Shown: positions 1-64,000 of the stretch, piece by piece | Numbering within the stretch: the first letter of the stretch is position 1 | Layout: each line of letters begins with the position of its first letter | Assembly (NCBI RefSeq): GCF_014639655.1 | Contig: NZ_BMGB01000001.1 | Coordinates: 496,001-560,000 of the forward strand | Source: Conyzicola nivalis | Lineage (GTDB): Bacteria > Actinomycetota > Actinomycetes > Actinomycetales > Microbacteriaceae | Direction of reading: 5' to 3' | Length of the DNA: 64,000 bases | Notes under the pieces: model-generated | The model's input: the letters and a program-made list of their open reading frames with translations, nothing else | What the model was told of the DNA's origin: nothing | The model's database searches: none | Position numbers and translations under genes: made by a program

Positions 1-54
1 CTATCGAGTGTTTGCGCGCCCGAGTTCGCAATCTCTCCAGAAGAAAGCACGGCA

Positions 55-804
55 ATGAGCGAGTTCACCAGGACCCCCGGTCTCACCCTTCTTCCCGCAG
101 TCGACGTCGCCGGCGGCAAGGCCGTGCGCCTCACCCAGGGCGAGGCGGGTTCGGAGACGTCGTATGGCAACCCGATGGACGCCGCCGACGAGTGGATCAG
201 CCAGGGCGCCGAGTGGATCCATCTCGTCGACCTCGACGCGGCGTTCGGCCGCGGTGACAACCGTCACGTGATCGAGAAGGTCATCAAGAATTCGCCGCGC
301 AGCGTGAACATCGAGCTCTCGGGCGGCATCCGCGACGACGCGAGCCTCGAGGCCGCCCTGCAGACGGGCGCCAAGCGCATCAACCTCGGCACCGCGGCTC
401 TGGAAAACCCCGAGTGGGCGGCCCACGTCATCGCCGAGTTCGGTGAGGCCGTCGCCGTCGGACTCGACGTGCGCGGCACCACCCTCGCCGCCCGCGGCTG
501 GACGCAGGAGGGCGGCGACCTCTGGACCGTGCTCGAGCGCCTCGAAGACGCCGGTTGCAGCCGCTACGTCGTCACCGACGTCACCAAGGACGGCACCCTG
601 CAGGGCCCGAACCTCGACCTGCTCGTCCAGGTCATGGAACGCACCCACAAGCCGGTCATCGCGTCCGGCGGCATCTCGAGCCTCGACGACATCGCCGACC
701 TGCGCGAGCTCGTTCCGCGTGGCCTCGAGGGCGCGATCCTCGGCAAGTCGCTCTACGCGAAGAACTTCACGCTCGCGGAGGCGCTCGACGTCGCGAACGA
801 CTGA
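55..804 (+). CDS. priA: Phosphoribosyl isomerase A (HisA/TrpF bifunctional)
   Basis: A 249-aa (beta/alpha)8-barrel enzyme. In actinobacteria PriA isomerises ProFAR in histidine synthesis and also PRA in tryptophan synthesis. The N-terminal catalytic Asp lies in [13 protein letters not shown], the second Asp in [15 protein letters not shown], and the C-terminal phosphate-binding loop in [11 protein letters not shown]. Length matches the family. The ATG at 55 follows the purine-rich AGAAGAAAG at about 40-48. A frame stopping at TGA 56-58 overlaps the start (ATGA), so the previous gene, normally hisH, may end here, but its visible tail is too short to identify. The SseB-family gene follows after 2 nt. 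HisA alone would look similar; the PriA name rests on the actinobacterial setting. Confidence 0.93.
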
Positions 805-806
805 TC

Positions 807-1604
807 ATGGCTGAGCGCGAGATTCCGGGGCATCACGGCCACCACCCTCAGGGCGGTGCCGACTCCGCCGGAACCCCGTGGGCCGGCCGCCATTTCGAAC
901 CCAATACGAGTTCGGATGACGACGGCTCGGCGCCGGAGCGGCTGATCGAGGCGTTGCGCCGGTTCTCGAGTGGCGAACTGGGGGAGTCGGAGGTCGTCGA
1001 CGCCCTGCGTGAGTCGCGGCTGCTCATCCCGCTCGTCGCGCACCTGGGCGAGGCCGGACTCAACGAGCACGGCGTCGTCATCGACAAGACGCAGGAGCTG
1101 TCGATCATCACGGTCGCCGGGCCCGACGGGCGCAACGTGCTTCCCGTGTTCACCTCCGTGACCGCGATGAGCCACTGGAACCCCAAGGCGCGACCGGTGC
1201 CCGCCGCCGGAACGCGCGTCGCCCTCGCCGCGGCGAGCGAGCATACCGAGCTGGTCGTGCTCGACCCCACTTCGCCGACCGAGTTCGTGATCCGTCGACC
1301 CGCGCTGTGGGCGATCGCCCAGGGGCAGTCGTGGACGCCGAGCTTCCGCGATGAGGCCGTTCTCGACGCCTTCGCGGATGCCGCGGCTGGCGAACCGGCG
1401 GTGCGCAGCGTCGCCCTGGCGGCCGGAGACCCATCGGCGCGCCTGGCCGGCCCCGAGCTGGTCGTCCAGCTCGCCCTGGCCGACGGCCTCAGCCGGCACG
1501 AGCTCGACGCCGTCGTGTCGCGTATGCAGCAGAAATGGGTGGCGAGCGAGATCATCGCGACCCGCGTCGACTCGATGCGCGTGCAGCTCGTGAGCGCGAG
1601 CTAG
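807..1604 (+). CDS. SseB family protein
   Basis: A 265-aa soluble protein. The ATG at 807 lies two bases after the priA stop, so the genes are probably co-transcribed. The first 45 residues are His/Gly/Ser-rich and probably disordered. The body has the SseB pattern: helical start (PERLIEALRRFSSG), then LLIPLVAHLGEAG and a beta-rich LPVFTSVTAMSHW stretch, with a second similar half. An SseB-family gene directly after priA is common in Microbacteriaceae and relatives (from memory). Its biochemical role is unknown; the family name comes from a Salmonella type III secretion chaperone, which is not implied here. Two longer upstream in-frame starts would run through priA and are rejected. Confidence 0.85.
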   Translation: MAEREIPGHHGHHPQGGADSAGTPWAGRHFEPNTSSDDDGSAPERLIEALRRFSSGELGESEVVDALRESRLLIPLVAHLGEAGLNEHGVVIDKTQELSIITVAGPDGRNVLPVFTSVTAMSHWNPKARPVPAAGTRVALAAASEHTELVVLDPTSPTEFVIRRPALWAIAQGQSWTPSFRDEAVLDAFADAAAGEPAVRSVALAAGDPSARLAGPELVVQLALADGLSRHELDAVVSRMQQKWVASEIIATRVDSMRVQLVSAS

Positions 1605-1623
1605 CAGGGCCTACAGCGAGGGG

Positions 1624-1908
1624 CTACTCTTCCGCGTCTTTCGAACGCGGCGCCTTCGGGTTCGGCCGCAGGGCCGCTCCGAACAGTCGCCTCAGCGCGC
1701 CGCCCTTCGTCGTCGGGCTGTTGCGCACCGGAAACTGCGACGCGAACTCGGCCGGCGTGCCGAACTCGTCTTCCGCGGGCTTACCCGTCTTCTTCGTATA
1801 GGCACGCAGCTCGGTCAGCGAACTCGCGATCTCCTGCTCGGTCTGGCCGCGCATGCGCAGGTGCAGCACGAGTTCGCGCTCGTACTTGGCCGCGTCGTTG
1901 TCTGTCAT
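1624..1908 (-). CDS. Small HAAS/DUF1700-like helical protein
   Basis: A 94-aa acidic helical protein read from ATG at 1906-1908. The core, KYERELVLHLRMRG followed by an amphipathic helix and FGTPAEFASQFP, has the layout of HAAS-type domains: helix, helix with acidic ends, then a short 'GsPeelA' motif. Such domains usually sit at the N-terminus of membrane anti-sigma-like proteins beside PadR regulators. Here the protein ends in a basic tail with no membrane segment, and no PadR gene is adjacent. It converges on the SseB gene and is divergent from the esterase gene, whose promoter must share 1909-1998. Family assignment is moderate and function is unknown. Confidence 0.65.
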   Translation of the reverse strand: MTDNDAAKYERELVLHLRMRGQTEQEIASSLTELRAYTKKTGKPAEDEFGTPAEFASQFPVRNSPTTKGGALRRLFGAALRPNPKAPRSKDAEE

Positions 1909-1998
1909 CTTCCGATTCTCCCGCACGAGCACCGTGACCCAGACCGTGCCGGAGGCGGACCGCGCGCCGCTCACACAGACGCGATTTAGACTGATGCG

Positions 1999-2931
1999 AT
2001 GAGAATCGGAGGAGCGGCGCGGGTCGCCGCCCTCGTGGCCACCGCGCTGCTTCTCGCGGGGTGTGCGCCCACTCTGGCCGAGGGCCAGACGAGGACCGAC
2101 GCCGGCGCCCTCGCAGACACTCACTCGCTCACCGTCGACGGCGTCGAACGCAGCTACGTCGCACACGTTCCCGAGGGTGCCGCGGCTGCGCTCCCCGAGA
2201 CCCTGCCCGTGCTCGTCGTGCTGCACGGCGCCGGCGGAAACGGCGCGAAGGCCGAGGCCGCGACGGGACTCTCCGGTCTCGCGAAGGCGCGCAACTTCAT
2301 CGTGGTCTACCCGAACGGCACGCAGGCGGCGGACATCGAGGGCCAGTTGGCCTGGAACGCCGACGGATGCTGCGCCGCCCCGCGCCGCACCCAGGTCGAC
2401 GATGTCGGCTTCATCGCGGCGATGCTCGACGACGTCGAGCAGAGGTTCCCGGTCGACGCGAGCCGCATCTACCTCGCGGGCTTCTCGAACGGCGGCATGA
2501 TGTCATACCGGCTCAGCTGCGAGCTCGGCGACCGTATCGCGGGTATCGCCGTGGTCGCGGGCGCGTTCAACGTGGCCGACTGCGACCGGAGCGAGACGAC
2601 CGACGTGCTCATCATCCACGGGACGGGCGACCTCACCGTGCCCTACCGCGGCGGACCGACGAACGAGATGACGGCTTCCCGGTTCGGCCAGTGGACCAAC
2701 GCCTCCGTGGCCGACGCGACCCGCGAGTGGATCGGACGCAACGACTGCAGCCGGTTCCCGCAGACGGTCATCGAGGGAACGGTCACCCGCGCGACCTACG
2801 ATGAGTGTGATGAGGAATCGAAGCTCGAGGTGATCACGATCGCCGGCGGTACCCACGTGTGGCCACTCGCGCCCGAAAAGGGGTTCGACGCATCCGAAAC
2901 CGTCGTCGATTTCTTCGGACTCGGCTCGTGA
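1999..2931 (+). CDS. Lipoprotein esterase, LpqC/PHB-depolymerase (CE1) family
   Basis: A 310-aa secreted alpha/beta hydrolase. The N-terminus has a basic start, a hydrophobic core and lipobox LLAGC (Cys22), so it should be a membrane-anchored lipoprotein outside the cell. The oxyanion region is [11 protein letters not shown], the nucleophile elbow is GFSNGG (Ser163), and the last motif GGTHVWP supplies the His. This matches poly(3-hydroxybutyrate) depolymerase/feruloyl-esterase-like LpqC proteins. Substrate cannot be read from sequence. The stop overlaps the GTG of the NUDIX gene by three bases (GTGA), indicating translational coupling. Confidence 0.85.
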
Positions 2932-3413
2932 GCGACCTGCCACCGCCGCTGCCGCCCTACGGGGTGCGCGACAGCGGGGACGCCTGGGTCTACGGGCCGG
3001 ATGGCGCGAAATACTGGGGCCGGTTCGGCGCGGCCGGACTGCTGGTCTGGCACCCGACCGCGGGAGTGCTGCTGCAGCACCGGGTCGGCTGGAGCCACCA
3101 CGGTGGAACCTGGGGCCTGCCGGGTGGTGCGCTCAAGGAGGGCGAGACGCCCGTCGAGGGCGCGATGCGCGAGGCGCTCGAGGAAGCCGGAGTGCCGGCC
3201 GAGCTGCTCACCGTGATCTACACGTCGGTGCTCGAGCTCGGATTCTGGCGTTATACGACGGTCGTGACCGAGACGTCGAGCGAGTTCGAGCCGGTCATCG
3301 GCGACGCGGAAAGCGTGGCTCTCGCGTGGGTTTCCGTCGACGAGGTAAAAAATCTGCAACTTCATCCCGGGTTTGCAGCCGCTTGGCCCGAACTGCGTTC
3401 CCGGCTGCGCTAA
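2928..3413 (+). CDS. NUDIX hydrolase
   Basis: A 161-aa protein with a full Nudix box: [20 protein letters not shown] continuing into EAGV, i.e. Gx5Ex7REUxEExGU. The fold hydrolyses nucleoside diphosphates linked to another moiety; the exact substrate is unknown. The GTG at 2928 overlaps the esterase stop and gives the best N-terminus ([12 protein letters not shown]); the longer in-frame ATG at 2859 would lie inside the esterase gene. The Trp/Gly-rich lead [16 protein letters not shown] is typical of the first Nudix strand. It is the last host gene before the tRNA where the island is inserted. Confidence 0.88.
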
Positions 3414-3446
3414 GCTATTCGAGTTGCCTTTCGAGGCGACATGTCG

Positions 3447-3523
3447 CGGGCTGTAGCGCAGCTTGGTAGCGCACCTGACTGGGGGTCAGGGGGTCGCAGG
3501 TTCAAATCCTGTCAGCCCGACCA
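3447..3523 (+). tRNA. tRNA-Pro(GGG)
   Basis: Acceptor arms 3447-3453 (CGGGCTG) and 3513-3519 (CAGCCCG) pair over seven bases. The D arm is around GCGCAGCTTGGTAGCGC, the anticodon stem CCTGA/TCAGG closes a loop with anticodon GGG, and the T arm carries GGTTCAAATCC. Discriminator A is at 3520 and a genomic CCA follows at 3521-3523. The tRNA is intact, and its 3' end starts the 49-bp direct repeat bounding the island, so it is the probable integration target. Confidence 0.95.
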
Positions 3524-3568
3524 CGACAAACACGAAACGCTCTCCTCCGGGAGGGCGTTTCGTCGTTA
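3520..3568 (+). repeat. attL-like 49-bp direct repeat
   Basis: These 49 bases are repeated without mismatch at 30265-30313. The copy starts at the tRNA-Pro discriminator base, covers the encoded CCA and continues through the hairpin at 3535-3560. The base before the repeat (G here, C in the other copy) and the base after it (C here, A there) differ, so the repeat ends are sharp. A perfect repeat at a tRNA 3' end, 26.7 kb from its partner, is the classic footprint of site-specific integration. Confidence 0.85.
3535..3560 (+). terminator. Hairpin after tRNA-Pro, left copy
   Basis: AAACGCTCTCC and GGAGGGCGTTT form an 11-bp stem (one G-T pair) closed by TCCG. Only a weak T-rich tail (CGTCGTT) follows. 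It is placed where a tRNA terminator is expected and lies wholly inside the direct repeat. Confidence 0.6.
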
Positions 3569-3666
3569 CCGTCCTTTCCGACTTCGTGATCCAGACGGTG
3601 TTGCGGTGACAGGGCCCAGTAGCAATGCACTGGCCTACCGGCGCGCTAACGTAAGCTCATCTCACT

Positions 3667-4431
3667 ATGAGTATCGACAGCGACGTGGCTCCGCCAGAAT
3701 CTAAATTCAATGCCGTGCTCACTGCTGCGTCGGGATTGCCCGGAGTGCGGATTCATCGCGAGGCGTACTTGCGCCGTGCACTTGCGCGCTATTGCTCTGA
3801 CGAACAAGTTCAAAAGGCGGTTAACGAAAGCCCAGCCGCGGCCGGAATACCGTCCAACGTTATCGACAAAGCCGCAATGGATTCGATCAAGTACGAAACC
3901 GCAAAAGTCACCGGTCTTTCGGCCGCTGCAGGAATTCCCGGTGGCTTTGCACTCGTTGGCACCGTCCCAGCAGATTTTGCTCAGAACTTCGCCCACGTGC
4001 TTCGGATCGCACAGAAGCTTGCATATCTTTACAGCTGGCCCAACCTGTTCGCCGCGGATGGCGAAGAGCCTGACGACGCGACAAAGGGGATGCTCACACT
4101 CTTCGTCGGCGTGATGTTTGGCGCGCAAGCAGCAAATCAGGGTGTCACTGCAGTTGCAGGCATGTTGGCGAAGGAGGCTCTCCGCAAGCTGCCGCAACAG
4201 GCGCTCACCAAGGGAGTCATATATCCGATCGTTAAAGAGGTCTCCAAGAAACTTGGCGCGGAAATGACGAAGCTCGTTTTTGCCAAAGGGATGGCAAAAG
4301 TCATTCCTATCGTCGGCGCCGTTCTCAACGGAGGCGTGACTCTTGCAACGTATGCCCCGATGAGCTTGAGGCTTAAGAAGCACCTCGCCAGCTTGGAGCT
4401 GACCAAGCCGCACGCCGAGCCTGCAAGCTAG
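3667..4431 (+). CDS. EcsC family protein
   Basis: A 254-aa protein and the first gene inside the island. The middle carries the EcsC pattern: small-residue-rich helix GLSAAAGIPGGFALVGTVPA followed by DFAQNFAHVLRIAQKLAYLY, then several Ala/Gly-rich helices (FVGVMFGAQAANQG; GMAKVIPIVGAVLNGGVTL) that may associate with membrane. EcsC proteins are poorly understood; some sit in defence islands and may act on membranes. The ATG at 3667 has no strong ribosome site. The SNF2 gene starts 43 bases after its stop on the same strand, so it could be the first gene of that operon or independent. Base composition is well below the host average, supporting foreign origin. Confidence 0.7.
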   Translation: MSIDSDVAPPESKFNAVLTAASGLPGVRIHREAYLRRALARYCSDEQVQKAVNESPAAAGIPSNVIDKAAMDSIKYETAKVTGLSAAAGIPGGFALVGTVPADFAQNFAHVLRIAQKLAYLYSWPNLFAADGEEPDDATKGMLTLFVGVMFGAQAANQGVTAVAGMLAKEALRKLPQQALTKGVIYPIVKEVSKKLGAEMTKLVFAKGMAKVIPIVGAVLNGGVTLATYAPMSLRLKKHLASLELTKPHAEPAS

Positions 4432-4474
4432 ATAGGCTCGGTTCAGCGCAGCTCGTGGGGTAGGGGATCAGATA

Positions 4475-7321
4475 GTGACGTCGCAAATAGAGAGCCGCGC
4501 TTTCGCGCCCGGCTCAGTGGTCGTAGTTCGCGACGAAGAGTGGCTCGTGACCTCCGTCACCGATACCGTCGACGGGATACTCCTCAACGTCTACGGCCTC
4601 AGCGAACTGGTACGGGACACCACAGCGACGTTCTACGAAAGCCTCGACACGATCGAAGTTCTCGATCCGCGAGAAGCCCGAGTAATCGCCGATGATTCAC
4701 CTGGGTACCGACGTTCTCGCCTATGGGTCGACTCCACGCTCCGGAAGTCAGCGCTTCCACTCAGCGACGATCAGCCATCCGTCAGCACACGCATGCTCGC
4801 CGACGCTCTGCCGTACCAGCAAGCGGCGGTCCGTCAGGCGCTGAGCCGCGACAACTTGCGGCCGCGCATCCTCCTCGCCGACGCCGTTGGACTGGGCAAG
4901 ACGCTCGAGATCGGAATGATCCTCTCTGAGCTGGTTCGCAGAGGTCGCGGCGACCGCATTCTTATCGTCACCCCGAGGCACGTTCTCGAGCAGATGCAGC
5001 AAGAGATGTGGACACGTTTCGCGCTCCCATTCGTCAGACTCGATTCCCTCGGCATCCAACGAATCCGTCAGCTGCTACCCGCCACGCGCAACCCGTTCAC
5101 CTACTACAAGCGTGTCATCATCTCCGTAGACACACTGAAGAGCGAGCGTTACCTCGCCCACCTGCGTACTCAGAAGTGGGATGCGGTCGTCATTGACGAG
5201 TCGCACAACCTCACAAACAATAAGACACAGAACAACGCTCTCGCGAGGGTTCTCGCGCCGAACACGGAGGCCCTGATCCTCGCGTCCGCGACGCCTCACA
5301 ACGGGAAGCCTGAGTCGTTCGCTGAACTGGTCCGTCTTCTCGAGCCGACGGCGGTCACGCCGGATGGCGAGCTTGTCGTGGAAGAGGTGCGAAGACTTGT
5401 TATCCGACGCCATCGACAAAGCCCTGAGGTGAAATCTGTGGTCGGTGCAGATTGGGCCGAGCGGATGCCACCCCAACACGTCCTCGTAGAGCCTTCGCTG
5501 GAAGAACAGGCGATTGCAGTCGAACTCGACGGCGTTTGGTTGCATCCGACGGGTTCCGTGCCAAACTCGGGATCCAATTCCGCTCTCTTCCCTTGGACGC
5601 TCGCGAAAGCTTTTCTCTCCTCGCCGGCTGCTCTGGCCGACACCGTCACAGAACGACTTTCGAAGGTCCGTGGGGCCCGTACCGATGCCCATCGAGAACG
5701 GGAGGCCCTTGAGCGGCTCGCCTCTCTCGCCGCCTCCGCGCGCGAGACCCGTGCCGGAAAGTTCGCGGCGTTGGCGAAGCATCTCCGGGAGATCGGCGTG
5801 GGCAAAAATTCGCCTATGCGCGCCGTCGTCTTCGCCGAGCGGGTCGCGACTCTCGAATGGCTAGTCGATGCGCTGCGCGAGGAGTTCAAGCTGCCCGCGG
5901 ATGCCGTCGAAATCCTGCATGGCGGCCTCACCGATGACGAGCAGATGGGTGTAATCGAGAAGTTTAAGCTGGAGAGCTCCAATTTGCGCATTCTCGTGAC
6001 AGGAGATGTGGCCTCCGAGGGCGTCAACCTGCACAAGCAGTGCCACCATCTCGTCCACTACGACATTCCGTGGAGCCTGATCCGCATCGAGCAACGAAAC
6101 GGCCGCATCGACCGCTACGGGCAGAGGCATCGCCCTCAAATCACGACTCTTCTCTTGGATCCGGTCGGCACGGAGTTTAGCGGTGACATCAAGGTGCTCA
6201 CTCGTCTTCTAGAGAAAGAGGAAGAGGCTCGTCTTGCGCTAGGCGATTCCTCCGCCATTATGGGCCAGTACGACGTGGCCCGCGAAGAAGACATCGTGCG
6301 CAAAGTGCTGGCAGGCAAGGCCCAGCTCGACGAGGTCGTGCCCGACGTCGACGACGCACTCGCGCACGATCCGGTTCAGGCTTTTCTCGCGTCGTTGACC
6401 GCGGTGCCGCAAAACGCACCCGAAGCCGTGCCCGTTGCTGAAGCCGGCAGTGGTCTCTTCGCCAGCGACGTTGACTTTCTCCGTGAGGCACTGGAGGAGG
6501 CATTCATCACCCCGGGCTCGTCCGCAGAGGCGGGTGGTGTGGAGTGGCGGGACTTCGGCAATCAGAGCGTCGTCGAGCTCGCCCCGCCGGCCGACCTGCG
6601 TCAGCGTCTCGAGGTGCTCCCGCAGAGCTATCTCGCGCAGCGTCGTGTTGTGTCGAAGTTCGTGCTCGCGACATCCGTCACCAAGGCACAGCAGGTGCTT
6701 ACCGCCGCGCTCTCCGAGGGCTCGACCTGGCCTGACGCGCACTACCTCGGTCCGCTGCATCCGGTACTCGACTGGGCGGCCGACCGCGCCCTCTCGGCCC
6801 TCGACCGCAATCGGGTATTCGTTGTGTGCGGCGACGTTGAGGCGCCACGCGTCCTGTTGCAGGGCACGCTCACCAATCGTCGCGGCCAGACCGTCACGTC
6901 GGTGCACGTCGCCGTGGAGTTTCCCACCAGCAGCGAGGGCTTTCACAGCGAGCGCACCTACGCCACAGCCCGCGATATGCTCGCCGACGCCGGAGTCGAG
7001 ACCGGCGCCGTCAACGCCGGCGGTCTCGCGAATGCAGATGGGCTGACCCGCTTCATCGCCCCGTCGATCGATGCCGTGTCCAGCTGGATGCTGACGACGC
7101 TCGGTGCGGCAATGGATGCGACAGACGAGCGGGTGGATGCCTGGGCCAACCGGGTCGCCCGTTGGAAAGACGATGCGAATGCGCTCATTCAGACGCGCTA
7201 CATCAGGGAGCGTCGTGGCACAGTCGATCGCGAGAAAGAACTGCTCGAACAACTGCGCCCCGACAAGCGGGCCCTCGTGACACCACTTCTCGTGGTTGTG
7301 CCGCGCGGAGGAGAGAACTAA
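4475..7321 (+). CDS. SNF2-family helicase, DISARM DrmD-like
   Basis: A 948-aa helicase starting at GTG 4475. The N-terminal 100 residues form a beta-rich module (PGSVVVVRDEEWLVTSV). The SF2 core follows: Walker A ADAVGLGKT at about 134-142, DESH at 241-244, SAT-like motif LASATPHNG, and motif VI QRNGRIDRYGQ from about residue 540. A long C-terminal region after 600 has no motif I can name. Length and order match DrmD of class 1 DISARM and RapA-like SNF2 proteins next to adenine methylases. The stop TAA shares a base with the ATG of the methylase gene, so the two are translationally coupled. It probably remodels or translocates on DNA as part of a modification/exclusion complex; that role is inferred from context. 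Confidence 0.85.
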   Translation: MTSQIESRAFAPGSVVVVRDEEWLVTSVTDTVDGILLNVYGLSELVRDTTATFYESLDTIEVLDPREARVIADDSPGYRRSRLWVDSTLRKSALPLSDDQPSVSTRMLADALPYQQAAVRQALSRDNLRPRILLADAVGLGKTLEIGMILSELVRRGRGDRILIVTPRHVLEQMQQEMWTRFALPFVRLDSLGIQRIRQLLPATRNPFTYYKRVIISVDTLKSERYLAHLRTQKWDAVVIDESHNLTNNKTQNNALARVLAPNTEALILASATPHNGKPESFAELVRLLEPTAVTPDGELVVEEVRRLVIRRHRQSPEVKSVVGADWAERMPPQHVLVEPSLEEQAIAVELDGVWLHPTGSVPNSGSNSALFPWTLAKAFLSSPAALADTVTERLSKVRGARTDAHREREALERLASLAASARETRAGKFAALAKHLREIGVGKNSPMRAVVFAERVATLEWLVDALREEFKLPADAVEILHGGLTDDEQMGVIEKFKLESSNLRILVTGDVASEGVNLHKQCHHLVHYDIPWSLIRIEQRNGRIDRYGQRHRPQITTLLLDPVGTEFSGDIKVLTRLLEKEEEARLALGDSSAIMGQYDVAREEDIVRKVLAGKAQLDEVVPDVDDALAHDPVQAFLASLTAVPQNAPEAVPVAEAGSGLFASDVDFLREALEEAFITPGSSAEAGGVEWRDFGNQSVVELAPPADLRQRLEVLPQSYLAQRRVVSKFVLATSVTKAQQVLTAALSEGSTWPDAHYLGPLHPVLDWAADRALSALDRNRVFVVCGDVEAPRVLLQGTLTNRRGQTVTSVHVAVEFPTSSEGFHSERTYATARDMLADAGVETGAVNAGGLANADGLTRFIAPSIDAVSSWMLTTLGAAMDATDERVDAWANRVARWKDDANALIQTRYIRERRGTVDREKELLEQLRPDKRALVTPLLVVVPRGGEN

Positions 7322-10300
7322 TGCCGAACAGTGATGCGTTTATCGTCAGCGAGGACTGGATCAGCGAGAGCTATTTCACTTCGGATGCCACGAAGCAGTC
7401 GTATTTCGCCCGCGTGATCGAGAGACGCAAGGGTTGGGAGGCGCGAAAGGCCGAGCTGGGCAATAGCCCGCTAACCCGTTTCAGTGCGGTGCGCGGCGAG
7501 ATCTCGTCGCTAATTGTCGCTGCCGCCGACGAGTCGACCGGTGACGGTTCGCGAGCGGATGCCGCGCACGATCTCACCGCTCTGCTACACCGCACTCTCG
7601 GCTTCCACGACCCCGGCCGCGCGCAGCGAAGCAGCGGTCCGATCACCTGGGTGCGTTCTACCAGTGTCGACACCGATGTTGTGGCGCTCGTCGACGCGAT
7701 GCCCGCTGATTCGCTAGAGGACCTGCTCTCCAAAGAGACTGGGCGGCTCAGCGAGCCGTGGCTCGACGACGACGGCAAGGAGATAGCGAGCGTGGTGGCG
7801 CGGGCGCTGTCGTCGATCTTTGCCGACTCCGAATCTCCCGATTTCGCGGTCGTCTTCGCGGGCCGATGGACGCTCGTCGCCGAACGCTCCCGATGGGCGG
7901 AGGGCCGCTACCTGGCTATCGACGTGCAGCTCGTCGCCGATCGCAACGAGGTCAAGCGCGGCGGAGAGATCGACTCGGCACTCGCCGCGCTGCACTCCGA
8001 CTCGTTCATTCCTGAGGCGGACGGTTCGGTGTGGTGGAGTCTCACGCTCGACGACTCGATCAAACACACGGTGGGTGTGTCGCAGGACCTCCGCGAGGGC
8101 ATCCGGCTGTCCATCGAGGACATAGCCAACGAGGTCGTGCAGCGACGCGCGACGAAAGGCCTCGAACCCCTGCCCGACGATCAGGCGCAACCACTCGCCA
8201 TCCAGTCGCTGCGCTTTCTCTACCGTATTCTCTTTCTTCTCTTCGCCGAGGCGTCGCCAGAGCTCGAGGTGCTGCCGACCAATGCCGCTGATTACGACAA
8301 GGGGTATTCGCTCGATCGCCTGCGCGAGCTCGTGCAGGTGAAGATCGAGTCGCCGAAGGCGAAGAACGGCACCCACTTCTACGATTCGCTCGCCGTATTG
8401 TTCAGGCTCGTCGACCAGGGCCACACTCCGCCCAAGTCCGACGAGGAGCATGACGCCCTCACGTTCAACGCGCTGCGGGCAGACCTGTTCTCGTCGAGCG
8501 CTACCTCCCACATCGACGAGGTCGGGCTCGGCAACGAGGCGCTGCAGCGGGTGCTCGATCGTCTACTGCTCAGCAAGAAGCAGAACAACAAGCAGCGCGG
8601 CTTCATCTCGTACGCGGAGCTCGGCATCAACCAGCTCGGCGCCGTCTACGAAGGATTGATGTCGTATACCGGCTTCTTCGCGTCTGAGCCACTCTACGAA
8701 GTCGCGCCGAACGGTGATTCGAGCAAGGGCTCGTGGGTGGTTCCGGTGGCCCACGTCGATGCAGAAGCCGAGAACGCTGAAACCTGGATCGACCCGCACT
8801 TTGTGCGCCGCGAAGACGAGATCACGCAAGCAAGTGCGCCGGTCAAACACGACCGCGGCGAGTTCGTTTTTCGCTTGGCCGGCCGGGAGCGGCAGCAGTC
8901 TGCGTCCTATTACACCCCCGAGGTGCTGACCAGGTTCACGGTGTCCCAGGCGCTGGAAGAACTGCTCGACCAGGACGGCGTGGTGACGAGCGCCGAGGCC
9001 GTACTCGCTATCACGGTATGCGAGCCGGCCCTTGGGTCAGGCGCGTTCGCGATCGAGGCTGTTCGCCAGCTCGCGGAAGCGTATTTGAAGCGTCGCCAGA
9101 ACGAACTCGGCATGCGGGTGGACCCGGAGGAGTACACACGAGAGCTGCAGCGAGTCAAGGCCTACATTGCCCTGCACCAGGTGTACGGCGTCGACCTCAA
9201 TGGCACGGCGGTGGAACTCGCCGAGATTTCACTCTGGCTCGACACGATGGCTCCCGGACTCGACGCTCCTTGGTTCGGACTCCACCTGCGCCGGGGCAAC
9301 TCGCTCATCGGGGCGCGTCGTGCCGTCTACTCGGCGGGCCAAGTTGCCGATAAGTCGTGGCTGAAGGCAGTGCCGAGGGATGTCGCACTCGATGAATTCG
9401 ACGGCATAGGCGCCGGTATCCACCACTTCCTCCTTCCCGCCGAGGGATGGGGCGCTACCGCGGGCGCGAAGGAAGGCAAAGAATTAGCGCCGGCGGCTGT
9501 GACCGCGCTCAAGGCGTGGCGCCGGACGGTTGCGTTGAAACCCTCTAAGAAGCAGGTGGATGAGCTCGCCTCGATCTCGCAGCGCGTCGAGGTGCTCTGG
9601 GGCTTCGCGCGCCGGAGACTCGAGATCGCCGATCGCGAGGTGCGTCGGTCAATCCCCGTCTGGGGACGCGATGTCGAGACCGCAGGTGCCGTGACTCGCG
9701 AACAGATCGAAAGCTCTCTCGCCGACGCCAACGGATCCTATCGTCGACTCCGTCGCATCATGGATGCATGGAATGCGCTTTGGTTCTGGCCACTCACCGA
9801 CGCGGCCACTGGGGGAGTGGCGCCTCCCACAATGCAGCAGTGGATTGACGCTTGCCGACTGATTGTCGGTCGCACCGTTGAAGCGAAGCCGGCGGCTCTG
9901 CGCCAGGGGCAGGCGTCGCTTTCGGGCGGCCAGTCGTGGACCGAGCTTGATACCGAAGAGCAGATCGAGCTCGGCTACGCGGGTGCCGTACCGATTGATG
10001 ACGTGCTGGCCAAACACCCGTGGCTCGGCGTCTGCGAGGGCGTCGCAAACCAGCAGGGCTTCTTTCACTGGGAACTCGACTTCGCGCCGGTCTTCGAGCG
10101 CGGCGGTTTCGACCTGCAAGTGGGTAACCCGCCGTGGGTGCGCCCAGACTTCGATGAAGCGGCGTCGCTGGCGGAATCCGATGTGTGGTGGGCCTTGGTA
10201 AACAAGCCGCCGGAAGAAGTCGCTCGAGCACGACGTGCTACTGTGCTTGCCTTTGACGCGACCCGGGAGTCCTATCTATCCGATGTCACTTCCGTTGTAG

Positions 10301-11976
10301 CGTTGCGAGAGCGAGTCTCCGCGAAAACGGAATATCCGCATCTTGCCGGTTTGCGCCCCGACCTCTATCGCTGCTTCATGGAACAGACGTGGCGGCATGT
10401 TTCGCCGAGAGGGATAGTTGCGCTCATTCACCCCGAAACCCATTTCACGGACGAGAAGGCTGGGCGGCTTCGATCGGCGACGTATCGACGACTCCGGCGC
10501 CATTGGCAGTTCATCAACGAATTCTCATTATTTGAGATTCATCATCTCGTGTCGTATGGCATCCACGTGTACGGCGCCGAATCCACAACCGTCGATTTTG
10601 CGATGGCTACTTCTATTTATCATCCGTCGGTAGTTGAGAGGTCACTGCTTCATGACGGAAGCGGTCAGGAGCCCGGCCTTAAAGACCCAGATGGCAACTG
10701 GGACGTTCGCCCGCATCGCAACCGGATTATTCGGGTCACTGATGAAACACTCGTGACCTGGCACGCCATTCTCGAAGGTGTTGAAGTTCCCGTGGCGCAG
10801 ACTCGGATGGTGTACGCAGTAAACACCGATGTGGCCTCGGTCTTGGCAAAGCTCGTCGACGCGCCTCGAATCGCCAACCTAGGTTTGGAATTTAGCGCAG
10901 GGCTCATCGAAACCCAAGCGCGAGCCAAAAGAATAATTGAGCACAAATGGACTAGGCCGACGGAATGGGCTGACGTCGTGCTGCAAGGTCCTCACATCCA
11001 CGTCGCAAATCCTGCCTACAAAAGACCCAACCCGGCGTTGCTTCACAACCAGGACTGGTCTGCAACCGATCTTGAAGCGCTCGGTCCTGAAGAGATTCCG
11101 TCCACTTCGTATAAACGCGTTGCAAGCCTGGCTGTGTATAGAAACGCTTACGGCCATTCAACGTCTGCGACCGGCTCATCCCTCGACCTAACGAGACTCG
11201 CATGGCGAGGAATGGCAGCCAACACTGGTGAGCGAACTCTCATACCTGTCATCCTTCCGCCCGAGGTGGGACACGTGAACGTAGTGTTCTCGGCGGGCAA
11301 AGCGGGGCTTGGTGTCTCCTCCCTAATCGGAGCGCTAGCCGGAATGTCGTCCCTGCTCGGTGATTTCACTATTCGCATCTCACCAAAAAGCAATATTTAC
11401 ATGTCCTCCGCCGAGCGGGTTCCAATGGTTGATCGACAGGCGCTCTTGCCGGCTCTGTCCTTGCGCCTGATGCGTCTGAATGCTGTTAGTGCCCAATACG
11501 CGCAACTTTGGACTGATTCATGGACTTCTGAGAACCTCGCGGACAAGTGGACTGGCGGACTGCAATTCGACGGGAGACGAGAACTTGGACTAGTGAATAG
11601 TGTGTGGGGCAGGGACACCCCGCTGCGTCGGGCATCGGACAGGCGCCAAGCGCTTCTCGAGATCGATGCTCTCGCCGCGATCGCTTTCGGCGTAACAGCT
11701 GACGAACTCTGCACTATCTACCGCACACAGTTTCCGGTGCTGTATGGGTACGACCACGAAAGTCACTACTACGACGTGAACGGGAGATTGGTACCCAACC
11801 CGATATTGAGCATCTGGAAGAAGAAGGGCGATCTGATCTCGGACGAGGAGCGCACCGCGACCAATCAGGCGGGTAACTCTTATGAGTACAAGTTGCCGTT
11901 CGTGACCCTCGACCGAGAGGCTGACATGCGGCAGGCGTACACCCACTTCGAGACAATTCTGAAGGAGCGCACGTGA
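7321..11976 (+). CDS. Eco57I-like N6-adenine DNA methyltransferase, DrmMI/PglX-like
   Basis: A 1551-aa protein; the ATG at 7321 overlaps the upstream TAA by one base. Methylase motifs: X-like SYYTPE (Tyr530-531), SAM-binding motif I CEPALGSGAF (567-576) and catalytic motif IV NPPW (936-939), an adenine-N6 signature. The 360 residues between motifs I and IV form an unusually long insert. The first 520 residues contain no PD-(D/E)xK I can see, so it looks like a methylase without its own nuclease, like DrmMI or PglX rather than a complete type IIG enzyme. After motif IV the DNA becomes much more AT-rich (about 10200-11600): sixty bases from 10501 hold 24 G/C, against 39 from 9001. That is where a target recognition domain is expected, suggesting an exchanged specificity module. 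Confidence 0.88.
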   Translation: MPNSDAFIVSEDWISESYFTSDATKQSYFARVIERRKGWEARKAELGNSPLTRFSAVRGEISSLIVAAADESTGDGSRADAAHDLTALLHRTLGFHDPGRAQRSSGPITWVRSTSVDTDVVALVDAMPADSLEDLLSKETGRLSEPWLDDDGKEIASVVARALSSIFADSESPDFAVVFAGRWTLVAERSRWAEGRYLAIDVQLVADRNEVKRGGEIDSALAALHSDSFIPEADGSVWWSLTLDDSIKHTVGVSQDLREGIRLSIEDIANEVVQRRATKGLEPLPDDQAQPLAIQSLRFLYRILFLLFAEASPELEVLPTNAADYDKGYSLDRLRELVQVKIESPKAKNGTHFYDSLAVLFRLVDQGHTPPKSDEEHDALTFNALRADLFSSSATSHIDEVGLGNEALQRVLDRLLLSKKQNNKQRGFISYAELGINQLGAVYEGLMSYTGFFASEPLYEVAPNGDSSKGSWVVPVAHVDAEAENAETWIDPHFVRREDEITQASAPVKHDRGEFVFRLAGRERQQSASYYTPEVLTRFTVSQALEELLDQDGVVTSAEAVLAITVCEPALGSGAFAIEAVRQLAEAYLKRRQNELGMRVDPEEYTRELQRVKAYIALHQVYGVDLNGTAVELAEISLWLDTMAPGLDAPWFGLHLRRGNSLIGARRAVYSAGQVADKSWLKAVPRDVALDEFDGIGAGIHHFLLPAEGWGATAGAKEGKELAPAAVTALKAWRRTVALKPSKKQVDELASISQRVEVLWGFARRRLEIADREVRRSIPVWGRDVETAGAVTREQIESSLADANGSYRRLRRIMDAWNALWFWPLTDAATGGVAPPTMQQWIDACRLIVGRTVEAKPAALRQGQASLSGGQSWTELDTEEQIELGYAGAVPIDDVLAKHPWLGVCEGVANQQGFFHWELDFAPVFERGGFDLQVGNPPWVRPDFDEAASLAESDVWWALVNKPPEEVARARRATVLAFDATRESYLSDVTSVVALRERVSAKTEYPHLAGLRPDLYRCFMEQTWRHVSPRGIVALIHPETHFTDEKAGRLRSATYRRLRRHWQFINEFSLFEIHHLVSYGIHVYGAESTTVDFAMATSIYHPSVVERSLLHDGSGQEPGLKDPDGNWDVRPHRNRIIRVTDETLVTWHAILEGVEVPVAQTRMVYAVNTDVASVLAKLVDAPRIANLGLEFSAGLIETQARAKRIIEHKWTRPTEWADVVLQGPHIHVANPAYKRPNPALLHNQDWSATDLEALGPEEIPSTSYKRVASLAVYRNAYGHSTSATGSSLDLTRLAWRGMAANTGERTLIPVILPPEVGHVNVVFSAGKAGLGVSSLIGALAGMSSLLGDFTIRISPKSNIYMSSAERVPMVDRQALLPALSLRLMRLNAVSAQYAQLWTDSWTSENLADKWTGGLQFDGRRELGLVNSVWGRDTPLRRASDRRQALLEIDALAAIAFGVTADELCTIYRTQFPVLYGYDHESHYYDVNGRLVPNPILSIWKKKGDLISDEERTATNQAGNSYEYKLPFVTLDREADMRQAYTHFETILKERT

Positions 11977-14900
11977 GCGAACTGCTGCCCACCCGCCTGA
12001 CCCAGCGAATAAGAGCATCGCTCGTCGACTACCTCACGACAACGTTCGCCCTCTCAGATGATGACGCGCAGCGTGAGCTCGAGAGGTTTCTTGTGCACGA
12101 GACTGAGGGTATTTTTCGCGGTCCGTTCGTGCGCACCCGGTTGCCGTACGGCCCTGCGGCCGCGGGATGGGAACGGGCGCTTGAGTGGTACCCGCGAGAG
12201 TTCACCCCCTACGGGCACCAGGCCAAAGCGTTCAGGCGGCTCTCTTCCGCGGCATCCGTCAATGCGCGCCCTCAGCCGACGCTGGTGACCACGGGAACCG
12301 GCTCGGGCAAGACCGAGGCGTTTCTTGTGCCGATCATCGATCACGTCCTCCGCGCTCGCCGCGAGAACATCACGGGGGTTAAAGCGCTCATTCTCTACCC
12401 GATGAACGCGCTCGCCAACGACCAGGCGAAGCGGCTCACCGAGTTGCTGACCAGCGACCCGCGGCTCTCGGGTGTGACGGCTGCGCTGTACACAGGTGAG
12501 CAGTCGGAGAAGCGCACTCGCGTTTCGGAGAAGGGGCTCATCACCGATCGCACAGTCATTCGGCAGAGTGCTCCGGACATTCTTCTCACCAACTACAAGA
12601 TGCTCGATCAGCTGCTGCTTAGGCATGAAGATGCCAAGCTCTGGTCGGCCTCGGCGACGAGTCTGCAATACGTTGTGCTCGACGAGTTCCATATCTACGA
12701 CGGAGCCCAGGGGACCGACGTTGCGATGCTTCTGCGTCGTCTCGGCGCAACGCTCAAGAGCTACTGGTCCGACGACTCGCCCGTGACTAGAAGTGACTGG
12801 TCGCGCCCGCTTGGCCGGGCCACCCCGGTCGCCACCTCGGCGACACTCGGCGACGGCGGCGACCCGGGCGCCATGCTCGCCTTCGCCCGAACCGTGTTCG
12901 GCGACGAGTTTGATGCGACAAGTGTCGTGACCGAGGCACGCGTCACTGTCGACGAGTGGGCCCGGTCGGAGGTCGAGACGACTCCCGACGTGACTGTCGA
13001 CCTGCTCGTTGGCATAAACGACGCGGTCGATCGGCTTGGCGACGGTGCTGACGCGTCGCACATCGCGTCGGAGGTGCTGAAGCAGCTCTGGGGCGCCGAG
13101 GTTATCGTTGGCGACTCTTCGCTATCGCTCATGCGGTATTCAACGCGGCATCCGCTCATTCGCACGATTGTTCGGGCAACCAAGGATGCCGTGGGGATCG
13201 ACGACCTTGCACGCACGGTATTCGAGGGCACCGGGGCATCCGCTGCCCCCGCGGACGTGCGGGTCGACGCCGTCGTCAATCTCGTCGCCATGCTCAGCCA
13301 CGTGCGCAAAGTCTGCGGCCGGGCCGCGGTCGGTATCGACGTTCACCTGTGGGTGCGCGAACTAAGTCGCATCGATCGCGCCGCCGCGGCGCAGCCGGCA
13401 TTCCGCTGGACCGACGACGGAGTGACCTTGGGGCACGACGCGATCGATGTCACCGACAGTGGGGCGTTCGACGCCTATCCGGCGATCTATTGTCGCCACT
13501 GTGGCCGGTCGGGCTGGGGGGTTGTTCTGGCAGCCACGGGTGCCGATCTCGATGCGGACGACTCCGACATCCGTCGCAGGCACCTGGTCGGCGACGACCG
13601 CTTTCGGCCGCTGATATTCGCGCCAAAGGAAGCGGATTACGTCTACTTCGAACAGCGCGATCGGCAGATTGAGGGTCTGCGCTGGCTGCATACCCGCAAC
13701 CGTCAGCTCGTCGCCGCCCTGCCCGCCGATGGCGACGCGGATTTCGATGCCGGCTATGTGCTGCCCGTACTCACGCACGTTGGGCTCGATGCCGGCGAGA
13801 GGTCGAAAGACGACTGGTGCCCGTCCTGCCTGAAGGCCGACGGCATTCGCTTCCTCGGCAGCGCCATCGCAACGCTGCTCTCTGTGACCCTGTCGAGCAT
13901 GTTCGGCGAATCATCCATCGACGTGGGGGAGAAGAAGGCGCTCGTCTTCACCGACAGTGTGCAGGATGCCGCACACCGGGCCGGCTTCGTTCAGGCGCGC
14001 TCGCACGTACTGACGCTGCGCGCCGCTCTGCGCAGCGCACTCGGAAATGCGAGCGTGAGCCTCGACCAACTCGTCGACGGCGCGATGCGCGACGCAGGAG
14101 TCGACAGGTTCGCACGGTACCGGCTGGTGCCGCCAGACCTCACCGGTAACGACCTGTTTCGCGAGTACTGGTCACCAGCCGGCGACCACGCGGCTCGACG
14201 TTCGGTGACTGCCGTGCGCAACCGGCTGCTCTTCGACGCGGTGCTCGAATTCGGTTTGCAGAGCCGCGTCGGTCGAACCCTCGAACTCACCGGCAGCGTC
14301 ACGGCCGAGGTCGACGGCGGACCGGCCGCCGCCCTCGCCGCCATCGCGCGGAACGTCTGGCTCGAGTACGACCAGGGCGACCTACTGGGCGGCGCCGAGA
14401 TTGCGGCCCCCACCAGTGCCGCAGGAGCGCTGTGGGTGCGCGGGGTACTCGAACGCATGCGAGAGCAGGGAGCGATTCAGCATCCGTGGCTCGACAGCTA
14501 TGTGAAAGAAGACGGCAATCGCTACCGGATCTGGGGCGGCCGCAACCGCGCGGTTGGAGTACCCGCGTTTCCGAGTGGACGCCCAGCGCCCGCCTTTCCC
14601 CGAGTCGGAGTGAAGACTGCTGTCAGGCGCGACAACCTCGACAACGTCTCATCGTCGCAGGGCTGGTACGCGCTTTGGGCTGCCAAGTGCCTTTCTGGGC
14701 TCACCGCGAGTGAGGGGGCAAAGCTCGCGCGAATGCTCTTCGTCGAACTCGACAAGCGCGACGTCATCGGGTCGGTCAAGACTGACTCGGCCGCCGATGT
14801 ATATTTTCTACGCAGCGATCAGATTGTGCTTGCACAAGCGCACAGCGACGAACTCGATAGTGGTCGCCTGCAGCTTCGGTGCGACGTATGCGACAACCTC

Positions 14901-17900
14901 GTACCCGGAAGTGCTTCGGTCATCGACCAGCTCGCGGATGGACCGTGCACGGTCTCGCGCTGTCCAGGACGCCTGAAGCGTCGCGCTGGAAAGGGCGGTT
15001 TTTACCGCGGCCTGTATGCGTCGAGCGATATGCGTCGCGTCGTGGCGCGGGAGCACACGAGCCTGCTGGAGTCGGCCACCCGGTTGCAGTACGAGACGGC
15101 CTTCAAGTCGAGAACCGCAGAACCGGATGCTCCCAACGTGCTCGTCGCGACGCCAACCCTCGAGATGGGTATCGACATCGGCGACCTCTCGGCGGTGTTT
15201 CTCGCTTCGCTGCCGCGCACTGTCGCTTCGTACGTGCAGCGAGTTGGCCGTGCCGGCCGTCTCACGGGAAACTCGCTGAGCATCACCTACGTCACCGGCC
15301 GAGGCGAAAATTTGCCACGAGTCGGAGATCCGCTGTCGGTAATCAACGGGAGCGTGCAACCGCCCGCGACGTATCTGTCGGCCGAAGAGATCTTGCGGAG
15401 ACAATTCCTGGCGTTCCTCGGTGACCGCATCGCTCGGGATCCTCTAGCGGATCATCCCAAGACCGCGCAGGGCGCACTCGGCGGAATAGGCGAGGGCACC
15501 TATCTCGGAAGAGTCGCGACATCCGCCACCCATGACGCCCTCAGAACGTTCCTGAATTCCTTCGACGGGGTATCCGACGAAGTCGTGGGCCGAATCGAAG
15601 GGTGGATTTCTCGCGGCGAGTCTGACGTGAGCGAATTGGACCGTTTTCTCGCTCGGGCTGCAGCGCGGTGGCACGCGACCGTCGATGAACTCGGCTTTCG
15701 CAAGGCGAAACTCGTCGAAATAATCCCTGAGCTGGAGTTGAAGGCGTTATCGCCAGCTGCGACCGACGATGACAAGCGTGCGGAGCGATCGGCGCGGGCA
15801 GCACTGAGAATGACTGAGGGACAGCTCGGACGGCTGAAGGGCGAGTACTGGATCAGTGTGCTTGAGGAGTACGGAATCTACCCGAACTACACTCTCCTCG
15901 ACGATTCAGTGAACCTCGATGTCGCGATGAGTTGGTTCGACCCGGAGACTCAAAAATGGGAATCCGACACGATGAATTACCAGCGCGGCTCCGCTAGCGC
16001 ATTGACTGAATTCGCGCCCGGAGCCACGTTCTATTCGCGTGGTTTCGTTGTCAAAGTCGACGCCGTCGATCTCGGCCAGGAGCCCACTGTAACGACGCCC
16101 TGGACCTACTGCGCCGCCTGCGGATTCGCGAGAGCAGAGCTGCCTGGGATGGTCGCACTGACAGCGTGCCCGCGCTGCGGAAGCGGCTCGATCGCCGACG
16201 TCAAGCAGCGACTCGACACCGTGCAGATGTCCGGGGTCTCCGCACAGATCCGCCGTGACGACGCCCTCATCAACGACTCGCGCGACGAACGTGAGCGCAC
16301 CCGGTTCACCGTGCTGACTGCGGCGGACATCAACGATTCGAACGTAAAAGCCCAGTGGTTCGTCGACGGGTATGACTTCGGCATGCGCCACCTGTCCGAC
16401 GTCGACATCCGCTGGATCAACCTCGGCCCAGCCGGCAAACAGGCGATTTCGCGAGCGCTAGCCGGACACGAAGTGATGAGCCCCTTATTCCGAGTCTGCG
16501 ACACCTGCGGCAAGCTCGACGAATCGAGCAAGTCGAATGGCAGAGACGAGCATCGCCCTTGGTGCCCCCGCCGCGACGACCACGACGAGCACACTCGTTC
16601 CGTCGCACTGATGCGCCACCTTCACACCCAAGGTGTGGTCGTTCGGCTCCCGACAGTACTGAAGTACGACAAATTCGCCGTGCCGAGCCTATCGGCCGCT
16701 TTGCTTCTCGGTTTGCGAGAGCTGATGGGTGGCGCACCGGACCACATCCAGATCGCCCAGATTACTGAGCCTCTCGGCGGGGCGGGCGAAGTCGCCGACG
16801 CGCTGCTCCTTCACGACGTCGTACCCGGAGGCACCGGATACCTCGCAGAGCTCGCCCGACCGGCGCGAGTCTGGGCGCTTCTCCACGCCGCATGGGAACG
16901 AGTGCGTGACTGCCCATGTCGCGAAGAAGAACGACTTGCCTGTCACCGGTGCTTGCTGCCGTTTGCTGCGCCGTGGCAGACCGGCGAGGTCGCACGGGAG
17001 ACCGCAGAAGTGCTGTTGCGCCGCATCCTCGCGTCCGGCGGCGACGAGGTGCCGGATGTCGCGCCCTCCGCTCACGGATGGAAGCTGCTCGACGCGCCGC
17101 CCGCTCCTGTAATCGACGAATCTCACTTGGAAGCCCGATTCCGAGAGGCCTTATCCGCACGACTGTCCGCTGTCGGCGCAACGGTGAAGGAGACTCCAAC
17201 GGCTCTTGGCAACCAACTAACAGTCACGCTGCCGGGCGACTCTCGGCTGTGGTGGCTGGAGCCGCAGGTGCATCTTGGCGCAACGGTGCCGGACTTCGTG
17301 CTCCGCTGCTCTGACACGACCATTCCGAGGGTCGCGATTTACACAGATGGCTTCACGTTCCACGCGACCGTTGCGCACAACCGAATTGCCGACGACGCGC
17401 ACAAACGATCCGTGCTCCGCGCCCAGGGTTACGCAGTACTGGCCGTCAGCTGGAACGACTTGACCATGGACTCGGTGGCCGATCCTTGGTGGTACAGCCA
17501 GGCAGCCGTGCAGAACGCGCTGACGCAAAACGTCAACCTCTCCGCGGGCGTGGTCGATGCGTCCCGCGGAGGCCCTCTGACCATGCTCATCCGCTGGATG
17601 CAAACGCCCGAACCTGACCGTTGGCGACAATTCGGCGATGCCGTACCGCTACTCCTCGCCGCTGCCCCGCTTGGAGAGACTCCCGTCGGCATTTCAGCGT
17701 CAGAGCTCGCTGCATTCCAGGTGCTAGGCACTGTGCAGAGCGGAACGGGTGCGTTTGGGTTGACTGTGGATGCTGGGCCACACGTCTCCTTCGTTGCGCT
17801 GCTCAGCCATTCGAGCGGCGCTCTCGTCACAGACGTGGGGCTCGTCCTCGATAATCGTACGGGCACCATGGTCGAGCCCACCTTCTCCGAGAGCTGGCGG

Positions 17901-18284
17901 CGATGGCTGACGTTGTCCAATCTGATGTTCGCCAGACAGGCGCCATTCGCGATAGCCGGAGTGTCGTCGATCGAGAAGAATCTGGTTGCTGGCGATCCCG
18001 CGGCGGTTTCGTTCTCGCCGGTGTGGGCGGGACTCCTCGAAATGGCGGCCAGCGATGAAGAACGCGAACTGCTCCGTGAACTGGTGGACGCCAACATCGA
18101 GACCCCGGAACTCGGCGTCGAGGTCGGAGACGGCATCCCCGTTTCCATCGCGTGGCCGGCACACAAGATCGCCGTAGAACTGGGCCTCGAGAGTCGAGAC
18201 ATCGAAGATCTACGCACAACCGGCTGGATGGTCGTTCCGGCAATCGTTCACGACATCGTTGCCGCATTGGAAGGAAGCCGATGA
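11973..18284 (+). CDS. DEAD/DEAH helicase-DUF1998 fusion with C-terminal Vsr-like nuclease domain
   Basis: A 2103-aa protein; GTG at 11973 overlaps the methylase TGA (GTGA). Helicase part: Walker A TGTGSGKT (107-114), YPMNALANDQ, DEFH (Asp237) and motif VI QRVGRAGR (from 1089). Several Cys pairs look like zinc ribbons (YCRHCG, CPSC, CDVC, YCAACG with CPRCG, VCDTCG). The DUF1998/MZB end has VPGGTGYL and the Cys cluster CPCREEERLACHRC (from Cys1647). The last 330 residues contain VPDF (Asp1774), AIYTDG (Asp1792) and a following HKRSVLRAQGY, the layout of Vsr/DUF559-like PD-(D/E)xK nucleases. MrfA/YprA joins helicase and DUF1998 in a shorter chain; DISARM splits them as DrmA and DrmB. This protein resembles DrmA plus DrmB plus nuclease. 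The nuclease call is the least certain part. Confidence 0.82.
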   Translation: MSELLPTRLTQRIRASLVDYLTTTFALSDDDAQRELERFLVHETEGIFRGPFVRTRLPYGPAAAGWERALEWYPREFTPYGHQAKAFRRLSSAASVNARPQPTLVTTGTGSGKTEAFLVPIIDHVLRARRENITGVKALILYPMNALANDQAKRLTELLTSDPRLSGVTAALYTGEQSEKRTRVSEKGLITDRTVIRQSAPDILLTNYKMLDQLLLRHEDAKLWSASATSLQYVVLDEFHIYDGAQGTDVAMLLRRLGATLKSYWSDDSPVTRSDWSRPLGRATPVATSATLGDGGDPGAMLAFARTVFGDEFDATSVVTEARVTVDEWARSEVETTPDVTVDLLVGINDAVDRLGDGADASHIASEVLKQLWGAEVIVGDSSLSLMRYSTRHPLIRTIVRATKDAVGIDDLARTVFEGTGASAAPADVRVDAVVNLVAMLSHVRKVCGRAAVGIDVHLWVRELSRIDRAAAAQPAFRWTDDGVTLGHDAIDVTDSGAFDAYPAIYCRHCGRSGWGVVLAATGADLDADDSDIRRRHLVGDDRFRPLIFAPKEADYVYFEQRDRQIEGLRWLHTRNRQLVAALPADGDADFDAGYVLPVLTHVGLDAGERSKDDWCPSCLKADGIRFLGSAIATLLSVTLSSMFGESSIDVGEKKALVFTDSVQDAAHRAGFVQARSHVLTLRAALRSALGNASVSLDQLVDGAMRDAGVDRFARYRLVPPDLTGNDLFREYWSPAGDHAARRSVTAVRNRLLFDAVLEFGLQSRVGRTLELTGSVTAEVDGGPAAALAAIARNVWLEYDQGDLLGGAEIAAPTSAAGALWVRGVLERMREQGAIQHPWLDSYVKEDGNRYRIWGGRNRAVGVPAFPSGRPAPAFPRVGVKTAVRRDNLDNVSSSQGWYALWAAKCLSGLTASEGAKLARMLFVELDKRDVIGSVKTDSAADVYFLRSDQIVLAQAHSDELDSGRLQLRCDVCDNLVPGSASVIDQLADGPCTVSRCPGRLKRRAGKGGFYRGLYASSDMRRVVAREHTSLLESATRLQYETAFKSRTAEPDAPNVLVATPTLEMGIDIGDLSAVFLASLPRTVASYVQRVGRAGRLTGNSLSITYVTGRGENLPRVGDPLSVINGSVQPPATYLSAEEILRRQFLAFLGDRIARDPLADHPKTAQGALGGIGEGTYLGRVATSATHDALRTFLNSFDGVSDEVVGRIEGWISRGESDVSELDRFLARAAARWHATVDELGFRKAKLVEIIPELELKALSPAATDDDKRAERSARAALRMTEGQLGRLKGEYWISVLEEYGIYPNYTLLDDSVNLDVAMSWFDPETQKWESDTMNYQRGSASALTEFAPGATFYSRGFVVKVDAVDLGQEPTVTTPWTYCAACGFARAELPGMVALTACPRCGSGSIADVKQRLDTVQMSGVSAQIRRDDALINDSRDERERTRFTVLTAADINDSNVKAQWFVDGYDFGMRHLSDVDIRWINLGPAGKQAISRALAGHEVMSPLFRVCDTCGKLDESSKSNGRDEHRPWCPRRDDHDEHTRSVALMRHLHTQGVVVRLPTVLKYDKFAVPSLSAALLLGLRELMGGAPDHIQIAQITEPLGGAGEVADALLLHDVVPGGTGYLAELARPARVWALLHAAWERVRDCPCREEERLACHRCLLPFAAPWQTGEVARETAEVLLRRILASGGDEVPDVAPSAHGWKLLDAPPAPVIDESHLEARFREALSARLSAVGATVKETPTALGNQLTVTLPGDSRLWWLEPQVHLGATVPDFVLRCSDTTIPRVAIYTDGFTFHATVAHNRIADDAHKRSVLRAQGYAVLAVSWNDLTMDSVADPWWYSQAAVQNALTQNVNLSAGVVDASRGGPLTMLIRWMQTPEPDRWRQFGDAVPLLLAAAPLGETPVGISASELAAFQVLGTVQSGTGAFGLTVDAGPHVSFVALLSHSSGALVTDVGLVLDNRTGTMVEPTFSESWRRWLTLSNLMFARQAPFAIAGVSSIEKNLVAGDPAAVSFSPVWAGLLEMAASDEERELLRELVDANIETPELGVEVGDGIPVSIAWPAHKIAVELGLESRDIEDLRTTGWMVVPAIVHDIVAALEGSR

Positions 18285-20482
18285 CCACCATCGTCATGAC
18301 CAGCTCGGTCAACAAGACCGACGGCGCTATCAAAAAGAAGCTCTGGGCGTTCATCGAGAAACTCTCCCAGAACGACGAGATGCTCGGCCTGCACATCGAG
18401 CCGATGAAAAACCCCAGAGACTCGAGAGTCAGGACCGGCCGCGTAGACGACAACTTCCGGGCCGTCCTCTTTCGCCTTGAAGGTGGGGGTGCGGAGCGGA
18501 CCTACGTCTACATGGGAACTTGGCCCCACGATGAAGCCATCGAGATCGCGTGTTCGACCGTTCTGCGAATAAACCCGATCAATGGCGTAGCCGAGCTGAT
18601 TGCAGAGGGTGCCCCGGAAACGTTGACGCCCGTTGACGTGCCTGCTTCTCCTTCTGTGGAAAAGCCGGCCCTCGTGTCGACGGCGACACCCCTGCTCGAG
18701 TCCGCCGGGATCACTCTTCTCGACCTCACTGACGTGCTCGGGATGGACCCGGCCCTCGCGTCCCGCGCTATGGCGGCGGCCGACGAGAACGAGCTATTTG
18801 GCGTCGCTGAGATCGCGCCGACATGGCAGGGGATCGCGCTGATCGATCTGGCGGCAGGGACCTCTGTCAATGGCGTACTCGCCGCGTTGGATGCGGAGCC
18901 GGTAGTCGCGCCTGAGCGCCACGACGATGCGGCACTCATCGAGGCGATGAAGCACCCGGCAGCTCAGATGACGTTCTCATTCGTCCACGACAATGAAGAA
19001 CTTCGCCGAGCGATTGAAGACGATAATTTCGCCGCATGGAAGGTATTCCTCCACCCCGAACAACGTCGATACGTCGACCGAAACTACAATGGCCCATTCC
19101 GGCTTTCAGGTGGTGCAGGGACAGGCAAGACAGTGGTCCTACTCCATCGTGCACGTCGTCTTTGGCTCGAAAACCCGGACGCTCGGATCGTGTTGACAAC
19201 GTTCACCGTCAACCTGGCTGATAATTTACGCCGAGACCTGCGGCAGCTGGATCCCGGGGTGAAGATCGCAGCAGCTCTCGGCGAGCCTGGAGTTTATGTT
19301 TCCGGCGTCGATTCGCTCTCATTCGGTGCGCTTCGTGAAAATCCCACTGAGGTGCCGGCCGCAACGCAGGCGGTGCTCGGTGAGAGCCGAACCATCAGAG
19401 GGCCGGCCACCTCCTCGGACCGCTGGTCGAGCGCACGTGCGGCCAGCGGCGTAGCCGACAGCCCCAACGGATACCTCTCGCCCACGTTCTTGGAGGCAGA
19501 GTACGAAGCGATCATTGTGCCCAACACCATCACAACCCGCGAGGAGTATTTTACCGTTCGGCGTCCTGGCCGAGGAGTGGCGCTTGACCGGGCGAAGCGG
19601 GATCAGGTGTGGAAGATCGTGGCGGCCTATCGCACCCTGTTGAAGATGCAGCAGTCTGCGGACTTCAGTGAGGTTGCAGCCGTCGCTGCTCAGCTCTACG
19701 ACGGTGGCACTGTTGCGCGTCCTGCCGATCATGTGCTCGTGGATGAAGGCCAAGACCTCGTCCCCGCCAAATGGCGACTAATTCGCGCGCTGACCGAACC
19801 GAGCCCAAACGACCTATTCATCGCAGAGGATTCGCATCAGCGCATCTATGGGCAGCCCACTATCCTCTCGAGGTGGGCGATCAAGATTGTCGGGCGCTCG
19901 CAGCGGCTGACTCTGAACTATCGGACCACAGCGCAGAACCTTGGCTACGCGGTCGCAGTGCTTGAGGCAGGTCACTACGAAGACCTAGAGTCCGAAGACG
20001 AGTCCACTGCTGGGTATCGCTCGTCGAGGCGCGGTCCAGTTCCATTGCGTCTCGGATTCGCGACGCTCTCAGAAGAACTCGATGCGGTCGCGTCCACGCT
20101 ACAGAGATGGTCCGCCGACGATCCCGGTGGATCAATCGCCGTCCTGGTGCGCACGAATGGATTTGCAGACACAGTCACGCGAGGTCTGGCAGAGCGGGAC
20201 GTAAAGGCCATGCGGGTGGACAAAGGAGAGCCACCCGTCGGAGCAGTCGCGGTCATGAACATGTACCGGGCCAAGGGCACAGAATTCTCGCGAGTGTGCA
20301 TAGTCGGGGCGAGTGCTGAGAGCATCCCTAACCCGACCACGATGAAGAGTGCTGCTGCACATGGTGACGAGGCGGATGCACTACTGCGCGAGCGCTCGCT
20401 ACTCTACGTAGCCGCGACGCGCGCGCGCGACGCTCTGATGATCACGTGGACGGGCAACCCGAGTACGTTGCTGTCGGAGTGA
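18281..20482 (+). CDS. UvrD/Rep-type SF1 helicase with RelE-like N-terminal domain
   Basis: A 733-aa protein; ATG at 18281 overlaps the previous TGA (ATGA), making it the fourth coupled gene. Residues 1-85 resemble RelE/ParE-type toxins: a helix (KLWAFIEKLSQN), GLHIEPMKN, RVRTGRVDDNFRAVLF, then a strand ending YMGTWPHDEAIEIA. A linker follows, then the SF1A core: Walker A GGAGTGKT (Lys283), Walker B DEGQD (from Asp488), LTLNYRTT, MNMYRAKGTEFS and motif VI YVAATRARDAL. It should translocate on single-stranded DNA with ATP. Whether the RelE-like part is an active ribonuclease or a structural domain cannot be told. Such helicases are not part of canonical DISARM. Confidence 0.85.
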   Translation: MTTIVMTSSVNKTDGAIKKKLWAFIEKLSQNDEMLGLHIEPMKNPRDSRVRTGRVDDNFRAVLFRLEGGGAERTYVYMGTWPHDEAIEIACSTVLRINPINGVAELIAEGAPETLTPVDVPASPSVEKPALVSTATPLLESAGITLLDLTDVLGMDPALASRAMAAADENELFGVAEIAPTWQGIALIDLAAGTSVNGVLAALDAEPVVAPERHDDAALIEAMKHPAAQMTFSFVHDNEELRRAIEDDNFAAWKVFLHPEQRRYVDRNYNGPFRLSGGAGTGKTVVLLHRARRLWLENPDARIVLTTFTVNLADNLRRDLRQLDPGVKIAAALGEPGVYVSGVDSLSFGALRENPTEVPAATQAVLGESRTIRGPATSSDRWSSARAASGVADSPNGYLSPTFLEAEYEAIIVPNTITTREEYFTVRRPGRGVALDRAKRDQVWKIVAAYRTLLKMQQSADFSEVAAVAAQLYDGGTVARPADHVLVDEGQDLVPAKWRLIRALTEPSPNDLFIAEDSHQRIYGQPTILSRWAIKIVGRSQRLTLNYRTTAQNLGYAVAVLEAGHYEDLESEDESTAGYRSSRRGPVPLRLGFATLSEELDAVASTLQRWSADDPGGSIAVLVRTNGFADTVTRGLAERDVKAMRVDKGEPPVGAVAVMNMYRAKGTEFSRVCIVGASAESIPNPTTMKSAAAHGDEADALLRERSLLYVAATRARDALMITWTGNPSTLLSE

Positions 20483-20599
20483 GGAAAGTGTCGCTTCGCC
20501 AGGCGAGGGCCAGGTTGAACTCGGGGCGAATGAATCAGTGCGACGACTTGGCAGCCAAACGCGCAGCGCGGGGAGGCGGCACTTCCATAAACTCTGAGC

Positions 20600-21175
20600 A
20601 TGAACTGGACGGTTGCCCGAGATGAGCTAGTCACCGCGGCGCCCGTTTCCCCACTAGAAACGGGTGTGGTTGCGAGCTCGGGTATCTACGCCTGGTGGGA
20701 TACTCGCAGTGCGCTCGCCTCGCGCTGGCCCCACGCTTTTCCGCTAGTCGATTCGTCACGACCGTTGTATGTGGGCGTCGCAGCGAAGCAAAGTCTTTCA
20801 AGCCGCGTTGTCGAGACGCACTTATTGACGACGCGACGCTCAGCACTCCGATGTTCACTCTCCGCTCTCCTGAGCGAGCCACTGGAACTGCTACCGGGCG
20901 CAGTCCGACACCCCCGTGGCGGCAAGTTTGGGCTAGAGAAATCGCAGGAATCCCGGTTGACGGAATGGATGGTTACCAACTTGAGAGTGACGTGGGTCGA
21001 GCACAGCGAGCCGGGCAGTGTCGAGAAGCCGATAATTCGGGACACCCTACCGACTCTCAATTTCACTTACGCGACCGGCAGTCCATATCGCGCACGGATG
21101 AAGGCTCTCCGGATGGAGTTTCGAGCGAGCGCACCGCTGGTCTGGGAGTCGAAAGATAGTCGCGCTATTTATTAG
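20600..21175 (+). CDS. GIY-YIG-like nuclease family protein
   Basis: A 191-aa protein with SGIYAWWD (GIY at 28-30) and LYVGVAAKQSLSSRVVETHL (YVG at 57-59), the two halves of the GIY-YIG motif, an Arg in the following helix (Arg69) and a Glu/Asn pair (about Glu142, Asn154) where metal and scaffold residues are expected. Segment SALRCSLSALL is typical of the actinobacterial version of the family. It begins 117 bases after the UvrD-type helicase on the same strand, too far for coupling, so it may be an independent gene or an accessory. It converges on the XRE-ImmA gene. Confidence 0.72.
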   Translation: MNWTVARDELVTAAPVSPLETGVVASSGIYAWWDTRSALASRWPHAFPLVDSSRPLYVGVAAKQSLSSRVVETHLLTTRRSALRCSLSALLSEPLELLPGAVRHPRGGKFGLEKSQESRLTEWMVTNLRVTWVEHSEPGSVEKPIIRDTLPTLNFTYATGSPYRARMKALRMEFRASAPLVWESKDSRAIY

Positions 21176-21364
21176 AAACCTTTGCCGCGCTTACAGCGGT
21201 CGAACTATGCAATTTTTTCGACCTGCGATGCCCGAGATGACGTTGCGTTTCGGGTGAGGGACAGCGGTCCCAAACTACGCCCCACAACTTCGACTACAAA
21301 AAACAGCCAGTGAACGCAGGCATTAGGGGCGCCCTCAGGGCCGATAATGCTCTATATCGCAAAC

Positions 21365-22474
21365 CTAGCGCGCTAACGCCAACGGCGTGCGAGCGGCCGC
21401 AATCTGGTACATCTGCACCGATAGGCCGGACCCGGACAAGAACTGCTGGTCGTCGACTCCTACATCGAGAAGGACCTCTCTCGCTCGAGCGAGCATCGAC
21501 GGCATCTCAAGGGACGAAACGCGACCAGGCTCCGCTCGCCGCCAGCCATTCTGAGACATCCGAATCACCGCATTTCGATACGAGACGTCGTTCATCACAC
21601 CGAGCGAGCGTGCCCGATAGAGAAGCGCGGCCAGGCTGACGCCCCAATGCTCTTTCAACTCCGCGAGCTCCTGCCAGCCTCTGCCCGCGGTCGAAGACGG
21701 CAGGTGAGGGCGGATTTGCGCAGCTGGCATGAGGAACTCAGAAGCGAACCGGTTTGCCTGGTCCTCGGCTGGCTTGCTCCCTGGCTCGGCATCGTGATGC
21801 ATGATGAGGTGGCCGAGCTCGTGGGCGGCGTCGAAGCGTTGACGGTAGTAGTCGTCCTTTGTCGGATTGAGGACTATCACCGGACGAGTGCTGCTGTGCA
21901 GCGAGTAGGCGTCGATAGACGCCACACCAGGCTCACTGAATACGACGGCAACTCCCGCCTTCTCCGCGAGCCTTACAACGTGTTGCACTGGTCCCAACGG
22001 TAGTTCGAAAAAGTCGCGCGCGATTCTCGCCGCAATCTCCACCTCTTCAATCGGGTCGTTTGGATCGACGGGGAGGTCCGGAAGCAGGAGTTGCGGAAAC
22101 TCGACTGACGTTTCAAGCAGCCCGATGACTTCTGCCACGAACCGCCCGTACGCCTCGGCTTCGTCTTGAGCCAGTTGAGTCGTAGAGCGGAGAGATCTGA
22201 AATGCGGCCGGCTGATTCGAGGCGGGGGCCCTCCTGCGAAGAATCGAGGGTCGACGCTTAGAGCTAGTGACAACTTCGCCACGGTCGCGCGGTTGGGCAA
22301 CTTAGCCCCGCTCTCCCAGCCTGTGACTGATGCTGGGGACATGCCAATCGACTCTGCAAGATGCGCTTTCTTGAGTCCCGCCAGTTGGCGCGCCATAGTC
22401 AAGCGCTGACCGTTGAACAGCGACGTCGCATCCGCCAAAGCGCCCGAGGGCCGATTGTCGCTATTCAGAACCAT
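21365..22474 (-). CDS. XRE-family regulator with ImmA/IrrE metallopeptidase domain
   Basis: A 369-aa two-domain protein. Residues 20-80 are an XRE helix-turn-helix (RLTMARQLAGLKKAHLAESI, then SPASVTGWESG). The second half is an ImmA/IrrE (DUF955) Zn peptidase with HELGH at 218-222 and third ligand Glu246 in ANRFASEFLMP. Such fusions bind DNA and cleave themselves or a partner repressor, releasing phage, ICE or toxin genes. The ATG at 22472-22474 was chosen because it overlaps the upstream gene end by 14 bases; a longer frame to 22732 lies inside that gene. The pair is therefore one operon. The metal site is complete. Confidence 0.88.
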   Translation of the reverse strand: MVLNSDNRPSGALADATSLFNGQRLTMARQLAGLKKAHLAESIGMSPASVTGWESGAKLPNRATVAKLSLALSVDPRFFAGGPPPRISRPHFRSLRSTTQLAQDEAEAYGRFVAEVIGLLETSVEFPQLLLPDLPVDPNDPIEEVEIAARIARDFFELPLGPVQHVVRLAEKAGVAVVFSEPGVASIDAYSLHSSTRPVIVLNPTKDDYYRQRFDAAHELGHLIMHHDAEPGSKPAEDQANRFASEFLMPAAQIRPHLPSSTAGRGWQELAELKEHWGVSLAALLYRARSLGVMNDVSYRNAVIRMSQNGWRRAEPGRVSSLEMPSMLARAREVLLDVGVDDQQFLSGSGLSVQMYQIAAARTPLALAR

Positions 22475-23249
22475 CGGCGGTCTTGCCCCTACGTTCTGCG
22501 CGGACCGTGACGGAAATCTCTTCCACAACACCGGTCGGTGCGTTGCCTGGCATATCTGGCGACGCGGGAGCGCGGAGATCGAGCGGATGCTGCCCGCCAC
22601 GCAGTAGCGGCTGGCGCCAGTGCCAACAGCCATCTCCGCGATATGCGGGGTTCTTGCTCTGTCCGACATACAGTTCGAACTGTCCCGTGATCGGATTCGA
22701 TGCGTGAGCCGCGATGAGCGTCGAGCCGTCAAACTCGTCGTCGTCGGGGATACCCGGTAGTGACTGCAGACCCATGTCCTCGTCCTCGAACAGGGGCACG
22801 GAGGTAAGGAACTGCTGACCCGCGACCCGCTTCTTGGCGGGACGCATCCAACGAATCTTGTCGATCTGCCCTAATTTGTAAGACTGGATCAAGAGCCTGA
22901 TGTCTCCCGACGCCCAGCCCGGGGACTGCTGATAGTCACTGCGGACGATGCTGCCGTTCTCAAGCGCGGGCATGGTAGCGAATGCTTGCGCGGAAATACC
23001 GCGACTGACAAAATCTTCGCCAAGTCCGGTGACGTCGGCACCGCGGATATATCGCCCGTTGCCCGTCGACCGATCCAACAAATCGCGAATGTAAACGTAG
23101 TTGTGACCGCCAACTATCGACTGATCATGGCCAGCGTCTTCGTCGAAGTCCTGGGCGGTTCGCGCGAACGCCACTGGCGCTGCCCATTTGATGACGGCAG
23201 CAAGGCCGGAGTCAGCGAGATGGTCTAGAGCTTCGTTTTCGGTGATCAC
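22461..23249 (-). CDS. Hypothetical protein, partner of the XRE-ImmA regulator
   Basis: A 262-aa soluble protein I do not recognise. It has no signal peptide or membrane segment. Visible features: an N-terminal helix MITENEALDHLADSGLAAVI, a GGHNYVYIRDLLDR stretch, a mid-region IRWMRPAKKRVAGQ, and FELYVGQSKNPAYRGDGCWHWR near the end, which loosely recalls a substrate-binding or nuclease-like patch but has no nameable motif. The last 40 residues are Pro- and charge-rich. Its end overlaps the XRE-ImmA start by 14 bases, the arrangement of a toxin or effector followed by its regulator/peptidase. It could be the cleavage target or effector; this is context only. Confidence 0.7.
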   Translation of the reverse strand: MITENEALDHLADSGLAAVIKWAAPVAFARTAQDFDEDAGHDQSIVGGHNYVYIRDLLDRSTGNGRYIRGADVTGLGEDFVSRGISAQAFATMPALENGSIVRSDYQQSPGWASGDIRLLIQSYKLGQIDKIRWMRPAKKRVAGQQFLTSVPLFEDEDMGLQSLPGIPDDDEFDGSTLIAAHASNPITGQFELYVGQSKNPAYRGDGCWHWRQPLLRGGQHPLDLRAPASPDMPGNAPTGVVEEISVTVRAERRGKTADGSE

Positions 23250-23320
23250 GCGGTAAGTCTAACGCACGGTCAGTAATTTCGTGCCCGATTTTTACTCTGG
23301 GCGTGTTGGTTTGTAGTGGT

Positions 23321-23380
23321 ATTCAATGAGCGAGCAGAGGTGCGGATTTCTCTGGCGAGATCGATCAGCACTCATTGAAT
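23321..23380. promoter_or_regulatory. Inverted repeat upstream of the hypothetical/XRE-ImmA operon
   Basis: ATTCAATGAG at 23321-23330 is perfectly inverted as CTCATTGAAT at 23371-23380, 40 bases apart. It lies between the MBL gene end (23411) and the 262-aa gene start (23249), both on the minus strand. The wide spacing fits two operator half-sites or an operator pair for the downstream XRE protein better than a terminator, as no T tract follows. Confidence 0.4.
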
Positions 23381-23410
23381 CAGATCCTTCACACAACCCG
23401 AGACGACTCA

Positions 23411-24604
23411 CTAATGTGCACCAATGCACGTGTTATGTAAATTCATGCCCCCCGGGGCCGCGGAAGACGCTTTGACTTCTTGATAGATCGTCGACGCAGG
23501 ACGACACCATGTGCAGCAGCGCCTGCTCTTCAGCGCATCGTATTCGGGACGGTAAGACTGACCCTTTTGTCCTCCAGCGCTGATCATGATGAGCTTGCCC
23601 GATGCGCGGCTTAGCTCCGTCCAGACCCTGTTGTGGGCGGCGTTTGCTGAGGCGTGATGCGGAGCAGAGCTGGCACTGAGCGTGCTGATCACTTGGTCGA
23701 GTCCGAGAGGACTCGAGTGGTCGAGCCAATTCCCATCTGTGTCGCTCCAAATGACGGTTCCCCCGTTCGGAGAGCTGGGGTTGCTCCACAAGAGCGTGCA
23801 CAAGGCGCGGCGGTTCTGGACTGTCAGGCGGGTAAGCGCGTAGGTGTAGGGGAGTCCCGGCGGGATGCGTACCGCGAGGGCATGCGGCGCTTCCGAGGCA
23901 TTTACGAGCGTCGCAGTGCCAGGCCGGCCCTCGGTCTCCCACGTCTTACTCGTGCTGGAGAGCGCGAGGTCGATGGAGAAGAACCGTATTCGAACCGAGT
24001 TGGCGAGGGCAGCCGTGAGGATTCCGATCAGAGCCTTCGCGCGGTATCTCACTCGTTTGACGATCTCGCTCAGGTCCTTCGCGCCGTACCAGCGTCCCAC
24101 TTTGCGTGGCGGCTCTTCGATCGAGAAGCCCCGGTCGGGCCGAAAAGTAGAGGGGGCCCATGAGGAGAGGTTAGTTCCTGCCAGAGCGAGCAGCTCAGGT
24201 GTCAGTTGGTTTCCGCCGGCGCCCTCGGCAATAGTCGTTATTTGGCCGGCGATGCTCGCCGCGAGGCCGCCGACGCTAACTGTGATGGCGTTATCGGGGA
24301 GCAGAGCGTTCTGATTGGTCTCGGCGATCTGCTTGATCAGGATTGCCCATTCGGCCGGGATCCACAGTTCTCGGAGAGATGATCTCGCGGTGTTGATGAG
24401 CTCGACTGCCCCTCGAATATGATCGCTGTCGTCGTGGCTGAGGATCAAGATCTCGGGATCATGTGCGCCCGCGTGCTTCCCCATCGACGCGGCGCCGCCG
24501 GCGTCCACCGCGACTACCGCGGTGTCTGAACCCCGCGTCCAGATGAAGCACTCCCCGTGCCCTGGACCTGGTGTCGGGCCTACGATCGCTGTCAGATCAT
24601 TCAT
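23411..24604 (-). CDS. Metallo-beta-lactamase-fold hydrolase
   Basis: A protein of 397 aa from the ATG at 24602-24604, with motif SHDDSDH (metal site HDDSDH at 57-62), preceded by GPGHGECFIW and VVAVDAGG. This is the start of an MBL fold of the ComEC/Zn-hydrolase type. A later ISAGGQKGQSYRPEYDAL resembles the last metal-binding part. The substrate (nucleic acid, phosphodiester or lactone) is unknown. An in-frame GTG at 24802 would add 66 residues of no clear fold, so I prefer the internal ATG although its ribosome site is weak. MBL-fold proteins of this kind recur in defence islands. It is divergent from the DUF262 gene. Confidence 0.72.
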   Translation of the reverse strand: MNDLTAIVGPTPGPGHGECFIWTRGSDTAVVAVDAGGAASMGKHAGAHDPEILILSHDDSDHIRGAVELINTARSSLRELWIPAEWAILIKQIAETNQNALLPDNAITVSVGGLAASIAGQITTIAEGAGGNQLTPELLALAGTNLSSWAPSTFRPDRGFSIEEPPRKVGRWYGAKDLSEIVKRVRYRAKALIGILTAALANSVRIRFFSIDLALSSTSKTWETEGRPGTATLVNASEAPHALAVRIPPGLPYTYALTRLTVQNRRALCTLLWSNPSSPNGGTVIWSDTDGNWLDHSSPLGLDQVISTLSASSAPHHASANAAHNRVWTELSRASGKLIMISAGGQKGQSYRPEYDALKSRRCCTWCRPASTIYQEVKASSAAPGGMNLHNTCIGAH

Positions 24605-24957
24605 TGCTTCGGTCGTTTCTTTTGCTGGGATCGAAATTCTCGGATGGATCGCCAATAGCTGACGGAAGCTTAGGTGCCACAGTATCGTTTCCTCGGATAC
24701 AGAGCTCGCCGGCCAGGTCTTTTCACTCGCGGCGAGAGGTTTGTAGGTGAATTCTTCGGACGATTGCCTCTCCGTGCCCAAGCCAGCGCGGCTAGGCTGC
24801 ACGAGCGCTAGTCAGCGCTCTACACGCCTCGGGCGGGCATCACACGCGATGCTCGAACTGACCACAAAGTCCCAGCGGTCACGACCATCGATGCACCTCG
24901 CGGCGCCCCAATGCTCAATATCATGAAGGTGACGGGCTCTCCCGATATGGTCAGACA
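24605..24957. other. Divergent intergenic region between MBL and DUF262 genes
   Basis: About 350 bases between divergent starts. It must hold promoters for both genes. I see no gene, no strong repeat and no RNA. If the MBL protein really starts at GTG 24802, only 155 bases remain. Confidence 0.5.
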
Positions 24958-26811
24958 GTGCAAGCAAATACCTACCCGCTGAGCCAAATCCTTCTGCCGG
25001 ACCGCCGGTACCTAATCCCCACATTTCAGCGCGACTATGAGTGGACTCGCGACGGACAATGGGAGCTGCTTTTTGAAGACCTTGCGGCAACAGCTGATCG
25101 TCTAATCGACGTGCGCACGAGCGGAGCGACCGACTCTGCCTTGCTAACGAAGGAAGCGAGCGTGTCGCCACACTTCCTCGGAGCGATCGTCGTCGCCTCG
25201 GTACTCTCTCCCACGGGCGGAATCACGTTGCGATCTGTCATCGACGGGCAACAGCGCCTCACCACAACTCAGTTGCTAGTCCGAGGCGTACTCGACGTAC
25301 TCACAGCAGAAGGCTCTCTAAAGCAGCATCAACTTCGCGAGATGCTATTCAACAAGGAGTACCTTGTCGTGACCAACGAAGAGAAGTTCAAGCTCTGGCC
25401 GCGTCGAAACGATCGGCTCGTCTGGCCATCCGCGATCAGTGACGCAATACCAACCTACGAGGACTCGGATCACCTCTATTTGCAGGCGCGATCATTCTTC
25501 GCAACGAAGACCCTCGAGTACGTCGTCGACAACGAAGCCGTCGACCCTTTGCGCGTGGATGCCCTCGCCGACGCGCTATCCACACTCTTCAAGCTGGTCG
25601 TCATCGACCTAGAAGACAATGACGATGCCCAGGTCATCTTCGAGGTGCTGAACGGACGGCAGACGCCACTATCGGCAATAGACCTGGTGAAAAACCTCCT
25701 CTTTCTTCGAGGCGAGCTCGCCGCGGCGGACGTAGAGACGCTGTACGACAGATATTGGGCGCATTTCGACGAAACCTGGTGGAAGGAAGAAGTCGGCCGC
25801 GGCCACGCTCAACGTGGACGCCGAGACGTCCTCCTTTCCGTCTGGCTTACAGCCGAGCTGGGCAAAGAAGCAAGTGTGGGCCACCTTTACGCTGAGGCTC
25901 GTGCATACCTGAACGACGGACCGACCACAGAAGAAGTGCTCCAGAGTCTCGCGAAATACTCAACCGCGTACGAAGCGATCTACGGCCACATATCGGTGGC
26001 TGAAGGTGAAATCCAGAATGCCTACGAGCGGATACGAAACCTCGACATCGCAACGGCCGTCCCCCTCCTAGCGTGGCTACGAACGGTACCCCTTGATCAG
26101 CTTGCGTCGGCGGATCACGTGCGTGCAGTGCGTGCAATCGAGTCGTGGGCCCTCCGACGGGCATTTCTCGGTCTCCAAACACGTGGGTATGGAGCTCATT
26201 TGACGCGAGTGTTGAACGATGCAAAACGGGCCATCGATGCTGACACCGATGTTGCGGACGCGATTATCGACTCTCTTCAACGAGGCGCGCTCGCGTGGCC
26301 CACGGATCGCGATGTAGTGGCTGCTTTTAGAGACAACCGGTTCTACGGAACTATCGGACAGCCTCGAATAGCGTTGCTTTTATCGGCAATCGACGCGCGT
26401 CTTCGCGAGACGGACCCACACCAGCCGTCCGCGAACATTGACTACTCCAAACTCCAGGTGGAGCACGTGATGCCCCAGTCATGGGAAACGAATTGGCCAG
26501 TCCTAGAGAATGGACGGCCAGGGATGGAGGACGACACCGATCCGACCTGGCTCAACGCCAGCGACGAGCGCAACCGAGCAGTGAATCGCCTCGGCAACTT
26601 GACTCTCGTGACTGGATCCTTCAACGGACATCTTTCAAACGACGCGTGGTCGGTGAAGCGAACCGAGTTCGCGAAGCAGAACACGCTTGTCATCAACTTC
26701 GCTGTCGCTAATAGCGATTCGTGGGATGAAGGCCGGATCAGTGCCAGAGCGTTCGAGCTCGCAACCGTCGCGACGGATATATGGCTCTCGGCTGACGCTT
26801 TGCGCGCTTAG
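24958..26811 (+). CDS. DUF262/DUF1524 protein, single-chain GmrSD-like type IV restriction enzyme
   Basis: A 617-aa protein starting at GTG 24958. The N-terminal DUF262 (GmrS) part has PTFQRDYEW (from 21) and IDGQQRLTT (DGQQR at 96-100), a ParB-like nucleotide-hydrolysing signature. The C-terminal DUF1524 (GmrD) part has an HNH/His-Me nuclease pattern, VEHVMPQSW at about 500-509, then DERNRAVNRLGNLTLVTGSF at about 535-555. GmrSD cuts DNA with glucosylated hydroxymethylcytosine and needs NTP; related single-chain enzymes have broader targets. Key residues are present and length is normal, so it looks functional. It stands alone, with 178 bases to the next gene. Confidence 0.87.
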   Translation: MQANTYPLSQILLPDRRYLIPTFQRDYEWTRDGQWELLFEDLAATADRLIDVRTSGATDSALLTKEASVSPHFLGAIVVASVLSPTGGITLRSVIDGQQRLTTTQLLVRGVLDVLTAEGSLKQHQLREMLFNKEYLVVTNEEKFKLWPRRNDRLVWPSAISDAIPTYEDSDHLYLQARSFFATKTLEYVVDNEAVDPLRVDALADALSTLFKLVVIDLEDNDDAQVIFEVLNGRQTPLSAIDLVKNLLFLRGELAAADVETLYDRYWAHFDETWWKEEVGRGHAQRGRRDVLLSVWLTAELGKEASVGHLYAEARAYLNDGPTTEEVLQSLAKYSTAYEAIYGHISVAEGEIQNAYERIRNLDIATAVPLLAWLRTVPLDQLASADHVRAVRAIESWALRRAFLGLQTRGYGAHLTRVLNDAKRAIDADTDVADAIIDSLQRGALAWPTDRDVVAAFRDNRFYGTIGQPRIALLLSAIDARLRETDPHQPSANIDYSKLQVEHVMPQSWETNWPVLENGRPGMEDDTDPTWLNASDERNRAVNRLGNLTLVTGSFNGHLSNDAWSVKRTEFAKQNTLVINFAVANSDSWDEGRISARAFELATVATDIWLSADALRA

Positions 26812-26990
26812 CAGTCGCCGTAATCGGTGAAAACTCTCTCGCTGGGGCCACCGCAGGTGCACGGGCTTGTCCGTCAGGCATCACGCGTGCAATCGGACTC
26901 CGCAAATCAAACAGCGGTCGAAGAGCACCGCGCCAGAACGCTCGTTCACTGAAACAATTCATACTGATTACGGTTGAGCGGAGGAGCGGT

Positions 26991-27974
26991 TTGGACGTGC
27001 GGGCAATTTATGAGTTTCCAGTCCCAATCTGGACAACGTGCGAGAGCTTGGGGCGGTCCTATGAGACGGGCCTCGGGGCTCTGCAATTCGACGTTCTGAT
27101 GCCCGCGGACGAACCACCTTTGGGCGGTCCGCCAGTCGTGCCGGCGACGGGACACGCCATCACAACACCTGACGCGCAAACGGTGTGGACGCAGGAGTAT
27201 GGCGCATTCATCCCTAAGTCGCTTCGTCCGGCCACGGCGGTCCACCGCGTGGGCGTGGCGGCTGTCGTCGGACAAATCTATGCTGATCGGCCATGGCTCA
27301 CGCCTGATCACCAGCTCGCTGAGTCGGTGGATAGATGGTTCGATAGTGCCCGCACTTGGATCGAGATCTTGACCGGTCAGGATCTCGATCCGCGTCACCG
27401 AGTGTACGACGCCGAAGCTGTCGGAACCGGGTTGACGTTCGTTGAACCATCCCATCAAGGCGCCTTAGGTCTCACTATCACCACGCCCCATATCAGGCCG
27501 CTCCGTCAGGTGGAATGGACGGCGATACTCAAATTCGTCCGCGAGGGTACCGAGCCTCCCCTTGAGGAGATACTCAGTCGTGATGCGCGTGCCGCGCAAA
27601 GACGCGGCGCCAATCGGCGCGCGGTCCTCGACGCCGCAACCGCCGTCGAGATCGCTCTAGGCCAACACATTCGCAAACGCAGTACAGAGCTTCCCCAATC
27701 TCAACAGAAGCGAATCAACGACAGGACGGCTCTCGGCGACTACATCTCGATCGCCGAGGACTCCCATACTGATCTCGCCGTTGCTATCGATCAGCTGCGC
27801 GCCGTTAACAAACTCCGCAACAACGCCGCGCACCGGGGTGAGGCTCCGGACAACTGGGAAGCCGCCACTGCTGTGCAGGTGATGATTGATTTTCTAGGCG
27901 CTCACGGTCGCTACCGCAGGACGGGTACATCTGAGCCCGACGGAGGGGAGTTCGTTGTGGCGGACCGCAAGTAA
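26991..27974 (+). CDS. HEPN-like domain protein (putative RNase effector)
   Basis: A 327-aa protein starting at TTG 26991, five bases or so after the strong GGAGGAGC box. The first 190 residues are mixed alpha/beta with no motif I can name. The C-terminal 130 residues are helical, with RRAVLDAATAVEIALGQHIR and then KLRNNAAHRGEAP, giving an Rx4H motif (Arg276-His281), the catalytic signature of HEPN ribonucleases. HEPN proteins in defence islands cleave RNA to arrest infected cells. No partner such as MNT or a sensor gene is adjacent. The HEPN reading rests on one motif plus helical context; it may instead be an ApeA-type or abortive-infection relative. Confidence 0.65.
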   Translation: MDVRAIYEFPVPIWTTCESLGRSYETGLGALQFDVLMPADEPPLGGPPVVPATGHAITTPDAQTVWTQEYGAFIPKSLRPATAVHRVGVAAVVGQIYADRPWLTPDHQLAESVDRWFDSARTWIEILTGQDLDPRHRVYDAEAVGTGLTFVEPSHQGALGLTITTPHIRPLRQVEWTAILKFVREGTEPPLEEILSRDARAAQRRGANRRAVLDAATAVEIALGQHIRKRSTELPQSQQKRINDRTALGDYISIAEDSHTDLAVAIDQLRAVNKLRNNAAHRGEAPDNWEAATAVQVMIDFLGAHGRYRRTGTSEPDGGEFVVADRK

Positions 27975-28278
27975 GGCGCGGTGAATACGCCGCTTCGAGC
28001 AATGCGGGCCGACGCTTTCAGGCATCCGAGGCTCACATCTACTGGACATTGCGGCGACGAGGCCGACAGCCGTAATGCCTCCGAAAGGCGCCTCGAGCAG
28101 GGGTGTTAACGGCGCTCGGTCATCGGTTGCACCATACCTGCTCGATTGCTGCAACTGAGTTGCGCTCGGTCTGAACGCGCGAATAGCGAATATCTTCGTA
28201 GTCGACGGTAGACGTCGATTACGAACGGACGCGGGTGTTGAGGCGCCGATCGCGCTATGACCTGCGAGTATTTGTCGC
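27975..28278. other. Intergenic region upstream of the TIR-associated genes
   Basis: About 300 bases without a convincing gene on either strand. Its only notable structure is the inverted repeat at 28197-28223. Confidence 0.5.
28197..28223. promoter_or_regulatory. Palindromic element, possible operator
   Basis: CGTAGTCGACG and CGTCGATTACG are inverted copies (one mismatch) separated by GTAGA, 56 bases before the GTG of the next gene. This size and symmetry suits a dimeric repressor site. No binding protein is identified. Confidence 0.35.
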
Positions 28279-28827
28279 GTGGTAAAACCTTCGGAAACAA
28301 TCGCGCGCGACCGGGAGCGAATCGTGCGCTTTCGCGACGTGCTTCAACGATTACTGGCATCCGAAAATGGTGATGGCGATGACGATCTCGTCAGTGAAGT
28401 GTCTGTAGCGGCGGGGGAGGCTCGCCGAGCATACGCACGAAACGATGGTCGCTCGTTCGCGGTGCAGGACGGCATCTGCTTGGTACCCAACGCAGATCCG
28501 ATGAGCCACTGGGCTTCACTTGTCAGCGCTAACAGTGATCTGAACGCAACGAAGGTCATCACCTCGCTCGACCTGGCGATTGGTCGTGCGCAAGTGCGAT
28601 TTGAGGACGCGCAACGCAACGAGCGCGGAGTAGTGGGCGTCGTGAGCGCTATTTTCCGATGGCCGACCACGTTGCGGAACGCAGTCGGTCCCAGCCTTCA
28701 ACAACAGCGCGCAGCACAGACGCTAGGTATTTTGGGGCAAATTGTTGTTGCTGCCGTCGGTCCTACCCTCAGCGCTGCGATCGTGCAGGCCGCCGTAATT
28801 CTATGGCAGACCATCTTCGCAGGATAG
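28279..28827 (+). CDS. Hypothetical protein with C-terminal membrane segment, upstream of TIR gene
   Basis: A 182-aa protein starting at GTG 28279. The first 140 residues are soluble and charged (ERIVRFRDVLQRLLASENGD; RRAYARNDGRSFAVQDGICL). The last 40 are strongly hydrophobic (GILGQIVVAAVGPTLSAAIV and onward), predicting a C-terminal anchor or pore-like helix. I do not recognise the family. It ends 88 bases before the TIR-like gene on the same strand with no terminator visible, so the two may form a pair in which one is effector or regulator. This pairing is inference. Confidence 0.65.
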   Translation: MVKPSETIARDRERIVRFRDVLQRLLASENGDGDDDLVSEVSVAAGEARRAYARNDGRSFAVQDGICLVPNADPMSHWASLVSANSDLNATKVITSLDLAIGRAQVRFEDAQRNERGVVGVVSAIFRWPTTLRNAVGPSLQQQRAAQTLGILGQIVVAAVGPTLSAAIVQAAVILWQTIFAG

Positions 28828-28915
28828 GACAGTCCTCATGGGCGAGGGCGGAAGGCAAGCATCGGCTGACGCTCAGATATAGTTCACTCATCTTTCTAGT
28901 GATATTGGAGTCACA

Positions 28916-29689
28916 TTGGCCGACGCTCTTGACCCTTCGCTATTCATCGGTTCTTCGACTGAAGGGCTGAGGTACGCCAAAGCTTTGCAGGCTGAACTCG
29001 ATCGTTCGTGCGAGCCGAGCATCTGGACTCAAGGGGCCTTCAACTCGACCGCAAGCACCCTTCAATCGTTATTGGAAAAAGCCGCCAACGTGGATTTCGC
29101 GGCTCTAATACTCACGCCGGACGACCTTGTCGAAACGCGCAACACGGTGAGACAAGCGCCTAGGGACAACGTTATTTTCGAGCTGGGTATTTTCCTGGGG
29201 TCTATTGGACCCGAACGCGTATTCCTGATCGTCCCTCGCGATACGCCCATGGGCCTTCCATCTGACTTGGCTGGTATCAATCAATTGGATTTCCGCTCCA
29301 ATCGGCAGGATGGCAATTTGCACGCAGCAATGGGGGTCGTCGCGACTAAAATGGAGCCCATCATCAGTCGCCTTGGCCTGCTGCATCCTCAAGAGATCCC
29401 ATCTATGGCCGAGGCGATTGAAAGCCATTCTCGGCGAAACACGCCCGCCGAAGAATCGGCGGCGCTCGAAAAAGAGCTTGATGCAATAGTGAAAGCGGCT
29501 GAGGCGCAAAAATGGGTAATACGCACCCGTTCAGACACCGCCTTTCGCTTGGTAGCTCCAGATGGCGCCCGTTACAGCTTCCCGATAGGCCAACCTGCTT
29601 TGACGCGAAATGAGTTACGGCCCTTCGCCCTCCAGCTAAAGAAGGCCGGGCTGCGTATTTCCAGCTTGGTTACGAATGCTCCAGCTTGA
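28916..29689 (+). CDS. TIR-like domain protein (CAP12/PycTIR type)
   Basis: A 257-aa protein starting at TTG 28916 with GGAG five bases upstream. Residues 8-130 are the bacterial TIR-like nucleotide-binding family: LFIGSSTEGLRYAKALQAEL, then DFAALILTPDD, and APRDNVIFELGIFLGSIGPE with the presumed catalytic Glu89, ending LPSDLAGI. Relatives in CBASS (Cap12) and Pycsar (PycTIR) destroy NAD+ when activated by cyclic nucleotides. Here the C-terminal 70 residues (EAQKWVIRTRSDTAFRLVAP, then FPIGQPALTRNELRPFALQL) are neither STING nor a cyclic-nucleotide domain and recall a HicA-like fold. No cyclase gene is nearby. So this is a TIR effector with a different sensor. Confidence 0.78.
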   Translation: MADALDPSLFIGSSTEGLRYAKALQAELDRSCEPSIWTQGAFNSTASTLQSLLEKAANVDFAALILTPDDLVETRNTVRQAPRDNVIFELGIFLGSIGPERVFLIVPRDTPMGLPSDLAGINQLDFRSNRQDGNLHAAMGVVATKMEPIISRLGLLHPQEIPSMAEAIESHSRRNTPAEESAALEKELDAIVKAAEAQKWVIRTRSDTAFRLVAPDGARYSFPIGQPALTRNELRPFALQLKKAGLRISSLVTNAPA

Positions 29690-30264
29690 GTGCCAGGTAT
29701 CATTTCGCCTGATTTGAGTTCCCGGCGAGCGCAGTTGCCGACGCTATCTTTCGATTCTTCGCAGTGTTCGCGCGCGTAAGTGGAAGGTTGATCACCTTGC
29801 TGAGCGGGCGGTGCCAACGACCGAGCGCTCAGAAGAGTGCTGTCGTCTCGGCCAGATGGAGACGCCGATCGATACATTCCCCGATGGAAGAAAAGCACCA
29901 ATAGGCCGATCATCGGCTGGAAACCGCCTCGGCGTTGCGTATATGACCCGGGCCGTCGAAGTCGCGGAGTGGCTTCTTGGTGTTGTGTTGTGGGCGACCT
30001 GCAAACTTGGATGCAACTGGTCGGACGAGATACGGGGCGCCGCGGGAGCTGCCTTCGGAAGCGCCATGCGTCAGCCTTCGCGCGGCCCGCATTCCGGGCG
30101 TGCCAGCGCGATGACCGGCAGTGGAGAGAGCTGACGAGTCGCCATGTTCCAGTTCGATCCTGGAGAAAGAGGATATTTGAGATCAGTGCGGAGGATAGGG
30201 AAGCGCTTTTCCCTCTTGACCTCCCCATGCGTTTGCTGGGAACAGGGAGTACTTAGGACGGCCC
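29690..30264. other. Gene-free right end of the island
   Basis: About 575 bases between the TIR-like gene and the right repeat. Open frames on both strands lack good starts, codon bias or any domain; none resembles an integrase or excisionase. The region may be decayed sequence, for example where a recombinase gene once lay. Confidence 0.5.
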
Positions 30265-30313
30265 ACCACGACAAACACGAAACGCTCTCCTCCGGGAGGG
30301 CGTTTCGTCGTTA
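30265..30313 (+). repeat. attR-like 49-bp direct repeat
   Basis: Exact copy of 3520-3568. The preceding bases GGCCC only partly match the tRNA acceptor end, so this copy lacks a functional tRNA 3' end. Host-type high-GC DNA begins immediately after it. Confidence 0.85.
30280..30305 (+). terminator. Hairpin, right copy of the tRNA-Pro hairpin
   Basis: Same 11-bp stem and TCCG loop as at 3535-3560. Before insertion this hairpin would have followed the tRNA; it now insulates the sigma-factor gene from island transcription. Confidence 0.55.
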
Positions 30314-30386
30314 ACGCGGGCTCGTCAGCCCTCGCGCCGACACCCCCGCAACTCGGTAAAATCGTCGGACACCCCCGACCGAGTGG

Positions 30387-31280
30387 ATGCCCGTGTCACA
30401 CGCAGCCGACAGCGACCTCGACGATGCGGTCGAGGCGTTCCAGAGAGTGCGCCGCCGGCTGTTCGGCATCGCCTACCGCATGCTCGGAAGCGTCTCCGAG
30501 GCGGAGGACATCGTGCAGGAGGCGTGGCTACGCTGGCAGTCGACCGACCGGACGCTGGTCCGCAGCCCCGAGGCGTTCCTGATGACGACGACCACGCGGC
30601 TCGCGATCACGGCGGCGACGACCGCACGTGTCAGGCACGAGGTGTACGTCGGGCCGTGGCTGCCCGAGCCGGTGTCGACCACTGACGATCCGGCACTCGG
30701 CGCCGAGAGTGCGGAGACGCTCGCGGTGGCGGTGCTGCTGATGCTCGAGCGTCTAACGCCGACCGAGCGCGCCGTCTACGTGCTGCGTGAAGCCTTCGAG
30801 TACCCGTTCGCGCAGATCGCCGAGGTGCTCGAGACGAGCGAGTCGAACGCGCGCCAGATCGGTCGACGCGCTCGGCTGCACCTAGCCGAGGAGCGACACG
30901 AGCCGGTGTCCGACTCCGAACACGACCGGCTGCTCGAGGCGCTTCTCGCCGCGATGCGCCTCGGCGACCTGGAATCGCTTGAGGCGGTGCTGGCTGAGGA
31001 CGTCGTGTCGATCTCCGACGGGGGAGGCGTGGTCTCGGCGAGCCGCAGGCCCGTCGTCGGCCGCGACCACGTCGGCCGCTTCCTTGCCGGAGTCGTGCGG
31101 AAGGCACGGGCCGGATTCCGGATCGACGTGGTGAAGGTGAACAGCCGGTCGAGCGCGCTGATCTCCTACGACGACGAGCCGGCGGTCGTCATCTCGATCG
31201 ACGGCTCGGCGGCCGGAATCGAGGGAATCTACGTCGTGGCCAACCCGACCAAGCTGCAGGGGTTGGGCGTCGCGCGATAG
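30387..31280 (+). CDS. sigJ: ECF41-type RNA polymerase sigma factor (SigJ-like)
   Basis: A 297-aa sigma factor. Region 2 is FGIAYRMLGSVSEAEDIVQE followed by AWLRW; region 4 includes LTPTERAVYVLREAFEYPFA and ETSESNARQIGRRAR. A C-terminal SnoaL-like extension (about residues 180-297, including ISDGGGVVSASRRPVVGRD) is the hallmark of ECF41 and acts as a built-in regulator. ECF41 genes normally sit beside a carboxymuconolactone decarboxylase, oxidoreductase or epimerase target gene; none is adjacent here. It starts 74 bases after the right repeat and converges on qcrB with nine bases between the stops. Confidence 0.88.
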   Translation: MPVSHAADSDLDDAVEAFQRVRRRLFGIAYRMLGSVSEAEDIVQEAWLRWQSTDRTLVRSPEAFLMTTTTRLAITAATTARVRHEVYVGPWLPEPVSTTDDPALGAESAETLAVAVLLMLERLTPTERAVYVLREAFEYPFAQIAEVLETSESNARQIGRRARLHLAEERHEPVSDSEHDRLLEALLAAMRLGDLESLEAVLAEDVVSISDGGGVVSASRRPVVGRDHVGRFLAGVVRKARAGFRIDVVKVNSRSSALISYDDEPAVVISIDGSAAGIEGIYVVANPTKLQGLGVAR

Positions 31281-31289
31281 CCGTCGGTC

Positions 31290-32849
31290 CTAGTGGGGCC
31301 CGTCCAGTTCTCCGCGGGTCACCGGCGCCACCCGGTCCTCGAAGAACAGCCGGGACAACCGCACGCGAAGCCGCTGCGATCTCGAGACCCGGCCGCGAGC
31401 ATCCGGTCGCATCTTCAGGGGAGCCTGCTCCTCGAAATCGACGAGGCGCCACCGCTCGTATTCGCCGACGGGCTTGTGCATCTCGATGTATTCGCCTCCC
31501 TGGAGGCGCACGATGCGTCCCGTCTCGACGCCGTGAAGTACGAGCTCGCGGTCCTTGCGCTGCAGCGCGAGGGCCACCTGACGCGTGACGATGAAGCCGA
31601 CGAGGGGACCCACGACGAGCAACGCTTGATAGAAGTGGATGATGCCCTCGATCGACAACCTGAAGTGCGAGGCGGCGACGTCGGCACTCGCCGCACCCCA
31701 CAGGGCGACGTAGAAGACCACGCCGGCGACACCGATGGCGGTGCGCACGGGCGCGTTGCGGGGGCGATCGAGGATGTGATGCTCGCGCTTGTCTCCCGTG
31801 ATCCACTCCTCCGCGAAGGGGTAGACGAGCACGAGCAGCATAAAGACACCGATGGCGGTCAATGGTGCGAGCACGGCGAGCGTGAGGGTGTGGCCGAACA
31901 CCACCACCTCCCATCCCGGCGGCACGAGGCGCAAAGCACCGTCGAGGAAGCCCATGTACCAGTCGGGCTGGCTGCCCGCGGTGGCGTCGCCCGGCGAAGA
32001 CGGCCCGTAGTTCCAGACCGGGTTGATCGTGACGGTTGCAGAAATGAGCATCACGAGCGCGAAGACGAGGAAGAACAGTCCGCCGGTCTTCAGGGCGTAC
32101 TTGGGCAGCACGGGAACCCCGACGACGTTGTCGTCCGTGCGGCCGGGGCCCGCGAACTGCGGAGGTCGCTGCGAGACGATCCGCGCGATGTAGAGCACAA
32201 CGAGGGCCAGGATCAGCAGCGGCACGACGATCGCGTGCGCGGGGTAGAAGGTCGCAATGATCGTGCTCGGGAATTCGCCGCCGAACACGAGGAACGACAA
32301 CCAAGTGCCGACGACGGGAATGCCCAGGATGACGCCGTGCACGATACGCAGCCCGCTGCCGGAGAGCATGTCGTCGGGGAGGGCGTAGCCCGTCCAACCC
32401 GCGACCAGGCTCAGCACGAAAACGAAGAACGCGACCACCCAGTTCAGCCGGCGCGGCCTGCGGAACGCCCCGGTGAAGAACATGCTCAGGAGGTGTGCGC
32501 CGAGGGCGGCGAGCAGCAGCAGCGACGCCCAGTGGTGAGCCTGCCGGATGAGCAGTCCGCCGCGCACGTCGAAGGTGACGTGCAACGTCGAGTCGAGCGC
32601 GCGGGACATCTCGATGCCCTGCAGCGGCACGTAGGCGCCGTCGTACTCGACCATCGTGGTCGACGGGTCGTAGAAGAACGTCAGGAAGATGCCCGTGACG
32701 AAGACGATGACGAGGCTGTATAGCGCGACCTCGGCGAACATCGACGACCAGTGTGTCGGTACCGCGCGATGGCGCAGACCTTCGGCGACGCGCGCCGCTC
32801 GCGACCCGTTCAGCGCCGCAGCGGCGCGCTCGGTCAGGGCGGTTTTCAT
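31290..32849 (-). CDS. Cytochrome b subunit, QcrB paralogue outside a qcrCAB cluster
   Basis: A 519-aa polytopic membrane protein close to actinobacterial QcrB: RQAHHWAS with His105 and His119 spaced by 14, LPDDMLSGSGLR, QPDWYMGF (the quinol-site PEWY equivalent), and a long hydrophilic tail (HGVETGRIVRLQGGEYIEMH). In helix D the first His is present (FYPAHA, His205), but the partner expected 15 residues on, His in the mycobacterial sequence as I recall it, is Tyr220 (ALVVLYIAR). Its start overlaps the ndh stop (ATGA), so it follows NDH-2 in one operon with no qcrC or qcrA. It may be a specialised paralogue; the main qcrB is presumably elsewhere. Confidence 0.85.
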   Translation of the reverse strand: MKTALTERAAAALNGSRAARVAEGLRHRAVPTHWSSMFAEVALYSLVIVFVTGIFLTFFYDPSTTMVEYDGAYVPLQGIEMSRALDSTLHVTFDVRGGLLIRQAHHWASLLLLAALGAHLLSMFFTGAFRRPRRLNWVVAFFVFVLSLVAGWTGYALPDDMLSGSGLRIVHGVILGIPVVGTWLSFLVFGGEFPSTIIATFYPAHAIVVPLLILALVVLYIARIVSQRPPQFAGPGRTDDNVVGVPVLPKYALKTGGLFFLVFALVMLISATVTINPVWNYGPSSPGDATAGSQPDWYMGFLDGALRLVPPGWEVVVFGHTLTLAVLAPLTAIGVFMLLVLVYPFAEEWITGDKREHHILDRPRNAPVRTAIGVAGVVFYVALWGAASADVAASHFRLSIEGIIHFYQALLVVGPLVGFIVTRQVALALQRKDRELVLHGVETGRIVRLQGGEYIEMHKPVGEYERWRLVDFEEQAPLKMRPDARGRVSRSQRLRVRLSRLFFEDRVAPVTRGELDGPH

Positions 32850-34162
32850 CGCCGTGCGCCGACCCGCTCGAACGCGTCACGCGGGTGCTGCGTCTGCTCG
32901 AGCGAGACGATGTCGCGCCCGAGCACGAGGGAGAGGATCCAGGCAGCGAGCACGCGCACCTTGCGCTCCCAGGTCGGGATGGCGAGCACGTGGTATCCGC
33001 GGTGCATGACCCAGGCGGGGAAGCCCTTCACGACGAACGGGCCGGACTGGAACACCCCCGTGTACAGTCCGAGCGTCGCCACGACGCCGAGGTTGGCGTG
33101 CACGTAGTCGTGGGGCAGCTCGCCACGCAGGCTCGCCACGAGGTTCTTCGCCAGCCGCTTGCCCTGCCGCACGGCGTGCTGGGCGTTCGGCACGGTCGTC
33201 GACTGGGCGGCGGTGCGGCTCACGTCGGGCACCGCGGCGTTGTCGCCGGCACCCCATGCGTCCACGACGATCTTGCCCGCGTCACGCACGCGCAGGTCGG
33301 CCTTGACGACGAGGCTCCCGCGGTCGTCGACGGGCAGGTCGGTGTGTCTGGCGACGACCGGATTGGCCGCTGTTCCCGCCGTCCAGACGATGAGGTCGGA
33401 GTCGAACTCCTCGCCCGTCGAGAGCGCCACGTGGCCGTCGACCGCGGAAACCAACTGGGTGTTCAGGTGCACGCGACCGCCACGGTCCTCGAGCGATTCG
33501 ACGACCCACCGTCCGGTTTTCTCCGAGACCTCGGGCAGGATGCGACCCGTCGCTTCGACGAGCCTGAAGTCGAGCTCGTCGAAACTCAGCTCGGGGTACG
33601 AGCCGAGTAGAGCGGTGGCGAGGGACAGCAATTCGCCGAACCCCTCGACACCGGCGAACCCGCCGCCGACGAACGTCGCGGTGAGCAGGCGCTGGCGATC
33701 CGGTCCTGGCTGCAGAGCCGCGGCGCGGTCGAAGTTGGCGAGCAGCCGGTCGCGCACCGCGACGGCCTCCTCGATCGTCTTGAGCCCGATCGCCTCGCTC
33801 TTCACGCCGGGAATCGGGAACGTGCGTGTGACGGCTCCGGCCGTGACTACCACGATGTCGTAGTCCAGGTCGTACTCGTCGCCCACGGCCGGCTGCACCG
33901 TGACGGTCTTGCGGGCGTGATCGACGCGGGTGACCGTCGCACTGAGCAACTCGGTGCGGTGCAGGTGGCGCCGCGGCGACACGAGCGCGTGTCGCGGTTC
34001 GACCGACCCGGCCATCACCTCCGGCAGAAACGGCTGGTAGGTCATGTACGGAAGCGGGTCGATGACCACGACCTCCGCCTCGCCGTGCCGCAGGCGCTTC
34101 TCGAGATTCCAGGCCGTGTAGAAGCCGGCGTAGCCACCGCCGACAATCACAATTCTTCGCAT
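32846..34162 (-). CDS. ndh: Type II NADH dehydrogenase
   Basis: A 438-aa FAD-dependent NADH:quinone oxidoreductase. FAD-binding IVIVGGGYAGFYTAWNLEKR is at the N-terminus; NAD-binding TATFVGGGFAGVEGFGEL is mid-chain; WGAGDNAAVPD and the quinone-side AAQSTTVPNAQHAVRQGKRL follow, then a membrane-associating C-terminal helix (VRVLAAWILSLVLGRDIV). I chose the ATG at 34160-34162 because GGAGG lies six bases upstream; the ATG two codons earlier touches the same box and is less likely. It heads the ndh-qcrB operon and would feed electrons into menaquinone without pumping protons. Confidence 0.9.
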   Translation of the reverse strand: MRRIVIVGGGYAGFYTAWNLEKRLRHGEAEVVVIDPLPYMTYQPFLPEVMAGSVEPRHALVSPRRHLHRTELLSATVTRVDHARKTVTVQPAVGDEYDLDYDIVVVTAGAVTRTFPIPGVKSEAIGLKTIEEAVAVRDRLLANFDRAAALQPGPDRQRLLTATFVGGGFAGVEGFGELLSLATALLGSYPELSFDELDFRLVEATGRILPEVSEKTGRWVVESLEDRGGRVHLNTQLVSAVDGHVALSTGEEFDSDLIVWTAGTAANPVVARHTDLPVDDRGSLVVKADLRVRDAGKIVVDAWGAGDNAAVPDVSRTAAQSTTVPNAQHAVRQGKRLAKNLVASLRGELPHDYVHANLGVVATLGLYTGVFQSGPFVVKGFPAWVMHRGYHVLAIPTWERKVRVLAAWILSLVLGRDIVSLEQTQHPRDAFERVGARR

Positions 34163-34350
34163 CGTCATCCTCCCGACCCGGGTGCCCGGGCGCCGCCGGG
34201 TCGACGATCGCCGCTTGCGGAGCACTTTTGTGGGTCATTACTTAAGACCGGATGATCCGGGGATTCGTGACAGCGTGCGGGGTGCTGAGATCGGCCCGAC
34301 CGTTGGCATTATTCACGAGGATTAGTCGGTGTCTGAGTAGACTCTTCATC

Positions 34351-34908
34351 ATGAAAACGCGGGCGGGGAAATGGGCGGTCACACTTGTCGCGATCGGGCT
34401 GCTGACTGTGATGCCAGGATGTGCCTCAACCTCTGACGGAGCTGATTCGCTCGCTCCAGTCGCCACCCCCACTGCCTCCGACGCCCCGGTGGAATGGCCC
34501 GCCGGAGCCGACGACGATACGCCCGAGTGCCAAGACGCGTCGGCCGCGACGCTCGCCATCGTCAACGAATCGCTCCACACGGTGGCCGTCGAGGACGGAC
34601 TCGTGGAATCCGTCCTGCACTGGCTGAGCGCCCGTCCAGACCGAGAGCTGGGGGTGTGGACGCTGACCGGCCTGATCGAGAACGAGCAGACCGCCCGCGG
34701 CACCGAGGGAGGCTACTTCGCCGTGTGGGCCACCCGCGGCGATCCGACCTCGGCGACGTTCGACGACCCGATCTTCTGGGTGAGCGGTGTAGCGAGCAGC
34801 CTCACCCGCTTCGGCCCGCTTCTTCCCGCGTATGTCGGCGCCTCCGACATGGAGGACGTGCCGCCGGCCGCGATCGGCTGCGGCACCACCCGGGCACGCA
34901 CGCCGTAG
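34351..34908 (+). CDS. Hypothetical lipoprotein
   Basis: A 185-aa predicted lipoprotein: MKTRAGKWAV start, hydrophobic core and lipobox VMPGC (Cys24), then a Ser/Thr/Asp/Pro-rich linker. The body (CQDASAATLAIVNESLHTVA; GGYFAVWATRGD) recurs in small actinobacterial lipoproteins of unknown role. The ATG at 34351 is preferred over 34252 because it sets the signal peptide. It is divergent from ndh. Confidence 0.72.
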   Translation: MKTRAGKWAVTLVAIGLLTVMPGCASTSDGADSLAPVATPTASDAPVEWPAGADDDTPECQDASAATLAIVNESLHTVAVEDGLVESVLHWLSARPDRELGVWTLTGLIENEQTARGTEGGYFAVWATRGDPTSATFDDPIFWVSGVASSLTRFGPLLPAYVGASDMEDVPPAAIGCGTTRARTP

Positions 34909-34938
34909 CGGCGCCGGAGGACGAGCTCGGATGATTCA

Positions 34939-35283
34939 ATGGACACCGTTATGGGCATCGAGGTACTCCTGAAAACGTCAGACCCGCTGGCGCGGACCGT
35001 CGGTGTGGTGAAAGCGCGCGCCGCCCATGCCGGCCTCGAGGGTGTCAGCGAGCTCAGCCATCACGACGGCAGCGTGCGGCTCGTGTTCGAACGGCCGGCG
35101 GGCAAGCAGTTCATCATCACGCTGCAACCGGACGGCGAGATCCACGCCGAATCGTTCGGGGTCCCGCGCGATACGGGCGACGCAGACCTCGTCGTCATCG
35201 AGTCGCTGCTGCCCGGTGCGACGATCGTGGGGATGAACCCCTCGTGGGACAGCGACCTCGACGACAGCGACCTCGGGCAGTAG
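34939..35283 (+). CDS. Hypothetical protein
   Basis: A 114-aa acidic soluble protein starting at ATG 34939 (or 34951). I do not recognise it. It begins with an alpha/beta segment (GIEVLLKTSDPLARTVGVVK), has a beta hairpin (VRLVFERPAGKQFIITLQPD) and a strongly acidic end (DSDLDDSDLGQ). It follows the lipoprotein by 30 bases and converges on the XRE regulator. Confidence 0.6.
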   Translation: MDTVMGIEVLLKTSDPLARTVGVVKARAAHAGLEGVSELSHHDGSVRLVFERPAGKQFIITLQPDGEIHAESFGVPRDTGDADLVVIESLLPGATIVGMNPSWDSDLDDSDLGQ

Positions 35284-35286
35284 CTA

Positions 35287-36129
35287 TCAGGCCTCGGCGA
35301 ACCGCTGCTGCCCGACGACGGCCAGCAGCGCCAACTTCTCCGCGGCCTCGCTGCGCGGCGCGGCCGTGAGTACGAGCAGCGTCTGACCTTGATCCTCGGT
35401 GAACAGTGCCTGGCAGTCGAGTTCGATGAGCCCCAACTCGGGGTGGATCAGCGTCTTGTGGTCGCTGAACCGCGTCGCGACATCCTGCAAGTCCCAGACC
35501 TCCGCGAACTCGGGGCTCACCTTGCGCAGCTCCCGAACCAGCGTGCCGGCCCGCGATCGCGGCCCCGCCGTTCCGAACGCGGCACGGAGGCCGGCCACCT
35601 GCAGGCGGCCCTGCTTGGCGCGGTCGTCGACGGGATAGATCTGCCGCTCTGACGGGTCGGTGAACCACCGGTAGACGCCGCTGCGCGCGAGACCCGTGAA
35701 GCGGGAGTGGTCGCCGAGCAACGCGGCTCCCAGACGGTTCTGCGCGAGGGTCTCGCCGAGGCTGGAGAGCACGAAGGCAGGCGTCTCCTCGAGGCGGTCG
35801 AACACGCGCAGTAGTGCGGGGGAGACGTGGGTGTCGAGCGGTGTGCGCGGGGGAGCGTTGTGCCCGGCGAGGCGGTACAGGTAGTCCCGCTCGTCGTTGC
35901 TCAGCCGCATCGCCCGGGCGAGCGCCGACAGCATCTGCTCCGACGGCTGCGGACCGCGGGACTGTTCGAGGCGCACGTAGTAGTCGGTGGACATGCCCGC
36001 GAGTGCGGCGACCTCTTCGCGGCGCAGGCCGGGCACGAGCCGACGGGCGCCCTCGGCGAGCCCCACGTCTTCGGGACGGAGGCCGGCACGGCGTGAGCGG
36101 AGAAAGTCGGCGAGGGGTGCGCGGTCCAT
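35287..36129 (-). CDS. XRE-family regulator with MmyB-like ligand domain
   Basis: A 280-aa regulator. The N-terminal HTH (GLRREEVAALAGMSTDYYVR, then LEQSRGPQPS) is followed by DERDYLYRLAG and the MmyB-like PAS-type domain, with LGETLAQNRLGAALLGDHSR and YPVDDRAKQGRLQVAGLRAA. This family in actinobacteria usually controls the divergent oxidoreductase gene, and here an SDR gene starts 102 bases away on the other strand. ATG at 36127-36129 (MDRAPLADFLRSRR) is the usual family start; the longer in-frame ATG at 36147 is less likely. Confidence 0.88.
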   Translation of the reverse strand: MDRAPLADFLRSRRAGLRPEDVGLAEGARRLVPGLRREEVAALAGMSTDYYVRLEQSRGPQPSEQMLSALARAMRLSNDERDYLYRLAGHNAPPRTPLDTHVSPALLRVFDRLEETPAFVLSSLGETLAQNRLGAALLGDHSRFTGLARSGVYRWFTDPSERQIYPVDDRAKQGRLQVAGLRAAFGTAGPRSRAGTLVRELRKVSPEFAEVWDLQDVATRFSDHKTLIHPELGLIELDCQALFTEDQGQTLLVLTAAPRSEAAEKLALLAVVGQQRFAEA

Positions 36130-36230
36130 GGGTCCATCATCCGGCACGCGGGTGTCCGTCGACAGGGACCGGCAGTCCTACGACAACGGCTCCTCTCCCG
36201 CCCGATCGCGCCGCCGCGCACACTCGAGCC

Positions 36231-36977
36231 ATGAACCTCACCGCAAACACCATCTTCATTCCCGGCGCGACCTCGGGCATCGGCCTGGCTCTCGCCCTCC
36301 GCCTGCAGGCCGCGGGCAACACCGTCGTGATCGGCGGCCGCCGCACCGCGGTGCTGGAGCAGCTCGCGACCGAGCACGGTCTCGGCACCGTCACCATCGA
36401 CACCACCGACGCCGCATCCGTTCTCGCCGCCCGCGACCGCTTGCTGTCGGAGCATCCCGACCTGAACGTACTCGTGGCCATGGCGGGCGTGATGGACGCC
36501 GAGGACGTGCGCGGCGCCGGCTTCCTGCCGACGGCCGAGCGCATCGTCGAGACGAACATCAACGGACCCCTGCGCCTCATCGCGGCGTTCATCGAGCACC
36601 TGCAGACCCGGCCGGACGCGACGCTTATGACCGTCTCCTCGGGCCTCGCCCACACCCCGCTCGCCTTCACGCCCACGTACAACGGATCGAAGGCGTTCAT
36701 CCACCAGTACAGCGAGACCATCCGCCTGCAGCTGGCCGGCACGAGTGTGCGCGTCGTCGAGCTCGTGCCGCCCGCCGTGCAGACCGAGCTCATGCCGGGC
36801 AACTCGGTGAACGAGCACTTCATGCCGCTCGACGCCTTCGTCGACGAGGTCATGGCACTGCTGGAATCCCAGCCGGACGCCACCGAGATCCTGGTCGAGA
36901 CCGTGAAATTCCTGCGGTTCGCCGAGGTCGAGGGGCGCTACGCGGCGACGGTCGCCGCGATCAACGCCGCGGGCTAG
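36231..36977 (+). CDS. SDR-family oxidoreductase (DltE-like)
   Basis: A 248-aa short-chain dehydrogenase: nucleotide loop PGATSGIGLALALRL near the N-terminus, NNAG-like VAMAGVMDAED, catalytic Ser in MTVSSGLAHTPL and YNGSKAF (YxxxK). The pattern VELVPPAVQTELMPG is typical of DltE-like SDRs whose substrates are not known. Divergent from the XRE/MmyB gene, its likely regulator. Its stop overlaps the DUF1801 gene tail-to-tail by four bases. Confidence 0.88.
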   Translation: MNLTANTIFIPGATSGIGLALALRLQAAGNTVVIGGRRTAVLEQLATEHGLGTVTIDTTDAASVLAARDRLLSEHPDLNVLVAMAGVMDAEDVRGAGFLPTAERIVETNINGPLRLIAAFIEHLQTRPDATLMTVSSGLAHTPLAFTPTYNGSKAFIHQYSETIRLQLAGTSVRVVELVPPAVQTELMPGNSVNEHFMPLDAFVDEVMALLESQPDATEILVETVKFLRFAEVEGRYAATVAAINAAG

Positions 36978-37390
36978 ACCGCGACCTGCCCGAACCCGCT
37001 CGCCGAGGCGGCCGCGTACGACTTCGCGATGATCGACTCGAGCACTGCCAGGTCGACGCGCTGGAGATCCTTGATGTAGAGACACACGGCGCCCGTCGTG
37101 TGTTCGCCCAACCCCTGGAGCTCTTGCTCGTGCGCGGCCGTGCCATCGGCCAGGTAGACGGTCGTCGCGGCCTTGCGCGGCGAGAACCCGGCCGCGCTCG
37201 CGTCGCCCTCGCGCCCGCTGGCGTACCTGTAGTGGTACGCGCCGAATCCGACGATCGTCGGGCCCCACATGCGCGGTGGTTCGCCGGTAATGCGACCCAT
37301 GAGGTGCAGCAGTGTCTCGGCGTCGCGCTTGCGCACCGGGCCCTCGATCTGGTCGATGAACGCTCGTACGTCTCCGTCATTGGGGATCAT
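36974..37390 (-). CDS. DUF1801 family protein
   Basis: A 138-aa protein with the DUF1801 layout: DVRAFIDQIEGPVRKRDAET, LLHLMGRITGEPPRMWGPTI followed by VGFGAYHY, then FSPRKAATTVYLADG and LGEHTTGAVCLYIKDLQRVD. Family function is unsettled. It converges on the SDR gene with a four-base overlap. Confidence 0.82.
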   Translation of the reverse strand: MIPNDGDVRAFIDQIEGPVRKRDAETLLHLMGRITGEPPRMWGPTIVGFGAYHYRYASGREGDASAAGFSPRKAATTVYLADGTAAHEQELQGLGEHTTGAVCLYIKDLQRVDLAVLESIIAKSYAAASASGFGQVAV

Positions 37391-37442
37391 GCCCCCACGA
37401 TAGCGGGCGAGCCCGCTGCACGCCGTCCGGGTTGTGTCGCAG

Positions 37443-38219
37443 TTACTCGATCAGCAGCTGCACCGGAAACTCATTCTCGAACGCGCCGTCTTTCGCCGAG
37501 ATGTTGAACGCGACCAGATCGTAGAACCCCGGCGCCACACCCGCGGGAAGCGTCAGGAGCTCGGAGAACGGGGAGTCGACGCCACCCTCTCCGGTCATCA
37601 GGTTGCGCGAGAAGACCACCGTGCCCGCCGCATCGCGCAACTCGACGGTGAGCGCCGCCTCGAATACCGTCGCCCGGCCCTCGATCAAAAGAGGCCCGCC
37701 AGCCGATACCGTGTCGCCGCAAACCGGGCTGGTGACCACGATGTCCGGCCGGTCGGCCGACAGGGTCACTGGTAGCTCGACCAGGTTGACGATCGAACCG
37801 TCGGCGGCGCTTCGCTCGAAGGCCCTCAGCACGATCGACTCCTCCGTGTCGCCCTGCGGAACGACGCCCAACACGGCCTGCCACGCGCCCTCGGTGCCGC
37901 TGCCCGAGCTCGCGGTCACCTCCCGAACGCAGAGGGTATCGCCCGTCTTGTTCTGGGCGTCCACCACCAGCTGCGCCTCGAACGTGTTCGCCGTTCCCGT
38001 CAGGGCGACGGGCGTCAGCACCGTCGTGTCTCTGGTCGGGGTGAGGATGCGGATGCGGGGGTCGCCGGTGGGGCTCGCGGTGGGGCCGGGCGAGGAACCG
38101 GACGGACTCGGCGTCGGGCCGGGCGTCGGGGGCGTGCCACCACCCGGTGCGCAGGCGACGACCGCCACGACAGTGGCGGCGCACATCGCAATCAAATAGC
38201 TCGATCTGCGCAGGGACAT
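37443..38219 (-). CDS. Lipoprotein with tandem Gmad2-like Ig domains
   Basis: A 258-aa lipoprotein: signal MSLRRSSYLI, lipobox VVAC (Cys23), then a Pro/Thr/Ser-rich linker and two similar beta-sandwich repeats of about 95 residues. Each opens with a pattern like IRILTPTRDTTVLTPVALTG or IVVTSPVCGDTVSAGGPLLI and ends in VVDAQNK or VELRDAAG. This fits Gmad2-type bacterial spore/adhesion-associated Ig domains. It presumably acts at the cell surface. Stand-alone gene. Confidence 0.7.
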   Translation of the reverse strand: MSLRRSSYLIAMCAATVVAVVACAPGGGTPPTPGPTPSPSGSSPGPTASPTGDPRIRILTPTRDTTVLTPVALTGTANTFEAQLVVDAQNKTGDTLCVREVTASSGSGTEGAWQAVLGVVPQGDTEESIVLRAFERSAADGSIVNLVELPVTLSADRPDIVVTSPVCGDTVSAGGPLLIEGRATVFEAALTVELRDAAGTVVFSRNLMTGEGGVDSPFSELLTLPAGVAPGFYDLVAFNISAKDGAFENEFPVQLLIE

Positions 38220-38342
38220 GGCCCCGCTCCCTTCCGATCGCAATTTTACGCTCGTGGTCAGCGGATGCAACGGGCCACCGACACACCTTTGCGGGGCCGC
38301 CCCGGCTACCGGCCCGATGCGCTCCCGTGGCACGATCGACAG

Positions 38343-38930
38343 ATGACCCCGACGCTGCACATCACCGACGACGCCGATGCCGATGCCCTGCTGTCCGACA
38401 ACCCGCTGGCCCTCCTCATCGGCATGCTGCTCGACCAGCAGGTCCCGATGGAGACGGCGTTCGCGGGCCCCGCGAAGCTGCTCGACCGCATCGGAACGCT
38501 CGACCCGAAAAAAATCGCGGACTACGACGCCGACGAGCTCGAGGCCGTCTTCCGCATCACACCGTCGATCCACCGCTACCCGGGCTCGATGGCGGGACGG
38601 GTGCGGGCGCTGTGCGCCGCCATCGTCGAGGACTGGGGAGCCGAGGCATCCGCGGTCTGGACGCGGCCCGCGGCCGACGGCGCCGCACCCGACGGAGCCG
38701 AAATCCTCAAGCGCCTCAAGGGGCTGCCGGGCTTCGGAGAGCAGAAGGCCAAGATCTTTCTCGCCCTGCTGGGCAAGCAGTACGGATTGAAGGCCGACGG
38801 ATGGCGCGAGTCCGCGGGCGATTACGGAACCGAGGGCTCGTACCGGTCGGTCGCGGACATCGTCGACCCGGGGTCGCTGACGAAGGTGCGCGAGTTCAAG
38901 AAGGCAGCGAAGGCGGCGGCGAAGAAGTAG
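38343..38930 (+). CDS. HhH-GPD-type base-excision repair protein
   Basis: A 195-aa protein with LLIGMLLDQQVPMETAFAGP at the start and a helix-hairpin-helix GLPGFGEQKAKIFLALLGKQ at about 130-150, the DNA-binding element of HhH-GPD glycosylases. The usual downstream catalytic Asp of MutY/Nth is not in its normal context, and the family is short, so lesion specificity is unknown. The C-terminus is Lys/Ala-rich. No Fe-S Cys loop. Confidence 0.8.
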   Translation: MTPTLHITDDADADALLSDNPLALLIGMLLDQQVPMETAFAGPAKLLDRIGTLDPKKIADYDADELEAVFRITPSIHRYPGSMAGRVRALCAAIVEDWGAEASAVWTRPAADGAAPDGAEILKRLKGLPGFGEQKAKIFLALLGKQYGLKADGWRESAGDYGTEGSYRSVADIVDPGSLTKVREFKKAAKAAAKK

Positions 38931-38973
38931 CGGCGCCGGAATGCCAGCCGTAGCTCGCGGGTTGTGCCTCGGG

Positions 38974-40080
38974 ATGACCTCTACACAGAACGACACCGAC
39001 CGCACACCCACAACCAGCCCGACCGCCCTCGTGGTGGGAGCGACGGGAATCGGCGGCTCCGCGCTGACCGACCAGCTCGTTGCCGAGGGATGGCAGGTGT
39101 TGGCGCTCGCGCGTCGCCCCGGCCGTGAACGCGACGGGGTGCGCTGGATCTCGTCGGACCTGCGCTCGGAGGCCGCCCTCCGCGCGGCACTGGCCCCGGA
39201 ACATCCGACCCACGTCTTCTTCACCGCGTGGGCGCGCCAGGCGACCGAGCAGGAGAACATCGAGGTGAACGGCGGCATGGTCCGCGACCTGCTCGCAGCG
39301 CTCGACCACGCTCCGATCCAGCACGTCGCGCTCGTGACCGGGCTCAAGCACTACCTCGGGCCGTTCGAGTCGTACGGGCAGGGGCCGATCCCCGAGACGC
39401 CCTTCCGCGAAGACGAGCCGCGCCTCGACGCCCCCAACTTCTACTACGCGCAGGAGGACGAGCTCTTCGCCGCCGCCGCGCGCAACGGCTTCACCTGGTC
39501 GGTGCACCGCTCGCACACCGTGATCGGGCACGCCGTCGGCAACGCGATGAACATGGGACTCACGCTCGCCGTGTACGCGTCGATCTGCCGTGAGCTCGGT
39601 CTGCCTTTCGTGTTCCCGGGCAGCGACACCCAGTGGAACGGCCTCACCGACATGACCGATGCGACGATCCTCGCCGACCAGATGGTGTGGGCGGCCACCG
39701 ACCCGCAGGGCGCGAACGAGGCGTTCAACGTGGTCAACGGCGACGTGTTCCGCTGGCGCTCGATGTGGCCCGCGATCGCCGCGTACTTCGGCGTCGACCC
39801 GGTCGGACCGGGTGCCGTGCCGGCTCCGCTCGAGCAGCAGATGATGGGCATGGATGACACGTGGACCCGCATGGCGCAGGAGCACCGTCTGGCCGAATCC
39901 GACCTCACCCGTCTGGCCTCGTGGTGGCACACCGACGCCGATCTCGGCCGCCAGATCGAGGTCGTCGCGGATATCAGCAAGTCACGCATCGCCGGATTCA
40001 CCACTCACCACCGCACGATCGACTCGTTTACCGACCTCTTCGACCGCTACCGCGCGGAGCGACTGATTCCGAACGTGTAG
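38974..40080 (+). CDS. SDR-family (PRISE-like) NAD(P)-dependent reductase
   Basis: A 368-aa atypical SDR: VVGATGIGGSALTDQL at the N-terminus, ALARRPGRERDGV for NADP phosphate, TGLKHYLGPFESYG with the conserved Lys, and FYYAQEDELFAAA with the catalytic Tyr. These are the motifs of progesterone 5beta-reductase/iridoid-synthase-like (PRISE) enzymes, which reduce enones; the bacterial substrate is unknown. The ATG at 38974 is used, as the longer frame begins in the upstream stop region. A strong hairpin terminates it. Confidence 0.85.
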   Translation: MTSTQNDTDRTPTTSPTALVVGATGIGGSALTDQLVAEGWQVLALARRPGRERDGVRWISSDLRSEAALRAALAPEHPTHVFFTAWARQATEQENIEVNGGMVRDLLAALDHAPIQHVALVTGLKHYLGPFESYGQGPIPETPFREDEPRLDAPNFYYAQEDELFAAAARNGFTWSVHRSHTVIGHAVGNAMNMGLTLAVYASICRELGLPFVFPGSDTQWNGLTDMTDATILADQMVWAATDPQGANEAFNVVNGDVFRWRSMWPAIAAYFGVDPVGPGAVPAPLEQQMMGMDDTWTRMAQEHRLAESDLTRLASWWHTDADLGRQIEVVADISKSRIAGFTTHHRTIDSFTDLFDRYRAERLIPNV

Positions 40081-40168
40081 CGCGTCGCTGGCGCGGGCAG
40101 GAGCACCGAGCCGGTCGCGCCGTCGGCCCCGCTGTCGGTCGAACCGCTGCCGCCGGGCCCATTACGGC

Positions 40169-40208
40169 AAAGAAGCCTCGCACCTCCAGAGAGGTACGAG
40201 GCTTCTTT
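40169..40208. terminator. Strong hairpin, bidirectional terminator
   Basis: AAAGAAGCCTCGCACCTC pairs with GAGGTACGAGGCTTCTTT (18 positions, one mismatch) around CAGA. T-rich ends on both strands fit termination for the PRISE gene on the plus strand and for the DEAD helicase or the small ORF on the minus strand. Confidence 0.7.
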
Positions 40209-40218
40209 CCCGCAGTCA

Positions 40219-40320
40219 CTAGCGATTTTTGCCGAAATTGCCGCGCAAGCCCAACCACTTCGCCGTCATCGTAAGCGTCACAAGCACGACGCCGACGACG
40301 GCCATAACAACGAAGTCCAT
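40219..40320 (-). CDS. Putative 33-aa single-pass membrane protein
   Basis: A short frame from ATG 40318-40320 to TAG 40219-40221: a hydrophobic run FVVMAVVGVVLVTLTMTA and then the basic tail KWLGLRGNFGKNR. It starts 20 bases after the helicase stop on the same strand and ends just before the hairpin at 40169-40208, so the transcript would carry it. There is no clear ribosome site. Topology would be Nout/Cin by the positive-inside rule. Function unknown. Confidence 0.45.
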   Translation of the reverse strand: MDFVVMAVVGVVLVTLTMTAKWLGLRGNFGKNR

Positions 40321-40340
40321 GTCGGTTTGCCAGGCAGCTT

Positions 40341-42146
40341 CTAGCGCGCCGGACGGTCGTTGTACGAGTCGCGCTTCGGACGGTCGTTGTAGGACTCGCG
40401 CTTGGCGGGACCGCCGCGGTCGGGCTTGATCTCGATCAGCTTGCCGCTGATGCGCGTTCCGGTGAGCTTGTCGAGCACCTCGCCCGACAGGTCCGCCGGA
40501 AGCTCGACGAGCGAGAAGTCGGGACGGATGTCGATGTGCCCGAAGTCCTCGCGGCTGAGCCCGCCCTCGTTGGCGAGAGCGCCGACGATCTGGCGCGGCT
40601 CGACGCGATGACGCTTGCCGACCTCGATGCGGTAGGTCGACAGCGGCTTGCCGCTGCGCGGTCGACGCTCGGCACGCTCCGGCCGGTCGGGGCGGTCGTC
40701 GCGGAACGAACGGTCCGAACGGTTCTGGCGGTCGTTCGTGTCGCGGTCCATGCGCTCGCGCTCACGACGGGCGAAGCGCGGGTCGTCGGGCGAAAGCAGC
40801 AGGGGAGTGTCGCCCTGGGCGACGACGGCGAGAGCGGCCGCGACATCGGACTCGACCACGTCATGGTGCTCGACGTAGTGCGCGATGATGTCGCGGAACG
40901 CGTTGAGCGTCGGCTCGTCGCCGAGCGCCGCGGTGATCGCGTCGTCAAACCGGGTGAGGCGCGTGACGTTGACGTCCTCGACGCTCGGCATGCGCATCTC
41001 GACCATCGGCTGGCGTGTGGCCTTCTCGATGGCTCCGAGCAGGCGACGCTCGCGCGGGGTGACGAAGCTGATCGCGGCACCACTGCGTCCGGCGCGGCCG
41101 GTACGGCCGACGCGGTGCACGTACGACTCGGTGTCGATCGGGATGTCGTAGTTGACGACGTGGGAGATGCGCTCGACGTCGAGGCCTCGAGCCGCGACAT
41201 CCGTCGCCACCAGGATGTCGAGCTTGCCGTTTTTCAACTGCTCGACGGTGCGCTCACGCTGGGCCTGCGCGACGTCTCCGCTGATTGCGGCGGCCGAATA
41301 TCCGCGGGCGCGCAGCTTCTCGGCGAGCGTCTCCGTCTCGTTCTTGGTGCGCACGAAGACGATCATTCCCTCGAAGTTCTCGACCTCGAGGATGCGGGTG
41401 AGCGCGTCGATCTTCTGCGGGTACGACACCATCAGGTAGCGCTGCGTGGTATTCGCCGAGGTCGTGGTCTTGTTCTTGACCGTGATCTCTTCGGGGTCGT
41501 GCAGGTACTTCTGCGAGATGCGGCGGATCTGCGCGGGCATCGTCGCCGAGAACAAGGCGATCTGCTTGTCGTCGGGGGTGTCGGCGAGGATCGTCTCGAC
41601 GTCCTCCGCGAAGCCCATCTTCAGCATCTCGTCGGCCTCGTCGAGCACGAGGTACTTGAGCTGCGAGAGGTCGAGCGTGCCCTTGTCGAGGTGGTCCATG
41701 ATGCGGCCGGGGGTACCGACGACCACGTGCACGCCACGGCGCAGGGCGGAGAGCTGCACGCCGTAACCCTGTCCGCCGTAGACGGGCAGCACGTGCACGC
41801 CCTTGAGGTGGGACGCGTAACGCTCGAAGGCCTCGCACACCTGCAGCGCGAGTTCGCGGGTGGGGGCGAGCACGAGCGCCTGCGGGCTCTTCTGGCTCAG
41901 GTCTAGGCGGGAGAGGATGGGAAGCGCGAACGCGGCGGTCTTGCCGGTGCCGGTCTGGGCGACGCCGAGAACGTCGCGGCCGGAGAGCAGCGGCGGGATC
42001 GTGGCGGCCTGAATGGCCGAGGGGGTCTCGTAACCAACGTCCTTGAGCGCCTTGAGTACTGCGTCGCCGAGCCCCAGCTCGGTAAAAGTGAGAGTGGCGG
42101 GGGCAGCTTCTGCCTCGCCTGGTGTGGATGTTTCGGGGGAAGTCAT
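40341..42146 (-). CDS. DEAD-box RNA helicase (DeaD/CsdA type)
   Basis: A 601-aa RNA helicase. Motifs: AIQAATIPPLLSGRDVLGVA with AQTGTGKT (63-70), LAPTREL, LDEADEMLK, FSATMPAQI and HRVGRTGRAGR. The C-terminus carries a DbpA-like RNA-binding domain (EVGKRHRVEPRQIVGALANE; LVELPADLSGEVLDKL) and ends in an Arg-rich tail with two repeats of YNDRPKRDS-type, encoded by a 27-bp tandem duplication (40350-40403). Proteins of this class unwind structured RNA in ribosome assembly and cold adaptation. Confidence 0.92.
   Translation of the reverse strand: MTSPETSTPGEAEAAPATLTFTELGLGDAVLKALKDVGYETPSAIQAATIPPLLSGRDVLGVAQTGTGKTAAFALPILSRLDLSQKSPQALVLAPTRELALQVCEAFERYASHLKGVHVLPVYGGQGYGVQLSALRRGVHVVVGTPGRIMDHLDKGTLDLSQLKYLVLDEADEMLKMGFAEDVETILADTPDDKQIALFSATMPAQIRRISQKYLHDPEEITVKNKTTTSANTTQRYLMVSYPQKIDALTRILEVENFEGMIVFVRTKNETETLAEKLRARGYSAAAISGDVAQAQRERTVEQLKNGKLDILVATDVAARGLDVERISHVVNYDIPIDTESYVHRVGRTGRAGRSGAAISFVTPRERRLLGAIEKATRQPMVEMRMPSVEDVNVTRLTRFDDAITAALGDEPTLNAFRDIIAHYVEHHDVVESDVAAALAVVAQGDTPLLLSPDDPRFARRERERMDRDTNDRQNRSDRSFRDDRPDRPERAERRPRSGKPLSTYRIEVGKRHRVEPRQIVGALANEGGLSREDFGHIDIRPDFSLVELPADLSGEVLDKLTGTRISGKLIEIKPDRGGPAKRESYNDRPKRDSYNDRPAR
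40350..40403. repeat. 27-bp tandem repeat in the helicase tail
   Basis: Two units (40350-40376, 40377-40403) differ at two positions and encode repeated basic YNDRP units at the C-terminus of the DEAD-box helicase. Such duplications expand RNA-binding tails. Confidence 0.7.
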
Positions 42147-42342
42147 GGGTCAACGGTAGCCGCTCGCCCGCCCTATAAGGGGCCGGACCCGCCAGTCGGG
42201 TGCCCCGGAGCACGCCAATCCGTGTGCGTCAAGGCCCAAAAGGGGCCTAGGTGGGAAAGGCGACGAGGTGTTTCATTGCCAAATAAGTGTAAATGCTTCT
42301 CTTTTGCACGATCCCTGTTAGACGGCTACGAGGAGACTTCGC

Positions 42343-43554
42343 ATGACCGGTTCGCACAATCGTCGCGGTATTGCGGCTGTCGCCATCGCCGTCGGGATCG
42401 GCATCGCGGTTCTGCCCGCCGCGTCCGCTTCGGCCGACGTCACGATCGACGGTCCCATCAACCTCGGCACGGCCACGGCGTTCGGCGTACTCGGGGCGAG
42501 CACGGTCACCAACACCGGCCCGTCGAATATCAGCGGCGATCTCGGTCTGAGCCCCGGTACCTCCATCACCGGCTTCCCGCCCGGCATCGTGCTCGGCACC
42601 GTGGAACCGACCACTGCGGTGGCCGCTCAGGCCCAGGCCGACCTCACGACCGCCTACAACGTCGCCGCGAGCCTCACCCCCACGACGAGCGGCCTCTCCG
42701 ACCTCGTCGGCCTGTCGCTCACCCCCGGCGTGTACTCGGGACCCACCCTCTCGCTCTCCGGCGACCTCACGCTCGCCGGCACGGCCGAATCGGTGTGGGT
42801 GTTCCAGGCGGACAGTACCCTCATCACGGGTTCGGCGAGCCGCATCCTGCTCACCGGCGGAGCCAGCTCGTGCAACGTGTTCTGGAAGGTCGGTAGCTCG
42901 GCCACTCTCGGTACGGCCTCCCAGTTCGTCGGCACGCTCATGGCGAGCCAGTCGATCACCGCGACCACCTCGGCGACCGTTCAGGGCCGCCTGCTCGCCG
43001 ACAATGCCGCCGTGACCCTCGACAGCAACGTGATCACCCGCCCCACCGGCTGCGAAGACGCGAGCACGACCGTGGTGCTCGCCAGCCCGACCATCACCTC
43101 GGGCGCCCCGACGGCGACCGCCGTGGTCGGCACCCCGTACACCTTTACGATCACCGCCTCGGGCACCCCGGCGGCCGGCTTCCGCATCTCGGCCGGCGGC
43201 CTGCCCACGGGTCTCACGTTCGACTCCACGACGGGCGTGATCTCGGGCACCCCGACGACGGCGGGCAGCTACACGTTCACCGTGACGGCCAGCAACGGTG
43301 TCGCCCCCGACACCGCCGCGTCCTACACGGTCGCCGTCACCACGGCGGCGGCAGCGGTAGCCCCCGGAGCCACACCGGCGGCAGCGGCAGCCCCCGGAGC
43401 CACACCGGCGGTCGCGGTCAACTCTGTGGCGAGGGGTGCGGGCGTCGGCGAGCTCGCGGCGACGGGAGCCGACCTGACCCCCATCCTGGTCCTGAGCGTT
43501 CTGCTGCTCGCGCTGGGAGGCGGACTCCTGGTGCGGTCGTCGCGCTCGCGCTGA
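42343..43554 (+). CDS. Ice-binding (DUF3494) cell-surface protein with LAxTG anchor
   Basis: A 403-aa secreted protein. After a signal peptide (RRGIAAVAIAVGIGIAVLPA, ASASA) residues 35-225 form the DUF3494 ice-binding beta-solenoid: INLGTATAFGVLGASTVTNT, ISGDLGLSPGTSITGFPPG, LTGGASSCNVFWKVGSSATL and VQGRLLADNAAVTLDSN. A putative Ig/cadherin-like domain (about 250-330; GLTFDSTTGVISGTPT) follows, then an Ala/Pro linker with a 30-bp tandem repeat and a C-terminal sorting signal LAATG, a hydrophobic helix and Arg-rich end. This matches sortase-E-type anchoring in actinobacteria. Ice-binding proteins limit ice recrystallisation or attach cells to ice. Confidence 0.9.
   Translation: MTGSHNRRGIAAVAIAVGIGIAVLPAASASADVTIDGPINLGTATAFGVLGASTVTNTGPSNISGDLGLSPGTSITGFPPGIVLGTVEPTTAVAAQAQADLTTAYNVAASLTPTTSGLSDLVGLSLTPGVYSGPTLSLSGDLTLAGTAESVWVFQADSTLITGSASRILLTGGASSCNVFWKVGSSATLGTASQFVGTLMASQSITATTSATVQGRLLADNAAVTLDSNVITRPTGCEDASTTVVLASPTITSGAPTATAVVGTPYTFTITASGTPAAGFRISAGGLPTGLTFDSTTGVISGTPTTAGSYTFTVTASNGVAPDTAASYTVAVTTAAAAVAPGATPAAAAAPGATPAVAVNSVARGAGVGELAATGADLTPILVLSVLLLALGGGLLVRSSRSR
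43351..43410 (+). repeat. 30-bp tandem repeat in the ice-binding protein linker
   Basis: Two units (43351-43380, 43381-43410) with one mismatch encode repeats of A(V/A)APGATPA in the wall-spanning linker. Confidence 0.75.
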
Positions 43555-43589
43555 GCGCCGCCCGGTCACGCACCGGCCATCGGAATGTC

Positions 43590-44444
43590 ATGAGACTCTG
43601 GTCGAATGGTCGCGTGTCAGACGAGACAGCGGATGCGACCACCGGGTACGACCCGACCTTCCTCTCGGTGCAGGCCGGGCCGACCGAGATCCCGTTGCCG
43701 GGCACCGCGCAGCCCACGATCAGGCTCGACTACACGCACTTCACCGTGCTGCTCGATCCCGAGCGTCGGCTCGCCGCGGCGACGGCGGTCAACATCGACG
43801 GCGCGCGCCTCATCGACGTCGAACGCGGCGACGACTGGCATCTCGACCCGAGGGTCGACGAAGACGAGCAGGCGGGCGCCGAGCTGTACGCCCGCAACGA
43901 CCTCGACCGCGGGCACCTCGTGCGGCGCCGCGACCCGGTGTGGGGCGCCGACGCCGAGCGGGCGAACCGCGACACTTTCGTCTACACGAACGCCGCACCG
44001 CAGGCGGCCCAGTTCAACCAGTCGAAAGAGCTCTGGTCGGGCCTCGAAGACTACGTGCTCGCCAACGCCGAGACTTTCGACCGCCGGCTGAGCGTGTTCA
44101 CCGGGCCGATCTTCGCACCCGACGACCCGCCGTACCGCGGGGTGCTCATCCCTCGGCTGTTCTACAAGGTCGCAGCCTGGGCGGGCGCGACGGGGGTCGA
44201 GGCCGCCGGCTACATCCTCGACCAGAGGCCGCAGCTCGACGACATCGACCTCGCGACCGCGACGGCGCTGGCGGTCGGCGACCCGCCGCCGCTCGGCCCG
44301 TTCCGCACCTTCCAGGTGCCGGTCGCCGACATAGCCCAGCTCGCCGGGCTGTCCATCGACGTGCTGATCGACGCCGACGTGCACGCGGCGCAGACCTCGT
44401 GGCTGCTGATGACGCAGCGCAGCGAGATCCTGCTCGAGCGCTGA
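43590..44444 (+). CDS. DNA/RNA non-specific endonuclease (NUC1 family)
   Basis: A 284-aa His-Me-finger nuclease: NDLDRGHLVRR carries the DRGH motif (His109, general base) and FVYTNAAPQAAQFNQ supplies the metal-binding Asn (near Asn143). Length and motifs are standard for NucA/Serratia-like enzymes, which cut DNA and RNA with Mg2+. No signal peptide is visible from ATG 43590; GTG 43614 is an alternative. Such enzymes are often exported, so the cytoplasmic look is notable; start misplacement cannot be excluded. Confidence 0.85.
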   Translation: MRLWSNGRVSDETADATTGYDPTFLSVQAGPTEIPLPGTAQPTIRLDYTHFTVLLDPERRLAAATAVNIDGARLIDVERGDDWHLDPRVDEDEQAGAELYARNDLDRGHLVRRRDPVWGADAERANRDTFVYTNAAPQAAQFNQSKELWSGLEDYVLANAETFDRRLSVFTGPIFAPDDPPYRGVLIPRLFYKVAAWAGATGVEAAGYILDQRPQLDDIDLATATALAVGDPPPLGPFRTFQVPVADIAQLAGLSIDVLIDADVHAAQTSWLLMTQRSEILLER

Positions 44445-44447
44445 GTC

Positions 44448-44861
44448 CTACTCCTTCACGCGCACGTTGGCGCTGATCGCGACCCAGCCGCGACCGCCCG
44501 GGACCGGCTCGGGACCGAACTGCACGACGGTGCCGTCCTGCAGCGTCGTCTCGACGAAGCCGTCGCTGCTGCACACGGTGACCGGAGTGCCCGGCGAACC
44601 GGTGATGGCGAGGCAGGGTGCCTGTCCGCCCTCGGGCATGATCACGTAGTAGTCGTTGCCCTCGTAGGTCGCCGTGAAGCGCGACGTCGTCGTGTCGAAG
44701 GTCGACAGGTCCATGGCGTCGAAGTCGCCCGGGAGTTCGTCCTTCGCGGTCTGCTCCCGCTGCAAATCAGGGAAGCCGTGCTGCGCGCATCCCGTCAGCA
44801 GGCTCATCACCACGGCGAGGGACGACACCAGAACGACCGATAAACCCCGAGATTTCGTCAT
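44448..44861 (-). CDS. Hypothetical lipoprotein
   Basis: A 137-aa predicted lipoprotein: signal VVLVSSLAVVMSLLTGC with lipobox Cys25, then a compact beta-rich body (FTATYEGNDYYVIMPEGGQA; VTVCSSDGFVETTLQDGTVV) with two Cys that may pair. Not recognised. It converges on the nuclease gene, three bases apart. Confidence 0.75.
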   Translation of the reverse strand: MTKSRGLSVVLVSSLAVVMSLLTGCAQHGFPDLQREQTAKDELPGDFDAMDLSTFDTTTSRFTATYEGNDYYVIMPEGGQAPCLAITGSPGTPVTVCSSDGFVETTLQDGTVVQFGPEPVPGGRGWVAISANVRVKE

Positions 44862-44899
44862 GCTCGAACTCTATTGCGCCGCCCGTCCCGCGGGAACAG

Positions 44900-45736
44900 C
44901 TATCTGCGTGCGGTCAGCAGCAGGTACTCCCACTCGAGCACGAGGCCGCCGTCGGAACCCTGGTCGTACCTCTCGGCCAGGGCCACAAGGTCGGCATCGA
45001 GCGCGGCCGTGCGTTCGGGGTCGTCGCCGACGTTGCGGTAGGCGGCGATCGTGGGCCCGTAGTGCGAGGCGAAGTACTGCCGGAATTCGTCCGGCGTCGC
45101 GAACCGGTCGATCGTCACGGTGCCCGTCGTCAGCTCGACCCCGTTGACGCGGTCGCCGAGGAGAGCCCGCACGTGCCGCTCATCGCCCCAGAGCGGGGGC
45201 GGCTCGGCCCCGGGCGGGGGAGCCGCGGCGTAGGGCTTCATGGTCGCGAGCATCTGCCCGACGAATCCGCCCGGTGTCCAGCTGAGCAGACCGATCCGCC
45301 CGCCCTGGCGGCAGACGCGCAGGAGTTCGTCGGCCGCGACGCGGTGGTGCGGCGCGAACATCACACCGATGCACGAGATCACCACGTCGAACTCGCCGTC
45401 GGCGAAGGGCAGCGCCTCGGCATCGGCCTCGCGCCATTCCAGCTCGACGCCGCGCTCGGCGGCCTGCCTCCGGCCCTCGTCGAACAGCTCGGGGGTGAGG
45501 TCGCTCGCGATCACCGTGCCGCCGGCGAGGGCCGCCGGGATAGAGGCGTTTCCCGAGCCCGCCGCGATATCGAGCACCCTGTCGCCCTGCCGCACACCGA
45601 CCGCCTCGACGAGAACCGGCCCGAGCGACGAGATGAGATCGCTCGCCAGTTCGGGGTAGTTGCCGGATGCCCACATAGCGCGGTGCTTGGCCTTGAGCGC
45701 ACGGTCTGCGTCGACCGAATGTGTCAGGTCAGTCAT
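44900..45736 (-). CDS. Class I SAM-dependent methyltransferase
   Basis: A 278-aa protein with motif I VLDIAAGSGNASIPAAL (about 54-70), an acidic post-I residue region (EWREADAEALPFADGEFDVV) and FDVVISCIGVMFAPHH as the fourth strand. This is the UbiE/Methyltransf_11-25 type acting on small molecules. Substrate unknown. Stand-alone. Confidence 0.85.
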   Translation of the reverse strand: MTDLTHSVDADRALKAKHRAMWASGNYPELASDLISSLGPVLVEAVGVRQGDRVLDIAAGSGNASIPAALAGGTVIASDLTPELFDEGRRQAAERGVELEWREADAEALPFADGEFDVVISCIGVMFAPHHRVAADELLRVCRQGGRIGLLSWTPGGFVGQMLATMKPYAAAPPPGAEPPPLWGDERHVRALLGDRVNGVELTTGTVTIDRFATPDEFRQYFASHYGPTIAAYRNVGDDPERTAALDADLVALAERYDQGSDGGLVLEWEYLLLTARR

Positions 45737-45871
45737 GATTGCTCCTGTCTCGTTTCAGCCGCGACTCTGCGGCCGATACGAGTGTGCTCCGCCTCCCGCT
45801 CCCACCACATCCCCCCTCCGGCACGGTGGCAAGCGCTTTGTCCGAGCGGCGCAACTCGTTACGGTTGCCCC

Positions 45872-46909
45872 ATGGCAAGCGAAGCGGTAATGCTCACGGT
45901 CGGCGAGCGCGAGGTGCGCGTTTCCAGTCCCAGCAGGGTGCTCTGGCCCGAGCTCGGCATCACCAAGCTCGATCTCGCGAAGTATCTCAGCGAAGAACGC
46001 GTGGGCCCGGCGTTCATCGCCGCGAACGGCGACCGCCCGGTGTCGCTGCAGCGTTTCCCGGGCGGCATCGACGGCGAGCAGTTCTTCTCGAAGAACCCGC
46101 CGAAGGGGGCTCCCGACTACGTGCGCTCGGTGAGCGTCGTCTATCCGAGCGCACGCACGCACCCGCAGCTCGTGCTCGACGAGCCGGCCGCCGTCGTCTG
46201 GGCGGCGCAGATGAACACCGTCGTGTTCCACCCGTGGCCGAGCCGCGCCGCGAACACCGACAATCCCGACCAGCTGCGCATCGACCTCGATCCGCAACCG
46301 GGCACGGACTTCCACGACGCCATCCCCGCGGCCCTCGAACTGCGGAAGGTGCTCGAGGAGGCCGGCCTCGAGGCGTTCGTCAAGACATCCGGAAACCGCG
46401 GACTGCACGTCTTCGCACCCATCGAACCGACCCGCGAATTCCTCGACGTGCGTCACGCGGTGATCGGTGCGGCGAGGGAACTGGAGAGACGGATGCCCCG
46501 GGAGGTGACGACCAACTGGTGGAAGGAGGAGCGCGGCGAGCGCATCTTCGTCGACTTCAACCAGGCCAACCGCGACCGCACGATGGCCGGGGCGTACAGT
46601 CCGCGCGCGCTACCGACCGCGACGGTGTCGTGCCCGCTCGAGTGGAGCGAGCTGGAGAACGCCGACCCGACGGCGTTCACCGTCCTGACCATTCCCGACC
46701 GGCTCGCGACCACCGGAGACCCGTGGGCGCGCTTCGGCGACAAGCCGGGCACGATCGACGTGCTGCACGGTTGGTGGGAACGCGACCTCGCGAACGGGCT
46801 GGGCGAGCTGCCCTTCCCGCCCGACTACCCGAAGATGCCGGGAGAGCCGCCGCGGGTGCAGCCGAGCAGGGCCAAGGCCCCTTCGACAGGATCAGGGACC
46901 GCGGACTAG
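45872..46909 (+). CDS. ligD: LigD-type polymerase/primase (NHEJ)
   Basis: A 345-aa stand-alone LigD polymerase domain (AEP superfamily) from ATG 45872. Motifs: LRIDLDPQPGTDF with the two catalytic Asp, and SGNRGLHVF for nucleotide binding, followed by VFVDFNQANRDRTMAGAYSP. In mycobacteria this domain is fused to ligase and nuclease; here it is a separate gene that fills and adds nucleotides at broken ends. The neighbouring ATP ligase is convergent with a four-base overlap. No ku gene is in the window. Confidence 0.9.
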   Translation: MASEAVMLTVGEREVRVSSPSRVLWPELGITKLDLAKYLSEERVGPAFIAANGDRPVSLQRFPGGIDGEQFFSKNPPKGAPDYVRSVSVVYPSARTHPQLVLDEPAAVVWAAQMNTVVFHPWPSRAANTDNPDQLRIDLDPQPGTDFHDAIPAALELRKVLEEAGLEAFVKTSGNRGLHVFAPIEPTREFLDVRHAVIGAARELERRMPREVTTNWWKEERGERIFVDFNQANRDRTMAGAYSPRALPTATVSCPLEWSELENADPTAFTVLTIPDRLATTGDPWARFGDKPGTIDVLHGWWERDLANGLGELPFPPDYPKMPGEPPRVQPSRAKAPSTGSGTAD

Positions 46910-47958
46910 ACCAGCACCTTGCTGAGGTCGTAGGCCACCGGGATCTCGAGCTGGTCGAACGTGCACGACCTGGCGTCACGGTCGGGGCGCCAACGGTCGA
47001 ACTGCGCGGTGTGCCGGAAACGGTCGCCCTCCATCTGGTCGTACCGCACCTCGACCACGCGGGTCGGCTCCAGCCGCACGAACGAGACGTCCTTGCCCGC
47101 CGAGAACCGGCTGCGCTCGGTCTCGCCCTTCACCAACTCTCCCGAGTCGTCGCGCTGCACGAGCGGTTCGAGCTCCTCGACGAGCTCCAACCGCCGCGCG
47201 TCGCTGAACGCCGACGCGCCGCCGACGTTGCGCAGCTCGCCCTCGTCGTCGTAGAGGCCGAGCAGCAGCGACCCGACGCCGACGCCGCTCTTGTGCACCC
47301 GGTAGCCGAGCACGACGACGTCGGCGGTGCGGTGGTGCTTCACCTTGAGCATGATGCGTTTGCCAGGGGCGTAGGCAGCGGCCAGCGGCTTCGCGACGAC
47401 GCCGTCGAGGCCCGCCCCCTCGAACTCGGTGAGCCACCCGCGGGCGACGTCGGTGTCGGTCGTGATGCGCGTGAGGTGCACCGGGTCGCCGAGGGGTGCG
47501 ACCAGCTCTTCCAGCGCGGCCCGGCGCTCGCCGAAGGGCCTGTCGACGAGACTCGACGCGTCGAGGCCGGGTTCGCCGAGGCCGAGCAGGTCGAAGGCGA
47601 CGAACATCGCCGGGGTCTCCGCGGCGAGTCTGCGCACCCGCGACTCCGCCGGGTGGATGCGCGCCGACAACGCCTCCCAGTCGAGCCGTTCGTTCCCCGC
47701 CGGGCCGCTGCGCACCACGATCTCGCCGTCGATGACGCACGGTGAGGGCAGCAGGCGCGCGAAGGCCTCCACCAGCTCGGGGAAATAGCGGGTGAGCGGC
47801 TTCGAGCCGCGGCTCTCGATTTCTACGGATGATCCGTCGAAGTGCACGATGGCGCGGAAGCCGTCCCATTTCGGCTCGAAGGCCAGACCGCCCTCCACGC
47901 TGTCGTGGGCGGGAACGGTGTCGACGGCCTTGGCCAGCATGGGTGCGATCGTGGGCAT
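46906..47958 (-). CDS. ATP-dependent DNA ligase (LigC/LigD-ligase type)
   Basis: A 350-aa ligase with adenylation motif EPKWDGFRAI (Lys30), ESRGSKPLTRYFPELV, motif IV-like GLDGVVAKPLAAAY and motif V KVKHHRTADVVV, then an OB-fold with VRYDQMEGDRFRHTAQFDRW. Function: sealing breaks, presumably with the facing LigD polymerase in non-homologous end joining. LigC-type backup ligase is possible. Confidence 0.9.
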   Translation of the reverse strand: MPTIAPMLAKAVDTVPAHDSVEGGLAFEPKWDGFRAIVHFDGSSVEIESRGSKPLTRYFPELVEAFARLLPSPCVIDGEIVVRSGPAGNERLDWEALSARIHPAESRVRRLAAETPAMFVAFDLLGLGEPGLDASSLVDRPFGERRAALEELVAPLGDPVHLTRITTDTDVARGWLTEFEGAGLDGVVAKPLAAAYAPGKRIMLKVKHHRTADVVVLGYRVHKSGVGVGSLLLGLYDDEGELRNVGGASAFSDARRLELVEELEPLVQRDDSGELVKGETERSRFSAGKDVSFVRLEPTRVVEVRYDQMEGDRFRHTAQFDRWRPDRDARSCTFDQLEIPVAYDLSKVLV

Positions 47959-48059
47959 ACGCCGATCTTGCCCCCTTGTACCGACGAACCGGAAGCAAAC
48001 TCTCGGGGCTTGCGCCGCGTCGGCAGCCAGATCCCAGCCGGAGTTTGTAGCCTTACCCG

Positions 48060-48926
48060 ATGCGTATTGTGGTGCCGCGAACCAGGCCGAACCGGGCGGC
48101 TTCGGCCGTCGTACTCGTGCTGAGCGCGGTCGGCTTCACCGCCGTGTACGTCGTGGGCGTGCTCACCCGCCCCGGCCAGGTGCTCGAGAACCGCGCGCTC
48201 GACGCCTCGACCTTCCGCGCCAGCCCCGGTGGCCTGCTGTCTCTCGTCAGTACGCCCAACATCGCCATCGCGCTCGCGCTGCTGGTTCTGCTGGGGGTGC
48301 TGCTGCGCCGCTTCCGCCCGACCGGGCGCGCCGTCGGGGTGGTGCTGGTGAGCACGGTCCTCTCCCAACTGCTCAAGAACGGACTGCTCGCCCGCCCCGA
48401 CTTCGTGGGCGACGTGTCGGAGAACACGCTTCCGAGCGGGCACACCGTCGCCTACGCGTCCGTGCTGTTCGCGCTGCTCATCGTCTTGCCGCCCAGGGTC
48501 CGGACGGTCGCGGCGCTCGCCGTGTCCGTCGCGCTCGGCGTGGTCGTCGTGCAGCTGCTCGCGTTCGGCTGGCACCGCACGAGCGACGTGGTCGCGGGCC
48601 TCCTGCTCGTTACCGGGGTGATGGCGCTCGCCCACCTCGTGCTCCCCGACCGCGGAACACCGCCCGTGCGCAGCAACTCCGGCACGCGGGCCCTCACCGT
48701 GTTGGGCGCCCTCGTCGGCGGCGTGCTGATCGTCGCGTCGCTTGCTTTCGCGGCGACGCTCGCCCTCGACACGTCGCTCGCCACGACCCACGCGCTGCTG
48801 CTCGCGAGCCAGATCATGTGCCTCGCCGCCGTGTCGCTCGCCGTGATGACGGTGCTCTGGGTGCAGCGTTCCGTGCCCGCGGGGATAGAGGCGCGCCGCG
48901 CGCCTCTTGCCCATTCCGGCGCCTAG
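48060..48926 (+). CDS. PAP2-family phosphatase, membrane
   Basis: A 288-aa polytopic protein. PAP2 motifs are KNGLLARPDF, PSGHTVAYASV and WHRTSDVVAG (His and Asp). It removes phosphate from lipid phosphates such as undecaprenyl pyrophosphate or phosphatidic acid. Two extra C-terminal membrane helices (LTVLGALVGGVLIVASLAFA; CLAAVSLAVMTVLW) extend beyond the catalytic core. Confidence 0.86.
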   Translation: MRIVVPRTRPNRAASAVVLVLSAVGFTAVYVVGVLTRPGQVLENRALDASTFRASPGGLLSLVSTPNIAIALALLVLLGVLLRRFRPTGRAVGVVLVSTVLSQLLKNGLLARPDFVGDVSENTLPSGHTVAYASVLFALLIVLPPRVRTVAALAVSVALGVVVVQLLAFGWHRTSDVVAGLLLVTGVMALAHLVLPDRGTPPVRSNSGTRALTVLGALVGGVLIVASLAFAATLALDTSLATTHALLLASQIMCLAAVSLAVMTVLWVQRSVPAGIEARRAPLAHSGA

Positions 48927-48932
48927 GAGCAT

Positions 48933-48964
48933 CATCGAGGGCAGTCAGCCCTATCCCCTCGATG
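48933..48964 (+). promoter_or_regulatory. Stem-loop in the leader of the APC permease gene
   Basis: CATCGAGGG (48933-48941) pairs perfectly with CCCTCGATG (48956-48964) around a 14-base loop, ending 14 bases before the permease ATG at 48979. No T tract follows. It could affect translation or be a chance stem in GC-rich DNA. Confidence 0.35.
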
Positions 48965-48978
48965 TCGCGGGAGTCACC

Positions 48979-50400
48979 ATGAGTGCCACACAGGCAAAAC
49001 CGGAGGCGGAGCAGCCCACCGAACTCAAGCGGGCGATCGGCCCCAAGCTGCTGCTGCTGTTCATCGTCGGCGACATCCTCGGTACGGGCATCTACGCCCT
49101 CACCGGCCAGGTCGCCGCCGAGGTCGGGGGAGCCGCGTGGCTGCCGTTCCTCGTCGCGTTCGCCGTCGCTACCGTCACGGCCTTCTCGTACCTCGAACTC
49201 GTCACGAAGTACCCGCAGGCCGCGGGCGCCGCGCTCTACGTGCACAAGGCGTTCGGCATCCAGTTCTTCAGCTTCATCGTCTGCTTCGTGGTGATGTCGT
49301 CGGGCATCACCTCGGCGTCGGCGGCGTCGCGCGCCTTCGCCGTCAACCTCGTGGCGGGCTTCGGGCTCGACGTCGGCGTCGGCACGGTGCTGCTCATCGC
49401 GGTGTCGTTCATCCTCCTCGTGATGCTCGTCAACTTCCGCGGGGTCACCGAGAGCGTGATGCTCAACGTGGTGCTCACCCTCGTCGAGTTATCCGGCCTA
49501 CTCTTCGTCATCCTGATCGGCTTCTGGGCGATCGGGGGCGGCAACGCCGACTTCTCCCGCGTGGTCGCCTTCGACACCCCCGAAGACAAGGGCGTGCTGC
49601 TCGCCGTCAGCACGGCCACCTCGCTCGCGTTCTTCGCCATGGTGGGGTTCGAGGACTCGGTGAACATGGCGGAGGAGACCAAAGACCCGAGCCGCATCTT
49701 CCCGCGCATCATGCTCACCGGCCTCGGCATCACCGCGGTGATCTACGTACTCGTCTCGATCTGCGCGGTGGCGATCGTGCCCATCGGCGAACTCGCCGGC
49801 AACGAGACCCCGCTCGTCACGGTGGTGCAGACGGCCGCGCCGGGCTTCCCGATCTCCGACCTCATCCCCTTCATCTCGATGTTCGCGGTGGCCAACAGTG
49901 CGCTGATCAACATGATGATGGCGAGCCGGCTGCTCTACGGCATGAGCAAGCACGGTGTGGTTCCCTCCGTGCTCGGTCGTGTGCACCCCGGCCGCCAGAC
50001 GCCGTGGGTGTCGATCCTGGTGACGACGATCATCGCCCTGGGGCTCATCACCTACGTGTCGCTCGACACCGAGGGCTCGGTCGTGGCGCTCCTCGGCGGA
50101 ACCACGTCGCTGCTGCTGCTCACGGTCTTCACCATCGTCAACGGCACGGTGCTGGTGTTGCGCCGTGACAGCGTCGACCACAAACACTTCAACGCCGGAC
50201 GGGTGCTGCCGGTCATCGGTGCCCTGTCCTGCGCCTATCTCGTGCTGCCGTGGTCGTCGGGCCGGCCCGTCGAGCAGTATCAGATCGCCGGGGTGCTGCT
50301 CGCGATCGGTGTGGTGCTGTGGGTGCTCACCTGGGGTATCCGACGGATGATCGGAACGAACCGCCCGATTTCGGATGACGCGGACGACCTGACCACGTAG
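48979..50400 (+). CDS. APC-superfamily amino-acid permease
   Basis: A 473-aa transporter with about 12 membrane helices. GDILGTGIYALTGQVAAEVG is the helix-1 substrate loop of APC permeases; FVVMSSGITSASAASRAFAV, GFEDSVNMAEETKDPSRIFP and ANSALINMMMASRLLYGMSK are the other conserved segments. Substrate (amino acid or amine) cannot be read. The ATG at 48979 begins a short cytoplasmic tail. Confidence 0.9.
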   Translation: MSATQAKPEAEQPTELKRAIGPKLLLLFIVGDILGTGIYALTGQVAAEVGGAAWLPFLVAFAVATVTAFSYLELVTKYPQAAGAALYVHKAFGIQFFSFIVCFVVMSSGITSASAASRAFAVNLVAGFGLDVGVGTVLLIAVSFILLVMLVNFRGVTESVMLNVVLTLVELSGLLFVILIGFWAIGGGNADFSRVVAFDTPEDKGVLLAVSTATSLAFFAMVGFEDSVNMAEETKDPSRIFPRIMLTGLGITAVIYVLVSICAVAIVPIGELAGNETPLVTVVQTAAPGFPISDLIPFISMFAVANSALINMMMASRLLYGMSKHGVVPSVLGRVHPGRQTPWVSILVTTIIALGLITYVSLDTEGSVVALLGGTTSLLLLTVFTIVNGTVLVLRRDSVDHKHFNAGRVLPVIGALSCAYLVLPWSSGRPVEQYQIAGVLLAIGVVLWVLTWGIRRMIGTNRPISDDADDLTT

Positions 50401-50493
50401 GCGGAGCAGCCGGCTGCAGAGCCGCCGCGCACGTCGGGTGGCACGGCCCGTGCGAAGCTGCGGCGGCCTCCCGAAGAGGGTGATGATGGATCA

Positions 50494-52197
50494 ATGACCG
50501 ATTCCCCCGCGACCACCGCCTTCCGAGCCGCCCGCGACCAGCTGCTCGACCTCCGCACCGACGGCGCCAGGGCCGTGGCGCAGTTCGAGTGGCCCGACGT
50601 GGGCGACCACTTCAACTGGGCGGTCGACTGGTTCGACGTGATCGCGGAGGGCAACGATGCCGTCGCGCTGTGGATCGTCGAGGAGGACGGCAGCGAGCAA
50701 AAGGTGACCTTCGCCGAGATGGCCGCCCGCAGCGACCAGGTCGCGAACTGGTTCGCCTCGCTGGGCGTCGCGCGCGGCGACCACGTGATGCTGATGCTCG
50801 GCAACCAGGTGGAACTCTGGGAGTCGATGCTCGCGATCATGAAACTCGGCGCGGTGATCCTGCCCACCTCGACCGTGCTCGGAACCGCCGACCTCGCCGA
50901 CCGGGTCGACCGCGCCGGCGTGCGCCACGTGATCGTGAACGCCGAAGACACGGCGAAGTTCGAGGGCGTCGCGGGCGACTACACGCGCATCGCCGTGGGG
51001 GAGTCGCAGGGATGGACGCCGTTCTCGGCCTCGGTCGACGCCAGCGCCACCAAGCCGGGCGTCGTGGTCGACACCTCCGATGCATCCATCGTCTACTTCA
51101 CCTCGGGAACGACCAGCAAACCCAAGATGGTGGTCCACACCCAGTCGTCGTACCCCGTCGGCCACCTCACGACGACCTACTGGCTCGGCGTTCAGAAGCA
51201 CGACGTGCACCTCGCGATCAGCTCCCCAGGCTGGGGCAAGCACGCCTGGAGCTGCTTCTTCGCGCCGTGGATCGCCGAGGCCACCGTGTTCGTCTTCAAC
51301 TACGGCAGATTCGATCCGGCCGCCCTGCGCGCGCAGCTCGACCGCGCCGAGGTCACCACCTTCTGCGCCCCGCCGACGGTGTGGCGCATGCTCATCCAGT
51401 CGGCGCTGGGCGACCGGCCGACGAGCCTTCGCGAGACCCTGTCGGCGGGCGAGCCGCTCAACCCCGAGGTCATCAGCCAGGTGCAGCGGGCGTGGGGGCT
51501 CGTCATCCGCGACGGCTACGGTCAGACCGAGACCACGGCGATCGTCGCCAACTCGCCCGGCTCCACGCTCAAGGCCGGGTCGATGGGGCTGCCGCTGCCC
51601 GGCGTCGAGGTGGTGCTCCTCGACCCGCTCACCGGCCGGCCGGCCGACGAGGGCGAGATCTGTCTCGACCTGTCGACCCCCGCCGTGAACCTCATGGCCG
51701 GCTACTACGGCGACCCCGAGCGCAGCGCCGACGTGATCCGCGACGGCTACTTCCACACCGGCGACGTCGCCAGCCGCGACGAGAACGGCTACATCACCTT
51801 CATCGGCCGCACCGACGACATCTTCAAGTCGAGCGACTACAAGGTCAGCCCGTTCGAGGTGGAGAGCGCCCTCATAGAGCACCCGGCGGTCGCCGAGGCC
51901 GCGGTCGTGCCCGCTCCGGATGACACGCGACTCAACATCACGAAGGCCTACGTCGTGCTCGCCGCCGGCTGGGACCCGACCGAAGAGACGGCGCTCGAGG
52001 TGCTGCGTCACGCCCGGGTGTCGCTGCCGCCGTTTATGCGCGTGCGCCGCCTCGAGTTCTTCGAACTGCCCAAGACGAGCTCGGGGAAGATCCGACGGGT
52101 GGAGCTGCGCGAGCGCGAGAACGCCGCGGCCGCCTCAGGGGAACGGCTGCGCGACGAGTGGCGCGACGACCAGTTCCCCCAGCTGCGCGGCCGTTGA
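50494..52197 (+). CDS. Acyl-CoA synthetase (AMP-forming, ACSM-like)
   Basis: A 567-aa ANL enzyme: P-loop YFTSGTTSKPKMVVH at about 199-213, GYGQTETT near 340, YFHTGDVASRDENGYITFIG and the C-terminal catalytic Lys region PKTSSGKIRRVELR. The WAVDWFDV lead (from about 42) is typical of acetyl/medium-chain acyl-CoA synthetases. It activates a carboxylate as acyl-AMP and then acyl-CoA. Confidence 0.9.
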   Translation: MTDSPATTAFRAARDQLLDLRTDGARAVAQFEWPDVGDHFNWAVDWFDVIAEGNDAVALWIVEEDGSEQKVTFAEMAARSDQVANWFASLGVARGDHVMLMLGNQVELWESMLAIMKLGAVILPTSTVLGTADLADRVDRAGVRHVIVNAEDTAKFEGVAGDYTRIAVGESQGWTPFSASVDASATKPGVVVDTSDASIVYFTSGTTSKPKMVVHTQSSYPVGHLTTTYWLGVQKHDVHLAISSPGWGKHAWSCFFAPWIAEATVFVFNYGRFDPAALRAQLDRAEVTTFCAPPTVWRMLIQSALGDRPTSLRETLSAGEPLNPEVISQVQRAWGLVIRDGYGQTETTAIVANSPGSTLKAGSMGLPLPGVEVVLLDPLTGRPADEGEICLDLSTPAVNLMAGYYGDPERSADVIRDGYFHTGDVASRDENGYITFIGRTDDIFKSSDYKVSPFEVESALIEHPAVAEAAVVPAPDDTRLNITKAYVVLAAGWDPTEETALEVLRHARVSLPPFMRVRRLEFFELPKTSSGKIRRVELRERENAAAASGERLRDEWRDDQFPQLRGR

Positions 52198-52253
52198 CGG
52201 TCACACGCAGACACACTCCGGCGGCGTCCGGCCGGCCCGAATAGCATGAAGAA

Positions 52254-52988
52254 GTGAAACCGTTCCTGCTGCTCGCCACCCGCGACGACGACGAAGCCGC
52301 GGACGACGAGTACCGGGGCTTCCTCGAAGCCGGCGGGCTCGACCCGGACGAGCTCGACCGGGTGCGGCTCGAGGCGGCGCCGATGCCGGCCATCGACCTC
52401 GACGACTATTCCGGTGTCATCGTGGGCGGCAGCCCCTTCAACGCCAGCGATGCCCCCGCAGCGAAGACGGCGGTGCAGTCCAGGGTCGAGCGGGAACTCG
52501 GCACGCTGATCGACGAGATCATCGAGCGCGACTTCCCGTTCTTCGGCGCCTGCTACGGCATCGGGCTGCTGACGAGCCACCTCGGCGGCGTCGTCGACGA
52601 CAGCTACCCAGAGACAGCCGGTCCCACCCGCGTCGCCCTCACCGCCGACGGCGAGACCGACCAGCTCTTCGGCCGCCTCGACCGGGACTTCGACGCCTTC
52701 GTCGGGCACAAGGAGGCGTGCGCGGTGCTGCCCGACGGCGCGGTGCTGCTCGCGAGGGGCGACCGCTGCCCCGTGCAGGCGTTCCGCATCGGCCACAACG
52801 TCTACGCCACCCAGTTCCACCCCGAACTCTCGCTCGCGAGCATGCTCACCCGCATCCGGATCTACCGCGACAACGGCTACTTCGCGCCGGACGCCTACGG
52901 CGATGTCGTCGAGCTGATCCGGGGTTCCGACGTCACCGAGCCCGCCGCCCTCGTGCGCGCGTTCGTGCGGCGGTTCGGCGGCGAGTAG
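52254..52988 (+). CDS. Class I glutamine amidotransferase
   Basis: A 244-aa GATase1-type protein: IVGGSPFNASD oxyanion strand, nucleophile elbow GACYGIG (Cys100) and ATQFHPELS with the catalytic His and Glu. GuaA-like stand-alone amidotransferases act on unknown acceptors (for example glutamylated metabolites). Length is normal. Confidence 0.86.
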   Translation: MKPFLLLATRDDDEAADDEYRGFLEAGGLDPDELDRVRLEAAPMPAIDLDDYSGVIVGGSPFNASDAPAAKTAVQSRVERELGTLIDEIIERDFPFFGACYGIGLLTSHLGGVVDDSYPETAGPTRVALTADGETDQLFGRLDRDFDAFVGHKEACAVLPDGAVLLARGDRCPVQAFRIGHNVYATQFHPELSLASMLTRIRIYRDNGYFAPDAYGDVVELIRGSDVTEPAALVRAFVRRFGGE

Positions 52989-52999
52989 CGGCGGCACGG

Positions 53000-54499
53000 C
53001 TACAAGGGCGACCGCGTCGCCGCCAGGTGCTGGTGAACGGCGCTCACCACGACCGAGCCTTCGCCGACGGCCGACGCGACCCGCTTGATCGAGGCGCGCC
53101 GCACGTCGCCCACCGCGAAGAGGCCGGCCAGCGAGGTCTCCAGGGCACCGGGGGCGCGTTCGTGCGGCCACGCGCGCCGTCCGCCCTCGGCCACGATCTC
53201 CGCCCCGGTCAGCACGTACCCCCAGCGGTCGCGCAGCACCTCGGGCGGCAGCCAGTCGGTGTGCGGGGCGGCACCGATCGTGATGAACAGGGCGTCGCAG
53301 CGCACGCTCGACTCGCGGCCGGTGACGCGGTCGCGCAGCGTGATGGTCTCCAGTCTTCCGGAACCGCCGCCGCCCACCACCTTCGCCTCGGTGACGATGC
53401 CGACACCCGCGGCGGCCAGTTCGTCGATCAGGTACTGCGACATGCTGGCGGCGAGGTTCGGCCCGCGCACCACGAGCGAGACCGAGGCGGCGTATCGGGC
53501 GAGATGCAGCGCCGCCTGCCCGGCCGAGTTGCCACCACCGACGACGTAGACGACCCGAGCCGTCTGCGCGCGGGCCTCGAGGGCCGAGACGCCGTAGAAC
53601 ACCGAGGTGCCGAGAAATCCGGCGAGCCCCGGCAGGGCGAGCCGGCGGTACGAGACGCCGGCCGCGAGCACGACGGCGCCCGCCGTCACGAGCTCGCCCG
53701 GCGCCACCTCGAGCACGAACCCGCCGTCGGCCGAGGCCACCCCGACGACCTCGCGCGTCACCGCGAACCGCGCGCCGAAGATCCACGCCTGCTGATAGGC
53801 CCGCTCGGCGAGCTCCGAGCCGGAGACCCCGCGCGAGAAGCCGAGGTAGTTGCGGATGAGCGACGACGAACCGGCCTGCCCACCCACCGCCCGCCGTTCG
53901 ATCACGAGGGTGTCGAGCCCCTCGCTCGCCGCGTACACCGCGGCGGCGAGCCCGGCGGGTCCGGCGCCGACGATCGCGACGTCGACGCCCGAGTCGGGGA
54001 GCTCGGTCGACAGTCCGTGCCGGCGGGCCAGATCGACGCTGCCGCCCGTCATCGTGACGTCGATCACGTCGGTCGCCGTCGCCCGCTGGTAGTCGCGCAG
54101 GAAGTCGGTGATGCCGCGGTTGAACGACTCGTCGGGGGAGGCCCGCGGACGCACCACGTAGTAGTCGATGTGGTTCGCGGCCATCAGCGAGAGCACCGCC
54201 GCAGACGTCTGCTGCGTGGCCCACGCTCCCCACGCGAGCACGAATCCGCGCCGCGCGTCCGGATGGTGGCGACGCGTCTCGACGTAGAGCGCCGCGTCGG
54301 CCGAGTCGCCGAGCACCAGGGCGACCTCCTCTCCGACGCTCTTCGCCTCGCGCACCCGGCCCACGGCATCCGCCACATTCCCGGTCACGACGATGCGGTA
54401 GTCGGTGCCGAACCGCCGCTCGAGTTCCGTCGCGACCTCCCCGGGCGACTCGAGCGAGAGGAGGATGAGGGGGCGGGGGCGATCCGGTGTTTTGGTCAT
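53000..54499 (-). CDS. Thioredoxin-reductase-like flavoprotein with N-terminal receiver-like domain
   Basis: A 499-aa protein. Residues 1-140 resemble a receiver-like or UspA-like module (LILLSLESPGEVATELERRF; YYVVRPRASPDESF). The rest is TrxR-like: FAD loop IVGAGPAGLAAAVYAASEG (178-183), GGQAGSSSLIRNYLGF, NADPH loop VVGGGNSAGQAAL and GLFAVGDVRRASIKRV. The redox CxxC that normally follows the FAD domain is absent (VFYGVSALEARAQ). So it is not a thioredoxin reductase; it fits the family of FAD oxidoreductases with a regulator-like front half, whose partners are unknown. Confidence 0.86.
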   Translation of the reverse strand: MTKTPDRPRPLILLSLESPGEVATELERRFGTDYRIVVTGNVADAVGRVREAKSVGEEVALVLGDSADAALYVETRRHHPDARRGFVLAWGAWATQQTSAAVLSLMAANHIDYYVVRPRASPDESFNRGITDFLRDYQRATATDVIDVTMTGGSVDLARRHGLSTELPDSGVDVAIVGAGPAGLAAAVYAASEGLDTLVIERRAVGGQAGSSSLIRNYLGFSRGVSGSELAERAYQQAWIFGARFAVTREVVGVASADGGFVLEVAPGELVTAGAVVLAAGVSYRRLALPGLAGFLGTSVFYGVSALEARAQTARVVYVVGGGNSAGQAALHLARYAASVSLVVRGPNLAASMSQYLIDELAAAGVGIVTEAKVVGGGGSGRLETITLRDRVTGRESSVRCDALFITIGAAPHTDWLPPEVLRDRWGYVLTGAEIVAEGGRRAWPHERAPGALETSLAGLFAVGDVRRASIKRVASAVGEGSVVVSAVHQHLAATRSPL

Positions 54500-54576
54500 G
54501 TAGCATGCCTACTCGCCGCTCCGGGCCCCCGCGAGCGACTAGACACGGGTGCCCGTCCGGCCCCAGACTTCCGACC

Positions 54577-57168
54577 ATGGATCGAATGCCACCCACGATT
54601 CGCACACCCGACCAACGACTCAGAATCTTCATCAGCAGCACCCTGAAAGAACTGGCTGCGGAGCGTAAATCGGCGCGCGCGGCAGCGGAACGGCTGCACC
54701 TCGCGCCCGTGATGTTCGAGCTGGGGGCGAGGCCGCACGCCCCGCGCGACCTCTACCGCGCCTACCTCGAGCAGAGCGACGTCTTCGTCGGCCTCTACTG
54801 GGAGCGCTACGGCTGGGTCGCCCCCGGCGAAACCGTCTCCGGTCTGGAAGACGAGTACCTGCTCGCTCCCGCTCTTCCGAAACTCATCTACATCAAAGAG
54901 CCGGCGGACAACCGCGAGCCGCGACTCGCTGAGCTGCTCGACCGCGTGCGTTCCGACGACACCGCGTCGTTCAAGTACTTCACCACCCCGCACGAACTCC
55001 AGTCGCTCATCGAGGGCGACCTCGCGACGCTCCTCGCCGAACGGTTCGACCAGAGCCGCACACCCGCCTCGGCCCCCTCGTCGTCGCCGCCGCCCGACGA
55101 ACCGGCTCCGGCCTGGCGTTCGCTGCCGCATCCGCTCACCCAGCTGATCGGGCGTGAGGAGGATGTCCTCGAGATCGAGCGGATGCTGCGGCACGACGAG
55201 AACCGCCTGATCACTCTCACCGGCCCCGGCGGTATCGGCAAGAGCCGTCTGGCGATCGAGGCGGCCGACCGCGTCGCCGACCGGTTTCCCGGGGGAGTGG
55301 TCTTCGTCGACCTCGCCCCCGTGCACGACCCGGGGCTCGTGGTCAACGCCATCGCGGCGGCCCTCGGCGTGCGCGACACCGGTGATGCACCGCTCGAGGA
55401 GAAGCTCGAGATGGCCGTGCGCAACCGGCGGCTGCTGCTCGTGCTCGACAACTTCGAGCAGGTGCTGCCGGCCGCGACGACGCTCGGCTCCCTGCTCGCG
55501 GCGGCCCCCGGCGTCACCCTGCTCCTCACGAGCCGCACGCTCGTGCGCCTCTCGGCCGAGCGCAGCTACGAGGTCGGCCCGCTCACCCTGCCGCAGGTCT
55601 CGCGGCGGCTCGACCCCGCCGAGGTCGCGCTCGTGCCGGCCGTGGCCCTGTTCGTCGAGCGGGTGCACGCGGTGAAGCCCGATTTCGAGCTCTCCGACGC
55701 GAACGTGGAGTCGGTCGCGCGCATCTCCGTGGCGCTCGACGGCGTGCCGCTCGCGATCGAGCTCGCCGCGGCCCGCATCCGCGTGCTGTCGCCCGCGGTG
55801 ATGCTCGAGCGGCTCGACCGCCGGCTGCCGATGCTGGTGGGCGGGATGCGCGACCTGCCGGCCCGCCAGCAGACCCTCCGCGGCACGATCGAGTGGAGCA
55901 CCGAACTGCTCGCCGACGACGAGAAGCGCCTGCTCGCGACCCTCGGCGTGTTCGAGGGCGGCTTCTTCCTCGAGGCGGCGGAATACGTTGCCGCCGACCG
56001 CGTGGCCGATCCGCTGACGAGCCTCGGCGTGCTCGTCGACAACTCCCTCGTGCGCGAACAGGACAGGGGCGACCGGTCGTACTTCACCGTGCTCGCCACC
56101 GTGCGCGAGTACGCGCTCGAACAGCTGGTGGGCGAGGGCGCGCTCGACGAGGTACTCGCCAGGCACGCCGACTACTACGTCGAGACCGGCCGGGTGATGG
56201 AGGCCGACCTCGAGGGCCGGCGGCAGCGCGAACTCGTCGCGCGTCTCGGCGACGACCGCAACAACCTGCGCTCGGCTGTGCGCTACCTCATCGAGGGCGG
56301 CGAACTCGACCGGGCCGCAGAGTTCGCCTGGACCCTCTACATCTACTGGTGGGTAGGCGGACTGCTCGGGGAAGTGCGCGGCTGGATGGACCGCGTGCTC
56401 TCGTCGGGAGCGCCGCTCGCCGACCGCACGAGGGCGATCGCGCTCTACTTCACGAAGGCCATCGTTTTCTGGCAGGAACCGGATGACACGGTGGCGGCGG
56501 GTCTCGCCGAGAGTGCCCGGCTGTTCCGCGAGCAGGGCGATCCGGGCGGCGAGGCACTCGCACGGGTCTCGATCGCCCTGTCGCTGCTCGCCGCGGGCAC
56601 CCCCGACGCGGATGCCGCCAACGAGCAGCTCGAGACGAGCCTGTCGCTCTTCCGCGAGTCGCACGACGTCTGGGGGGAGTCGATGGCGCTGGTCAGCCTC
56701 GGCCGGGTCGCGCTGCTGCAGAACAAGGTGCGCGGCGCGCTCAACCGCTTCGAGGAGAGTCTCGCCATCGCCCGCGCCGAGAACGACGACCTCGGCGAGA
56801 CCATCGCGCTGAACCACCTCGGCTGGGCGCGGCTGCTGCTCGGCGAGGTCGAACCGGCCCACCGAGCCTTCCACGAGACGCTGGGCATCTCGGCGCGACT
56901 CGGCCACGACGACGGCGTCGCCTACGGACTCGAGGGTCTCGTCGCGGTCGCCGCGACCGACGGCCAGATCGACCGGGCGGGTCGGCTGCTCGGCGCCGCC
57001 GACCGGCTGCGCGAGGAGGCCGGCATCTACAACGCCGCCGCGTTCGCCTTCCACGGCGCCCTCGTCGAGCAGATCCTCGCGTCGCCGGACGCGGGACGGT
57101 TCTCCATCGCCCGCGTCGCCGGACGCGAACTGTCGATCCTCGACGCCGTCACGGAGGCACTGGAGTGA
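54577..57168 (+). CDS. DUF4062-STAND (NB-ARC-like) ATPase with TPR region
   Basis: An 863-aa signalling ATPase. DUF4062 N-terminus RLRIFISSTLKELAAERKSA (from 15) and SDVFVGLYWERYGWV, a TIR/Toll-like alpha/beta unit; then a STAND P-loop LTGPGGIGKSRLA (about 214-226), Walker B LLLVLDNFEQVLPA, TSRTLVRLSAERSYEVGPLT, then helical TPR-like repeats (LLQNKVRGALNRFEESLAIA; TIALNHLGWARLLLGEVEPA). No DNA-binding C-terminus. It may be a sensor/effector (STAND defence-like) or regulator. Start ATG 54577 is chosen; the longer frame reaches into the divergent flavoprotein gene. Confidence 0.85.
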   Translation: MDRMPPTIRTPDQRLRIFISSTLKELAAERKSARAAAERLHLAPVMFELGARPHAPRDLYRAYLEQSDVFVGLYWERYGWVAPGETVSGLEDEYLLAPALPKLIYIKEPADNREPRLAELLDRVRSDDTASFKYFTTPHELQSLIEGDLATLLAERFDQSRTPASAPSSSPPPDEPAPAWRSLPHPLTQLIGREEDVLEIERMLRHDENRLITLTGPGGIGKSRLAIEAADRVADRFPGGVVFVDLAPVHDPGLVVNAIAAALGVRDTGDAPLEEKLEMAVRNRRLLLVLDNFEQVLPAATTLGSLLAAAPGVTLLLTSRTLVRLSAERSYEVGPLTLPQVSRRLDPAEVALVPAVALFVERVHAVKPDFELSDANVESVARISVALDGVPLAIELAAARIRVLSPAVMLERLDRRLPMLVGGMRDLPARQQTLRGTIEWSTELLADDEKRLLATLGVFEGGFFLEAAEYVAADRVADPLTSLGVLVDNSLVREQDRGDRSYFTVLATVREYALEQLVGEGALDEVLARHADYYVETGRVMEADLEGRRQRELVARLGDDRNNLRSAVRYLIEGGELDRAAEFAWTLYIYWWVGGLLGEVRGWMDRVLSSGAPLADRTRAIALYFTKAIVFWQEPDDTVAAGLAESARLFREQGDPGGEALARVSIALSLLAAGTPDADAANEQLETSLSLFRESHDVWGESMALVSLGRVALLQNKVRGALNRFEESLAIARAENDDLGETIALNHLGWARLLLGEVEPAHRAFHETLGISARLGHDDGVAYGLEGLVAVAATDGQIDRAGRLLGAADRLREEAGIYNAAAFAFHGALVEQILASPDAGRFSIARVAGRELSILDAVTEALE

Positions 57169-58055
57169 GCGCGGGGCAGTCTCCGGGTGCGTCCGACCGG
57201 GTTCTCACCTACACCAGGGTGATCGCGGCGATCATCCTGCCGTTCCTGGGCGCGGCGGTCGTGCTGCTCTACCTGCTGCCGGACGACACCGATGCGACCT
57301 TCGCCTGGACCATCCAGCCGGCGCTCACGGCGATGTTCCTCGGCTGTGCCTACGCGGGAGGCATCGTCTTCTTCGTGCACGTGCTGCGCACCGACCGGTG
57401 GCACCGGGTGAAGTACGGCTTCCCCGCCGTCATCGTGTTCGCATCGCTCCTCGCGGTCACGACCTTCCTGCACTGGGACCGCTTCCACTTCGGGCACATC
57501 TCGTTCTACACCTGGGTCACGCTCTACCTGACGACGCCGGTGCTCGTACTGGTGGCGGCCGCGCGCAACTGGCGCGCCGACCCGGGAACTCTCGAACGGC
57601 GCGACTACGCGATCCCTCGGCCCGCGCGCATCGCCGTCGCGCTCGTGGGCATCGTCGCGTTCGCGTTCGGTCTCGCGCTGTTCGTCGCGCCGGCCGCGTT
57701 CCTCGACGCATGGGCGTGGCAGCTCACCCCGCTCACCGGCCGCGTGGTCGGTGCCATCCTCACGCTCCCGGGAATGGTCAACGTCTGGCTGCTCGTCGAC
57801 GCGCGCTGGAGCGCGTTCCGCTGGATCTTCCAGGCGCAGATCGCGAGCCTCGTCTTCATCGCGGGAGCGCTGGTGTTCGCGTCCGGCGACCTCGCCTGGC
57901 GCACACCCGCCGGGCCGGCGTTCGTCGCCGGCATCGCGGTGTCCCTCGTCGCGTTCGTGGGCTTCTACGGCTACTGCGAACGGCAGAGCCTGGCCGGCGA
58001 ATCAGCCGTGGGCGAGCAGCTGCACCCCCACGACGACCAAGCCGAACAGCACTAG
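57165..58055 (+). CDS. Hypothetical polytopic membrane protein coupled to the STAND gene
   Basis: A 296-aa protein with about eight hydrophobic helices (IAAIILPFLGAAVVLLYLLP; PALTAMFLGCAYAGGIVFFV; VGIVAFAFGLALFVAPAAF). Not recognised. GTG 57165 overlaps the STAND stop (GTGA), so both are made from one message. Its last 54 bases overlap the next gene, which is antisense. Confidence 0.78.
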   Translation: MSAGQSPGASDRVLTYTRVIAAIILPFLGAAVVLLYLLPDDTDATFAWTIQPALTAMFLGCAYAGGIVFFVHVLRTDRWHRVKYGFPAVIVFASLLAVTTFLHWDRFHFGHISFYTWVTLYLTTPVLVLVAAARNWRADPGTLERRDYAIPRPARIAVALVGIVAFAFGLALFVAPAAFLDAWAWQLTPLTGRVVGAILTLPGMVNVWLLVDARWSAFRWIFQAQIASLVFIAGALVFASGDLAWRTPAGPAFVAGIAVSLVAFVGFYGYCERQSLAGESAVGEQLHPHDDQAEQH

Positions 58056-58523
58056 GCCCAGGAAGACCGCGAGCTTCTTCCACCAGGCGAGGCTCGCGCG
58101 GAAGACCGCGATATAGCCGATGGCGCCGAGCGTGACCGCCATGATCCAGACCGCGACGGTCAGCGCGAGCGGCACCGACAGCACGCCGGCCGCCGCGAGC
58201 AGCAGGATGACGACCGGGAGGACGATCGTGGCGAGGGCGCCGGAGGAGACGCGCACGAGGAAACGCAGCTCCGTGGCATCCGGAAGACTGCCCTTCACCG
58301 CGAGGTGGGCGACGATCTCGGAGATGAGGCCCGCGAGACCCGCCCCGACGGCCGCGATCAGGAGGGAGGTGACGGCCGTGAACGCCTCGGTCTCCTCGCC
58401 GTGCACGCTCAGTGCGAGCAACACGGCGAGGCCGATGAAGCTGACGTAGATGCGCTCCTTGAGGTAGGGGACGAGCTGCTGGGCGGTCGGCTGCGGCTCG
58501 CCGCGGTCTCGGATTCTGGCCAT
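58002..58523 (-). CDS. Small membrane protein, four helices
   Basis: A 173-aa protein: soluble lead (RDRGEPQPTAQQLVPYLKER) and four hydrophobic helices (YVSFIGLAVLLALSV; TSLLIAAVGAGLAGLISEIV; IVLPVVILLLAAAGVLSVPL; LAVFLGLVLFGLVVVGVQLL). Function unknown. It converges on and overlaps the previous gene by 54 bases. Confidence 0.72.
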   Translation of the reverse strand: MARIRDRGEPQPTAQQLVPYLKERIYVSFIGLAVLLALSVHGEETEAFTAVTSLLIAAVGAGLAGLISEIVAHLAVKGSLPDATELRFLVRVSSGALATIVLPVVILLLAAAGVLSVPLALTVAVWIMAVTLGAIGYIAVFRASLAWWKKLAVFLGLVLFGLVVVGVQLLAHG

Positions 58524-58630
58524 AGCACCAGTCTGGCATCGGCGCGGTGCGTCTTCCGCGGCCCTGCCGGCGCTGGCTACGATGCGACCGGGTCACCGTC
58601 GACCCTCCACCGTCGAGAGTGAGGATCACC

Positions 58631-59095
58631 ATGTCGTCGATCACGCCGTTTCTCTGGTTCGACTCCCAAGCCGAAGAGGCCGCGGAGTTCTACGTCTCCC
58701 TCTTCCCCGACAGCCGCATCGTCTCGGTGAACCGGTATCCCGAGGGCGGCCCGATGCCGGCCGGTACCGCGATGTCGGTGACCTTCGAGATCGACGGGCT
58801 CGAGGTGCAGGCACTGAACGCCGGGCCGGGAAAGCCGTTCACCGAGGCCATCTCGTTCTTCGTGCAGGTGGAAACACAGGCGGAGATCGACCGCTACTGG
58901 GACGCGCTGATCGCGAACGGCGGGCGACCCGACCAGTGCGGCTGGCTTAAGGATCGCTGGGGCCTGTCGTGGCAGATCGTGCCGTCGGTGTTGGGGAGCC
59001 TGATCGGCGGGCCCGACCCGGAGCGCTCGGCCCGCGCGATGCAGGCGATGATGGGCATGACGAAACTCGTGATCGCCGACCTCGAGGCCGCCTGA
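58631..59095 (+). CDS. VOC-family protein (PhnB-like)
   Basis: A 154-aa glyoxalase/VOC protein with ITPFLWFDSQAEEAAEFYVS, FPDSRIVSVNRYPEG, EVQALNAGPGKPFTEAISFF and the typical end GWLKDRWGLSWQIVPSVLG. This PhnB/3-demethylubiquinone-like subfamily is common and of uncertain substrate. ATG 58631 sets the family start. Confidence 0.88.
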   Translation: MSSITPFLWFDSQAEEAAEFYVSLFPDSRIVSVNRYPEGGPMPAGTAMSVTFEIDGLEVQALNAGPGKPFTEAISFFVQVETQAEIDRYWDALIANGGRPDQCGWLKDRWGLSWQIVPSVLGSLIGGPDPERSARAMQAMMGMTKLVIADLEAA

Positions 59096-59107
59096 GTTCC
59101 CTTTTCG

Positions 59108-59527
59108 CTAGTGGGTGTGTGGCGGTCCGACCCGCAGGATGTCGTCGGCCGGCAGCGTGATGCCCGCGCTGGCGTTCTCCTCCTCGGGGAACGGCAGCGC
59201 GGGCCGCACCACGCACTCGTCCTGGTCGAGGTCGACGATGACGACCCGGCGCCACTCCCAGCCCGGCCGCGGATCGCGCAGGTCGAGGCCGGGCCCGTCG
59301 GGGGAGACCGGCGGGAACGGCCGCGGGGAGAGCACCCACCAGTAGTTGGCGAGCGAGGTCAGCCCGCGGTCCGCGAGAACCGATTCGCACTGCAGTCGCG
59401 AGCCCGCATCGCCGAGGGGATGGCCGATCAGGTTGAGCGGCACGAAGACGCCGTCTCCCACCGGTGAGAGGTATCCGGTAAGTTCCCCGTCGCTGGGACG
59501 GTGGAAAGCGATCCATTGCTCGGCCAC
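59108..59527 (-). CDS. Hypothetical protein
   Basis: A 139-aa soluble protein from GTG 59525-59527: VAEQWIAFHRPSDGELTGYL, LANYWWVLSPRPFPPVSPDG, WEWRRVVIVDLDQDECVVRP. The pattern recurs in actinobacterial proteins of unknown function. The longer frame to 59782 lies in the divergent gene. Confidence 0.7.
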   Translation of the reverse strand: MAEQWIAFHRPSDGELTGYLSPVGDGVFVPLNLIGHPLGDAGSRLQCESVLADRGLTSLANYWWVLSPRPFPPVSPDGPGLDLRDPRPGWEWRRVVIVDLDQDECVVRPALPFPEEENASAGITLPADDILRVGPPHTH

Positions 59528-59561
59528 GCCACGAATGTAGCACCTGGGCCATAATCGGTGC

Positions 59562-60173
59562 ATGGCTGCCCAGCGTGGATTCGACCGGCTCGTCAACCTC
59601 AGCGATGCGGTCGTCGCGATCGCCGCGACCCTGTTGGTTCTGCCGCTCGTCGACACCGCCGCCGATGTCCGGTCCGATGGTGTCGGCTCGCTCTTCGCCG
59701 ACCACGGCAGCGAACTCTTCGCGTTCGCCCTCAGCTTCGCCGTGATCTGCCGGTTCTGGCTGATCCACCACGCCCTGTTCAACCGGCTCGTCGGCTACAC
59801 GCAGCCGCTGGTGTGGGCCAATTTCTTCTGGATGGCGAGCATCGCCTTCCTGCCGTTCCCCACCGAGCTCGTGTCGTTCTCGGTGGCGGACCATCCGCTC
59901 ACCTCGGCGCTCTACGTCGGAACGATGTGCGTCGCCTCCGGGGCCACGACCGTGATCCAGTGGATCGCGATCAGGATTCCCGCCCTGCAGCAGGAGGACG
60001 TGCGTGGAACACTGACGCTGCACGCGGCGCTGGCCAGTACCGTCGCGATGGTGGTGGCGCTCGTCGTTGTGCTCGTCTTCCCGGCCGTCGGGTTGTGGGC
60101 GCTCCTGCTGCTGTTCCCGGCCAACCTCGTCGGCGACCGGCTCTCGCGTCGGGCGCTGCCCGCAAACAACTGA
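59562..60173 (+). CDS. TMEM175-family putative potassium channel
   Basis: A 203-aa membrane protein. RLVNLSDAVVAIAATLLVLP at the N-terminus is the RxxxFSDxxxAIxxT signature of TMEM175 (first helix), followed by FALSFAVICRFWLIHHALFN and three more helices. Bacterial homologues conduct K+ weakly selectively. Length is typical for single-repeat forms. Confidence 0.86.
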   Translation: MAAQRGFDRLVNLSDAVVAIAATLLVLPLVDTAADVRSDGVGSLFADHGSELFAFALSFAVICRFWLIHHALFNRLVGYTQPLVWANFFWMASIAFLPFPTELVSFSVADHPLTSALYVGTMCVASGATTVIQWIAIRIPALQQEDVRGTLTLHAALASTVAMVVALVVVLVFPAVGLWALLLLFPANLVGDRLSRRALPANN

Positions 60174-60233
60174 GCGGAATTCCACACTCTCCGACATACT
60201 GGGAGGGCACCACGACCCCCCAGGAGAGCTCAC

Positions 60234-61772
60234 ATGGAAACCCCCCTGCCCGCGGATGCGATCGTGACCGGCGGCATCGTCGTCATCGTCGTCATCGTCG
60301 TCCTCGTCATCCTGTTCACCTTCCTGCGCGGTATCAAGGTCGCGAAGCCCGACGAGGCGATCATCGTCACCTCGCGGCAGAAGACCGTCAAGAAGCAGGG
60401 CGACGCGGAAGACGAGAACGGCGGCCAGCGTGTCGTGTTCGGTTCGCGCGTCTTCGTTATGCCGGTCGTCGAAGCGCACTTCAAGCTCAGCCTGCGCAGC
60501 CGCCAGCTCAACGTGCAGGCGACGGCCCAGACCAAAGACGCCATCACGATCAAGGTGAACGCCGTCGCCGTCGTCAAGGTCGGCGGTTCGGAGTCGATGG
60601 TGCGCGCCGCCGCCCAGCGGTTCCTCAACCAGCAGGATCAGATCGAGACATCCACCGAAGAGGTCCTGAGCGGTTCCGTGCGTTCCATCGTCGGCCAGCT
60701 CACGGTGACCGAGATCATCACCAACCGTTCCGCCCTGCAGGGCCAGGTGCTCGAGGCGGTGCGGGAGTCGCTCGACGTGCAGGGCCTGCAGATCGACACG
60801 CTGCAGATCAAGGAGATCGACGACGACAACGGCTACATCCGCGACCTCGGGCGTGCCGAGGCCGCCCGCGTGAAGCAGGTCGCCGAGATCGCCGAGTCCG
60901 TCTCCCGCCAGGCCTCCGAAGAGGCCCGCATCTCGGCCGACCAGGCCGTCGCCGAGCAGCAGCGAAAGCTCGACCTGCGCAACGCCGAGATCCAGAAGGA
61001 GACCGACAAGGCCCGCGCCGAAGCGGCCGCCGCCCGCCCGCTCGCCGAGTCGATCGCGCAGCAGGGCGTCATCGCCCAGGACGAGATCAACGCCGCCTCC
61101 CGGGTGGGCCTGCGCAAGCAGGAGCTCGACGCCGAGATCCGCGCCGTCGCCGACGCCGAGTCGTACGCCGTGCAGAAGAACGCGGAGGCGACCGCCGCCG
61201 CGGCCGTAGCCGCGGCCAACTCCAACCGTGATGCGCGCAAGGCGAGCTCCGAGGCCGTCGAGGCCGAGGGTCTGGCCGAGCGCAACCGCCGTCGCAGCGC
61301 CGCGGAAGCGACCGAGGCAGAGGGTGTCGCCGAGAAGAACCGCCGTATCGCGGCTGCCGAGGCCCTGCGTGCCGAGGGCGAGGCCGAGGCCAACTCGATC
61401 CGCGTCAAGGGCGCCGCCGAGGCCGAGGCGACCCGCGCCAAGGCCGACGCCCTCGAGGAACGCGCCGACGACCTGCTGCGCCAGCAGGTCATCGGCCAGC
61501 TGCCAGACATCGTGCGCGCGGCCTCCGAGCCGCTCTCCGCGATCAACAACATGACGGTCATCTCGTCCGACGGAAGCGGCACCGAGCAGGTGGGCCAGAA
61601 CGTCGCCACCCAGCTGGCCACCGCGACCCAGATCGTGCGCGACCTCACCGGCATCGACATCGCCGAGATCGTCACGGGCCGCGCCACCGGAACCGCCGCC
61701 GGCGCCGCCCTCGCCGGCCAGCAGGCCCAGGCCAGGGCGCCCAAGGTGCGCACCACCCCGCCGACGGCGTAA
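60234..61772 (+). CDS. SPFH/flotillin-like membrane-scaffold protein
   Basis: A 512-aa protein. An N-terminal membrane helix (IVVIVVIVVLVILFTFLRGI) is followed by the SPFH domain (KVAKPDEAIIVTSRQKTVKK; FVMPVVEAHFKLSLRSRQLN; NVQATAQTKDAITIKVNAVA). Then comes a long Ala/Glu/Arg coiled coil (AERNRRRSAAEATEAEGVAE and repeats) and a C-terminal flotillin-type end (NVATQLATATQIVRDLTGID). It should organise membrane microdomains. A terminator follows. Confidence 0.9.
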   Translation: METPLPADAIVTGGIVVIVVIVVLVILFTFLRGIKVAKPDEAIIVTSRQKTVKKQGDAEDENGGQRVVFGSRVFVMPVVEAHFKLSLRSRQLNVQATAQTKDAITIKVNAVAVVKVGGSESMVRAAAQRFLNQQDQIETSTEEVLSGSVRSIVGQLTVTEIITNRSALQGQVLEAVRESLDVQGLQIDTLQIKEIDDDNGYIRDLGRAEAARVKQVAEIAESVSRQASEEARISADQAVAEQQRKLDLRNAEIQKETDKARAEAAAARPLAESIAQQGVIAQDEINAASRVGLRKQELDAEIRAVADAESYAVQKNAEATAAAAVAAANSNRDARKASSEAVEAEGLAERNRRRSAAEATEAEGVAEKNRRIAAAEALRAEGEAEANSIRVKGAAEAEATRAKADALEERADDLLRQQVIGQLPDIVRAASEPLSAINNMTVISSDGSGTEQVGQNVATQLATATQIVRDLTGIDIAEIVTGRATGTAAGAALAGQQAQARAPKVRTTPPTA

Positions 61773-61781
61773 CGGCAAACG

Positions 61782-61820
61782 AAAAGCCCGGCACCCGCGT
61801 GAGCGTGTGCCGGGCTTTTT
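61782..61820. terminator. Rho-independent terminator, bidirectional
   Basis: AAAAGCCCGGCAC (61782-61794) pairs with GTGCCGGGCTTTT (61807-61819), 13 bp, with T runs on both strands. It ends the flotillin gene and the convergent substrate-binding gene. Confidence 0.85.
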
Positions 61821-61830
61821 CCTGTTGCGA

Positions 61831-62823
61831 CTAGCCGAGCGCGTCGGCGATCTTCGGTACCAGGTTCTCGATGGAGTACTTCGCGGCGAGGGTCGTGCCG
61901 AGCGAGTACGCCGCCGAGATGTCGCCGTCGATGACGACCGAGTGGCCGGCGGCGACCGCCGGGATGGCCGCGAAGAGCGGGTCCTCGGTGATCTCGGTGG
62001 TGGGGATGAAGATCGGGAAGGCGACGATGAGGTCGGCGTCGAGCAGGTCGAGCTGCTCGCTCGAGATGTCGACCGAGAAGCCGCTCGAGTTGGCGGGTAG
62101 TGCCGCGATCTCGGGCGACTGCGCGAAGCCGAGGCGCTCGAGGAAGCTCACACGCTCGCTGCCCTCGATGTAGGCACCCCAGCCTTCACTGGTCTTGGTA
62201 GCGGCGGAGACGGTGAGTCCCTCCCACTCGGGGTGTGCGGCCGCGGCCTCCTCGTAGGTCGCGTCGACCTCGGCGAGCAGCTCGTCGCCCTTCTCTTTCA
62301 GGCCGAGCGCGCTCGAGACGAGGTCCATCTGCTCGTCCATGGTGGTGAGGTAGCTGGTCTTGCCCTCGGGCACCCCGACGGTCGTCGCGATCGACGAGAG
62401 CTTGTCGTAGCGCTCCTGGTCGCCCGAGCTCTTCGTGTCGAGAATCAGGTCGGGCTCGAGGGCCGCGATCGCCTCGTACGAGGGTTCGAGCGTCTCGATG
62501 ATCTCGGGGGCGGTGTCGTAGAGACCCTCCGCCCAGGGTCCGACACCCTCGCCGCCGAAGCTGAGCCAGTCGGAGGCGCCGACCGGCTGCACGCCGAGGG
62601 CGAGCGCGGTCTCGGCATCGCCCCAGCCCAGGGCGACGATGCGCACGGGCTTTTCCTCGACCGTGACGTCGCCGAACTCGGTCGACACGGTGACGGGGAA
62701 CGCCTCGCTCGACGCGCCGGAGTCGGACGATCCCTCGTCGACGGGCGCGGTGCCGCCGGAGCAGGCGGTGAGGGCGAGGGCGGCGACGGCGATTGCGGCC
62801 ACGCCTGCGGTTCTGAATCTCAT
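61831..62823 (-). CDS. Iron-siderophore ABC transporter substrate-binding lipoprotein
   Basis: A 330-aa FecB/FhuD-like lipoprotein: lipobox LTAC (Cys21), RIVALGWGDAETALALGVQP, LEPSYEAIAALEPDLILDTK and VVIDGDISAAYSLGTTLAAK are class III binding-protein landmarks. It captures an Fe3+-siderophore outside the cell for the divergent permeases. The gap to them holds a DtxR/IdeR-type box, so repression by iron is expected. ATG 62821-62823 sets the signal peptide. Confidence 0.9.
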   Translation of the reverse strand: MRFRTAGVAAIAVAALALTACSGGTAPVDEGSSDSGASSEAFPVTVSTEFGDVTVEEKPVRIVALGWGDAETALALGVQPVGASDWLSFGGEGVGPWAEGLYDTAPEIIETLEPSYEAIAALEPDLILDTKSSGDQERYDKLSSIATTVGVPEGKTSYLTTMDEQMDLVSSALGLKEKGDELLAEVDATYEEAAAAHPEWEGLTVSAATKTSEGWGAYIEGSERVSFLERLGFAQSPEIAALPANSSGFSVDISSEQLDLLDADLIVAFPIFIPTTEITEDPLFAAIPAVAAGHSVVIDGDISAAYSLGTTLAAKYSIENLVPKIADALG

Positions 62824-62912
62824 GCGGTGATGAGCCTTCCTGGTAGTGCCGGGCGCGCGGATCGACGGGCTTCGGAACGGAACTGGTGGCATCGGTCGGG
62901 CCGGTGCACATG

Positions 62913-62931
62913 CAAGGGTAGCCTAAGCTAA
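62913..62931. promoter_or_regulatory. DtxR/IdeR-type iron box
   Basis: Read on the minus strand this is TTAGCTTAGGCTACCCTTG, matching 15 of 19 positions of the DtxR/IdeR consensus TTAGGTTAGGCTAACCTAA. It lies between the divergent binding-protein and permease genes, six bases before the permease ATG, where a bound repressor would block transcription. Confidence 0.75.
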
Positions 62932-62937
62932 GACCAA

Positions 62938-63978
62938 ATGACCGCCGAGAAATCCGTGAACGCACCAGCGCGGGTGCGCTCTGTGCCGACCCGCGCTGCC
63001 GGTCTCGCGGTGGCCATTGTGCTCCTCGTCCTCGCCGTCGCCGCCAGCATCACCATCGGTTCGCGTCAGATCCCGCTCGACGTGATCGCGCAGACGCTCT
63101 TCGGCGGGGCGCGGCAGTCGAACGACGCGATCGTGTTGCTCGACTCGCGGCTTCCCCGCACGTGCATCGCGATCGTCGCGGGCCTCGCCCTCGGTGTGGC
63201 GGGCGCCCTCACCCAGGCGGTGACGCGCAATCCGCTCGCCGACCCCGGCATCCTCGGTGTGACCTCCGGTTCGGCGTTCGCCGTCGCGATCGCGGTAGGC
63301 GTGCTCGGCATCACGACCGTGCAGGGCTACCTCTGGTTCGCGTTCGGCGGCGCTCTGCTCGCGACCATGGTCGTCTACGTGATCGGCTCGATCGGCCGCG
63401 AGGGCGCCAGCCCGGTCCGCCTGACCCTCACCGGCGTCGCGCTCGGGGCGGTGTTGAGCGGAATCGTCTCGGCCATGTTGCTCGCCGACCCGGAAGGATT
63501 CGCCGCCATGCAGGCGTGGGAGTCGGGCTCGCTCGAAGGTCGCGGCTGGGACGGGTTCGTTCCGGTGCTGCCCTTCGTCGCCGTCGGCTGCGTGCTCGCC
63601 TTCCTCATCTCCCGGTCGCTCAACGCGATCTCGCTGGGCGACGACCTCGCCTCGTCGCTCGGCGCGCGAGTGCGGCTGACGCGCACCCTCGCGATCGTCG
63701 CGGTGAGCCTGCTCGCCGGGGGAGCCACAGCCATCGCCGGACCGATCGCCTTTGTCGGCCTGATGGTGCCGCACGTCGCGCGCTGGATGGTCGGCCCCGA
63801 CCAGCGCTGGATCGTGGCCTACTCGATCGTGCTCGGCCCGATCCTCCTGCTCGTCGCCGACGTCGTCGGCCGGGTCGTGTTGCGCCCCGGCGAACTGCCC
63901 GCCGGCATCGTGACCGCCTGCATCGGGGCTCCCGTGCTCATCGCGCTGGTGCGCCGCCAGAAGGCGTTCGGCCTGTGA
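62938..63978 (+). CDS. FecCD-family iron-siderophore permease
   Basis: A 346-aa polytopic permease with SRLPRTCIAIVAGLALGVAG (the FecCD RxPR signature), TRNPLADPGILGVTSGSAFA and GPIAFVGLMVPHVARWMVGP (the ATPase-coupling loop). The stop overlaps the GTG of a second permease gene (GTGA). Confidence 0.93.
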   Translation: MTAEKSVNAPARVRSVPTRAAGLAVAIVLLVLAVAASITIGSRQIPLDVIAQTLFGGARQSNDAIVLLDSRLPRTCIAIVAGLALGVAGALTQAVTRNPLADPGILGVTSGSAFAVAIAVGVLGITTVQGYLWFAFGGALLATMVVYVIGSIGREGASPVRLTLTGVALGAVLSGIVSAMLLADPEGFAAMQAWESGSLEGRGWDGFVPVLPFVAVGCVLAFLISRSLNAISLGDDLASSLGARVRLTRTLAIVAVSLLAGGATAIAGPIAFVGLMVPHVARWMVGPDQRWIVAYSIVLGPILLLVADVVGRVVLRPGELPAGIVTACIGAPVLIALVRRQKAFGL

Positions 63979-64000
63979 ACGCCGTGACGGATGCGGCCGC
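63975..64000 (+). CDS. Second FecCD permease, partial (start only)
   Basis: GTG 63975 overlaps the first permease stop and opens a frame (VNAVTDAA) that runs off the window. FecCD permeases usually come in pairs, so a partner is expected; only eight codons are visible. Confidence 0.6.

Follow-up and report, generated by a model that had tools for sequence, protein, structure and literature searches.

ARMADA type II is an anti-phage system of four genes, ArmA-B-C-D, described in a preprint by Bell et al. in 2025 for Escherichia coli NCTC 12900 (PMC12458937). The preprint reports that protection requires every one of the four genes and that, by dye assays, the system acts directly and is non-abortive. 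Eight residues were mutated there (ArmA K136/D236, ArmB N971/G605, ArmC K110/D234, and ArmD K266/D454); protection was lost in six of the eight mutants and only partly in the other two, those of the ArmD Walker B and the ArmB SAM motif. The published ArmC carries inserted BrxA-like and MarR-like domains, several zinc-binding CxxC modules, and a C-terminal nuclease described as Vsr-type, and Zorya II and Druantia III neighbors of ARMADA are shown for E. coli strains (PMC12458937). The ArmA and ArmB genes are common to ARMADA and class 1 DISARM; DISARM encodes the OB-CON-DUF1998 canopy in a gene of its own (PMC12458937). For BREX of E. coli, methylation has been reported as the self mark (PMC6326788).

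The window (the whole 64,000-nucleotide stretch of Conyzicola nivalis DNA analyzed here) holds four genes whose frames in the ORF list are all open on the + strand (4475-20482). The ArmA frame (4475-7321, 948 aa) encodes a BrxHII/RapA/DrmD-like SNF2 helicase with Walker A K142 and Walker B D241, in which Pfam finds SNF2-rel_dom at 58 bits, above its cut-off, and also Helicase_C. ArmB (7321-11976, 1551 aa) is a PglX-like amino-methyltransferase with SAM motif G572 and NPPW N936, matched by Eco57I at 52.1 bits, above the Pfam cut-off; its ORF opens at TTG 7162 (1604 aa), with the probable start at ATG 7321 downstream. ArmC (11973-18284, 2103 aa) is a YprA-family helicase (K113/D237) with DEAD (72.5 bits), Helicase_C (42.9), and MZB (37.4), all above Pfam cut-offs; the MZB/DUF1998 zinc-binding part lies at 16689-16955 (residues 1573-1661). 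ArmD (18281-20482, 733 aa) is a GajB-like UvrD helicase (K283/D488), matched by UvrD-helicase (66.8 bits) and UvrD_C (65.4 bits), both above cut-off; its ORF spans 18152-20482 (776 aa), with the probable start at ATG 18281. With the probable starts, the genes overlap by 1 (TAATG), 4 (GTGA), and 4 (ATGA) bases. The first-pass annotation had called this a set of four coupled genes overlapping by one to four bases, encoding an SNF2 helicase, an Eco57I-type methylase, a DEAD/DUF1998 protein, and a UvrD-type helicase, and the overlaps and Pfam domains agree with it on every count.

Judged from sequence, these four genes very probably constitute an ARMADA type II phage defense system with the mode of action proposed below, and the operon appears to be a complete, apparently intact copy of that known system, an actinobacterial member of it. 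The order ArmA-ArmB-ArmC-ArmD in one operon matches the published one. Our residue reference was an E. coli plasmid homologue (L035), not the published strain NCTC 12900; the eight published residues sit at identical numbers in this homologue, and all eight are kept in the window at the positions given above. The CxxC pairs of ArmC are invariant in 9/9 rows, including C507/C510, C616/C619, C970/C973, C1380/C1383, C1399/C1402, and C1509/C1512. The likeness to ARMADA II thus takes in gene order, four families, the Vsr-like end of ArmC, the tested residues, a GajB-like ArmD with an extra N terminus, and a tRNA-adjacent defense island. The difference lies in the proteins themselves, which are 31-36% identical to the E. 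coli ones (against L035, ArmA 34%, ArmB 36%, ArmC 31%, and ArmD 34%). By megablast, the armC of the plasmid is present in 518 of 5426 complete E. coli genomes. In E. coli ABW_A19, the ARMADA genes follow Zorya II genes and a pair resembling Druantia III, much as the preprint shows for other strains, whereas no Druantia III or Zorya II set was recognized among the 14 island proteins scanned in the window.

How far does this layout hold among relatives? Of 148 relatives, not counting the window's own genome, 8 have a full-length ArmC orthologue (44-70% identity). The orthologue of one of them, G104, is made up of several alignment pieces of a single frame. A wider scan of species genomes yielded at least 553 relatives, of which the best 80 were followed; all 80 are Actinomycetota by organism name, so the locus counts hold for that branch only. 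The ArmD frame opens no more than 50 nt after the end of ArmC in 78 of the 80, and the four-gene order is therefore not a matter of chance. It had been suggested at the outset that the four genes form a self-standing system and that the SF1 helicase belongs to it; the survey bears out both, the C-D order being kept in those 78 loci and the helicase being integral as ArmD. Negative gene distances in the survey are not real overlaps, because the first possible start codon was used. Within the 78, ArmD of L106 is in two frames, and that of L055 is cut by the contig end. As for the two exceptions, the contig of L117 ends before ArmD, and L087 has a GmrSD-like gene between ArmC and ArmD.

Upstream, the loci are more varied. 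ArmA precedes in 51 of 80, most of the others being truncated by a contig end or the limit of the 10-kb flank. The end of ArmB is visible in 64 of 80, lying within 100 nt of ArmC in 37 and further off in 27; 25 of these distant ends are at least 0.7 kb from ArmC, including two loci (L098 and L113) with the putative switch described below. From each of 10 ArmB-ArmC inserts, one protein was compared with PADLOC: four had no family, and six did (GmrSD/HEC-06, a PtuA/AriA-like ATPase, DRT UG17, PDC-S28, PDC-S02, and a partial DrmA of 59 bits in L100), so other defense genes occupy the junction in at least some loci. In the nearest relative (G044, 70% identical in ArmC), ARMADA is preceded by a DruE-like gene (613 bits), an arrangement that recalls the E. 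coli array.

Protein 3, ArmC, is an undivided YprA helicase: what had been read as a fused drmA-drmB core is one protein of 2103 aa with the ordinary YprA layout, and it is the DISARM split that is the exception. In a maximum-likelihood tree, the window's ArmC groups with ArmC of E. coli and of viral contigs (18 rows, SH-aLRT 99), and both DruE of E. coli and the second copies of YprA stand apart from this group; the tree was built by a quick method from 31 YprA-like proteins, has long branches, includes 18 rows whose composition is unusual, and has no DISARM or type I ARMADA protein of certain identity among its references. At its C-terminal end (17130-17471, + strand, residues ~1720-1833), ArmC carries a putative Vsr-like PD-(D/E)xK nuclease domain. 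We aligned 49 C termini picked from 86; in window numbering, all 49 share E1720, D1774, D1792, G1793, H1797, D1808, and R1812, and the pattern PDF...DG..H...D..KR is one we take to be Vsr-like, in line with the preprint's description. The restriction-endonuclease family MTES_1575 of Pfam matches the window's ArmC at E 0.0014, below the Pfam cut-off, and 24 of the 49 aligned C termini at E<=1 (best 6.4e-6). A PDB sequence search with the C terminus returned repeat proteins only, as chance-like matches. The first-pass annotation had already placed a Vsr-like nuclease domain here; the window's own match is weak taken alone, and it is MTES_1575 across the family together with the invariant residues that argues for this assignment.

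The N-terminal domain of ArmD (18281-18601, + strand) is RelE-like according to the literature, a label that is weakly supported by sequence here. It aligns with the N terminus of E. coli ArmD. Pfam gives no match in the window's own domain, and ParE_like appears in 2 of 49 members (best E 0.0063; the 49 rows were drawn from 89). An hhalign comparison with a two-sequence HigB alignment gave E 0.019 and a probability of 2.5%, and PDB sequence searches yielded nothing useful for this domain and 0 matches for ArmB.

Putting the parts together, we propose the following. ArmB, with its partners, would methylate a host sequence and so provide the self mark, and the complex would engage incoming phage DNA that is unmarked. 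Driven by ATP, ArmA and ArmC would then travel along and open the phage DNA, which the Vsr-like domain at the C terminus of ArmC, a presumed nuclease, would damage. ArmD may help to process the strands, perhaps with a part played by its N-terminal domain. The infected cell would survive, a step we include because the E. coli system is reported to be direct and non-abortive. Were ARMADA instead to act by abortive infection, the RelE-like domain of ArmD would be the agent; it is conserved across the 49 aligned N termini, with F24, R51, R54, R60, and H83 near-invariant. Set against the dye assays in E. coli (PMC12458937), which favor direct, non-abortive action, we consider abortive killing improbable.

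Genomic islands often hold many dead genes. That general rule is what speaks for a decayed island copy of ARMADA without function, a very unlikely reading of an operon whose four frames are open and in which none of the eight catalytic residues tested has been lost.

The first-pass annotation read the operon as a class 1 DISARM variant in which DrmA and DrmB are fused, DrmC is missing, and a UvrD-type subunit has been added. There is a real likeness, since the window has a DrmD-like helicase and a PglX/DrmMI-like methylase; the best PADLOC model for ArmA is DrmD (302 bits), DrmMI matches on ArmB reach 173.5 bits, and the genes that DISARM shares with ARMADA are just these two. Against this, NCBIfam DISARM_DrmD gives ArmA 326 bits with a cut-off of 610, and among the matches listed for protein 3, DrmA reaches at most 63 bits compared with 286 for DruE, with no DrmB (25 of 47 families listed). 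The window has neither the DrmA/DrmB split, with its separate canopy gene, nor a recognized DrmC, and has an SF1 helicase instead. The absence of drmC had been noted, and indeed no DrmC is among the families listed for the 14 island proteins scanned; ArmA does match PLD_Helicase (71 bits) and phospholipD_antiphage (121 bits, cut-off 1100), both through its helicase part. Scores, the grouping of ArmC with E. coli ArmC, and the published ARMADA II gene order are all against a DISARM-like variant, which we regard as extremely unlikely. The same DrmD model is also the best for E. coli ArmA (335 bits). For ArmB, the best PADLOC models are type IIG in both organisms (1408 bits in the window, 944 in E. 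coli), with the top two swapping order. ARMADA is therefore easily misread as DISARM or as restriction-modification, because PADLOC-DB 2.0.0 (2023) ranks DrmD and type IIG first.

A Druantia-type system with protein 3 as DruE fares no better. Like Druantia type III, the window has a large YprA helicase with a C-terminal nuclease, and DruE3 is the best PADLOC match of protein 3. Its 286 bits are, however, well short of the 613 bits of a clear DruE-like protein (L036); the nuclease end is restriction-endonuclease/Vsr-like rather than PLD, the tree separates ArmC from E. coli DruE, the window has a methylase, and neither DruH nor another partner is among the families listed for the 14 island proteins scanned. 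We give this reading almost no weight. To BREX and Pgl, the window is alike in its PglX-like methylase and BrxHII-like helicase (PADLOC BrxHI and BrxHII models give 191 and 185 bits on ArmA; PglX on ArmB reaches only 6.3e-7). It differs in that no PglZ, BrxC, or BrxL is among the families listed for those 14 proteins. The alternative raised at first, repair helicases of the MrfA type next to a modification gene, would suit the YprA family and MrfA Zn-binding domain of protein 3 and is scarcely credible in view of a C-D order fixed in 78 of 80 loci, the island setting, and a tree in which MrfA-like proteins (long, poorly filled rows) fall outside the ArmC group.

The ARMADA II operon sits in a low-GC defense island of 27 kb (3524-30300, right edge approximate), with a GC content of 0.61 compared with 0.69 on both sides. 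Its left edge is a tRNA-Pro(ggg) gene (3447-3523, + strand). In a 12-kb stretch from the same genus (G001), DNA similarity ends at the end of this tRNA and other low-GC DNA follows, and for that reason the tRNA-Pro looks like a hot spot. The stretch from G003 has no tRNA there and is similar only up to window position 2700. None of the flanking genes compared with relatives showed a matching order for the right edge; a search for a repeat of the tRNA-Pro 3' end as a far-edge attachment site gave one match, the tRNA itself, and no integrase is among the island proteins scanned. Two neighbors were considered as further ARMADA subunits and rejected: the upstream PDC-S30 gene (3667-4431) has homologues in 2 of 80 loci and the downstream GIY-YIG gene (20600-21175) in none of 80, within the flanks covered, many of which are cut by contig ends.

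Among the relatives, a tyrosine recombinase of ~280 aa stands before ArmC in 6 of 80 loci (L055, L064, L068, L087, L098, and L113), and in five of the six, a piece of the C-terminal part of ArmB, from 50 to ~1000 residues, lies on the opposite strand. The contig of the sixth, L064, begins inside the recombinase. Because the contig breaks off at this point in five of the six, we sought a whole locus in other genomes. The recombinase finds a match at E<=1e-50 in 21 of 347 genomes of the order, and the recombinases above 60% identity (G159 and G299) adjoin ArmC and inverted ArmB pieces. Around 18 others (39-49% identity, up to 1.5 kb inspected on each side), 17 had no Arm match and one a short ArmD-like match. 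Pfam recognizes Phage_integrase in the recombinases of L113 and L159. In G299 (L159, L160), the locus lies inside a 1.09-Mb contig and reads ArmA, ArmB, silent inverted cassette, recombinase, ArmC, ArmD, with a full ArmB at 8067-12887 and the inverted cassette at 14652-13087.

The expressed and silent copies of G299 differ in patches, bins of 50/50 identical bases alternating with divergent ones. The large patch V3 is at chance level (16-25 matches per 42-50 aligned bases), the smaller V1 has 23-29/47, and the short V2 35-42/50. Over the ArmB proteins of the window and of 48 of the 80 loci (49 in all), conservation is 0.418 in the patches and 0.529 in the identical blocks, a difference reached by 3 of 514 shifts in a circular-shift test, for which the patches were defined from one locus; V2 alone hardly differs from its neighbors (0.464 against 0.486 and 0.485). 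In a Williamsia locus (L098), a 194-nt inverted repeat (95%) and a 12-base core mark either an apparent past inversion or an assembly error, and ArmB is left broken. This core (<=1 mismatch) is absent from the first 12,000 bases of L113, L068, L064, and L055, and in L087 it is found only inside the ArmC region; the sites then differ by lineage or are longer, which argues against a single shared short site.

Comparison of these loci suggests that in some actinobacteria, ARMADA II probably reprograms itself, the recombinase beside ArmC inverting a specificity cassette at the C-terminal end of ArmB. The window would be a fixed form, its genome having no such recombinase at E<=1e-50, and residues ~1081-1598 of its ArmB ORF (10402-11955, + strand), the counterpart of the inverted cassette, would be the exchangeable target-recognition part.

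Switches of this sort are known in principle; what may be new is finding one in ARMADA. A BREX study of 2015 reportedly noted recombinases together with copies of pglX in inverted orientation. For BREX, a homopolymer tract is mentioned as a source of phase variation (PMC6326788), a paper on Streptomyces Pgl phase variation is cited in PMC9009780, and phase variation of restriction-modification in general is treated in PMC12707154. The main text of the ARMADA preprint makes no mention of phase variation or inversion (PMC12458937), and we found no report of invertible ARMADA genes in the open-licence literature on ARMADA, DISARM, BREX, phase variation, and recombinases.

The operon adds an actinobacterial ARMADA II together with its surroundings. 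As a known system, the window's ARMADA is modest in itself; the invertible ArmB of its relatives is the part worth following. If the switch is confirmed, the methylation motif and the phage range should be all that distinguishes two states of the same strain, and for that reason an invertible ArmB would make the distinction of self from non-self by ArmB methylation testable.

Between tRNA-Pro and ArmA, the SNF2 helicase gene of the window's ARMADA type II operon, lies a strong match to the PADLOC candidate PDC-S30 (3667-4431), which is no regular neighbour of ARMADA, occurring at 2 of 80 loci (the best 80 of at least 553 relatives, with many flanks ending at contig ends). Directly 3' of ArmD is a GIY-YIG_2 nuclease-type gene (20600-21175), found at none of those other 80 loci, a count subject to the same sampling and the same contig ends. 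Further into the island, the reverse strand carries an RmrA-like HTH plus ImmA/IrrE protein with a 262-aa frame upstream (21365-23249), possibly a toxin–antitoxin-type defence pair, and a 463-aa frame (23411-24802) with no Pfam match, whose SHDDSDH motif, judged by eye, recalls metallo-beta-lactamase folds. There follow a GmrSD type IV restriction enzyme (24958-26811) and a CAP12/Pycsar-type TIR effector preceded by a 182-aa frame (28279-29689); no cyclase was recognised among the 14 island proteins scanned.

Inserts of at least 0.7 kb (L083, L066, L108, L124 and L092, for example) separate ArmB from ArmC in 25 of the 64 named loci with a visible ArmB end, drawn from the best 80 of at least 553 relatives. 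Six of 10 junction insert proteins scanned matched PADLOC defence families; the families represented are GmrSD, PtuA/AriA-like, DRT UG17, PDC-S28, PDC-S02 and a partial DrmA.

A DruE-like YprA helicase (L036:4287-9293, genome G044) lies upstream of the ARMADA closest in similarity to the window's, and second ArmD-like or UvrD copies adjoin ARMADA at L067, L073, L103, L108 and L034, the last with an additional helicase/DUF1998 gene pair upstream. On a viral contig (L137:2859-16002) the order is YprA, SNF2, PglX-like, which looks like that of ARMADA type I.

At seven loci (L159:8067-15591 of genome G299, L098, L113, L068, L055, L087 and L161), ArmC neighbours a tyrosine recombinase and an inverted ArmB C-terminal piece or cassette, likely an invertible specificity switch of ARMADA II in these relatives.
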